From positions 1-31,302 of the IMG/VR virus record IMGVR_UViG_3300030104_000602: 31,302 nt of DNA, one strand, 5' to 3'. Origin of the DNA: a virus. The position numbers and the translations under genes are program-made. Positions 1 through 31,302 of the stretch are shown in pieces. The stretch's first letter is position 1; each line of letters starts with the position of its first letter. The notes under the pieces were generated by a model. The model did no database searches. It saw only the letters and a list, made by a program, of their open reading frames with translations, and was not told where the DNA came from.

Positions 1-830
1 TCATAATTTGTTTTTAATCCTAGCTGAAGTAATCTTCTATCAGCTATATATCTATTGTATGCATACATATCTTTTTTAGTAAGACCTTGTATGTCTCCCA
101 TATCAAACACTAAGTCTAAAAATTTATCCTCATGTTCTACCATTTCTCTACAGATTTGATATATTTCTTTTTTGAAATCATCTGTCCAAATGTCTAGGTT
201 TTCTTGTATAAATTCTCTAAATAGTTTTGTCATAGCTTCAACGTGCATTGACTCGTCTCGTATAGAGTATGTAACTATCTGACCCATACCTTTCATTTTA
301 CCAAAGCGAGGAAAGTTTAGCAAGATAGCAAAGCTAGAAAACAATTGTAAGCCCTCTGTAAAAGCTGAATAAACTGCTAAAGTTTTAGCAATACTTCTTT
401 TATCTTTTATGGTAGGTTTAAACTCTGTAACGTACTCATGTTTGTTTGACATTTCTTCATACTCTGCAAAAGCTTTATACTCTATGTCAGGCATACCAAC
501 AGTATCAAGAAGTAAACTATAAGCATGTTGATGTATAGACTCCATGTTAGCGAACGACCCCATCATCATTCTTGCCTCAGGTTTCTTAAAAATACGCATA
601 TACTTATCAACGTAACCTGCTCCTACATCTACATCTGACTGTGTAAATAATCTAAATATTTGTGTAAGTAAATTCTTTTCTATATCTGTAAGTTCTTGCC
701 AATCTTTTACATCGGTGTGTAAAGGTATTGATTCAGGCATCCAATGCATTTGATTTTGTAATACATAGTAATCAAACATCCAAGGGTGGTCAAAGGGTTT
801 GTAATAATTTCTATTGCTTAATAAGCTCAT
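1..830 (-). CDS. nrdB: Class I ribonucleotide reductase, small (beta) subunit, C-terminus outside window
   Basis: The beta subunit houses the diiron-tyrosyl radical cofactor that drives reduction of ribonucleotides to deoxyribonucleotides by NrdA, supplying dNTPs for phage replication. The reading frame is open from the ATG at 830 to the window edge, giving about 276 residues starting MSLLSNRNYY. Expected metal and radical residues are visible with a constant offset from the E. coli protein: D66, E97, H100 and radical Y104 in the ESIHQHAYS segment. Later segments TEGLQLF and RDESMH carry the second half of the metal site. A good Shine-Dalgarno (AGGAG) precedes the start, and the preceding small gene overlaps it by 4 bases. 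The radical tyrosine is present, so this looks like an ordinary Tyr-radical class I enzyme. The C-terminal tail that docks on NrdA is not visible. Confidence 0.95.
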   Translation of the reverse strand, partial: MSLLSNRNYYKPFDHPWMFDYYVLQNQMHWMPESIPLHTDVKDWQELTDIEKNLLTQIFRLFTQSDVDVGAGYVDKYMRIFKKPEARMMMGSFANMESIHQHAYSLLLDTVGMPDIEYKAFAEYEEMSNKHEYVTEFKPTIKDKRSIAKTLAVYSAFTEGLQLFSSFAILLNFPRFGKMKGMGQIVTYSIRDESMHVEAMTKLFREFIQENLDIWTDDFKKEIYQICREMVEHEDKFLDLVFDMGDIQGLTKKDMYAYNRYIADRRLLQLGLKTNY

Positions 831-985
831 TTTTTCTCCTGTTGTTGGGCATACTTTTGAAGTAGCCATTTGTTAAATTGTTTTTTGTATTCTTCTTCTG
901 TGTATACTATAGAGTTTGGTGCTTTGTTTTCATCACAATGGTCTAACCACATTCGTCTACAAAAATCACTAAATTTTTTTTCCAT
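827..985 (-). CDS. Small hypothetical protein between the RNR subunits (52 aa)
   Basis: A 52-residue ORF (starts MEKKFSDFCR, ends QQQEKK) lies exactly between its neighbours. Its ATG shares one base with the stop of the upstream gene (TAATG), and its stop overlaps the nrdB start by 4 bases (ATGA). The tight coupling on both sides is the main evidence that it is real. The protein is charged, has two early cysteines (residues 9 and 17) and an aromatic-rich middle, with no membrane segment. I do not recognise a family. Its position inside the nrdA-nrdB operon suggests a role tied to dNTP supply or replication, but that is only inference. Confidence 0.65.
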   Translation of the reverse strand: MEKKFSDFCRRMWLDHCDENKAPNSIVYTEEEYKKQFNKWLLQKYAQQQEKK

Positions 986-1203
986 TAAAACTCCTTAAGA
1001 AGTAAGTCTAACTTCTCTTGAGCAGTAGCCATTTTTTCTAAGAGGACATCCATAGATTCTATTATGTGTGGGTGCTCTGCTACTCCAACACTAAGTTCTA
1101 AATAAGTATCTAATTCAGTTTTTGCTATAGCAATCTCAGCTTCATACTTTTTTTGTAGAGCATTAAATCTACTCTCGTACATTCTATCAAATTTATCTTC
1201 CAT
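985..1203 (-). CDS. Small coiled-coil hypothetical protein downstream of nrdA (72 aa)
   Basis: A short acidic, helix-forming protein starting MEDKFDRMYE, rich in E, K and L with heptad-like spacing, so probably coiled coil. The ATG at 1203 was chosen because an AAGGA motif sits seven bases upstream of it. A longer form starting at a GTG at 1218 would overlap the nrdA stop codon and has no better ribosome site. The gene follows nrdA at once and overlaps the next small gene by one base. No family recognised. Confidence 0.7.
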   Translation of the reverse strand: MEDKFDRMYESRFNALQKKYEAEIAIAKTELDTYLELSVGVAEHPHIIESMDVLLEKMATAQEKLDLLLKEF

Positions 1204-1207
1204 ATTA

Positions 1208-3100
1208 TTATCCTTCACAGGCTATACATTCTGTGTCTTCTAAATTAATTCGTGGTATCTTAATGTTTACATTCTCTGCATCCCTTGCTGATTCCGACCT
1301 AAAGTAATATAAAGACTTTAGTTTATGCATGGCATACCAATGCACATCATTTAGATACTGTAAGTATTCATCGTGTACTTCTTGTTTTTCTGTAGCCTTT
1401 GGAGATACAAAGAAAAGATTTACACTTTGACTTTGACACACATATTGTTGTCTCATGTGTGCATGTTCTACAATCCATATTTGATTTATTTCATCTGCTG
1501 TTTTGAAAACTTCTTTTTCTTTATCGGTGAATATATCCATTGACTGAATAGAACCTTTATTAGCAGTTATCTCTTTCCAAATTTTTGTTTTGTTTCCTTT
1601 CTTCTTAGAAATAATTTTATCTAAGTATTTATTTTTAACTTGGTACGAACCTGATAAAGTTTTGTGTGTAAAAATGTTCGCACGATTTGGTTCAATACTA
1701 GGGGAAGTACCACCACATATAATACTACTACTGGCATTAGGAGCAATAGCCAAAAGATGAGCGTTACGCATACCTGAACCAGTAATATCAGGAGCTTCAC
1801 CACGTATCTCAGCAAGAGATTTACTTGCCTCCACAGATTTAGTTTTGATATGATTGAAAGCTTTGTTGTTAAATCCTGTTGCGAAGATTCCCTCAAAAGG
1901 AATATTATTCTTTTGTAAATAGGCATGGAAACCCATAGCTCCCAAGCCCAACGACCGTTCTCTATAAGCTGAGAAGCTAGACTTTGTGAATCCTTTTTTA
2001 CCTTCTCGTATGTGGTTTTTAAATCTTTTAAAATTTGCATTGTAGTCTCCTAACTCTGTTGTATCTATTGCATTATCTATAAAGTGTTGAATAACATTAT
2101 CCAACATTGTAATTAAATCTGATATAAAGTTTTCATCTTTTGACCATTCATCATAGTGTTCTAAATTAACACTTGACAAACAACAAACTGCAGTTCTTTC
2201 TTCATTAGTTGGTAAAGTTATTTCAGAACAAAGATTACTTTGTTTAATATCCAAGCCTAAAGCTTTTTGTTCTTTAGGTAAAGATTCATTACAGGTATCA
2301 ATATTAACCATATAAGGTTCACCTGTTTCTGCTCTAGCATTTATTATTTGCCACCATAAGTCTCTAGCACTAACAGTCTTGACTGCTTCTCCTGTCTTAG
2401 GGTCTATTAATCTCCAGTCATTATCGTCTTGTACTGCTTGCAAAAACTCATTAGTAAGATTAACTCCGTTGTGTATGTTCAAACATTTTCTATTTATATC
2501 ACCACCTGATTCTTTACGTATGTTTATAAACTCTTCTATTTCCGGGTGGTTTATGTCCATGTAAGAAGCATAACTACCTCGTCTTGTAACTCCCTGATTG
2601 AATGCTAACATCTGAGAGTCAACAACTTTCATGAATGGTATTGAACCAGTAGAACGACTATTGTTAGCAGTAGCGATGCCATTACTTCTAATATCTCCCC
2701 AATATCCACCAATACCTCCACCTGAACTAGCGAGCCATATGTTTTCATCATAATGAGAAGATAACCCGTCACGACTGTCAGGTACGTAATTGAGAAAGCA
2801 GCTAATAGGTAAACCCCTATTGGTTCCCCCATTACTAAGAATAGGAGTGCTAAACATGAACCATAAAGAGGAACTGTACGTATAAAGTCTTTGAGCCAAT
2901 TGAAAATCTGTGACACCCTTGAAGGTTGCTCCGAACACGGAGGCTCTTGCGAATGCTTCTTGTGCATGTGTTTCTCCTGATGCTTCGTAAAGATACCTAT
3001 CCTTAAGTGTATCTAAACTGAATTTATTTAATTTGTTTTCTTTACTATAGTCTATTTTAATACCTAAGTATTCTTTCTGACCAACCTTGTCTTCGACCAT
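1208..3100 (-). CDS. nrdA: Class I ribonucleotide reductase, large (alpha) subunit
   Basis: Catalytic subunit that reduces ribonucleotides using the radical supplied by NrdB. The 630-residue protein carries the class I active site: C101 (LPISCFLNY) and C306 or C307 as the redox pair, and N289, C291 and E293 in SNLCSEI. The radical-transfer pair Y598-Y599 lies in SLYYFRSE, and a C-terminal CxxC tail (C625, C628) ends the protein. It is shorter than E. coli NrdA (about 760 residues): the recognisable fold starts almost at once, so the N-terminal ATP-cone that senses dATP appears to be absent. The enzyme would then lack dATP feedback inhibition, which suits a phage, but this is inferred from length. 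It shares one base with the upstream DUF3310-like gene. Confidence 0.95.
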   Translation of the reverse strand: MVEDKVGQKEYLGIKIDYSKENKLNKFSLDTLKDRYLYEASGETHAQEAFARASVFGATFKGVTDFQLAQRLYTYSSSLWFMFSTPILSNGGTNRGLPISCFLNYVPDSRDGLSSHYDENIWLASSGGGIGGYWGDIRSNGIATANNSRSTGSIPFMKVVDSQMLAFNQGVTRRGSYASYMDINHPEIEEFINIRKESGGDINRKCLNIHNGVNLTNEFLQAVQDDNDWRLIDPKTGEAVKTVSARDLWWQIINARAETGEPYMVNIDTCNESLPKEQKALGLDIKQSNLCSEITLPTNEERTAVCCLSSVNLEHYDEWSKDENFISDLITMLDNVIQHFIDNAIDTTELGDYNANFKRFKNHIREGKKGFTKSSFSAYRERSLGLGAMGFHAYLQKNNIPFEGIFATGFNNKAFNHIKTKSVEASKSLAEIRGEAPDITGSGMRNAHLLAIAPNASSSIICGGTSPSIEPNRANIFTHKTLSGSYQVKNKYLDKIISKKKGNKTKIWKEITANKGSIQSMDIFTDKEKEVFKTADEINQIWIVEHAHMRQQYVCQSQSVNLFFVSPKATEKQEVHDEYLQYLNDVHWYAMHKLKSLYYFRSESARDAENVNIKIPRINLEDTECIACEG

Positions 3101-3366
3101 TAGTTTTTCTCCTTGTCATTTAAATGTAATGCAATAAGTGCATAGTGTATAATTTTAAGTAGGTCTGCATCAGACTTACCATTCTTTTTTCCATACCTCA
3201 TAGCATACTTCATGATGTTACCTATACAAAAACCTTCACCATGTCCTGCATCAATAATCATATCTGTTGCTTGATACTTTGAATGAGCGTAGTGTTGAGT
3301 GTAGGTATCGTCAATATACTGTTGCACACTTCTTAAATTTATATTTTCATCAAATTTGTAATCCAT
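3100..3366 (-). CDS. DUF3310-like small protein
   Basis: An 88-residue protein with the pattern typical of the phage DUF3310 family: an HY near the front, then GEGFCIGNIMKYAMRYGKKNG followed by an L-rich helix. In T7 this domain occurs in the gp1.7 nucleotide kinase; whether this small stand-alone copy has that activity is unknown. Its location between endonuclease I and nrdA fits nucleotide metabolism. I prefer the ATG at 3366 (protein starting MDYKFDENIN), which has GGAAAG at good spacing. An in-frame ATG at 3381 would add five residues and overlap the preceding gene. The stop codon shares a base with the nrdA start. Confidence 0.75.
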   Translation of the reverse strand: MDYKFDENINLRSVQQYIDDTYTQHYAHSKYQATDMIIDAGHGEGFCIGNIMKYAMRYGKKNGKSDADLLKIIHYALIALHLNDKEKN

Positions 3367-3368
3367 AA

Positions 3369-3803
3369 TTATTCTTTCCATTCTTTAGGTAGTGTATGTT
3401 CAGAGAACCACCTAAAATTATTTTTTTCTGCCCACTCTGCATGACTACGTTTTGTTCCGTCCTTTCTTCTTTTAGCTTGAGGCATAGGAGAACTAGGACT
3501 TGAAAACAAAAAGACTAACTCTTGATTAGGTTTAAGACACTTACGTATCCAAACATATTTATTGTATTCTTGGTAATCCCAAAACCTACCTTTAGCTTCA
3601 AGTAAGTATTCTACACCATCTATAACTTTTGTAAAGTCAGGTTCGTAAGTGTGTTCAACTATGTAAGAAACTTTATCGGAATGATGACTCCATTTTTTTA
3701 AAGAGTTTTTATGTAACGTATACTCCCAATTAGAATCATAACCTTTAGGTAAATTTTTTTCTATAGGTCTAACCTTCCGTGGTTTTCTATATCCTCGTTT
3801 CAC
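3369..3803 (-). CDS. Endonuclease I, T7 gp3-like Holliday junction resolvase
   Basis: Structure-selective nuclease that cuts branched DNA such as four-way junctions and cruciforms. In T7 it helps degrade host DNA, recombine and clear branches before packaging. The 144-residue protein has the T7 endonuclease I signature in order: E27 (SNWE), D56 in YEPDF and the E69-x-K71 pair in LEAKG, followed by a conserved WIRK and hydrophobic core. Length matches T7 gp3 (149 residues). It overlaps the upstream unknown gene by 4 bases. Its substrate preference is of interest here because the window contains a long chain of potential cruciforms at 14824-15936. Confidence 0.88.
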   Translation of the reverse strand: MKRGYRKPRKVRPIEKNLPKGYDSNWEYTLHKNSLKKWSHHSDKVSYIVEHTYEPDFTKVIDGVEYLLEAKGRFWDYQEYNKYVWIRKCLKPNQELVFLFSSPSSPMPQAKRRKDGTKRSHAEWAEKNNFRWFSEHTLPKEWKE

Positions 3804-4063
3804 ACTATATCCTGTAATGTAATTTCATCTAATTCTTTTGTTAAAGATTGTTGTTTAACTTTCTGTATAAACCACCTTTCAGTAAAGGCAGACAGGCTTA
3901 ACTTTTGATTACTGTAAACATACTTTTCTAATGTAGGAAAAAAATCTTTATAATTTTCTTTAGTTATATCTTTAGCATCTTCTGATGAAACTAAAGTGTG
4001 TAACCACTCATACATTAAGTCATGTGCTTTACGTTTAACTTCTTTTGATTTGCGTCTATTCAT
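3800..4063 (-). CDS. Hypothetical protein (87 aa) between two nuclease genes
   Basis: Lysine-rich N-terminus (MNRRKSKEVKRKAHDLMYEW) followed by a mostly helical body with many aromatic residues and an acidic end. It overlaps the upstream exonuclease-like gene and the downstream endonuclease I gene by 4 bases each, so it is translated as part of the replication operon. I recognise no domain, membrane segment or metal motif. A DNA-processing accessory role is only suggested by position. Confidence 0.7.
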   Translation of the reverse strand: MNRRKSKEVKRKAHDLMYEWLHTLVSSEDAKDITKENYKDFFPTLEKYVYSNQKLSLSAFTERWFIQKVKQQSLTKELDEITLQDIV

Positions 4064-4815
4064 ATTACTGCTGAGTCATAGTTCTTAACTAATTTCCAAT
4101 AAGTTAATAAACTATTAAACATTTTTTTGTGTTTAGCATGAGACTTCTTCTCCCAAATGTGAGGTAATACTAAACCTGTGTCTGCTCTATCTACAAATAT
4201 AGATATTCTTTCAGGAGATTTTACATTACAACCTTGAGCATAAGCTGACAATTGCATACCGTGGTCGTCATATACTAAATTAGATGCTTCTTTATCTTCT
4301 AAATTATCTTTAGTTTTAAAATCAATAAAGATACCTGACTTAGAATATAAATCTATTTTACCACCGTAACCTTGTGTAGCACAAAAAGAATCTTCTGCTA
4401 TCCATTCTTCATCAGGATATGTTTCATCTAACCAAGATTTAATTACTTTGTAAGGTTTAGTTTCTTTTTCTCCTAAAAAACCCTGTTCAATTTGAGCATG
4501 AATTTTAGTTCCTTGCTTTGCAGCTTCTAAACCTACTTCTTTACCTGCACTTTTACATTTGTTTATATAGTTAGGGTCGTCTTTATCTACTTTTAGTGAA
4601 GCTTTTAAAGCTTCCGTAATCTTCCAGTTTTCTAAAGAAGGTTTAGCTGACATACCTATAATGGTAGTAACAGAAGGAACTAAACCTAAAGACCTAGCAT
4701 CACGTAATGTAGTGTTTCTTTCTTTACCATTAGCACCTATAATAGTATACATAGGTGTTCCGTCTATGTCATACCAATGTCCTGCTTCTGATGTGTAATT
4801 ATTTTTTGTTGTCAT
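4060..4815 (-). CDS. PD-(D/E)XK exonuclease, Cas4/RecB-nuclease-like
   Basis: A 251-residue nuclease of the RecB/Cas4-like PD-(D/E)XK fold. Visible motifs in order are GTKIHAQIE with H106 and E110, GGKIDLY with D155, IDFKTK with D165 and K167 (the metal and catalytic core), and MQLSAYAQG giving the Q-x3-Y motif typical of RecB-type nucleases. No cysteine cluster for an Fe-S centre is apparent, unlike Cas4. In marine T7-like phages a gene of this type sits where T7 carries gp6 exonuclease, so it probably degrades host DNA and processes ends during replication. It overlaps the preceding nuclease-like gene by 17 bases and the following gene by 4. Confidence 0.82.
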   Translation of the reverse strand: MTTKNNYTSEAGHWYDIDGTPMYTIIGANGKERNTTLRDARSLGLVPSVTTIIGMSAKPSLENWKITEALKASLKVDKDDPNYINKCKSAGKEVGLEAAKQGTKIHAQIEQGFLGEKETKPYKVIKSWLDETYPDEEWIAEDSFCATQGYGGKIDLYSKSGIFIDFKTKDNLEDKEASNLVYDDHGMQLSAYAQGCNVKSPERISIFVDRADTGLVLPHIWEKKSHAKHKKMFNSLLTYWKLVKNYDSAVI

Positions 4816-5224
4816 TTTTTTTACTCTCTTTAAATGCTTTGATTACGTCAGTTGAAAACAATTTCTGTAAGTTTATTAAGAACATACGACTTGCGTTATT
4901 GTCACCACCTGATACAGTTTTGAATGTATCCAAATCATTTACAATTTTTTTCAAGGTGTCTGTTTTAAAAACTAAAGTACAGTATTCATCTTTACCGATG
5001 CATAGATTGTGAAACCAATAATCAGCTTCTGTTGCTTTGATACCAGAGGGTTTACCCCATGACTCATACTCTATACAAATGTTACCTGACTTCTGCCAAA
5101 TATCTCTTTCTGATTTGACTTCTATCTTTTTATTAGTGAGCATGTCTGCTATCTTTTCTTCTCTAACAGTACCATACTGTAAATCTAAATCAAACTTCTT
5201 TCTATCTTTTTTAGTGGGTTTCAT
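4799..5224 (-). CDS. Putative PD-(D/E)XK-type endonuclease-like protein
   Basis: A 141-residue protein starting MKPTKKDRKK. The central part has an acidic residue followed by IEVKSE and then a conserved-looking stretch (GNICIEYE, KPSGI, ATEADYW). This resembles small phage nucleases in which the E-x-K pair is catalytic and the KPSGI-TxADYW segment is diagnostic. The assignment is by pattern only and the exact reaction is unknown. It overlaps DNA polymerase by 14 bases upstream and the exonuclease gene by 17 bases downstream, within a cluster of DNA-processing genes. Confidence 0.65.
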   Translation of the reverse strand: MKPTKKDRKKFDLDLQYGTVREEKIADMLTNKKIEVKSERDIWQKSGNICIEYESWGKPSGIKATEADYWFHNLCIGKDEYCTLVFKTDTLKKIVNDLDTFKTVSGGDNNASRMFLINLQKLFSTDVIKAFKESKKNDNKK

Positions 5225-6947
5225 TCCAACTGTCTCCTATTTTATACTCACCTGTTAGTGGGCATCTCATGTTAAAAAAATCTCCTGCTTCTTCAATACA
5301 TTTAACTGCAATCTTTCCAACCCATTCTGCATCTTGTTCAGGAACTTCTATCTGCCATTCATCATGAATATTAGCAACAATTTTTACATCGTCTTTATTC
5401 GCTAACTTTAATGCATCATTTAAAAACATTAAAGCTTTCTTCATAACTATTGCACCACCACCCTGTAGTAAAGTATTTAATGCTGAGTGTTGATGTCTCA
5501 AAATAATCTTCCTTCCGTCTAATCCTTTTAAGTAACCTTTTGAAGACGCTCTGTCAATTCTATTTGTAAGAGCTTTAAATGATGGGTTACTATCAAAAAA
5601 CTGTTCTCTAAGTTGTTTACCTGCTCTTGAGCTTCCTCCAATAATACTACCAAGCTTTGCATTTCCTGCTCCGTAGCATAAGGCATAGATGAAAGTTTTA
5701 GCCTGATTTCTTGATTTAAGTTTTGCAAGTCTTTGGTTAGTTTCGTGTATGTCACCGTTGATAATTTCATTTGTGTATCCTTCATCGTCCATATAATGTG
5801 CTAACATTCGTAGCTCTAAACTACTAGCATCAACACCTACTAATTTATTTCCTTTATCTACTATCCAACAACTTCTACATTCAGAACCGTATGGACTATT
5901 AATACTGGGAACTTGTGCCATGTTAGGATTTCTATGTGCCATCCTTCCTGTGATAGCTCCTGTAGAAACAACCGAACCATGTACTCTGTTGTCTTCACCT
6001 ACTGCCTCAATCCAAGATTGGATTTGAGCAATTCTTTTTTGATATAAAAGAAAATCTGCAATGAGTTTAGCTTCATAGATATGTGTTATATCTTTTAGCG
6101 TACCTTCATCTACTTTTGGTTGACCTGTAGGTGTAAGTTCTTTAGGCTTCCAACCAAAATCTTGTAAGTATTCTCCGATTTGTTTACGAGAACCTAAATT
6201 AAACTCTTGCAATCGTTGTCTCATGAAAGGTTTAAATGGTCTTACCCCACTAAGTATATCAGAATATTCTTGATTGGTCAAGCCTTGTTTAGATAAATTA
6301 CCATCTTTTTTCTTTTTAGGAACGACTTGCTTTTCGTCAACCCATTTAGGCTTAAATGTTTTATGTACTTCATCTACTGTTTCTTGTAAGAGTCTACTTA
6401 ATTTACTTGTAAGTAGAGTAGCTTCTTTCATGTCAAACAAAAAACCATTTTCTTTTTGGTGTGTTAATATGTGTGTAACATCATGCTCAATAGTTATTGA
6501 TTCTTTAGAAAAACCTGCTGATTCTTTCTTTAAATGTTCATAAAGTTTTTTATTTAAATTAACATCTGTTATACAATACTTAAGCATTTCATCTGAATAT
6601 GTTTCCCATTCAGGTGATTTAGCTTTATGAAAGCCAAGTCTATATCCCCAAGACTCTAGGCTATGTCCACCTTCTCTACTAGGTTTAAACAATCTAGAAA
6701 GAACAAGTGTATCCACCACTAAGTCTAAATTATAAAGGTCAACACCCGTTAGTTTTTTAATTACAGGTATATCAAAACCTACAATGTTATGACCAATAAG
6801 TTTATCTGCTTGTTGTAAAAACTTAATGCCTTCATCTATCTTTGTGTTGTCAAACGTATGAACGCAATCGTGTTCATCTACTGCCACAATACAATGTATT
6901 AACGTAGCATCTAACCCGTCTGTTTCTATATCAAATACTAATTCCAT
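5211..6947 (-). CDS. DNA polymerase, family A (T7 gp5-like) with 3'-5' exonuclease
   Basis: Replicative polymerase of 578 residues, shorter than T7 gp5 (704). The N-terminal proofreading domain shows D6 and E8 in DIETDGL, the GHNIVGFD segment, and Y124/D128 in YCITD. The polymerase domain has motif A with D373 (GVDASSLELR), motif B with R413, K417, Y421 and Y425 (RNQAKTFIYALCYG), and motif C with H528, D529 and E530 (IHDE). Y421 occupies the position of E. coli Pol I F762 and T7 Y526. The tyrosine state is common in virulent T7-like phages. It starts 11 bases after primase-helicase and ends overlapping a nuclease-like gene. Host thioredoxin use, as in T7, cannot be judged from sequence alone. 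Confidence 0.96.
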   Translation of the reverse strand: MELVFDIETDGLDATLIHCIVAVDEHDCVHTFDNTKIDEGIKFLQQADKLIGHNIVGFDIPVIKKLTGVDLYNLDLVVDTLVLSRLFKPSREGGHSLESWGYRLGFHKAKSPEWETYSDEMLKYCITDVNLNKKLYEHLKKESAGFSKESITIEHDVTHILTHQKENGFLFDMKEATLLTSKLSRLLQETVDEVHKTFKPKWVDEKQVVPKKKKDGNLSKQGLTNQEYSDILSGVRPFKPFMRQRLQEFNLGSRKQIGEYLQDFGWKPKELTPTGQPKVDEGTLKDITHIYEAKLIADFLLYQKRIAQIQSWIEAVGEDNRVHGSVVSTGAITGRMAHRNPNMAQVPSINSPYGSECRSCWIVDKGNKLVGVDASSLELRMLAHYMDDEGYTNEIINGDIHETNQRLAKLKSRNQAKTFIYALCYGAGNAKLGSIIGGSSRAGKQLREQFFDSNPSFKALTNRIDRASSKGYLKGLDGRKIILRHQHSALNTLLQGGGAIVMKKALMFLNDALKLANKDDVKIVANIHDEWQIEVPEQDAEWVGKIAVKCIEEAGDFFNMRCPLTGEYKIGDSWNETH

Positions 6948-6958
6948 AATTTCTCCTA

Positions 6959-8629
6959 TTAAAAAGGAACACTATCTTCTTCTTTAGAACTATTAAGTAA
7001 CTCATAATCAGAATATTCTGATAGTCTACCCGTGTCTTTATCATACACTAAAGCAGTAGCCATACCAACATCACCTGTATATCTAGATTTTAGTACTCGT
7101 AATCTAGTTGTTCTAGATTCTAATTCATCATCTGATTGTTGGTCACGTTCTAAAGCTATAACACAATCACTAAGTTGAGCTATAGCATTACTGCCTCTAA
7201 GATGTGATAAGCTAACACTTACTCCGTTCTCATGTCCTTTGTCACCTTGAACTCTACGAAGGTGAGATACTAATATAACACCTGCTCCTGTTTCTTCTAC
7301 TAAACTACGAAGCCTAGTCATAATATTATCTATAGCTCTACGTTCATCACCTTCTGTCATAGAACTAACTAACATATGAAGGTGGTCAACAACTACCCAT
7401 TTACAATCACAACCTACAATAAGATATCTAAGTTTAGAAAAGATATCATCTAAATCATTTGTACCGAAGTGAGCATGAAGAAAGACTCTGTCATTACTAA
7501 ATATTTTGTTGAACATAGTAGTCAATGTTTCATAGTCGTAAGTATCTCTGACACTATCAATGTATAGTCTAGCGTTAGCTTCAATAGACATAATACCGTC
7601 AACAGTTCTTCTCCAATCTTCTTCAAGAGCTATGATACCTACGTTATCTTCTGTTTGATTGACAAGCCAATGTTCAATCTCTCTAGTGATAGAAGATTTA
7701 CCAAGACCTGTGCCACCTGTTAAAGTTATAAGTTCACCTTGTCTCATACCAATTAGTTTTTTGTTGAGACCTTCCCAAGGATAAGGAACACTAGCTTTCT
7801 TATCTCTTGTTAAGAATTCTTTTTGTTTTTCTGATACTCGAATTATTCCACTTGGAGTATATACTTGTGCATCCCACCAAGCTCTAGTAAATGCTTCATG
7901 ACTTTTACTACGAAGCATATCATTAGGGTCTTTGTAACCCTCAGGTAAAGTAACTATCTTACATTTGTTTGGCTTGATAATTTTAGCTACTTCTTGTGCA
8001 GACTCTTGACCTGCTTGGTCTTTGTCAAAACAAAGAACTACATTGTTGAAACTTTCTACATACTCTAAACTTTCTTTGATGTCTTTGACTGCTGATTGAG
8101 CACCACGTTTGATTGATACAACTGCCCACTTGCTACCAAGTAATTCGTATGCAGACATAGCATCACACTCACCCTCTACAATAGTAAGATACTTACCACC
8201 TTCTTTGAAGAGGTGTTGTCCAAACAATCCTGTACCCTCGAAGTTACCTTCTGTAGAAAATCGTTTGTCTTTTACATATCTAATTTTATGTGCAGTTAAT
8301 TCATTGTTGTTGTAGTAAGGATATAAATGTTGAGAGAGTTCTCCGTTACCGTCATACACTACCTTGACTCCATACTTTTTAGCAGTATCTGCAGATATAT
8401 TTCTATCTGTCAGCGAAGCAAACATACCACCATGAGTAAGATTCGCAGGGGTTGTTTCTTGTTTTGGTTTGTATTCCACAGAACGTACTCCTATATTATT
8501 TTTGTTTGGTAAAAATTCTCCACAACTAAAACACTTTGTAGACCCGTCTTCATTTAAAGACAAGGCATCTGTACTACCACAAGTGTTACAAGGTAAGTGA
8601 AACTTTACAAACTTATTGTTATCATTCAT
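6959..8629 (-). CDS. Bifunctional DNA primase-helicase (T7 gp4-like)
   Basis: A 556-residue protein that unwinds the replication fork and makes RNA primers. The N-terminal zinc ribbon has C14, C17, C33 and C36. The TOPRIM primase core shows E152 in IVEGECD and D202/D204 in CFDKD. The C-terminal RecA-like helicase has Walker A at 305-313 (GGTGLGKSS), an acidic ALEED segment, Walker B in WVVVDHLHML, and the VSHLRR motif. Length matches T7 gp4A (566), and all primase residues are present. It is the first gene after a factor-independent terminator at 8643-8681, so either readthrough or a promoter I could not identify supplies its expression. Confidence 0.96.
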   Translation of the reverse strand: MNDNNKFVKFHLPCNTCGSTDALSLNEDGSTKCFSCGEFLPNKNNIGVRSVEYKPKQETTPANLTHGGMFASLTDRNISADTAKKYGVKVVYDGNGELSQHLYPYYNNNELTAHKIRYVKDKRFSTEGNFEGTGLFGQHLFKEGGKYLTIVEGECDAMSAYELLGSKWAVVSIKRGAQSAVKDIKESLEYVESFNNVVLCFDKDQAGQESAQEVAKIIKPNKCKIVTLPEGYKDPNDMLRSKSHEAFTRAWWDAQVYTPSGIIRVSEKQKEFLTRDKKASVPYPWEGLNKKLIGMRQGELITLTGGTGLGKSSITREIEHWLVNQTEDNVGIIALEEDWRRTVDGIMSIEANARLYIDSVRDTYDYETLTTMFNKIFSNDRVFLHAHFGTNDLDDIFSKLRYLIVGCDCKWVVVDHLHMLVSSMTEGDERRAIDNIMTRLRSLVEETGAGVILVSHLRRVQGDKGHENGVSVSLSHLRGSNAIAQLSDCVIALERDQQSDDELESRTTRLRVLKSRYTGDVGMATALVYDKDTGRLSEYSDYELLNSSKEEDSVPF

Positions 8630-8642
8630 ATATTTTATCCAT

Positions 8643-8681
8643 AAAAAAAGCTAGACACTTTACACAGAAATGCCTAGCTTT
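8643..8681 (-). terminator. Factor-independent terminator between ssb block and primase-helicase
   Basis: On the minus strand an 8-bp stem (AAAGCTAG with CTAGCTTT, arms at 8674-8681 and 8647-8654), plus two more pairs across one mismatch, is followed at once by seven T. It sits in the 66-base gap after the small gene downstream of ssDNA-binding protein. It would make the ssb transcript abundant relative to primase-helicase and polymerase. Confidence 0.8.
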
Positions 8682-8695
8682 AGTTTTAAAACAAT

Positions 8696-8965
8696 CTAAT
8701 TTTCTTCTGTGCTTACTTCATCAGACTGCGTTGGTTCTGTAAGAACTTCATCGTCTCCATTGTAGATACTAACAAGTCTATTTGAAAAGAAATTAATACC
8801 TGCTTGATATTCTTCTACATCAAGAACTGCATTAGCTTTCTTTTGGTTAAGTCTTTGTAGCCTTCCGAAGACTGCTTGTCCTTCCTCAGGTAAATCCTCT
8901 ACAAAGACTTGAACATTGTCAATAGTTACAAATGGTTTTTCTGAATGTTCTATCATGTCTGCCAT
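8696..8965 (-). CDS. Hypothetical protein downstream of ssb, possibly DUF6447-like
   Basis: An 89-residue acidic protein. The pattern FVTIDNVQVFVEDLPEEGQ followed by a helix ending in FFSNRL resembles small phage proteins grouped as DUF6447, in which a short beta hairpin precedes a coiled-coil helix. I make this link from memory and hold it loosely. The C-terminal 20 residues are acidic and probably disordered. Its start overlaps the ssb stop by one base, and it is followed by a strong terminator, so it is made together with ssDNA-binding protein. Confidence 0.75.
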   Translation of the reverse strand: MADMIEHSEKPFVTIDNVQVFVEDLPEEGQAVFGRLQRLNQKKANAVLDVEEYQAGINFFSNRLVSIYNGDDEVLTEPTQSDEVSTEEN

Positions 8966-9417
8966 TAGAACTCCTCCCCGTCACCAAATGGGTCTATTTC
9001 TGAACCGTCTGCTGACGTTACTTGAACGAGGTCTAGCACTTGCATAGCTTTGAAATCTAAGCCTTTACCTGCTTTACCTTGCCACGTCCAATCATACTCA
9101 TTGTACTGAACTCTAACAGTAGAACCGTTACCTACCATGTCGTCAATGATTTCCTTACTAGCATTGTAAAGCTTTGGTGCTTTACGTATCATACCGTTTG
9201 GTCCATTAACTTTTCTTTTTATAGTGATAGCCTTACCGACTGGCACAGGGTTACCACTCGGGTCTTTAACTGTTAAGTCTTTGACCCTATGACCTGACGA
9301 TTGAAACTGAGAAGCAGTCTCTTCGTCTACCACTACGTCTACTGTATAGACTGGTTCGAATGTAGTGTTGGGTGATGTCACATATGCCCAATACGCTTTT
9401 CCTTCTACTAATGCCAT
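8965..9417 (-). CDS. Single-stranded DNA-binding protein, T7 gp2.5-like
   Basis: A 150-residue protein with an OB-fold-like beta-rich body and the hallmark acidic tail ending in an aromatic residue (DPFGDGEEF). In T7 gp2.5 this tail contacts polymerase and helicase-primase. It should coat single strands at the fork and assist annealing. Aromatic residues for base stacking are frequent (YWAYV, YDWTW). It has its own perfect sigma70-type promoter (9457-9485), a ribosome site (AGGAG) nine bases before the ATG and a terminator after the next gene, consistent with high expression. Confidence 0.85.
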   Translation of the reverse strand: MALVEGKAYWAYVTSPNTTFEPVYTVDVVVDEETASQFQSSGHRVKDLTVKDPSGNPVPVGKAITIKRKVNGPNGMIRKAPKLYNASKEIIDDMVGNGSTVRVQYNEYDWTWQGKAGKGLDFKAMQVLDLVQVTSADGSEIDPFGDGEEF

Positions 9418-9456
9418 AATTATTTACTCCTATTTTGGCTAATGTTGATGTGATGC

Positions 9457-9485
9457 ATTATACTCCTTCCTTTATTTTTTGTCAA
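9457..9485 (-). promoter_or_regulatory. Consensus sigma70 promoter for ssb
   Basis: Minus strand: TTGACA (9485-9480), 17-base spacer, TATAAT (9462-9457). Both boxes and the spacing match the bacterial consensus exactly. The -35 box overlaps the last codons of the upstream 66-residue gene. The leader is CA-rich, as in the other early promoters. Confidence 0.9.
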
Positions 9486-9672
9486 GCAATTTTTTAAGAA
9501 AGTTTATAATACCTGATTGTTCAGATGAAGGCACATGTACCATAAACATTTTACTATTTTCATTGTATTCGTTTATATAGCAATCTTCATTTATGTACAT
9601 AGTCTTACCATTGTCTAAACAAAAGTTATCCCAATCGTTAAATTGGGTTTGTGTTAAAATAAATGTTTCCAT
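9472..9672 (-). CDS. Hypothetical early protein (66 aa)
   Basis: Small protein starting METFILTQTQFNDWDN, with two cysteines, several aromatic residues and a lysine-rich end (FLKKLLDKK). No membrane segment or known motif is visible. It begins two bases after the TonB-like gene, so the two are probably co-transcribed. Its last codons carry the -35 box of the ssb promoter. Function unknown. Confidence 0.7.
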   Translation of the reverse strand: METFILTQTQFNDWDNFCLDNGKTMYINEDCYINEYNENSKMFMVHVPSSEQSGIINFLKKLLDKK

Positions 9673-9673
9673 T

Positions 9674-10345
9674 CTAGTCTCCTAATATTTTTATAGGTAT
9701 GTAACAATCTTTTACATTCCCTGTCAAACTAAATGAATCTAAATATGCCTTCATACCTCGTTTAAGTTTGTTAGGAATGGAAGGTTGATAGTTTACATTT
9801 ACTATTTCATTGTCTTGAACATCATAAGAAACTTTAAATGAATAGTCTCTTCTTAAAGAAACATCTTCTATATATGGTAACAATCTACTATGTGGGGTAG
9901 GGCAAGAAGCAGTAGTCGTTATCTTTACGACAGGCACTTCGACAGGTAATTCTACTACCTCTTGCTCTTTAGTTTCTGAGGGAGCAGGAGTGCTTTGCAA
10001 GTCCTGTGTTCGATTCTCCTTCTCTTCAACTAATTCTTCTTCAACTCTTTGTGGTTGAGTATCAAAAAACATTTGATAAAAGTTATCAGCAGAGTCTTGA
10101 GTCTCCTGTAATTGTCTTCTAACTTCATCTAACTCCATCGAATTATCTTCTATCTTCTGTTCTAAATATTCAAAGTCTGTTATATTACTTTGAACATATT
10201 GTGATATTTTTAATAAATCATTATTTAATTTATTAATTTTTTTAAATTGTTCGTCTTGATATGTTAGTTCTTCTACTACAGTAGACACAAACCAACCAAA
10301 AAACAATACATAAGCTATAATATAAATATAATCTTTACGTTCCAT
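9674..10345 (-). CDS. Membrane-anchored coiled-coil protein with TonB-like architecture
   Basis: A 223-residue protein. Residues 5-24 form one hydrophobic segment after a short basic start (MERKDY), so it is likely anchored in the inner membrane with the rest in the periplasm. Residues 30-95 are a coiled coil. A proline- and glutamate-rich linker follows (PAPSETKEQEVVELPVEVPVV). The last 75 residues (from ITTTASCP) end in a pattern like the TonB C-terminal domain: SFKVSYDVQDNEIVNVNY, then a helix (KLKRGMKAYLDSF) and a closing strand (CYIPIKIL). This suggests an envelope-spanning role, perhaps exclusion or modulation of outer-membrane transport, but alternatives such as an inner-membrane spanin-like protein remain possible. 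A promoter-like sequence lies upstream at 10402-10430. Confidence 0.6.
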   Translation of the reverse strand: MERKDYIYIIAYVLFFGWFVSTVVEELTYQDEQFKKINKLNNDLLKISQYVQSNITDFEYLEQKIEDNSMELDEVRRQLQETQDSADNFYQMFFDTQPQRVEEELVEEKENRTQDLQSTPAPSETKEQEVVELPVEVPVVKITTTASCPTPHSRLLPYIEDVSLRRDYSFKVSYDVQDNEIVNVNYQPSIPNKLKRGMKAYLDSFSLTGNVKDCYIPIKILGD

Positions 10346-10514
10346 ACTGTCTCCTTTTAATTCTTTTCAATTTTTTTCTCCAGTTTAATTTCCAAACCTC
10401 TATTGTACCATCTTTAAAGTGTACTGTCAAGACTCCATTGTTGGCATGTAGAGAAGTTATAGTATCTCTTGCTTGTTGCTCTGCATACATTTCATGTATG
10501 TCATACTCTGTCAT
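10335..10514 (-). CDS. Small hypothetical early protein with basic C-terminus (59 aa)
   Basis: ORF of 59 residues starting MTEYDIHEMY and ending with a strongly basic stretch (WRKKLKRIKRRQYGT). The middle (GVLTVHFKDGTIEVWKL) looks like a small beta hairpin. Its start shares one base with the stop of the upstream basic protein, and its end overlaps the TonB-like gene by 11 bases. The coupling argues that it is real. A near-consensus promoter lies within its coding sequence. No family recognised. Confidence 0.6.
   Translation of the reverse strand: MTEYDIHEMYAEQQARDTITSLHANNGVLTVHFKDGTIEVWKLNWRKKLKRIKRRQYGT
10402..10430 (-). promoter_or_regulatory. Near-consensus sigma70 promoter inside a small ORF
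   Basis: Minus strand: TTGACA (10430-10425), 17-base spacer, TACAAT (10407-10402). It lies within the 59-residue ORF and would drive the TonB-like gene, whose ATG at 10345 is about 50 bases past the expected start site. Being inside a coding region it could be chance, but the match and spacing are good. Confidence 0.6.
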
Positions 10515-10669
10515 TATTTACCTTGCCCCCTATATTTTTTATAAGTTTGTTTTTTTCTTTTAGGCATAGTCGCAGTAGCTACATTACCTCTACCTATGTG
10601 AGTTTTCTTTCCTCGTGAACCTGTAACAGGTTCGTGAGCTACTTGTCCTCTAGTTATTCTTAATGCCAT
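10514..10669 (-). CDS. Small basic hypothetical protein (51 aa)
   Basis: A 51-residue, glycine- and lysine-rich protein (MALRITRGQV start, then RGKKTHIGRG and a PKRKKQ cluster). It is rich in basic residues throughout and could bind nucleic acid. Its ATG lies 10 bases inside the upstream gene and its stop shares a base with the next start (TAATG), so it is translated as part of the early operon. Too short for the usual gene-calling limits. Function unknown. Confidence 0.6.
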   Translation of the reverse strand: MALRITRGQVAHEPVTGSRGKKTHIGRGNVATATMPKRKKQTYKKYRGQGK

Positions 10670-10995
10670 GCGTCAAATCCTCGTGGTTGAAAGTCTACTG
10701 CTTCTTGTACTTCTTCTAAAGTTAATGTTGGAGATATAGTTTCTCCACCACCATTGACTCCCAATATCAAACCATTACCTGCTAAAGTTTGACCGTAGTT
10801 ATCACCATGATAAGTAAAGAATAGTTGGTCTTCAACAAACAATCCTTCATCATCTACATAGATGCCATTTGTTTCATCAATTCTAACTACATCAAACGTA
10901 GCACAGTCAACTAAATCATAAATATTATGAAGAGTTCCGTCAATCTCTACTTCTTTTATTTCTTCGTTTTTTGTATCAATTAATATTGCTTTCAT
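10660..10995 (-). CDS. DUF3846-like early phage protein
   Basis: A 111-residue acidic protein. It starts MKAILIDTKNEEIKEVEIDG, continues with IYDLVDCATFDVVRI and an acidic turn, and ends with a segment like the DUF3846 pattern (GNGLILGVNGGGE). That family is common in phage early regions and has no assigned biochemical role that I can state. Assignment is by general pattern and is tentative. It follows the next early gene upstream by eight bases with a ribosome site (AAGGAG) before the ATG. Confidence 0.6.
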   Translation of the reverse strand: MKAILIDTKNEEIKEVEIDGTLHNIYDLVDCATFDVVRIDETNGIYVDDEGLFVEDQLFFTYHGDNYGQTLAGNGLILGVNGGGETISPTLTLEEVQEAVDFQPRGFDAWH

Positions 10996-11003
10996 ATTTC
11001 TCC

Positions 11004-11267
11004 TTATGTCATTGTTAATAATCTTTCTTTCTCAGCTACTGCCATGTACTCAATATCCTGTGAAGATACTGCCTCACGACAATGATAAGATAAAAACTGT
11101 ATGAGTAAATAAACTACATAAGTATCGTCTTTACTCCAACCTTCGTCTCCTTCAAACTTTTCCCAAATATAGTTAACACAGTCTTCCTTTAGGTCAGGTC
11201 TGTTTGGAAGTTGCCATTGCCTATCTACTTCTTCTTGTATGTAAGACATTAATTCTTCTTGATTCAT
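11004..11267 (-). CDS. Hypothetical early protein (87 aa)
   Basis: An acidic, helix-rich protein starting MNQEELMSYIQEEVDRQWQL. I chose the ATG at 11267 because AAGGAG lies seven bases before it and it overlaps the upstream stop by 4 bases (ATGA). A longer reading beginning at 11333 would lie within the upstream coiled-coil gene and has a basic, non-matching N-terminus. The middle is aromatic-rich (YVVYLLIQFLSYHC). No known domain. Confidence 0.65.
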   Translation of the reverse strand: MNQEELMSYIQEEVDRQWQLPNRPDLKEDCVNYIWEKFEGDEGWSKDDTYVVYLLIQFLSYHCREAVSSQDIEYMAVAEKERLLTMT

Positions 11268-11668
11268 TTCTCTAACTCCTTTATCATTTGTTTTAAGTTT
11301 TCTATTTCTTCTTCTAGTCTTCCTAATGTACAACTAATATCAGATTGAATATCAGCATTAAGTCTATCATATTCATCATTGATATGTTCCATAGCATAAC
11401 TATAGTTATCTTCCTGAGTTTGTTTAACATCATCTATATCATTTTGTAAAGAATATATTTCTCTTTCAACATCACGATTTATCAGGTCACGTACTCTATT
11501 AATATAAGATGTAGCTTCTTCAAAGTCAGCTTCACTTTTTTGTTTAACATCAGCTATATCATTATGAATACTCAGTATTGTATCTGAATATTCAATAGTA
11601 TCTTCAATATAACTTTCTAATCCACTTAGAACTACGTGTTCTTTTGCGGTCTTTTCGTATGCACTCAT
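11264..11668 (-). CDS. Coiled-coil protein with internal repeat (134 aa)
   Basis: Almost wholly alpha-helical and acidic. Two imperfect repeats of about 37 residues are visible: HNDIADVKQKSEADFEEA... and QNDIDDVKQTQEDNYSYA..., each followed by a helix ending in R/D-L-N. This points to an elongated, probably oligomeric rod. There is no membrane segment. It overlaps its neighbours by 4 bases on each side. Function unknown; roles in binding or titrating a host protein are possible but unsupported. Confidence 0.7.
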   Translation of the reverse strand: MSAYEKTAKEHVVLSGLESYIEDTIEYSDTILSIHNDIADVKQKSEADFEEATSYINRVRDLINRDVEREIYSLQNDIDDVKQTQEDNYSYAMEHINDEYDRLNADIQSDISCTLGRLEEEIENLKQMIKELEK

Positions 11669-12399
11669 GCTACTAACCTCACTTCTATTTTCTCGTTATC
11701 AATTACAAAACCTGAATAATCTTTCTTGGCTTTGCCCTTTGCTTTTAGTCCGACAACTACATTGTCTTTATCTAAAAATCTCATGTCGTGTTCATCACCG
11801 TCTATGACCTCTAAACCTTTGAAGGTTTTAGGTATATTTTTTCTGAACACTACTGCTTTGTTCTCTATTATTTTACTAAATAAACTAGCATACTTTTTGT
11901 TTGCTTCTGAGTAACTCCATGTCAAGTGATAATTATCTATGCCGTTTATCTTTCTTGTAGGTATCTTAGTGTAGTCATAAAACTGTATGTTAGGGAACAT
12001 ATCAAATACATTCTTACCATTTACTTCTTGATACTCCCATTGAATATCAGATGTACCATTCAATCTAAGACTAGGTTGCTTACCTAACTTATCACACTCC
12101 TTCTCAAACTTAGTAATGTCAGAGACTAATTGCCCCATAAAGTTATCATACTCGTTGAAATAAAGCAAGGTCTTTCGTATCCTAGCCTGTTGAATTGAAG
12201 TATAAACTCCACCTAATCCTGCAGTATTTAAGCAGGGTTTATCACACTTAGCAATCTTAGAATAAGGACAAGTAGTTTTCTCTCCGTCAGCTAAATCAGA
12301 GGGAGCAAGATACATAATTCTACTAAAGTATTGGTCTTGTATCTTGTTGCTCTTATCAATCTTAGGACTAGAGCTTGATAGTAATTTATATGTAGGCAT
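11665..12399 (-). CDS. GP88-like (gene product 88 family) early protein
   Basis: A 244-residue protein with the layout of the mycobacteriophage-type gene product 88 family. It has a cysteine-containing segment early on (TCPYSKIAKCDKPCLNTAG, cysteines near residues 44, 51 and 56), a run of Q/R-rich helix (QQARIRKTLLYF), then a beta core with SLRLNGTSDI and IQFYDYTKIP. The FYDYTK segment corresponds to the family's FYAYTK-like motif. The cysteines could bind a metal or cluster. The biochemical role of the family is unknown to me. The gene is the first after the structured gap at 12400-12505 and has a good ribosome site (CTGGAG). Confidence 0.7.
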   Translation of the reverse strand: MPTYKLLSSSSPKIDKSNKIQDQYFSRIMYLAPSDLADGEKTTCPYSKIAKCDKPCLNTAGLGGVYTSIQQARIRKTLLYFNEYDNFMGQLVSDITKFEKECDKLGKQPSLRLNGTSDIQWEYQEVNGKNVFDMFPNIQFYDYTKIPTRKINGIDNYHLTWSYSEANKKYASLFSKIIENKAVVFRKNIPKTFKGLEVIDGDEHDMRFLDKDNVVVGLKAKGKAKKDYSGFVIDNEKIEVRLVA

Positions 12400-12412
12400 A
12401 ATTTCTCCAGTT

Positions 12413-12502
12413 AAAAAGTGTGTAGCTAGTATTAGCTAGGTAGTTGCGTTGAGCCATATCCCTAGATTTTCTCACTTCGCACTCAAATACTAACTACACT
12501 TT
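12413..12502 (-). terminator. Long stem-loop in the gap before the GP88-like gene: terminator or leader RNA
   Basis: The gap between the 12506-12907 gene and the GP88-like gene is almost filled by one inverted repeat. The arms are 12486-12502 and 12415-12433: 17 bases pair, with two extra bases in one arm. A six-pair inner stem with a bulge (near 12478-12483 and 12443-12449) can form inside. On the minus strand the second arm ends in five T. It could end transcription of the early block or be a structured 5' leader. The loop is longer than in ordinary terminators, so the type is uncertain. Confidence 0.55.
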
Positions 12503-12505
12503 CAA

Positions 12506-12907
12506 TCAAATAGAATCCTCAGTTATTTCATTAATGATTTGAGGCAGTCTTTCTGTTGAACCTTTTTCAAGTAAAGCTATTGCAAGTTTATCAGTTATCT
12601 CTTGATTTAAAGAATAAGCATTATCAACAAAATCTAAATCATTTTTATAACCTAAAACTAAATTCACACGATTGTTATGGTTAAAAGATTTGATATGAGT
12701 CTTGAGTTCTTTCTGTAGTTTTCTATGTTTATTATAGATTTCTGACTCTTTTTCTTGTAGTTTTTTAATAGCTTCAATTTGTTTTTCAAAAGATAAATAA
12801 TCTCTTTTACTAACTAACTGTCTAGCTTTTATTTTTCTTTGTTTATTTACTTTTTCAGCTATAGTATTAACAATAGCATCTTGTTCAAATTTTCTTAATT
12901 GTTTCAT
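12506..12907 (-). CDS. Lysine-rich coiled-coil early protein (133 aa)
   Basis: Highly charged helical protein. It begins MKQLRKFEQDAIVNTIAEKV, contains a long K/E/Q-rich coiled coil through residue 70 (EAIKKLQEKESEIYNKHRKL), and ends with a more hydrophobic domain (LNQEITDKLAIALLEKG). It sits five bases after the 63-residue gene and is followed by the stem-loop at 12413-12502. No family recognised. Confidence 0.7.
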   Translation of the reverse strand: MKQLRKFEQDAIVNTIAEKVNKQRKIKARQLVSKRDYLSFEKQIEAIKKLQEKESEIYNKHRKLQKELKTHIKSFNHNNRVNLVLGYKNDLDFVDNAYSLNQEITDKLAIALLEKGSTERLPQIINEITEDSI

Positions 12908-12912
12908 AATAA

Positions 12913-13104
12913 TTACCTTATTGTTTGTATTTTATATTTAGTATATTCATAGTTTTGTCTATGAGGTGTTACTGATACTAATTTAAAACCTTTTTTATGA
13001 ATTTCAAATATATCTTCTCTATGAGAATAATTCTCTAAGTATCTGTATTTGTTATCTTTTAAGTATCTTTTAGCACTCTCTAGTGTATTGAATATCTTTA
13101 ACAT
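12913..13104 (-). CDS. Small basic early protein (63 aa)
   Basis: A 63-residue protein rich in K, Y and R (starts MLKIFNTLESAKRYLKDNKY). The pattern suggests a small helix plus beta fold. No Shine-Dalgarno precedes the ATG, whose context is AT-rich (AACAATTATG). It is the first gene after the promoter at 13137-13165, with a CA-rich leader of about 25 bases. Function unknown. Confidence 0.7.
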   Translation of the reverse strand: MLKIFNTLESAKRYLKDNKYRYLENYSHREDIFEIHKKGFKLVSVTPHRQNYEYTKYKIQTIR

Positions 13105-13136
13105 AATTGTTTAGTATTGTTGTTGAATGTTGGAGC

Positions 13137-13165
13137 ATGATACAGTACGACTTGCATTTTGTCAA
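13137..13165 (-). promoter_or_regulatory. Early sigma70 promoter with flanking inverted repeat
   Basis: Minus strand: TTGACA (13165-13160), 17-base spacer, TATCAT (13142-13137). An imperfect 12-bp inverted repeat overlaps it (CAGTACGACTTG near 13143-13154 and CAAGACGTACTG near 13168-13179, one mismatch), which places possible operator half-sites on both sides of the -35 box. The sequence 13180-13194 matches the AT-rich block seen upstream of two other early promoters. Confidence 0.8.
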
Positions 13166-13191
13166 CACAAGACGTACTGCATAGATAACTT

Positions 13192-13596
13192 TTATCCGAA
13201 TAAAGCTTTATTCATTTTTTGAAATAAGCTGGGTTCTTGGAAATCTCTATTTAAACGTAGAGTTTTGAAAGCATCTAAATACTCATTTTCTATCTTAAAG
13301 TTTTCAGGAACTTCAAGAACTTGCATAAGAGGATTACGTTTACCAATACCAACTTTTTGATAAAACCTAACATTTCTTTGAGGGTGTTTCTTCAAAACAT
13401 TTAAAGAAACTTTGCCGACATGAGTTGTATCAAAAGTATCTCCTGATGTAAATTCATATCTATCTTTAAGTTTTCTAACTCTAGCGATAGAAACATTTTC
13501 ATCATCACACAGTTTCCAAAAAGTTTGTACTTCTGACGGTGCATTAGTGATAGCAGTTGTGGTTGCTGAACCTTTATTTGTATATGTTATAGCCAT
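13192..13596 (-). CDS. Hypothetical early protein (134 aa)
   Basis: Begins with a low-complexity T/A-rich stretch (MAITYTNKGSATTTAITNAP), then a basic central region (VRKLKDRYEFTSGD, KKHPQRNVRFYQKVG) and a helical C-terminus. It resembles small phage proteins that bind nucleic acid or host targets, but I recognise no family. No Shine-Dalgarno is present; the start context is an A/T-only stretch. A weak promoter-like sequence (TTGACC near 13638) lies upstream. Confidence 0.7.
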   Translation of the reverse strand: MAITYTNKGSATTTAITNAPSEVQTFWKLCDDENVSIARVRKLKDRYEFTSGDTFDTTHVGKVSLNVLKKHPQRNVRFYQKVGIGKRNPLMQVLEVPENFKIENEYLDAFKTLRLNRDFQEPSLFQKMNKALFG

Positions 13597-13649
13597 AATT
13601 TTTATTATTTATAGTTAAATTAAACTTTAGTTAAGGTCAAAGTCATAAC

Positions 13650-13733
13650 CTATTCGTCAAACAAATCTAAACCTTCAAAGGTATCTTCATTGTTTTCTAA
13701 ATTCGTTAAAAATTCTTTTAAATCATCACTCAT
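13650..13733 (-). CDS. Very small acidic early peptide (27 aa)
   Basis: ORF for MSDDLKEFLTNLENNEDTFE plus seven further residues. It has a good ribosome site (TTTAGGAGA, spacing about six) and sits just after the promoter at 13775-13803 as its first gene. Eleven of 27 residues are acidic. Small acidic early peptides often act as decoys or inhibitors of host enzymes, but this is only inference. It is below normal gene-calling size. Confidence 0.55.
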   Translation of the reverse strand: MSDDLKEFLTNLENNEDTFEGLDLFDE

Positions 13734-13774
13734 ATCATTCTCCTAAATGTTTTGATGTTGCTTTGATGTTGGGA

Positions 13775-13803
13775 AGTATGGCATACGACTGATTGATTGT
13801 CAA
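13775..13803 (-). promoter_or_regulatory. Early sigma70 promoter with conserved upstream block
   Basis: Minus strand: TTGACA (13803-13798), 17-base spacer, CATACT (13780-13775). The eight bases just upstream of the -35 box (GTCTTGTG) are the same as at 13166-13173. The AT-rich block at 13818-13832 is shared with the promoters at 13137 and 14497. The leader is CA-rich. Confidence 0.75.
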
Positions 13804-13839
13804 CACAAGACGCACACCATAAATAAACTTTATATCTAA

Positions 13840-14181
13840 TTACTTCCATGATAAATGTTTAGAGTCAAGAAAATAATCACGAGGTTTTTTCGTAAACCCA
13901 TAATCTTTGTACCATTCTCTCTTTCGCTTTTGCCCTGAAACAAAACTATCTGACTCAGAGTCTCGTCTCCATTGAACAAAAGCTTTAGTTTTAAAGTTTT
14001 CAAGCGACAGTCTAGCTCTATGCGAACGACTACGCATAGTAACCCACTTTCGACCAATCTTGATTTGATACAGTCTATTACCAAATTTTCCCATAAAGAA
14101 AGTTTCAAAGTGGTCAGACATTTGAGGGTTTAAAAGTCTTTCTTGTCTTTCAGGTGAAATTTTTTCATATAGTTTTTCCAT
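13840..14181 (-). CDS. Basic hypothetical early protein (113 aa)
   Basis: Strongly basic protein (many R and K), starting MEKLYEKISPERQERLLNPQ, with aromatic residues in a probable beta core (NRLYQIKIGRKWVTMRSRSH) and a charged C-terminus. The ATG at 14181 has AAGGAG at good spacing. Another frame in the same stretch is rejected. It could bind nucleic acid. Ten bases separate it from the upstream gene. No family recognised. Confidence 0.7.
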   Translation of the reverse strand: MEKLYEKISPERQERLLNPQMSDHFETFFMGKFGNRLYQIKIGRKWVTMRSRSHRARLSLENFKTKAFVQWRRDSESDSFVSGQKRKREWYKDYGFTKKPRDYFLDSKHLSWK

Positions 14182-14191
14182 GTTTATCTCC

Positions 14192-14452
14192 TTAATGTTT
14201 TGTGATTAAACCTCTGAGAATGTACTCAACTTCGTCTAAATGTTCTACTGCTTTTTCTAGTTTGTCAAAGTCTATTGTAGGAAACTCTTTTCTAACTCTG
14301 TCGTCTCCTGTTTGACTAGCCAAAACTATCATGTCTAAAAACATCATCATCCCCCTAACATCTTTTGACATTGCTTCAAATGTTTCATTCTTCATTTGCT
14401 CAAAGGATTGTGGTGGATTCAGTTCTATTACGTTATCTTTTTTATCTTTCAT
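14192..14452 (-). CDS. First gene of the leftward early block (86 aa)
   Basis: An acidic, helical 86-residue protein starting MKDKKDNVIELNPPQS. It lies immediately after the divergent control region, about 38 bases past the expected start of the promoter at 14497-14525. It has no Shine-Dalgarno; the leader is CA-rich and ends AAATAATTATG. As the first early gene it is likely to be made first after infection. No known domain. Confidence 0.7.
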   Translation of the reverse strand: MKDKKDNVIELNPPQSFEQMKNETFEAMSKDVRGMMMFLDMIVLASQTGDDRVRKEFPTIDFDKLEKAVEHLDEVEYILRGLITKH

Positions 14453-14496
14453 AATTATTTGTTGTTGTACTGTGGCACAATTGCCAAAGCCACTCC

Positions 14497-14525
14497 ATCA
14501 AAACATGGTGATGATTTTTTGTCAA
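14497..14525 (-). promoter_or_regulatory. Leftward early promoter
   Basis: Minus strand: TTGACA (14525-14520), 17-base spacer, TTTGAT (14502-14497). The -10 is weak, but the -35 is perfect and the AT-rich block upstream (14542-14556) is shared with the promoters at 13137 and 13775. The 38-base leader can form a small hairpin (GTGGC/GCCAC). Confidence 0.65.
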
Positions 14526-14566
14526 GTTTGAAATCGCAACGCATAAATAAACTTTAGTACATAAAG

Positions 14567-14575
14567 ATTATAGCA
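14567..14575 (-). promoter_or_regulatory. Extended -10 promoter candidate
   Basis: Minus strand reads TGC then TATAAT (14575-14567), an extended -10 element. No good -35 box is visible at the usual distance. It would add a second leftward start upstream of the first early gene. Confidence 0.4.
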
Positions 14576-14703
14576 TAGTTATTATATAAAAACTATATAA
14601 ACTCCATACTCCTGTAAGCTTTTGAAGGGTGTTAAAACGTGTAGACACATAAGTACTTACGCATAAGTATCTATGTAAGCCTTACGTAAAGACTAAAAAA
14701 TAC

Positions 14704-14801
14704 TAATGGCAAAGTTACCCTAAAGGGTAAAATTTTTATTAGAAAAAAAAGCTTGACGGGGTTTCGGCAAAAAGTTACCTTGTAATGGCAAATTTCGGCA
14801 A
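14704..14801. repeat. Iteron-like short direct repeats
   Basis: TAATGGCAAA occurs at 14704-14713 and 14783-14792. TTTCGGCAA occurs at 14762-14770 and 14793-14801. GTTACC occurs near 14714 and 14774. Repeats in this spacing just outside the divergent early/late boundary could be protein-binding sites for a replication initiator or regulator. Confidence 0.5.
14753..14781 (+). promoter_or_regulatory. Weak rightward promoter candidate for the first hairpin ORF
   Basis: TTGACG (14753-14758), a 17-base spacer, then TACCTT (14776-14781). The -35 is good and the -10 poor. It is placed about 40 bases before the ATG at 14823. Confidence 0.4.
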
Positions 14802-14822
14802 CGGTGCTGAAATGTTTAACGA

Positions 14823-15140
14823 ATGACCATAGGTCAGGAGGTTGTTATCAAAACAACAACAAAAAATGGTGCTAAAGCACCCCAAAAAACCAGTAAGTTT
14901 AACGAAGAAGCTAGAGCTTCTTATCCTCAAGTAATGAAAATTGCTATGCATTTTTCAAAGCTTACTAAATGTCCGAAGGACATCAAGTTCGGAACTTTGA
15001 GAGGTCATTTTTTAGCGAAGCTAAATGATGCAAAGAAACCTTTGACTCAAGGTCAAGTTTCTAAACTTCTTACGCTGAAAGCTGTTCCAGCTTCGGATTT
15101 GAAGTCCATGAGAGCTTATAAAGATTTTCAATCTTCATAA
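14823..15140 (+). CDS. Hypothetical protein encoded in the hairpin array (105 aa)
   Basis: A lysine-rich 105-residue protein (starts MTIGQEVVIK; basic with K at many positions, ending YKDFQSS). No known domain. Its coding DNA is built from consecutive short inverted repeats (14824 to 15142), so it is unclear whether selection acts on the protein, the RNA or the DNA. The stop codon lies within a 13-bp hairpin (15114-15142). A perfect AGGAGG sits inside the reading frame at 14837-14842, with no standard in-frame start just after it, while the ATG at 14823 has a poor ribosome site. A terminator follows at 15154. The ORF is open and continuous, so I keep it with moderate confidence. Confidence 0.55.
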   Translation: MTIGQEVVIKTTTKNGAKAPQKTSKFNEEARASYPQVMKIAMHFSKLTKCPKDIKFGTLRGHFLAKLNDAKKPLTQGQVSKLLTLKAVPASDLKSMRAYKDFQSS

Positions 15141-15153
15141 GCAGTTTGGGATT

Positions 15154-15176
15154 AGGGAGCTTTATGCTCCCTTTTT
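15154..15176 (+). terminator. Terminator after the first hairpin ORF
   Basis: Stem AGGGAGC / GCTCCCT with loop TTTAT (15154-15172), followed by T's. Nearly the same hairpin is used at 15501, so the two ORFs look like paired units. Confidence 0.8.
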
Positions 15177-15181
15177 CCCTA

Positions 15182-15199
15182 AATTTTTATATAAAAATT
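15182..15199. repeat. Perfect 18-bp palindrome upstream of the second hairpin ORF
   Basis: AATTTTTATATAAAAATT is its own reverse complement. It ends 11 bases before the ATG at 15211. It could be an operator, a cruciform site or simply AT-rich sequence; the perfect symmetry and position are noted. Confidence 0.7.
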
Positions 15200-15203
15200 G
15201 GAG

Positions 15204-15225
15204 AAAATTTATGAGTATAAATTTT
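15204..15225 (+). promoter_or_regulatory. Hairpin enclosing the start codon of the second hairpin ORF
   Basis: Arms 15204-15212 and 15217-15225 pair perfectly (9 bp) around the loop GAGT. The ATG occupies 15211-15213, and the ribosome site (GGAG) is just upstream. The fold would hide the start codon, so translation may depend on unfolding. Confidence 0.6.
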
Positions 15226-15483
15226 GAAGTATCTAAACACTCTTTCTTAGATGGTTTACATCTAAAAACAGAGTTTGAAAATGGATATGAAGTATCCATT
15301 GTTCCTAGTCAAATCCCTTTCGGGATTAATGATTTTCAAGGTAACCCTGAAAGGGTTGAACTAGGTATTTTCTTTCAAGGTACTATGATTAGTACCTTTA
15401 GTGATGAGGATTTAACTTACTTGACTCCGTCAAGAGCTATTGAAATCTGCAAAGAGGTCGAAGACCTCAATCCAAATATCTAA
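15211..15483 (+). CDS. Hypothetical protein encoded in the hairpin array (90 aa)
   Basis: A 90-residue protein starting MSINFEVSKHSFLDGL, with a plausible globular composition: alternating beta strands (YEVSIVPSQIPFGI, RVELGIFFQG) and a C-terminal helix (SRAIEICKEVEDLN). It has a good ribosome site (GGAGAAAATTT then ATG) and its own terminator at 15501. These are better signs of translation than for its neighbour. Its DNA is nevertheless a run of perfect hairpins (start codon in one, stop codon in another). No family recognised. Confidence 0.65.
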   Translation: MSINFEVSKHSFLDGLHLKTEFENGYEVSIVPSQIPFGINDFQGNPERVELGIFFQGTMISTFSDEDLTYLTPSRAIEICKEVEDLNPNI

Positions 15484-15500
15484 CTAGATATTTGAAATTT

Positions 15501-15527
15501 AAGGGAGCTTTATAGCTCCCTTTTTTT
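15501..15527 (+). terminator. Terminator after the second hairpin ORF
   Basis: Stem AAGGGAGCT / AGCTCCCTT with loop TTAT (15501-15522), followed by further T's to 15527. It resembles the terminator at 15154 closely. Confidence 0.85.
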
Positions 15528-16083
15528 GTCTGAATTCTTTTAGGCCTATTTTATTCTAAAATTGGCTCAAAAGAATTGACCAACAACAACCAGGTATCTT
15601 TCAGATACTTGGTTAACAATCAAATTTAAAGCTATTTAGAGAGCCGTAGAGCCATAAATACTATCGAACCCTAGCTATCCCCCCAATCAGAGTTAAAAAC
15701 TCTGTAGAGCCTTGATTTACCTATTGAATCTGTAAAGTCTTTAGAGACTTTAAAGTTATAATAAACTTACATAAATTCTCTTAGAATTTTGTAAACTTCA
15801 TATTCTTTTAAAACTCTAGAGAGTTTTAGGAGCTATCCAAATAATTAGAGATGAGAATTAAGTCTGTAAGACTTGTCAGATATCTCAATTCTTTAAAACT
15901 CTTTAGAGTTTCAAGGGGTAGGCAGGTGACCACCCCCCTCTCCCCCTATATATGCACAATCCTATACATTTTTAGAAGTTTTGAAGTGTTAAGTAGAAAA
16001 TAGCCCCGGACATCAAAGAGCTTTAAAGAGCTTTATAGTAGGGTAGGAATATATAGATGTACAACCCCTACCGGACAAGCCTC

Positions 16084-16112
16084 AGTATACAGTTGTATTC
16101 CAAGTTTGTCAA
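16084..16112 (-). promoter_or_regulatory. Leftward consensus-like promoter facing the hairpin array
   Basis: Minus strand: TTGACA (16112-16107), 17-base spacer, TATACT (16089-16084). The transcript would enter the gene-free hairpin region antisense to the two ORFs. Its -35 box is one arm of the inverted repeat at 16105-16136. Confidence 0.8.
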
Positions 16113-16136
16113 GCATTATTTAAACTACTTGACAAA
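16105..16136. repeat. Inverted repeat linking two divergent -35 boxes
   Basis: TTTGTCAAG (16105-16113) and CTTGACAAA (16128-16136) are perfect reverse complements across 14 bases. Each arm contains the -35 box of one promoter. A regulator binding here would affect both directions. Confidence 0.75.
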
Positions 16137-16157
16137 TTCATACTCATACCCTATAAT
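16129..16157 (+). promoter_or_regulatory. Consensus sigma70 promoter for late genes (TerS)
   Basis: TTGACA (16129-16134), 17-base spacer, TATAAT (16152-16157): an exact consensus. The expected start of transcription is about 16163-16165, at or next to the ATG of TerS, so the mRNA may have no leader. Confidence 0.88.
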
Positions 16158-16164
16158 AAAACAA

Positions 16165-16584
16165 ATGAATCTTCCAGCAACTAAAAGAAAATTAACAGAA
16201 AAGCAACAAGCTTTCTTAGATAACCTTATAGAAACAAAAGGAGATTTAAAGCTTTCTGCTGAACTTGCAGGCTACGCAGGAAATCACTATCAAATTATGC
16301 AAAGCCTTAAACAAGAAATAGTCGAGTTAGCCTCAACAGTCCTCGCAAGGGAAGCACCTAAAGCAGCTTTTAAGCTTGTTGAAGTCATGGAGAGCGATAC
16401 AGCCATGCCACAAGCTAATGTAAAGTTACAAGCAGCACAAACTATATTAGATAGAGTTGGTGTTTCTAAAACAGAACGAATGCAAATAGACCACAATGTT
16501 TCGGGTGGTATTTTTATATTACCTGAAAAAGAAACAATAGATATTAAAGCAGAGGATACTCAATATGAAGATATTCCTAACTGA
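16165..16584 (+). CDS. terS: Terminase small subunit
   Basis: DNA-recognition subunit of the packaging motor, 139 residues from the chosen start (MNLPATKRKLTEKQQAFLDN). The N-terminal LTEKQQAFLDNLIETKGDLKLSAELAGY stretch is a helix-turn-helix typical of phage small terminases. A helical oligomerisation region and an acidic C-terminus (IDIKAEDTQYEDIPN) follow. An in-frame ATG at 16057 would add 36 residues but lies upstream of a perfect promoter whose start site is at 16163-16165, so the shorter form is preferred. It has no ribosome site; leaderless translation is likely. TerL is encoded about 1.6 kb downstream, with small genes and an IscU gene between. Confidence 0.82.
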   Translation: MNLPATKRKLTEKQQAFLDNLIETKGDLKLSAELAGYAGNHYQIMQSLKQEIVELASTVLAREAPKAAFKLVEVMESDTAMPQANVKLQAAQTILDRVGVSKTERMQIDHNVSGGIFILPEKETIDIKAEDTQYEDIPN

Positions 16585-16762
16585 GTATACTTTAGAAAAT
16601 AAAGTTTACGCAGGTATTAATATATTTGCTTCTAGTGATATAGAAGCAGAACTTATTGCAGAAGAACAAGGAGTAACTATTGTTGGAGAAATTACAGGTG
16701 TTAGATTTAAACCTGAGTTTTATGACTATTTAGAATCCGAAACAAAAAGAGTATTACACTAA
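16565..16762 (+). CDS. Hypothetical protein after TerS (65 aa)
   Basis: An acidic 65-residue protein starting MKIFLTEYTLENKVYAGINI. The body looks like a small alpha/beta fold. It overlaps TerS by 20 bases; a GAGG sits about ten bases before its ATG. Its stop overlaps the next start by one base. Such small proteins beside TerS are common in marine podoviruses and have no assigned role that I can name. Confidence 0.7.
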   Translation: MKIFLTEYTLENKVYAGINIFASSDIEAELIAEEQGVTIVGEITGVRFKPEFYDYLESETKRVLH

Positions 16763-16944
16763 TGGCAACAAAAAAGAAATCAACAGTAAACAAAGCAGGG
16801 AACTACACTAAGCCTACTATGCGAAAGAATCTTTTTAATAAGATTAAAGCAGGAAGCAAAGGGGGTAACGCAGGTCAATGGTCTGCACGTAAAGCTCAGA
16901 TGCTTGCCAAACAATATAAAGCTAAAGGTGGAGGCTATAAGTAA
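16762..16944 (+). CDS. Small basic phage protein with GGxxGQWSARKAQ motif (60 aa)
   Basis: Basic 60-residue protein. The C-terminal block AGSKGGNAGQWSARKAQMLAKQY followed by KAKGGGYK is a pattern I recognise from small proteins found again and again in phage structural regions, without a known biochemical role. It probably binds DNA or enters the head with it, but that is inferred from charge only. Both ends overlap neighbouring genes by one base (TAATG). Confidence 0.75.
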   Translation: MATKKKSTVNKAGNYTKPTMRKNLFNKIKAGSKGGNAGQWSARKAQMLAKQYKAKGGGYK

Positions 16945-17186
16945 TGGCACTTAAGAAGTCTCAAAAGTCTTTAAAGCGTTGGACAAAGCAAAAGTGGAGA
17001 ACAGCAAGCGGTAAAAAATCCTCTGAGACAGGAGAAGTCTATGCACCTGCAGCTACGATAAAGAAACTTAAATCAACATCAGCAGGTAAAAGTAAATTAG
17101 CAGCAGCTAATAAAAAGAAACGAGCAGCAACTGCAAAAGGTAAACAACATGCTCGTCATGGATTACACAAAGGAAAGAAAAGATAA
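16944..17186 (+). CDS. Small lysine-rich phage protein (80 aa)
   Basis: Very basic protein with a recognisable phage block: LKRWTKQKWRTASGKKSSETGEVY near the N-terminus, then a K/A/R-rich tail ending HARHGLHKGKKR. Similar small proteins (I link them to DUF5872-like sequences from memory) accompany the preceding type. No enzymatic motif. It may be a DNA-binding or packaged protein. One-base overlaps at both ends indicate coupled translation. Confidence 0.75.
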   Translation: MALKKSQKSLKRWTKQKWRTASGKKSSETGEVYAPAATIKKLKSTSAGKSKLAAANKKKRAATAKGKQHARHGLHKGKKR

Positions 17187-17473
17187 TGTCAGAAAAAGAT
17201 AGCAGATTAAAAAGAGCAGGTGTTAGTGGTTTTAACAAACCTAAAAGAACTCCTAGTCATCCTAAGAAGTCACACATAGTTGTGGCTAAAGAAGGCTCAA
17301 AGATTAAAACCATAAGATTTGGACAGAAAGGTGCAAAGACTGCAGGTAAACCTAAAGCAGGTGAGTCTGATAGAATGAAAGCAAAACGTAAAAGCTTTAA
17401 AGCTAGACACGGAAAGAACATAGCTAAAGGAAAAATGTCAGCAGCTTATTGGGCTGATAAAGTAAAATGGTAA
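17186..17473 (+). CDS. Small basic phage protein, DUF6321-like (95 aa)
   Basis: Basic 95-residue protein containing SRLKRAGVSGFNKPKRTPSH, an IKTIRFGQKGAKTAG segment and a C-terminal MSAAYWADKVKW. This arrangement is widespread in phages and is, to my memory, the DUF6321 pattern; its function is unknown. It is the third in a row of overlapping small basic genes and overlaps the following membrane peptide by seven bases. Confidence 0.78.
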   Translation: MSEKDSRLKRAGVSGFNKPKRTPSHPKKSHIVVAKEGSKIKTIRFGQKGAKTAGKPKAGESDRMKAKRKSFKARHGKNIAKGKMSAAYWADKVKW

Positions 17474-17616
17474 CACCAGAAGAATGGCAAGAGAAAGAAT
17501 TAAATTGGTTGGCAAAGAAACAATTAAGTTTTGTAGCTATTATGTCAGTTATTCAAGTTAGTATGTTAGCACTCATGATGTTGTTCATGTATATTAATTC
17601 AATTATATTTAAGTAA
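17467..17616 (+). CDS. Small single-span membrane protein (49 aa)
   Basis: A 49-residue ORF starting MVTPEEWQEKELNWLAKKQL, then one hydrophobic segment from about residue 21 to 47. The N-terminus is amphipathic. It overlaps the preceding basic gene by seven bases and ends one base before the next start. Its size suits a small holin or a membrane anchor, but there is no endolysin nearby, so lysis is not supported. It is too short for usual gene-calling limits. Confidence 0.6.
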   Translation: MVTPEEWQEKELNWLAKKQLSFVAIMSVIQVSMLALMMLFMYINSIIFK

Positions 17617-17617
17617 A

Positions 17618-17761
17618 ATGCCACAGTTAGGTTCAGACAAACAACCAGTTAAATTCAAACCTTTAGCTAAACAAAAAGCTAGATTATCCATGAGAGGTAA
17701 AGGTATTCGTGACCAAAAACAATTTGAAGAAAACTGGGATAAAATATTTAATAAGAAGTAA
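17618..17761 (+). CDS. Small basic hypothetical protein (47 aa)
   Basis: A 47-residue protein starting MPQLGSDKQPVKFKPLAKQK and ending DKIFNKK. It is basic with an RLSMRGKGIRDQKQFEENWDK segment like short DNA- or RNA-binding motifs. It lies one base after the membrane peptide and overlaps the IscU start by one base. No family recognised. Confidence 0.6.
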   Translation: MPQLGSDKQPVKFKPLAKQKARLSMRGKGIRDQKQFEENWDKIFNKK

Positions 17762-18174
17762 TGGCTTATTCTCAACAAGTCATTGATAGGTTCAATAGTG
17801 TTTTATCTGAACCTGAAAAACATTCAGTAGGTCGATTCGACCCTCAAGACCCAAACGTAGCTACAGGAATGACAGGAGCACCTGCCTGTGGTGATGTTAT
17901 GCGTTTACAGTTAAAACTAAACGGAGATACAATAGAAGAAGTTAAGTTTAAAACATATGGTTGTGGTTCTGCTATAGCTTCCTCTACTATGTTTGTAGAG
18001 ATGTTAAAAGGAAAAACAATAGAAGAAGCTAAAGAAATAAAAGATAAAGATATAGCACAAGCTTTAGAGTTACCTCCAATTAAGTTACATTGTTCTGTTC
18101 TTGCAGAAGAAAGTATACATAAAGCTATAGAAGACTGGGAAACTAAAACAAAACATAGGAAACACAATCAATGA
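17761..18174 (+). CDS. iscU: IscU-type iron-sulfur cluster assembly scaffold
   Basis: Scaffold on which a 2Fe-2S cluster is built from cysteine-desulfurase sulfur and iron before transfer to apo-proteins. The 137-residue protein matches cellular IscU end to end. It has C43 in GAPACGDVM with D45 two residues on, C68 in KTYGCGSAIASS, and H110-C111 in LHCSVLAEES. The LPPIK motif (104-108) corresponds to the LPPVK site through which HscA/DnaK-type chaperones act. All three cluster cysteines, the Asp and the chaperone site are kept, so it is probably functional. The basic tail (KTKHRKHNQ) is not typical. It overlaps TerL by 4 bases and the preceding gene by one, so it belongs to the late operon and is unlikely to be a stray host fragment. 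Confidence 0.93.
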   Translation: MAYSQQVIDRFNSVLSEPEKHSVGRFDPQDPNVATGMTGAPACGDVMRLQLKLNGDTIEEVKFKTYGCGSAIASSTMFVEMLKGKTIEEAKEIKDKDIAQALELPPIKLHCSVLAEESIHKAIEDWETKTKHRKHNQ

Positions 18175-19979
18175 TTCCAAAGGATTATATAAAAAAGAAA
18201 AGTAAAACTATTCCTTTTGGATATGAAGTAAGTGAGTTTGAAGGTTGGTTACGACCTATTCAAGCTGAGTTATTTGTTTTAAACAAATATATTAAAAAAG
18301 TTAAAGAAGAAGCATTATCGTTACGTGATGCTGCAGAGTTAATTTCTACAGAAACTAATAGAAGTATAAGTCATGTTGGTTTGTCAAAGCTAGTAAATAA
18401 AAATAAAGGTGGTAGACCCAAAGGTTCTAAGTCTAGTTATAACTATTCACGAGCACAAAAAAGAAAACAATTAGTTGCTAGAGAAGAAAAGAAAGTTAAA
18501 AAAGAAAAAGAAAAACTTAAATTAAAAGAAGAACGACTTAAAAAAGAAAAAGAAGTTATAACAAAAGTAACAGAAAAAACTAAAGATAAAGTTGTTGTTA
18601 CATCAGACTTTGAACAAGTGGCTCCGTCTGTTCAAGAAATAATAAAAGATAGTAATATAATCTTTCATCCTAACGAAGGACCGCAAACTAAATTTTTAGC
18701 AGCCGATGAAAAGGATGTTCTTTATGGAGGAGCAGCAGGTGGTGGTAAAAGTTATGCTATGCTTATTGACCCACTACGTTATGCACATAAGAAAGCTCAT
18801 AGAGGTTTAATACTTAGAAGGTCTATGCCAGAGTTACGAGAACTCATAGACAAATCCAGAGAATTATATCCACAAGCATTTCCGGGTTGTAAGTTTAAAG
18901 AAGTAGAAAAAGTATGGAACTTTCCAAGTGGAGCTAAGATAGAGTTTGGTTTTTTAGAAAGAGATGCTGATGTATATAGATACCAAGGACAAGCATATAG
19001 TTGGATAGGGTTTGATGAAATAACTCATTTACCCACAGATTTTGGTTGGAACTATCTAGCCTCTCGTTTAAGAACTACAGACCCTGAAATAAAAACTTAC
19101 TTACGCTGTACTGCAAACCCCGGTGGTGTTGGAGCACATTGGGTAAAAAACAGATACATTAATCCTTCTGAGCCTGACAAAAGTTTTTTAGGAGTAGACG
19201 GTTTAACACGAAAGTTTATTCCTGCAAAATTAACTGATAATCCTTATTTATCTGAAGATGGTATGTATGAGCAAATGCTTAATTCATTACCACCTGTACA
19301 ACGCAAACAGTTACTAGAAGGTAATTGGGATGTAAATGAAGGAGCAGCTTTTGTAGAATTTGACCCTGATGTACATGTTGTACCTCCTTTTCAAATTCCT
19401 GTAGCATGGGAAAGACTAAAAGGTATTGACTATGGGTATGCATCTGAGTCATGTTGTTTGTGGGGAACAATAGATATGACGGATGGAACACTCATCATTT
19501 ACCGTGAATTGTATCGAAAAGGCTTGACAGGTCAGGAATTAGGCTCTATAATAACAGAAATGGAAAGGGAAGACCCTTTTTCTGTTAATGGTGTATTAGA
19601 TACAGCAGCATGGGCAAATACAGGAACAACTGGTCCAACTGTTGGAGAAGCTTTATTAAGAGCAGGACATAAACTAAGAAGAGCAGATAAGAATCGTATT
19701 CAAGGTAAAATCCAAATACACGAATATTTAAAAGTAAAAGATAACGGAAGACCTAAGTTACAGATATTTAATACATGTCCAAACTTAATAAGAGAAATAC
19801 AAAGTATTCCTTTATCAAAAACAAATCCAGAAGATGTGGATACACATGCTTCGGACCACGCATATGATGCTCTAAGATATATGATTATGAGTAGACCAAG
19901 AGTGGCAAATACATTTGACAGATTAAGACAATTTAAAAAAGAAATGTACTCTCCTTCTGATTCCACTTTTGGATATTAA
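18171..19979 (+). CDS. terL: Terminase large subunit with unusual N-terminal extension
   Basis: ATPase-nuclease that drives DNA into the prohead and cuts it. It is 602 residues long. Walker A is at about 183-192 (GGAAGGGKS), Walker B with the catalytic acid at about 280-283 (IGFDEITH), and the RNase H-like nuclease begins with GIDYGYA near 417, continues with VLDTAAW, and ends with DHAYDALRY. Ahead of the motor domain, residues 1-160 hold a possible helix-turn-helix (SLRDAAELISTETNRSISHV), a GGRPKGSK basic patch and a long K/E-rich coiled coil. This extra part is not in typical TerL and may help bind DNA or the small subunit. Confidence 0.95.
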   Translation: MIPKDYIKKKSKTIPFGYEVSEFEGWLRPIQAELFVLNKYIKKVKEEALSLRDAAELISTETNRSISHVGLSKLVNKNKGGRPKGSKSSYNYSRAQKRKQLVAREEKKVKKEKEKLKLKEERLKKEKEVITKVTEKTKDKVVVTSDFEQVAPSVQEIIKDSNIIFHPNEGPQTKFLAADEKDVLYGGAAGGGKSYAMLIDPLRYAHKKAHRGLILRRSMPELRELIDKSRELYPQAFPGCKFKEVEKVWNFPSGAKIEFGFLERDADVYRYQGQAYSWIGFDEITHLPTDFGWNYLASRLRTTDPEIKTYLRCTANPGGVGAHWVKNRYINPSEPDKSFLGVDGLTRKFIPAKLTDNPYLSEDGMYEQMLNSLPPVQRKQLLEGNWDVNEGAAFVEFDPDVHVVPPFQIPVAWERLKGIDYGYASESCCLWGTIDMTDGTLIIYRELYRKGLTGQELGSIITEMEREDPFSVNGVLDTAAWANTGTTGPTVGEALLRAGHKLRRADKNRIQGKIQIHEYLKVKDNGRPKLQIFNTCPNLIREIQSIPLSKTNPEDVDTHASDHAYDALRYMIMSRPRVANTFDRLRQFKKEMYSPSDSTFGY

Positions 19980-19982
19980 TAT

Positions 19983-22154
19983 ATGGCAGGACAAGACAAT
20001 ACATTTTTAAATGCTAATAACATCTACGAAGAAGTAGAAGGTGAAGCAGGAAAAAATTTAACTTTAGAACAAGACCAACAACAAAACTTAGTTGGTATTA
20101 TTAAAGGTAGATTTGCTTTAGCAGAAGATGCTAGAACTGGTGATGAAAAAAGATGGTTCACAGCATACGAAAATTACAGAGGATTATATAATAACTCTGT
20201 TAAATTTAGAGAATCAGAAAAATCTAGAATATTTGTAAAGATTACAAAAACAAAAGTACTAGCTGCTTTTGGTCAATTAGTTGATGTTATATTCGGAACA
20301 GGTAAGTTTCCTTTAAGCATTTCAGAAACAAAACTTCCAGAAGGAGAACAAGGACAAGCATATCTAGATATGAACAATCCTTCTCCTTCATTAGAAATAC
20401 CTGATAATATAGGTAATCGAATGGAAGACCTTCCACAAGAACAAATGTTGGATGATGTTGGGTATGAAGGTGATGGTAGAGTTTTAAAACCCGGAGCTAC
20501 ACTAAGTAATGGGTTGTTTGAAGATGGTGTTGATAAAATAGCCGAACCATTTTTAAAAGAAGGATATTCACCATTACCTGAAGTACCTGAAATTAATCCT
20601 GCTCAAAAAGCTTCTCGAAGAATGGAGAAGTTAATTCACGACCAAATAGATGAATCAAATGGTTCATCTGAAATTAGAAATGCTTTACTAGAAGCTTCAT
20701 TACTAGGAACAGGAATTGTCAAAGGTCCATTTAATTTTAATAAAGTTTTAAATAATTGGACAACAGATGCAGACGGAAACAGAACATATACTCCATCAGA
20801 AGTTAGAGTACCTCGTATAGAGTTTGTAAGTTGTTGGGATTTTTATCCTGACCCTGCTGCAACTAATATTGATGAATGTGAATTCATAGTACATAGACAT
20901 AAAATGAATCGTAGTCAATTAAGGCAACTTAGAAGTATGCCTTACTTTGATGAAGAAGCAATAAGAGAATGTCTACAAGAAGGACCCAACTATGTAGAAA
21001 AACCTTATGAGTCTAGATTAAAAGATGATTATGAAACTGATACATCTTATAATCCTAACTTTGAAGTTTTAGAATACTGGGGTATTATGGATGCTGAGTA
21101 TGCTAGAGAAGTAGGTATTGAACTTCCTGATACAATAGATGATTTAGACGAAGTACAAATTAATGCATGGATATGTGGAGACTCTTTATTAAGAGCAGTA
21201 ATAAATCCATTTACTCCTGCACGTATACCTTATCATTCTTTCCCATACGAAAGAAATCCTTATAGTTTCTTTGGTATTGGTGTAGCTGAGAACATGGATG
21301 ATTCTCAACAAATAATGAATGGACATGCTAGAATGGCTATAGATAATTTAGCACTAGCAGGTTCTCTTGTTTTTGATGTTGATGAGTCTGCTTTAGTAGG
21401 TGGACAATCAATGGAGGTGTATCCCGGAAAAGTGTTTAGACGACAAGCAGGGATGCCGGGTCAGTCAATTTATGGATTAAAGTTTCCTAATACTGCACCT
21501 GAAAACATGATGATGTTTGATAGGTTTAGACAGTTAGCAGACGAACAAACAGGAATACCAAGTTACTCTCATGGTCAAACAGGAGTACAAAGTATGACTA
21601 GAACAGCATCAGGCATGTCAATGTTGTTAGGTGCATCAAGTTTAAACATTAAAACAGTTGTTAAAAATCTTGACGACTTTTTATTAAAACCTTTAGGAGA
21701 ATCATACTTCCAATGGAATATGCAATTCTTTGAAGGTGGTCTTGATGTAATGGGAGATTTAGAAGTTAAAGCTACAGGAACAAATAGCTTGATGCAAAAA
21801 GAAGTAAGAAGTCAAAGACTTACTATGTTTTTACAAACTGCACAAAGTCCTGCTATTGCTCCGTTTGTTAAGATTTCTAAACTTGTAAGTGAACTAGCCT
21901 ACAGCTTAGATTTAGACCCTGATGAAATACTCAATGACCCTGAAGAAGCTGCAATGATGGCACAGATAATAGGAATGCAAAATGCTAACCAAGCAAACAG
22001 CCAAGAAGTTGAATCCGTTGGTGAACAACCTCCAATGGGAAGCCCTGACGGAGCACCTACAGAACCTCAAGACCTCGGAGTTACAGGTACTGGTGGTGGC
22101 AACATCGGAACAGGAAATGTTCCGGTCGCAGGGGAGAGTGAATTCTCTGGATAA
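19983..22154 (+). CDS. Portal protein
   Basis: Dodecameric channel through which DNA enters and leaves the capsid. The 723-residue protein has the features of podovirus portals: a charged N-terminal region (RFALAEDARTGDEKRWFTAY), a central portion with NPYSFFGIGVAENMDDSQQIMN, and a C-terminal low-complexity tail rich in G, P and E. Its position directly between TerL and the scaffold/coat block supports the call. It is close in length to the P22 portal (725). The tail beyond residue 650 may form the barrel or be disordered. It begins three bases after TerL. Confidence 0.9.
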   Translation: MAGQDNTFLNANNIYEEVEGEAGKNLTLEQDQQQNLVGIIKGRFALAEDARTGDEKRWFTAYENYRGLYNNSVKFRESEKSRIFVKITKTKVLAAFGQLVDVIFGTGKFPLSISETKLPEGEQGQAYLDMNNPSPSLEIPDNIGNRMEDLPQEQMLDDVGYEGDGRVLKPGATLSNGLFEDGVDKIAEPFLKEGYSPLPEVPEINPAQKASRRMEKLIHDQIDESNGSSEIRNALLEASLLGTGIVKGPFNFNKVLNNWTTDADGNRTYTPSEVRVPRIEFVSCWDFYPDPAATNIDECEFIVHRHKMNRSQLRQLRSMPYFDEEAIRECLQEGPNYVEKPYESRLKDDYETDTSYNPNFEVLEYWGIMDAEYAREVGIELPDTIDDLDEVQINAWICGDSLLRAVINPFTPARIPYHSFPYERNPYSFFGIGVAENMDDSQQIMNGHARMAIDNLALAGSLVFDVDESALVGGQSMEVYPGKVFRRQAGMPGQSIYGLKFPNTAPENMMMFDRFRQLADEQTGIPSYSHGQTGVQSMTRTASGMSMLLGASSLNIKTVVKNLDDFLLKPLGESYFQWNMQFFEGGLDVMGDLEVKATGTNSLMQKEVRSQRLTMFLQTAQSPAIAPFVKISKLVSELAYSLDLDPDEILNDPEEAAMMAQIIGMQNANQANSQEVESVGEQPPMGSPDGAPTEPQDLGVTGTGGGNIGTGNVPVAGESEFSG

Positions 22155-22212
22155 ACTTATTACATTAAGAGAACAAGTTAAAGAAGCTTTACTAAGAAAC
22201 GAAGAAATATGA
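22138..22212 (+). CDS. Possible tiny peptide overlapping the portal gene end (24 aa)
   Basis: A short reading frame from a GTG (22138) that follows GGGGAG at good spacing encodes about 24 residues (NSLDKLITLREQVKEALLRN plus three more), a clean amphipathic helix. It overlaps the portal gene by 17 bases and the next gene by 4. The overlap pattern resembles that of its real neighbours. A longer reading of the same frame lies inside portal sequence and is less likely. Confidence 0.4.
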   Translation: MNSLDKLITLREQVKEALLRNEEI

Positions 22213-23468
22213 ATTTAACTAAAGTAGCTAGATTATTTTCTAAAGGAAATAAAACTACAAAAGTAGATGAGCTACTTGAAGATATGCCTTCTTTTGTTGC
22301 TAAAGAAATTCAAGAACCTCAAGGGTCTTCTTGGATAACTAAAGCTCAAGCTAAAGAAGCAAAAAAGAATTTTGAAAAAGAACGAGGAGATTCTCAAGAC
22401 CCTAACGATAGATTACTCCTAGCAGAACTTGATGATATTATATTAGGTAATGTAAAAGGAATTGAACCAACAGAAGATATACTAGGTAAAGGTTGGGAAC
22501 AATTTGCTAAAGGGTCAGATAAAAAAGCTTATCCTTTACGTTTTGCAGGTGATGAAGTTGATAGAGAAATGTTTCAACGAAAGTATATTGGTAGTTATGA
22601 TAACTGGGCAATACAAAAAGAAGACCAAATTTCTGATTGGTTAAGTAAAACAGAAAATGGAAAACGATTTCAACTAGAAACATTTGGACAATTAATTACT
22701 CCTTTAGGAGATACATCTTTAATTAATAAAACAGCTAGAGAAGGGAAAGAAACAGAATTAGAAATTATGCGAAAGCTTAAAACAGAAAATACATCTGATA
22801 TTACATTAGAAGATATTGACAGATATGATTTTGCAGAAGGAGGAGCGACAGCTTCTCAAATGAATAGTTTAATGGGTAATAAAGAAACAACTACTATGCC
22901 TGATGGTACACCTATACCTAATGATGTACCACAAGAAGGAATGGTTCCTGATGAACAAATGGAAGCAGACTATGTAGACTTTGTAGTTGACCAAGCTTTA
23001 AGTCCAGAAGAACAAGATTATTTAAATAAAGAATTAGAAAGCAACGATACACTAAGTATGTTATTTGACAAAGTAATAGAAGTTGCTTCAGAGTTTTCAG
23101 GAGAAGGTCCAGTTGATGGACCGGGAACTGGGATATCCGATTCGATACCTGCAAGGTTATCGGATGGAGAGTTTGTCTTTACAGCAGATGCAGTAAAAGT
23201 TATTGGAGTTGAAAAACTTGAAGAACTTATGGAAGCTGCAGAAGCTCAATATGATGAACGATTAACAGCGTATGACGGTGGAGTTATAAGACAAGAGATA
23301 GAAAAAGTAGAAGCAGAACAAAATGCTCCTGCTGAACAAAATATCAATGTTACTAAATCTACGCTTGACAATCAACAACAAATTGGTCGTCAAGAACAAG
23401 ATTTAGCAGGAAAAGCAATCAAAGAAAATATGATGCTTGACCCTTATCAACAACATGTTAGAAGCTAA
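22209..23468 (+). CDS. Phage structural-type protein with SDSIPARLSDGEFV motif (419 aa)
   Basis: A 419-residue acidic protein between portal and scaffold. A helical N-terminal half with lysine-rich parts is followed by a glycine-rich turn and the motif GTGISDSIPARLSDGEFVFT (near residue 303-324). That motif recurs in phage virion or tail-associated proteins, usually before a small C-terminal domain. Roles such as an internal virion protein, protease-like factor or head accessory are possible. No catalytic triad is evident. It starts 4 bases inside the small peptide and is followed by the structured gap at 23469-23597. Confidence 0.7.
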   Translation: MNLTKVARLFSKGNKTTKVDELLEDMPSFVAKEIQEPQGSSWITKAQAKEAKKNFEKERGDSQDPNDRLLLAELDDIILGNVKGIEPTEDILGKGWEQFAKGSDKKAYPLRFAGDEVDREMFQRKYIGSYDNWAIQKEDQISDWLSKTENGKRFQLETFGQLITPLGDTSLINKTAREGKETELEIMRKLKTENTSDITLEDIDRYDFAEGGATASQMNSLMGNKETTTMPDGTPIPNDVPQEGMVPDEQMEADYVDFVVDQALSPEEQDYLNKELESNDTLSMLFDKVIEVASEFSGEGPVDGPGTGISDSIPARLSDGEFVFTADAVKVIGVEKLEELMEAAEAQYDERLTAYDGGVIRQEIEKVEAEQNAPAEQNINVTKSTLDNQQQIGRQEQDLAGKAIKENMMLDPYQQHVRS

Positions 23469-23474
23469 ACAAAC

Positions 23475-23596
23475 GTAAAGCCACCCTTTTATAAAGGCAC
23501 TTTACATATTATTAACCGAAAGGCTACCTTTACAAACAAGCCCTCTAGTCGACATAGAGCTACCTTGTGAACGAAGCCCTGAGTAGGAGAAAAGAA
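23475..23596 (+). promoter_or_regulatory. Structured, repeated leader before the scaffold gene
   Basis: The 129-base gap holds three related units. Unit 1 is a hairpin: outer stem GTAAAG/CTTTAC (23475-23480, 23500-23505) with inner CCTTT-TAT-AAAGG. Unit 2 has AAAGG-CTA-CCTTT. The sequence GCTACCTT, then AAC and AAGCCCT, occurs twice (23524-23543 and 23560-23579). A hairpin CTCTA/TAGAG (near 23533-23549) lies between. A ribosome site (AGGAG) ends the region. It may be an RNA control element that raises scaffold and coat production. Confidence 0.5.
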
Positions 23597-23597
23597 A

Positions 23598-24461
23598 ATG
23601 ACTGAACCAGTCCAAGAAGAAGAAATAGCAAACCCTTATAATGCCAAAAAGGATTATAATAGGGGTGAGAAAGATAAACCTTTTGTATCATCTGATAGTT
23701 TATTTTTTGAACAAGCTACACCAGAACCTCGTGTAGAAGAATCAAAAAATGTACAATCAGAACCTGAGAATAGTGAAACACCTTATACTCGTCCTGATTA
23801 TAAAAAACGATATGATGATTTAAAAAGACATTATGATTCTAAATTAAATGAATTTAAAGCTAGAGAAGAAGAGTTAATATCAGAAGCTGTAAAAAACAGA
23901 CCTGATTATGTAGCTCCTAAAACTCCAGAAGAACTTGAAGAATTTAAAAAAGAATTTCCTGATGTATTTGAAGTAGTAGAAACTGTAGCTCATATGCAAA
24001 GTAGTGAAAAAGCAAAAGTTCTAGAAGAACAGCTTTCAACATTACAAGCAAGAGAACAAGAATCACTACAACGAGAAGCTTTAACTAGATTGCAACAAAA
24101 GCATCCTGATTTTCAAGATATTAAAAACAGCGAGACTTTTCAGCAATGGGCAAAAGAGCAACCTGAATCTATCCAGTCATGGATATTTAGTAATGCTAAT
24201 GATGCTGATTTAGCTAGTAGAGCTTTAGATTTATTCAAAAGAGATATTGGACTTGATGCTAATCCTTCAATACAGACCCAGTCAAGTTCTGAAACCCGTG
24301 CAAATGCAGCAGATATGGTATCAACGAAAACAACTTCTGTTGACCCAAAAACTGCTAAAATTTGGACAGAAAAGGAAATCAGTCAGTTGAGTATGGCAGA
24401 GTTTGATAAATACGAAAAGGAAATATCAGACGCTATGCAAGAAGGACGGATTGTTAAATAA
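23598..24461 (+). CDS. Capsid scaffolding protein
   Basis: Acidic, helical 287-residue protein directly upstream of the coat protein gene, as expected for a scaffold that guides prohead assembly and is then released. It has a disordered, proline- and glutamate-rich N-terminus. A long coiled coil follows (RYDDLKRHYDSKLNEFKAREE), then more Q/E-rich helix with a FPDVFEVVETVAHM segment, and a charged C-terminal helix pair (MAEFDKYEKEISDAMQEGR) probably contacting coat subunits. No enzymatic motif. Ribosome site AGGAG precedes the ATG. Confidence 0.85.
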   Translation: MTEPVQEEEIANPYNAKKDYNRGEKDKPFVSSDSLFFEQATPEPRVEESKNVQSEPENSETPYTRPDYKKRYDDLKRHYDSKLNEFKAREEELISEAVKNRPDYVAPKTPEELEEFKKEFPDVFEVVETVAHMQSSEKAKVLEEQLSTLQAREQESLQREALTRLQQKHPDFQDIKNSETFQQWAKEQPESIQSWIFSNANDADLASRALDLFKRDIGLDANPSIQTQSSSETRANAADMVSTKTTSVDPKTAKIWTEKEISQLSMAEFDKYEKEISDAMQEGRIVK

Positions 24462-24486
24462 ACTATAACTTAAAGGAGAACGTATC

Positions 24487-25458
24487 ATGGCTCAATTTTT
24501 TGAACCCGGAACAGATACTGATGCTAACTTTGCTAACTCCGTAAGTGGACAAACTAATAGTTTCTTTTTACCTTCGGTTTACTCTAAAAAGGTTTTAAAC
24601 TTTTTTAGGAAATCTTCGGTAATTGAAGCTATTACTAACACCGACTATGCCGGTGAGATATCCTCTTTCGGAGACTCAGTAAAGATTATCAAAGAACCCG
24701 TTATTTCTGTGTCTGATTACACAAGAAATAGCGATACCACAGAAACAAGATTAACAGACCAAGAAATTACTTTGGTTGTTGATAGTGCTAAAGCTTTCAA
24801 ATTCATCGTAGATGATATTGAAACTAACATGTCACATGTCAACTTCAAAGAAGTAGCTTCTAGTTCTGCTGCGTATGCATTGAAAGATTCATATGATGCA
24901 GCAGTTCTTGCTGTTATGTTTGCAGGATTGTCTGCTTCATCACCAAACCATGTGTTAGGTGCTGATAGTGCAACTGATTTAGGAGCAGGAGTCTATGATG
25001 GCTCTGGTGCTGCTGACTTAGGACAGTCTGGTGAAACTGACCCTCTAGACCTTATGGCTAGAATGGCAAGACTATTAGACGAACAAAATGTACCTGAAGA
25101 AGGTAGATGGTTCGTTGGAAGTCCTGACTTCTACGAAGTTCTAGGTCAATCATCTTCTAAATTATTATCTGTAGACTTCAACGCAGGTCAAGGTTCTATT
25201 AGAAATGGTTTAGTTTCAAGTGGAAAATTACGTGGATTTGATATGTACAAGTCTAATAACATTGCTGCAACATCTAATGCTGCAGGTAAATGTTTAGCAG
25301 GTCACATTTCATCTACTGCAACTGCTAACACAATTCTTTCAACAGAAGTGTTGAGAGACCCAACATCGTTTGGTGACATTGTTAGAGGTCTTCATGTCTA
25401 TGGTGCGAAAGTACTTAGAGACGAAGCCTTAGTAGGTGCATTCTACGGAATCGACTAA
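24487..25458 (+). CDS. Major capsid protein
   Basis: 323-residue coat protein predicted to take the HK97/P22-type fold. Position after the scaffold and a following strong terminator are typical. Sequence features are a soluble N-terminus (MAQFFEPGTDTDANFANSVS), a core with IVDDIETNMSHVNF and DSYDAAVLAVMFAGL, and a C-terminal VYGAKVLRDEALVGAFYGID. The region DPLDLMARMARLLDEQNVPEEGRWFVGSPDFYEVL is the kind of segment found in podovirus coat proteins. AAAGGAG lies before the start. Codon use looks richer in C-ending codons than its neighbours, consistent with high expression. Confidence 0.9.
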   Translation: MAQFFEPGTDTDANFANSVSGQTNSFFLPSVYSKKVLNFFRKSSVIEAITNTDYAGEISSFGDSVKIIKEPVISVSDYTRNSDTTETRLTDQEITLVVDSAKAFKFIVDDIETNMSHVNFKEVASSSAAYALKDSYDAAVLAVMFAGLSASSPNHVLGADSATDLGAGVYDGSGAADLGQSGETDPLDLMARMARLLDEQNVPEEGRWFVGSPDFYEVLGQSSSKLLSVDFNAGQGSIRNGLVSSGKLRGFDMYKSNNIAATSNAAGKCLAGHISSTATANTILSTEVLRDPTSFGDIVRGLHVYGAKVLRDEALVGAFYGID

Positions 25459-25469
25459 TCATGAAAGTT

Positions 25470-25498
25470 GGGGGAGTTTTCGGACTCCTCCGCTTTTT
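25470..25498 (+). terminator. Terminator after the major capsid gene
   Basis: Stem of GGGGGAGT with ACTCCTCC (25470-25477, 25484-25491, one G-T pair) and loop TTTCGG, followed by GC and five T. It should limit readthrough into the tail genes and help keep coat protein in excess. Confidence 0.88.
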
Positions 25499-25514
25499 AC
25501 AAAAGGATATAAAT

Positions 25515-25634
25515 ATGTACGGAAAAAATAAAAAAGAAAAAATGATGTCTGGTGGTATGGCTAAAAAGAAAATGATGAAAGGTGGTCGTGTTATGTACAA
25601 AGATGGTGGAATGGCTAAAGCCAAACCTTGTTAA
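25515..25634 (+). CDS. Tiny methionine/glycine/lysine-rich peptide (39 aa)
   Basis: ORF for 39 residues (MYGKNKKEKMMSGGMAKKKM...). Such Met/Gly/Lys-rich repeats of KKMMSGGMAK type occur downstream of coat genes in marine phages. A ribosome site (AAAGGAT, spacing about seven) is present. The function is unknown; it could be a head accessory or DNA-binding peptide. It lies just after the coat terminator. Confidence 0.6.
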   Translation: MYGKNKKEKMMSGGMAKKKMMKGGRVMYKDGGMAKAKPC

Positions 25635-25635
25635 T

Positions 25636-25809
25636 ATGAAAGGTGTAAAACATTACAAACGAGACGGAACCGAACATAAAGGTGGAACTCACAAAATGCC
25701 TAACGGAGATTTACATTCAGGTAAAACTCATGGTAAAACTAGTCAAAAACTATTTCATTTTAAAGACTTAAGTAAAAAAGCAAAACTAAAAGCTAAAAGT
25801 AAAAAATAA
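25636..25809 (+). CDS. Small basic histidine-rich protein (57 aa)
   Basis: ORF with start MKGVKHYKRDGTEHKGGTHK and many K and H residues, ending LKAKSKK. It begins one base after the preceding peptide's stop and overlaps the next gene by one base. A longer reading starting at 25582 would overlap the preceding gene out of frame and is less likely. Probably a small structural or nucleic-acid-binding protein; no family recognised. Confidence 0.65.
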   Translation: MKGVKHYKRDGTEHKGGTHKMPNGDLHSGKTHGKTSQKLFHFKDLSKKAKLKAKSKK

Positions 25810-26576
25810 TGGCAACAACATTTCTAACACTAACTAATGATGTTCTTAGAGAACTTAATGAAATTGAATTAACATCTGCAACTTTTGCAAATGCTAAAGG
25901 AATTCAAAATTTTGTTAAGAATTCTATTAACAAAGCAATAAACGATATAGCAACTGAAGAACCACAACTACCTTTCTTTGCAGTTGCAGCTAGTGGAGGA
26001 ACAGACCCTTTCTATGGTAATGTTACTGTAGCTACAGTAGCAGGTACAAGATGGTATACTTTAAAATCAGGAAGTTCTAGTATTACTACTGACTTTTCAT
26101 CTGTAGACTGGGATGATTTTTATCTTACAACAATAAATGTAAGTGGAGAATCAGCACCTTATGTATCTAGAGGATTAAGATATATAAGTTTAGATGAATG
26201 GACTAGATACTTTAGAGATAATGAAAATCAAGATGATGCTAATACACAAAATTATGGAGAGCCTCAATACGTAGTCAGAAGTCCAGACCATCGTAAATTT
26301 GGTTTAAGTCCAATACCTGATAAAGTTTATAATGTACATTTTTATGCTTATAATGTACCAACAGCTTTATCAGCTTATAGTGATGAAATAGTTTTACCTG
26401 ACCAATATTCTAATGTTATAACTTCTAAAGCTCGTTACTATGTGTGGCAATTTAAAGAAAGCCCACAACAAGCTTCTTTTGCTTTAGAGGATTATAAAAA
26501 AGGAATGAGACAAATGAAATCAAACTTAATGAATCCTGCTCCAATGTACATAACTGATGATAGAACATACTTTTAA
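25809..26576 (+). CDS. Tail tubular protein A-like (gp11-like adaptor)
   Basis: 255-residue protein that probably forms the ring joining portal to the tail. It begins MATTFLTLTNDVLRELNEIE, followed by a helical N-terminal part and a long beta-rich region (SRGLRYISLDEWTRYFRDNENQDD, RSPDHRKFGLSPIPDKVYNVHFYAYN). This resembles T7 gp11-type tail tubular A proteins of marine podoviruses. Position before the nozzle gene is the usual one. Family membership is pattern-based; the call could also be a P22-like adaptor. Confidence 0.75.
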   Translation: MATTFLTLTNDVLRELNEIELTSATFANAKGIQNFVKNSINKAINDIATEEPQLPFFAVAASGGTDPFYGNVTVATVAGTRWYTLKSGSSSITTDFSSVDWDDFYLTTINVSGESAPYVSRGLRYISLDEWTRYFRDNENQDDANTQNYGEPQYVVRSPDHRKFGLSPIPDKVYNVHFYAYNVPTALSAYSDEIVLPDQYSNVITSKARYYVWQFKESPQQASFALEDYKKGMRQMKSNLMNPAPMYITDDRTYF

Positions 26577-28183
26577 TGGCTAAAAGTCAACCATATACAG
26601 TCGCAGTTAATGGAGGACTTGTAAGTTCATCTAATGTAATTGATTTACTTAAAACCCCCGGAGTTGCAAAAGATTTAAGAAACTTTGAAGTATCTACAGA
26701 GGGTGGATACAGACGTATCAATGGTTATCAAAAGTTTGGCACAACAAATGCAACAAGACCTACAGGTAGTGCAACAAATATACTAGGAACATTTACTTAT
26801 GCTGATGGAGTTATAGTAACTGCATCTACTGGAATTTTTTTTAGTAATGATGGAGCAACTTGGGTAAACATAGGAAGAAGCTCTGTAGATGCAAGTGGAG
26901 ATAACTATTCAACCTTTACAGGAAGAAGCACACTAACCAGAACTGGACAAGGACAATGTCAATTTACATTGTTTGATGGAGCTACATTTGATTATGGTCA
27001 AGTTATCATAGCTGATGGAGCTAACAAACCTTACTTGTTTAGAATGGAAGGTACTGGTTCTTTAGCCAGTAGAACTTTTTTTGCAGAAGAAATAACTGTT
27101 ACAGGTACAAAACATGCTAAGTATGTAACAACGCACGATAAACATTTAATTGTAGGAGGAGTTGAAGATAATTTAAGTACAGTATTTTATAGTGCTACTT
27201 TAGACCCTACAAGTTTTAGTGGTACTGGTTCAGGCTCAATAGTATTAGAAGACCAAATAGAAGGAATTAGAGGATTCCGTAATGAATTATTTATATTCTG
27301 TACAAACAGTATATTTAAATTAATAAATATAAATGATTCAAGTAACATTGCAATTGTTCCAGTTACAAAGAACGTAGGTTGTTTAAGCGGATATAGTATT
27401 CAAGAAATTGGTGGTGACTTAATATTTTTAGCACCAGACGGATTAAGAACTATTGCAGGTACAGCAAGAATTGGTGACGTTGAGTTAGGTACAGTTAGTA
27501 AAGCTATACAACCATTAGTTACTGACTTGACAGAAAGCATAAATAGCTATATAATAAGTAGTGTCGTACTACGAGATAAATCTCAATATAGATTATTTTA
27601 TACTGATTCAAGTTTAGAACAAACACAACAAAAAGGAATAATAGGAACACTAAGACCAGAAGGATTTCAATGGTCTGAAACAAGAAGTTTAGAAGTTACT
27701 GCAATTGGTTCAGGATTTGATAGTAACAATGTAGAACAATATTATCATGGAGATACTGAAGGATATGTTTATCAACATGATACAGGAAATAGTTTTGATG
27801 GTACTAACATATTAGCTCGTTACGAAACACCTAACTATGATTACGGAGACTTAGGAACTTTAAAAACTTTACATTACGTGAGAGTATCAGCAAGCTCAGA
27901 AGGTATTACAGAGCCTGATGTTCAAGTTCGATTTGATTACGGAAATACAGATATACCCCAACCCCCAGATTTATTTGACTTAGGAGTTATCAATCCTCCA
28001 TCTAAGTTTGGAGATGCTTTATTTAATACAAACGTATTTGGTGGTGGTGATAACCCTTTAATAAGAATTCCATTACAAGGGAGTGGAACAAGTAATAATT
28101 TTACCATTATAAGTGATGATACAAAGCCACCATATACTATAAATGGTTTTTATGTAGATTACATACCTTCAGGCAGGAGATAA
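26576..28183 (+). CDS. Tail tubular protein B-like nozzle protein
   Basis: 535-residue beta-rich protein, probably the hexameric nozzle below the adaptor ring. The N-terminus has a turn-rich pattern (NGGLVSSSNVIDLLKTPGVAKDLRNFEVSTEGGYRRINGYQKFG) common in T7/P22-type nozzle or stabilisation proteins, and repeated beta strands follow. It overlaps the preceding gene by one base. The C-terminal part (DTKPPYTINGFYVDYIPSG) resembles a closing domain of such proteins. No enzymatic motif. Confidence 0.72.
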   Translation: MAKSQPYTVAVNGGLVSSSNVIDLLKTPGVAKDLRNFEVSTEGGYRRINGYQKFGTTNATRPTGSATNILGTFTYADGVIVTASTGIFFSNDGATWVNIGRSSVDASGDNYSTFTGRSTLTRTGQGQCQFTLFDGATFDYGQVIIADGANKPYLFRMEGTGSLASRTFFAEEITVTGTKHAKYVTTHDKHLIVGGVEDNLSTVFYSATLDPTSFSGTGSGSIVLEDQIEGIRGFRNELFIFCTNSIFKLININDSSNIAIVPVTKNVGCLSGYSIQEIGGDLIFLAPDGLRTIAGTARIGDVELGTVSKAIQPLVTDLTESINSYIISSVVLRDKSQYRLFYTDSSLEQTQQKGIIGTLRPEGFQWSETRSLEVTAIGSGFDSNNVEQYYHGDTEGYVYQHDTGNSFDGTNILARYETPNYDYGDLGTLKTLHYVRVSASSEGITEPDVQVRFDYGNTDIPQPPDLFDLGVINPPSKFGDALFNTNVFGGGDNPLIRIPLQGSGTSNNFTIISDDTKPPYTINGFYVDYIPSGRR

Positions 28184-28186
28184 TAA

Positions 28187-31100
28187 ATGGCACAAACATA
28201 TACACGACAGAGTTCGTTTGCAGATGGAGATACAGTTACTGCTGCATTATTTAACAACGAATATAATCAGTTAGTCAACGCATTTGCATATAGTTCAAGT
28301 AGTGCAAGTTCTACAGGACACAGACACGATGGTACTGCAGGACAAGGTGGTAACATTCATACTATCGGTGACTTAGACTTTTTAAACAAGATTGTCGTAG
28401 ACAGTACAAATAACAGATGGGGATTTTATGTAGAAGTTTCTTCTTCTGCAGTAGAACAAATTAGATTACAAGACGGAGCTTTATTACCCGTTACAGATAG
28501 TGATGTAGACTTAGGAACATCTTCACTATATTTCAAAGATGCATACATAGATTCAATAACCACAACAGGCAATGTAGCTGTAGGTGGTAACTTAACAGTA
28601 ACAGGAACTACTACCTTTAATGGTGGTACGCTTACTCTTGGTGATTCTGCTTCAGACAATGTTGTATTTGGTGCTGACGTAGATTCAAACATAATACCTG
28701 ATGATGATAATGCCTATGACCTTGGTAGCTCATCACAAGAATGGAAAGATTTATACATCGATGGAACAGCCAACATCGATAGTTTAGTAGCTGATACAGC
28801 AGACATAAATGGTGGTACAGTTGATGGTGCAGTTATTGGTGGTTCAAGTGCAGCAGCTATAACTGGTACAACTATTACAGGTACTACAATTACAGGCACA
28901 AGTTTTGTTATAGGTTCAGCAGATATAAGTGAAGCAGAACTAGAAATTCTAGACGGGGCTACAGTAACTACTGCAGAACTAAACATTCTAGATGGAGTTA
29001 CATCAACCGCAGCAGAACTTAATATTCTTGATGGAGTTACATCAACTGCTGCAGAGTTGAACATTCTTGATGGTGTTACAAGTACAACAGCAGAACTAAA
29101 CTTATTAGATGGTGTAACAGCTACTACAGCAGAACTCAATATACTTGACGGAGTTACAGCTACAGCAGCAGAGCTAAATGCTCTTGATGGTATTACTTCA
29201 ACAGTTGCTGAACTAAATATACTTGACGGGGTTACAGCAAGTGCTACAGATATTAACCTTATAGATGGTATAACAAACGGAACAGTTATAGCAAGTAAAG
29301 CTATAATTACCGATTCAAACAAAGACATTACTGGTGGTAGAAATATAACTATTAGTGGTGAACTTGATGCAGCTACACTTGACATATCAGGCGATGCAGA
29401 CATAGATGGTACATTAGAAGCTGATGCAATTACTATAGGTGGTGTTACATTAGCAGAAACAATTAGTGATACTGTTGGAGCTATGGTTAGCTCTAATACA
29501 GAATCTAACATATCAGTTACTTATGAAGATTCAGATAATACACTAGACTTTGCTTTACCTGCTGCTTTAGAAATTACTACATCTATCGGAGTCGGTGGTG
29601 GCTCTACAAATGGTATAGTTCTTGAGCAAGGTGGGATTAAGATTAAAAATGGTGGTACACAGTCATACGTAGATTTTTACTGTGAATCAAATAATGCACA
29701 TTATTTAAGACTACAAGCACCTGCACACTCAGCATTTAGCGGTAATCCAACTGTAACCTTACCTTCTTCTGCAGGTACAATAGCATTAACGTCTGGTAAC
29801 ATTACAGGTAATGCAGCTACTGCTACAGCATTAGCAACAGCTAGAACTATTGGTGGTACAAGTTTTGATGGTACAGGTAATATTTCTGTAGCTTTGGCAG
29901 ATACCGCAACAGCTTTAGCTACAGCAAGAACAATACATGGTGTATCTTTTGATGGTACAGCAAACATAGACTTATCAGAAGTTGTACAAGATACTGTAGG
30001 TGCTATGTTCTCAAGTAATACTGAAACAGGTATTACAGCAACATATCAAGATAGTGACGGAACAATTGATTTAGCTATTGGTAATGTGGCTACAGTATCA
30101 GATGGTTCAAATTCAACTGCAATAGCTTCTGGAGGAACTATTACATTTGCAGGAACTTCTAACGAAATAGATGTAGCAGAAAGCTCTGGTACAATAACAT
30201 ATGGATTACCAAGTAACGTAACTATTGGTAATAACTTGACAGTCTCTGGAAACTTAACAGTTTCTGGTACAACTACACAGACTGGTCCAATAGTTTCAGA
30301 TGATAACTTTACAGGCTTACTAAATTCTAACACAGGCAACTCAAGTGACTTTGGTTTCTATGGTAAGTATGTTGAGTCAAGTACAACTAAGTATGCAGGT
30401 TTATTTTTTGATGCTTCTACTGACAATACATTTAGATTATTTACAGATACACAAACTGAACCGGCTGCTACAGTAGATGCAACTGCGGCAGGATATGCAG
30501 TTGCTGATTTAGTAATCGGTGGTTTAACAGCTACTACAGGAACATTCTCAGGTGCTGTGTCTGCTACAACAGGTACGTTCTCAGGTGATGTAAATGTAGA
30601 TAGTGGTGTTTTGTTTGTCGATGTAAGTACAAATAGAATTGGTGTGAATGAAACTACACCAACAGTCTCTATCGATGCCGGGTCTAATACAGATGCGATA
30701 TTAATACCTAAAGGTACAACAGCACAAAGACCAACTGCTGAAGCAGGGTTATTTAGATACAATACAACTACAGCACAGTTTGAAGGTTACACAAGTGAGT
30801 GGGGTGCTATTGCAGGTTCAGGTGGTAGTGGTGGAAGCTCATCATCATTTGTAAGAGATGAGTTTACAGGTAATGGTAGTACAACTGCATTTACACTATC
30901 TAAATCTATTTCTGCAAATAATGAAGATAGATTAATTATCTTTAATGAAGGTGTATTCCAAAGACAAGATTCATATACGCTATCAGGTACAACATTAACT
31001 TTTGATACTGCTCCTGCTAATGGAAATAAAGTAGTTGCTTACATTATGGAAGTTGGAGTTGTAGGTACTGCACCAACAGTTGATACTATGACTGGTGATG

Positions 31101-31302
31101 GTTCAGATACTACACTAGCTTTAAGTGTTTCACCTTCAAATGAAAATGCAACCTTTGTAACTATTGATGGTGTATTCCAACACAAAGATACATATGCAGT
31201 TTCAGGTAGCACACTAACATTTAGTGAAGCTCCTCCAACAGGAACTAAAGTAGAATGTACAACATTTACTAATACTACTGTAGCTACTATTGAACTAAAA
31301 GA
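28187..31302 (+). CDS. Tail fibre/spike protein with tandem repeats, C-terminus outside window
   Basis: Open frame of at least 1038 residues, running off the window. The N-terminus (MAQTYTRQSSFADGDTVTAA) is a likely tail-attachment domain. A repeat-rich shaft follows: GNLTVTGTTTFNGG-type repeats, then nine 12-residue repeats of the AELNILDGVT form (28934-29278), then TATALATARTI- and GDVNVDSG-type units. The last visible part has two copies of a beta domain (GNGSTTAFTL and GDGSDTTLAL, each followed by an FQxxDxYxxSGxTLTF block), likely a carbohydrate- or receptor-facing region. Trimeric beta-helical architecture is inferred. It starts three bases after the nozzle gene, with a ribosome site (AGGAGA). 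Confidence 0.88.
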   Translation, partial: MAQTYTRQSSFADGDTVTAALFNNEYNQLVNAFAYSSSSASSTGHRHDGTAGQGGNIHTIGDLDFLNKIVVDSTNNRWGFYVEVSSSAVEQIRLQDGALLPVTDSDVDLGTSSLYFKDAYIDSITTTGNVAVGGNLTVTGTTTFNGGTLTLGDSASDNVVFGADVDSNIIPDDDNAYDLGSSSQEWKDLYIDGTANIDSLVADTADINGGTVDGAVIGGSSAAAITGTTITGTTITGTSFVIGSADISEAELEILDGATVTTAELNILDGVTSTAAELNILDGVTSTAAELNILDGVTSTTAELNLLDGVTATTAELNILDGVTATAAELNALDGITSTVAELNILDGVTASATDINLIDGITNGTVIASKAIITDSNKDITGGRNITISGELDAATLDISGDADIDGTLEADAITIGGVTLAETISDTVGAMVSSNTESNISVTYEDSDNTLDFALPAALEITTSIGVGGGSTNGIVLEQGGIKIKNGGTQSYVDFYCESNNAHYLRLQAPAHSAFSGNPTVTLPSSAGTIALTSGNITGNAATATALATARTIGGTSFDGTGNISVALADTATALATARTIHGVSFDGTANIDLSEVVQDTVGAMFSSNTETGITATYQDSDGTIDLAIGNVATVSDGSNSTAIASGGTITFAGTSNEIDVAESSGTITYGLPSNVTIGNNLTVSGNLTVSGTTTQTGPIVSDDNFTGLLNSNTGNSSDFGFYGKYVESSTTKYAGLFFDASTDNTFRLFTDTQTEPAATVDATAAGYAVADLVIGGLTATTGTFSGAVSATTGTFSGDVNVDSGVLFVDVSTNRIGVNETTPTVSIDAGSNTDAILIPKGTTAQRPTAEAGLFRYNTTTAQFEGYTSEWGAIAGSGGSGGSSSSFVRDEFTGNGSTTAFTLSKSISANNEDRLIIFNEGVFQRQDSYTLSGTTLTFDTAPANGNKVVAYIMEVGVVGTAPTVDTMTGDGSDTTLALSVSPSNENATFVTIDGVFQHKDTYAVSGSTLTFSEAPPTGTKVECTTFTNTTVATIELK
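28934..29278 (+). repeat. Nine tandem 12-residue repeats in the tail fibre
   Basis: About nine 36-base units encode AELNILDGVT-like sequences. The wording changes from unit to unit (for example ALDGIT or LIDGIT). DNA identity between units is imperfect, so they are old or under selection. Such repeats can expand or contract and change fibre length. Confidence 0.85.

Follow-up and report, generated by a model that had tools for sequence, protein, structure and literature searches.

Short DNA hairpins, set one after another over about a kilobase and running through two genes as well as noncoding sequence, occur in part of the genome of a marine podovirus, and compensatory changes within and outside the genes keep their stems base-paired. 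The DNA analysed (hereafter the window) comprises 31,302 nucleotides of IMG/VR record IMGVR_UViG_3300030104_000602, and the phage is related to the pelagiphages HTVC115P, HTVC103P and HTVC104P; a more remote relative is HMO-2011. What can be said most safely is that DNA base pairing is maintained at this array. The best explanation, in which the function is inferred, would place the array in the probable replication-initiation region of a SAR11-type podovirus group, where DNA opened by an R-loop would fold into single-stranded hairpins, a reading to which we assign a probability of roughly 0.38. The array fits no family tested, and no description of hairpin arrays in phages was found in the open-access literature. 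The features of the locus are compiled in Table 1.

Table 1. Features in and around the hairpin array (positions in the window)
Feature	Position	Strand	Remarks
Probable ORF1 promoter	14753..14781	+	found by eye: TTGACG, 17 bp, TACCTT; under the threshold of the scan tool
ORF1	14823..15140	+	105 aa, pI about 10, four predicted helices; 9 hairpins in coding sequence
Hairpin array	14841..15911		29 non-overlapping perfect inverted repeats, arms 6-10 bp, loops mostly 2-5 nt
Hairpin with T-rich tail	14868..14881	-	at ORF1 start; possible end of leftward transcript
Intrinsic terminator after ORF1	15154..15177	+	belongs to chain; hairpin 15154-15172 with T tail
ORF2	15211..15483	+	90 aa, weak phrog_4074 match (unknown function); 7 hairpins
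Noncoding part of array	15484..15914
Intrinsic terminator after ORF2	15501..15529	+	belongs to chain; hairpin 15501-15522 with T tail
Conserved GC block with G-tract	15915..15957	-	minus strand: GGGGGAGAGGGGGGTGG...CCTGCCTACCCC; right-hand limit of array
Leftward sigma-70-type promoter	16084..16112	-	TTGACA, 17, TATACT; 11 of 12
Rightward terS promoter	16129..16157	+	TTGACA, 17, TATAAT; 12 of 12
terS (terminase small subunit)	16165..16584	+	anchor for finding relatives

A preliminary description of the window had claimed at least 28 perfect hairpins at 14824-15936, coordinates that proved accurate. A program count over this interval (arms of at least 6, centre of 0-6) yields 29 maximal perfect inverted repeats, none overlapping another, versus a mean of 3.35 (sd 2.0, maximum 11) in 200 dinucleotide-preserving shuffles, which confirms the excess. 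The final hairpin ends at 15911, and an extra covarying hairpin lies at 14715-14730, beyond the start originally given. It had also been held that the rest of the window lacks a similar chain, and the remaining sequence indeed stays at background, with 1-8 inverted repeats per 1113-base window. Folded as single-stranded DNA the array has a z-score of -17.9, and folded as RNA one of -11.4. Loop length is tightly set: 3 nt is the mode (182 observed versus 6.0 expected, a 30-fold enrichment), followed by 2 nt (101 versus 7.2) and 4 nt (61 versus 6.7), and loops of 6-8 nt are at or under chance.

The array spans ORF1, ORF2, the terminator after each and a noncoding stretch. The inverted repeats within ORF1 (9 versus 1.6 expected) and ORF2 (7 versus 0.9 expected) are matched by none of 500 synonymous-codon shuffles of either gene, so that neither composition nor the encoded proteins account for the excess; coding constraint is ruled out both by these shuffles and by ORF1 relatives that are free of hairpins. 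The arm sequences of the 29 hairpins are unlike one another and share no common unit, which rules out a CRISPR or an interspersed repeat family, as had been argued from the start. REP/BIME elements, CRISPRs and other repeat families likewise consist of palindromic units in arrays, but their units share sequence. Dimeric protein-binding sites are ruled out as well, as the arm sequences vary freely while pairing stays. The array is also not a set of intrinsic terminators: only two of the rightward hairpins are clear cases, and the others have no T run. A search with ARAGORN returned nothing.

Conservation of the pairing is seen in an alignment of eight sequences: Watson-Crick combinations make up 89.4% of the stem cells, and a double change has taken place at 30 pairs. 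When the partners were slid by 1-3 columns these values fell to 22-37% and 3-9 pairs, and 500 shuffles gave at most 19 double-change pairs. Comparison of 13 independent close pairs of sequences revealed 36 compensated changes (22 transitions and 14 transversions), with change per site amounting to 0.071 in stems, 0.150 in loops and 0.100 outside the hairpins. In some cases the compensated change affects the encoded protein at both arms. One such hairpin, at 14868, reads GGTGCT/AGCACC in the window and GATGCT/AGCATC in one relative (L007), replacing Gly by Asp and Pro by Ser, and the hairpin at 15420 reads CTTGAC/GTCAAG in the window and CTTGTC/GACAAG in another (L002), where Thr/Ser is exchanged for Ser/Thr. 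The arms in relatives change with compensation, the very point on which the preliminary description had let its case depend.

Whether such pairing belongs to RNA or to DNA can be read from the wobble pairs. A folded RNA should tolerate changes that give G-U on the transcribed strand, and GT and AC on the plus strand are what such changes look like for an RNA of one strand or the other. Among one-sided stem changes, 30 give GT and 33 give AC on the plus strand, and the noncoding part alone gives 16 GT and 13 AC. Stems of 23 phage T5 tRNAs, which served as control and in which standing pairs instead of changes were counted, contain 26 GU and 3 AC; the array differs from them with a Fisher p of 9e-5 if read as plus strand and 4e-4 if read as minus strand. 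Perfect stems of 7 or more number 203 versus 10.5 expected; stems with a single mismatch stay close to chance, with 22 GT (8.4 expected) and 11 AC (9.8 expected), several of the GT cases being terminators. Wobble pairs are thus favoured on neither strand, and whatever constrains or shapes the stems acts on DNA and not on an RNA of either strand.

This finding bears on the proposal, also raised earlier, of a structured RNA, in which a leftward leader or the ORF1 mRNA would form a hairpin chain controlling stability, processing or expression. The proposal draws on the strong leftward promoter, whose transcript reaches the left operon without passing a leftward ORF of 60 aa and is conserved in its 5′ part, on the RNA folding score and on the genuine terminators within the chain. 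Covariation is present, but it comes without the G-U preference of the tRNA control; loops of 3 nt predominate, whereas those of rRNA are mostly 4 nt (PMC8794818); the array runs across the ORF1 terminator, with much of it lying beyond; and Rfam gives no match in the window at gathering thresholds. A structured RNA is therefore regarded as improbable. Among the interpretations offered in the preliminary description, those that fit best are a DNA-level structure and a hot spot of polymerase template switching, and those that find no support are the structured RNA and a special role for endonuclease I.

Template switching is the main rival and could be the sole cause. Here the hairpins of a stretch that is often single-stranded or prone to R-loops would be a mutational hot spot, where the polymerase, switching template during replication, perfects palindromes and copies mutations from arm to arm with no function needed. 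Template switching that perfects hairpins is documented (PMC8794818, PMC8604942), and such mutations have been tied to highly transcribed DNA and RNA-DNA hybrids (PMC3820800). The process predicts pairing that is Watson-Crick only, GT equal to AC, slower change in stems, whole-stem replacements and transversions among the compensated changes, of which there are 14 among 36; homogenisation of arms without wobble intermediates is indeed what the 36 compensated pairs and the equality of GT and AC display. The hairpins made in this manner in rRNA, microRNA and yeast genes likewise have perfect stems and multi-pair compensation without wobble intermediates, but they are scattered single events and the array is dense, inherited and linked to a module (PMC8794818, PMC8604942). 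Inversion of the spacer, a hallmark of template switching, is marginal: 7 of 18 fully different triloops are reverse complements versus 19% expected (p 0.04), and in 2-nt loops inversion falls below expectation, so that loop inversion, being not clearly above expectation, is not convincing as proof. Furthermore, palindromes in conserved coding sequence last across 51-63% protein identity, and sister phages that agree in promoter, G-tract and gene order lack the array. Mutation without function is, on balance, an unlikely account, yet a serious one.

The distribution of the array was followed among relatives. All seven IMG/VR contigs with close ORF1 homologues carry it, at 22-28 repeats per kb versus a genome median of about 3, and in two 52-kb genomes it is the sole repeat peak; distant ORF1 homologues (51-63% identical) are likewise accompanied by an array. 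To avoid selecting on ORF1, terS was used as anchor, which gave 80 loci. The array thereby recurs, as the wider search among marine phages called for at the outset has borne out, in 28 of these IMG/VR loci (near-duplicates included; about 22 are distinct), and every one of the 28 has an ORF1 homologue (E below 1e-37). There are 36 array-less loci with about 1 kb or more of upstream sequence, of which 32 are without a clear ORF1 (five of them with a marginal hit only) and four (L122, L126, L131 and L139) have a diverged ORF1. The association has a p of 6e-14, a value that overstates independence as the loci are related and include near-duplicates. Within the present phage group the array thus occurs only together with ORF1, and always between ORF1 and terS. 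On a terS tree, which is weakly supported, the array trait needs six changes, two of them on well-supported branches. A scan of the isolates HTVC115P, HTVC103P, HTVC033P and HMO-2011 (first 50 kb) detected no array, and the four near-complete array genomes share no other gene family exclusive to them. ORF2 is also found in the nearest relatives.

ORF1 itself belongs to no known family or fold; fold searches gave no credible match (best Z 3.5). Its relatives are absent from the phage isolate collection, and 50,697 phage records together with bacterial genome contigs yielded only one marginal, unrelated hit. The first hexamer of its probable promoter is TTGACR in relatives. Upstream of ORF1 there are AT-rich palindromic motifs resembling TTACGYRTAA (14640-14680 in the window; about 2000-2250 in L005 and about 2710-2730 in L055), which are commoner in relatives; counted as iterons across the window, they show no enrichment.

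Four features go beyond the preliminary account, namely the link to ORF1, the narrow range of loop lengths, a divergent promoter pair and a conserved G-tract, the last two of which concern the setting of the array. Leftward replication genes lie to its left; on the other side terS, at 16165, is the first of the rightward genes for packaging and structure. The leftward promoter, back to back with that of terS, occurs in each of the 37 array loci, where it scores 11-12 of 12, and in each of the 35 array-less loci examined, the isolates among them. About 130-170 nt downstream of it (about 130 nt in the window) is the G-tract, which all 37 array loci and 28 of the 35 others possess, versus 4% of random pieces, although in a few loci the first G-run taken by the program is closer to the promoter. 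Its block has the fuller minus-strand form CATATATAGGGGG..GGGGGGTGG..CCTGCCTACCCC and is found in relatives with or without an array. The array occupies the interval from this block to the ORF1 start. In four near-complete array genomes the GC-skew minimum is at or near the array locus, a position compatible with an R-loop-primed replication origin; gene orientation flips there too, which alone could produce the minimum.

ColE1 RNA II is an example of an R-loop-primed origin. In the LSP-CSBII primer region of mitochondria, transcription stops after about 120 nt, and the transcripts, which lie in stable R-loops, are processed to primers (PMC6317783). Array loci share with ColE1 and the human mitochondrial region a strong promoter, a G-tract 100-200 nt downstream, an untranslated transcript and a divergent transcription hub, a likeness of layout drawn here from sequence; the known origins, however, lack a long hairpin array that overlaps genes. 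The origin-like layout around the array may be of a known kind. By the replication-initiation model, the untranslated leftward transcript would form an R-loop anchored at the G-tract, opening the DNA on its left, and both opened strands would fold into mini-hairpins. The hairpins would hold this DNA open, or provide sites at which the phage primase-helicase, SSB or the basic protein encoded by ORF1 is loaded or bound, so that replication could begin. Template switching within hairpins during such synthesis would probably help to maintain identical arms. Against the model are the four loci that carry ORF1 without an array and the presence of the promoter pair and G-tract in array-less relatives; since both are present there, an origin in those relatives would not need hairpins.

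A pattern scan uncovered arrays in two further phage lineages. In the first (L192:1749-2272, IMGVR_UViG_3300030372_002799), seven perfect hairpins of 16-26 bp, with loops mostly of 2-4 nt, and two longer imperfect ones form an end-to-end chain, flanked on one side by a terS with the same GC block and on the other by the gene of a 129-aa basic protein, itself hairpin-bearing. Pairs in these long stems comprise 197 Watson-Crick, 1 GT, 3 AC and 2 other. The 129-aa protein has an AT-hook-like GRPKGS motif. In the second lineage (L181:753-2829 and L170:7775-9180), tri-loop hairpins lie in and around a gene for a basic protein of 286-310 aa (55% identical between the two). The phages have genomes of 67 kb, and upstream there are a conserved C-run and a long perfect palindrome. 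Comparison by hhalign showed no relation of ORF1 to the array proteins of L192 and L181. Tentatively, then, the arrays may represent an undescribed phage DNA element, namely a kilobase-scale, maintained array of single-stranded-DNA tri-loop hairpins that overlaps genes, is tied to a small basic protein, builds a replication-initiation zone and recurs in unrelated lineages, also with stems of 16-26 bp.

The position beside terS invites another reading, in which extruded hairpins are recognised by terminase as part of a pac or cos site. The constant place of the array in the present phage group, adjoining the conserved GC block, agrees with this, as does the same order with its long stems in L192. 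Relatives whose TerS is 84% identical (L069 and L070, for example) nevertheless lack the array, the arrays of L181 and L170 are not known to adjoin a terS gene, and packaging sites normally measure tens to a few hundred bases and are conserved in sequence; the ends of the contigs, for their part, do not represent physical genome ends. A packaging role is considered very unlikely. Another idea is that of a decoy or protection, whereby cruciform-like DNA would titrate or block a host nuclease or junction-binding protein; in linear duplex, however, extrusion of stems as short as 6-7 bp is poor. That many tight palindromes are gathered in one place, where a basic protein is encoded, would suit such a device, but no partner has been identified, and no array is present in HTVC115P, with an annotated endonuclease, or in the first 50 kb of HMO-2011, which has an annotated endonuclease I gene. 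The decoy is the least credible of the readings, and the special role once suggested for endonuclease I gains no support, given the same two phages.

Hairpins of comparable form are known from other systems. The intergenic region of M13/fd uses a hairpin chain for origin and packaging and shares with the array the adjacent hairpins in an origin region; there, however, the genome is single-stranded and the hairpins are about five and noncoding, whereas the array has up to 30, partly coding, in a tailed dsDNA phage. Promoters of the N4 virion RNA polymerase are DNA hairpins with the same 5-7-bp stem and 3-nt loop, but they are few sites of conserved sequence used by a virion polymerase, and in the array the stem sequences vary. 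Perfect inverted repeats within protein genes are also encountered in mitochondria of Nematomorpha (PMC6649704), where the arms are far longer, the organisms are different and there is no tri-loop array. Conservation of DNA-level secondary structure by covariation is rarely shown, and almost never inside coding sequence; the present locus supplies dozens of covarying DNA hairpins together with natural controls, since some sister phages carry the array and others lack it. Should the array be under selection, it reveals a type of DNA control element not seen before, in marine phages that may be abundant, and their replication origin becomes testable; should mutation alone have made it, it stands as a strong record of template switching in nature. 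In both cases, a simple wobble test tells DNA pairing from RNA pairing.

Several further features of the window were recorded. A TTGACA with a weak second hexamer at 14496-14524 (minus strand), upstream of the left operon, is a possible separate leftward early promoter. A phage endonuclease I family gene (PF05367) is located at 3369-3803 on the minus strand, a long ORF at 28187-31300 has many LDGVT-type repeats and is tail-fibre-like, and positions 17761-18174 encode a NifU_N/IscU-like iron-sulfur scaffold protein (PF01592, E 5e-39).

Follow-up and report, generated by a model that had tools for sequence, protein, structure and literature searches.

A conserved pair of divergent sigma-70-type promoters and a non-coding core upstream of the terminase genes of HMO-2011-related pelagiphages, a candidate transcription-activated replication origin

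The DNA analysed here, referred to below as the window, is a virus record from IMG/VR, 31,302 bases long. Its TerL protein shares 63-67% identity with those of the pelagiphages HTVC115P, HTVC103P and HTVC104P and 49% with that of HTVC033P, these four being the nearest isolates, and 47% with that of HMO-2011. A T7-like replication set is encoded on the minus strand and comprises a family A DNA polymerase (5211-6947), a helicase-primase (6959-8629) and a gp2.5-like protein (8965-9417), and a late block with terS and terL lies on the plus strand; no tRNA genes were found in the window. Judged by its related TerL and its T7-like replication genes, the phage is HMO-2011-related. HMO-2011-type marine phages similarly carry two oppositely directed gene blocks, as described in the available part of a paper on them (PMC9038755), and neither "promoter" nor "intergenic" occurs in that part of the text, where the junction between the blocks is not described.

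Upstream of the late block, near the point where the two gene blocks diverge, two promoters of the sigma-70 type face away from each other. The rightward promoter P_R (16129-16157, plus strand; TTGACA-17-TATAAT) matches the consensus at 12 of 12 positions, and the leftward promoter P_L (16112-16084, minus strand; TTGACA-17-TATACT) at 11 of 12, with the two -35 boxes 16 nt apart and an RNA start of P_L to be expected near 16077. P_R immediately precedes terS and the late block, and P_L faces a gene-free stretch (500-700 nt) followed by small convergent ORFs; the pair would thereby form the control point at which the early and the late half of the genome meet. A first-pass annotation of this DNA had described two divergent promoters whose -35 boxes form a perfect inverted repeat, the right one serving the late genes and the left one reading into a gene-free hairpin region, and at the level of sequence it was accurate: its positions, boxes and spacers are correct, the repeat is present (TTTGTCAAG at 16105-16113 and CTTGACAAA at 16128-16136), and P_L leads into the hairpin region, which also holds conserved sequence. 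By a strict rule (TTGACA exact, at most one mismatch in the -10 box) the window contains seven promoters and one divergent pair within 40 nt, against a mean of 1.01 single promoters and not one divergent pair in 300 dinucleotide shuffles. A looser scan of 8000-24000 gave promoter-like sites without excess (64 against 58.1 +/- 9.2), and the excess over chance is one of near-perfect promoters only.

Relatives were collected through terS matches in IMG/VR, of which the best 80 of 184 were taken (best-segment TerS identity to the window 68-94%). Two of them, L027 and L072, have no upstream DNA and were left out of the promoter count; the other 78 and the window form a set of 79 sequences, which are mutually related, so that they do not amount to 79 independent cases. 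P_R has no mismatch in any of the 79, with a spacer of 16 nt in 33, 17 in 45 and 18 in one. P_L has no mismatch in 57 and one mismatch in 22, its spacer being 17 nt throughout. The first-pass annotation had named conservation of the -35 boxes in relatives as a check, and both promoters are present in all 79. The isolates HTVC115P, HTVC103P, HTVC104P and HTVC033P have a similar pair upstream of terS, with at most one mismatch per promoter. At the level of sequence, the sigma-70 promoter pair is confirmed as real and conserved.

On the right side, terS, encoding the terminase small subunit (16168-16584, plus strand; PHROG 2538, E 6.5e-6), starts at 16168 in the query; the -10 box of P_R is followed, after 7 nt, by a first in-frame ATG at 16165. 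This distance is 6 nt in 16 sequences, 7 in 36, 8 in two, 9 in 24 and 11 in one, accounting for 79 of 79, and it lies within 6-9 nt in 78. Transcription is expected to begin about 5-9 nt after a -10 box, and a normal RNA start from P_R would fall on or beside the terS ATG. Because the ATG follows the -10 box by 6-11 nt in every sequence, the simplest reading is that the terS mRNA is probably leaderless and strictly kept so, the distance being observed and the RNA start predicted. Another perfect TTGACA-17-TATAAT lies inside terL (19524-19552), with both boxes exact in 33 of 37 distinct terL sequences; the Leu codon at this site is TTG in 33 of the 37, and TTG makes up 9% of the Leu codons in nine window genes. 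The site is probably a real promoter for portal and the genes downstream of it. Between terS and terL there is also a gene for a NifU/IscU-like Fe-S scaffold (17761-18174; Pfam NifU_N, E 4.6e-39; PHROG 8429), matched in many, not all, of the relatives.

On the left side, P_L is followed by a core of about 80 nt, read on the minus strand, whose elements keep the same order and a nearly fixed spacing: the boxes CTTAACA and AAATGTA separated by an A run (15965-15993), a TATATA box (15947-15953), a GC-rich tract that is G-rich on the leftward strand in the window (15927-15946) and a CCTGCC box (15921-15926). These elements were seen in alignments of the loci, in which the tract changes fast between near relatives. 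Next comes the gene-free hairpin and repeat array (15525-15920, minus strand), with phased repeats of about 10 bp, bounded by a rightward hairpin terminator (15501-15522, plus strand) that belongs to a short ORF at 15211-15483 with a weak match to phrog_4074, of unknown function. A second short ORF (14823-15140) has no family match; both are on the plus strand, convergent with P_L, and both are recognisable in the window's own clade only, except 14823-15140 in L073 (45%). No ORF of at least 50 aa is found on the leftward strand in the window's unit. Among 44 loci picked as representatives with enough upstream DNA, rightward terminators lie 502-713 nt from P_L in 28 and leftward terminators 494-659 nt from it in seven. 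In the window, no strong leftward terminator lies in the 1,700 nt beyond P_L, so leftward read-through into 14823-15483, which would give the antisense RNA to both short ORFs proposed in the first-pass annotation, is possible. In HTVC115P (L085, near the record end) a terminator-like hairpin with a U run was seen by eye about 95 nt after P_L, and it might yield a short RNA or attenuate leftward transcription.

The core occurs in 76 of the 79 loci, 67-205 nt downstream of P_L and always in the same orientation; in the other three (L025, L046 and L062) the contig ends there. A profile search found it just once per locus in 116 of 124 loci. Viral contigs were also scanned independently with the core pattern only, terS being unused, and of the 44 stretches obtained, 15 are contigs that the terS set does not include. 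Each of these 15 has a leftward promoter 77-195 nt before the core, and 13 also have the divergent promoter, by a regular expression allowing a spacer of 17 only. In the isolates the profile found nothing significant, the best hit being HTVC115P at the expected place (E 0.4); core-like stretches in HMO-2011, CRP-1 and CRP-9 were recognised by pattern and eye and are not significant by profile, and the pattern was not found in CRP-2, -3, -207, -212, -235, -603 and -738. The set genome_contigs gave one match to the core pattern, close to where a gammaproteobacterial MAG contig of 68.7 kb ends (L135, 111-156, minus strand), beside bacterial-looking genes; it is possibly a prophage remnant, another phage or a chimera.

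The variability of the GC-rich tract was measured in 73 pairs of non-identical loci with leaders at least 95% alike. Calculated as a crude string ratio, likeness averages 0.98 for the leader, 0.96 for the core, 0.80 for the tract and 0.70 for the 106 nt that follow it. These following nucleotides thus vary more on average than the tract does, and the tract alone diverges between conserved flanks in some pairs only, as in L065 and L067 (0.97, 0.97, 0.53 and 0.94, respectively). The change can be complete, even a flip between G-rich and C-rich, in phages with nearly identical flanks (L056-L060, L063-L071). Such a fast-changing tract would be a useful marker in itself. An R-loop formed by a G-rich transcript was considered and is weakened by the several lineages that carry a C-rich tract. 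A T7-type promoter in the core (TATATAGGG) was considered and set aside, as no phage RNA polymerase is annotated in the HTVC115P, HTVC103P and HMO-2011 stretches that were read.

Some features of this region are origin-like. The AT-rich TATATA core places a potential melting stretch next to a promoter. Perfect DnaA boxes number 17 in the 54.6 kb formed by the 800 nt left of P_L (0.311/kb) and 9 in 539 kb elsewhere in the same loci (0.017/kb), making the left region 18-fold denser. After dereplication there are 16 boxes in 41.2 kb, in seven of 54 regions, and the DnaA box ranks 4 among the 1,680 nonamers that share its composition (mean 0.58). In the stretch equivalent to 15525-15920 they occur in some relatives only, and L061, L071 and L077 each have two like-oriented boxes spaced 11 bp apart; there are none in the window's unit, in the 15 extra core contigs or in the four isolates' units examined. 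AAA/TTT and CTT show a periodicity of 10-10.5 bp in the mean over 32 lineages. The GC skew changes sign around the promoter pair, which says little, as it coincides with the change of gene orientation, and in HTVC115P, HTVC103P and HTVC104P the second skew switch falls where genes converge near 17 kb rather than opposite the putative origin.

The best explanation of the locus, held tentatively and at somewhat less than an even chance, is that it functions as a transcription-activated replication origin of an HMO-2011-related pelagiphage, served by the host RNA polymerase. This reading is preferred because it accounts for the fixed order of promoter, core and repeats, for the DnaA boxes and for the T7-like replisome, and it explains more of the features than a long structured RNA does. 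The host sigma-70 RNA polymerase would occupy either promoter of the back-to-back pair, but not both together. From P_R it would begin transcribing the late operon at or almost at the start codon of terS and give the leaderless terS mRNA, and from P_L it would make an untranslated transcript of a few hundred nucleotides, running through the AT-rich core, the GC-rich tract and the phased repeats. Transcription from P_L would then open the origin, or prime it, for the helicase-primase, family A polymerase and gp2.5-like protein, and host DnaA may help at its boxes in some lineages. Counting against the origin reading, perfect DnaA boxes are confined to seven of the 54 dereplicated regions, and the HTVC115P hairpin precedes the core-like stretch. 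Additionally, no leftward promoter was detected in HMO-2011 and CRP-1, which have a core-like stretch by pattern and eye.

Two well-known phage origins offer partial parallels. The primary origin of T7 has a T7-type promoter just upstream of an AT-rich stretch, and the iterons of lambda lie inside gene O and are bound by the O protein. The present locus is similar to the T7 origin in its promoter before an AT-rich stretch and in the accompanying T7-like helicase-primase, family A polymerase and gp2.5-like protein, but it differs from it in having a host sigma-70 promoter, a GC-rich tract and, in some lineages, DnaA boxes. The T7 polymerase, together with the helicase, can adopt an existing RNA transcript as its primer, according to the available part of PMC5997990. 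In the case of lambda, pR transcription passing through the origin stimulates initiation, with the convergent pO tuning it, as given in the available part of PMC3985674; here, too, a promoter for host RNA polymerase points toward an origin-like repeat region with a second promoter nearby, whereas the stretch is gene-free, no initiator gene was identified and the partner promoter is divergent, not convergent as in lambda.

Alternatively, P_L could be the promoter of a discrete structured non-coding RNA of about 500-700 nt that acts in trans, as the GOLLD and ROOL RNAs may, and ends at a hairpin terminator, a proposal that deserves consideration and is nevertheless unlikely. Hairpin terminators bound the region in many loci, and in seven close relatives including the window the leftward consensus fold keeps 96.3% of its pair cells, and 16 of its pairs have changed at both positions where shuffles give 8.5 +/- 1.8, these structures being predicted from the same alignments, which favours them. 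The rightward fold, however, covaries nearly as well (15 pairs against 8.5 +/- 1.7), so that the strand is not fixed. Among 16 lineages picked as representatives with enough upstream DNA, single-sequence folds of 480 nt have a leftward z of -2 or below in 12, and the leftward fold is stronger than the rightward one in 12, but four of ten control folds also have z of -2 or below, with controls reaching -3.2, and in L022, L051 and L068 folding is no stronger than in shuffles. By duplex energies, a helix around the core passes one permutation test (z -3.8, 66 sequences), but it fails a stricter anchored test (29 lineages, z 0.8-1.5). Of the long structured RNA suggested by the first-pass annotation, the hairpins have held up through covariation in the close clade, on both strands, and their generality across lineages has not; selection on hairpins in the window's own clade, acting on them as RNA or as DNA, is credible from the alignments.

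No known RNA family was found by Rfam scans of the window and relatives. At the gathering threshold Rfam has no matches in the window, and none in the unit of 12 relatives, which also speaks against the structured RNA. A gene-free phage stretch of 500-700 nt with many hairpins recalls the GOLLD and ROOL phage RNAs as the available part of PMC12286853 describes them, from which the locus differs in having no Rfam match, no tRNA genes near it and a structure supported in the close clade only; both GOLLD and ROOL are absent from a permissive Rfam scan of 14450-16200. The best hit of the permissive scan, to an Enterococcus sRNA (E 1.7e-4, plus strand, 15463-15583, covering the terminator), scores 30 bits against a gathering threshold of 100 and was taken as chance.

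A reading of P_L as an early-gene promoter with a long untranslated leader, in which the core and repeats would serve leader regulation, is rather improbable. It draws on HTVC115P and HTVC103P/104P, in which the annotated genes beside P_L share its orientation and follow it at about 500-750 nt, but in the window and its relatives small convergent ORFs with rightward terminators intervene (28 of 44 loci), and the DnaA boxes are left unexplained. Furthermore, 17 of the 19 loci picked as representatives with enough upstream DNA have TTGACA promoters left of P_L that belong to the early genes themselves, which counts against such a leader and in favour of the origin reading.

Very little probability is given to the core and GC-rich tract being the packaging start (pac or cos) of the neighbouring terminase. 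Their constant position upstream of terS in the terS set, the phased A-tracts and a GC-rich, fast-changing tract between fixed boxes, which could be a cohesive-end sequence, would suit this function; yet most contigs continue through the tract, and the 53 contigs that end within 5 kb, with ends gathering in the unit (18 within 594 nt), show no evident peak at it. Isolate records start at the first early gene and not at the tract, and in HMO-2011 and CRP-1 the core-like stretch is several kb from the terminase genes.

Highly improbable is the idea, put forward in the first-pass annotation, that a single regulator, of phage or host origin, acts on the inverted repeat to control both directions: the -35 boxes do form a perfect repeat and the promoters always occur together, but the gap between the arms takes ten lengths among the 79 sequences (9, 15, 16, 23, 25-28, 36 and 37 nt), and the arm context is that of ordinary promoters, so a shared operator was rejected. 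A C precedes TTGACA in 75 of 79 sequences at P_R, in 72 of 79 at P_L and in 42 of 49 solitary perfect promoters of these phages, most of the latter, from the fetched loci, being one site inside terL. Because the gap varies and the leading C is about equally common in solitary promoters, the repeat amounts to two good -35 boxes placed back to back in an ordinary promoter context. The gap itself (16113-16128, 16 nt in the window) is AT-rich and may be a shared UP-element region; mean AT content is 0.778 over the 79 gaps, against 0.658 for the window. RNA polymerase reaches upstream of the -35 box, and two polymerases should not fit on so short a gap. With gaps of at most 37 nt, mutual exclusion of the two RNA polymerases is likelier than a shared operator, and it would need no regulator.

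A wider form of the origin reading is more doubtful than the origin reading itself and distinctly improbable as a whole. It would see in the locus an undescribed origin-control module of abundant SAR11 phages, in which a strong host promoter drives a non-coding RNA through the box array into a diversifying GC tract that may serve as a specificity tag (for example in incompatibility or superinfection), and a mutually exclusive divergent promoter provides the leaderless terminase mRNA, which would couple the onset of replication and of packaging within about 80 bp.

The phages that infect SAR11 and its neighbours rank with the most abundant marine viruses, and no description of how their replication starts or of their early-to-late switch was found in the literature searched. 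No description of this junction was found in the literature on HMO-2011-type phages and pelagiphages, subscription journals being mostly outside the search. In the available parts of the respective sources, a pelagiphage transcriptome paper covers HTVC022P and HTVC027P (PMC12753301), and promoters are described for the unrelated pelagiphage Skadi-1 (PMC10504331). The locus offers coordinates for such studies, namely those of a divergent promoter pair that is universal in the set, of a terminase gene that is probably leaderless and of a non-coding core that is conserved, and the same kind of pair in HTVC115P, HTVC103P, HTVC104P and HTVC033P makes it experimentally accessible. Two further elements were noted on related phage contigs, a tRNA gene on L010 (1557-1627, minus strand) and a glutamine riboswitch aptamer on L078 (6741-6793, 57 bits).
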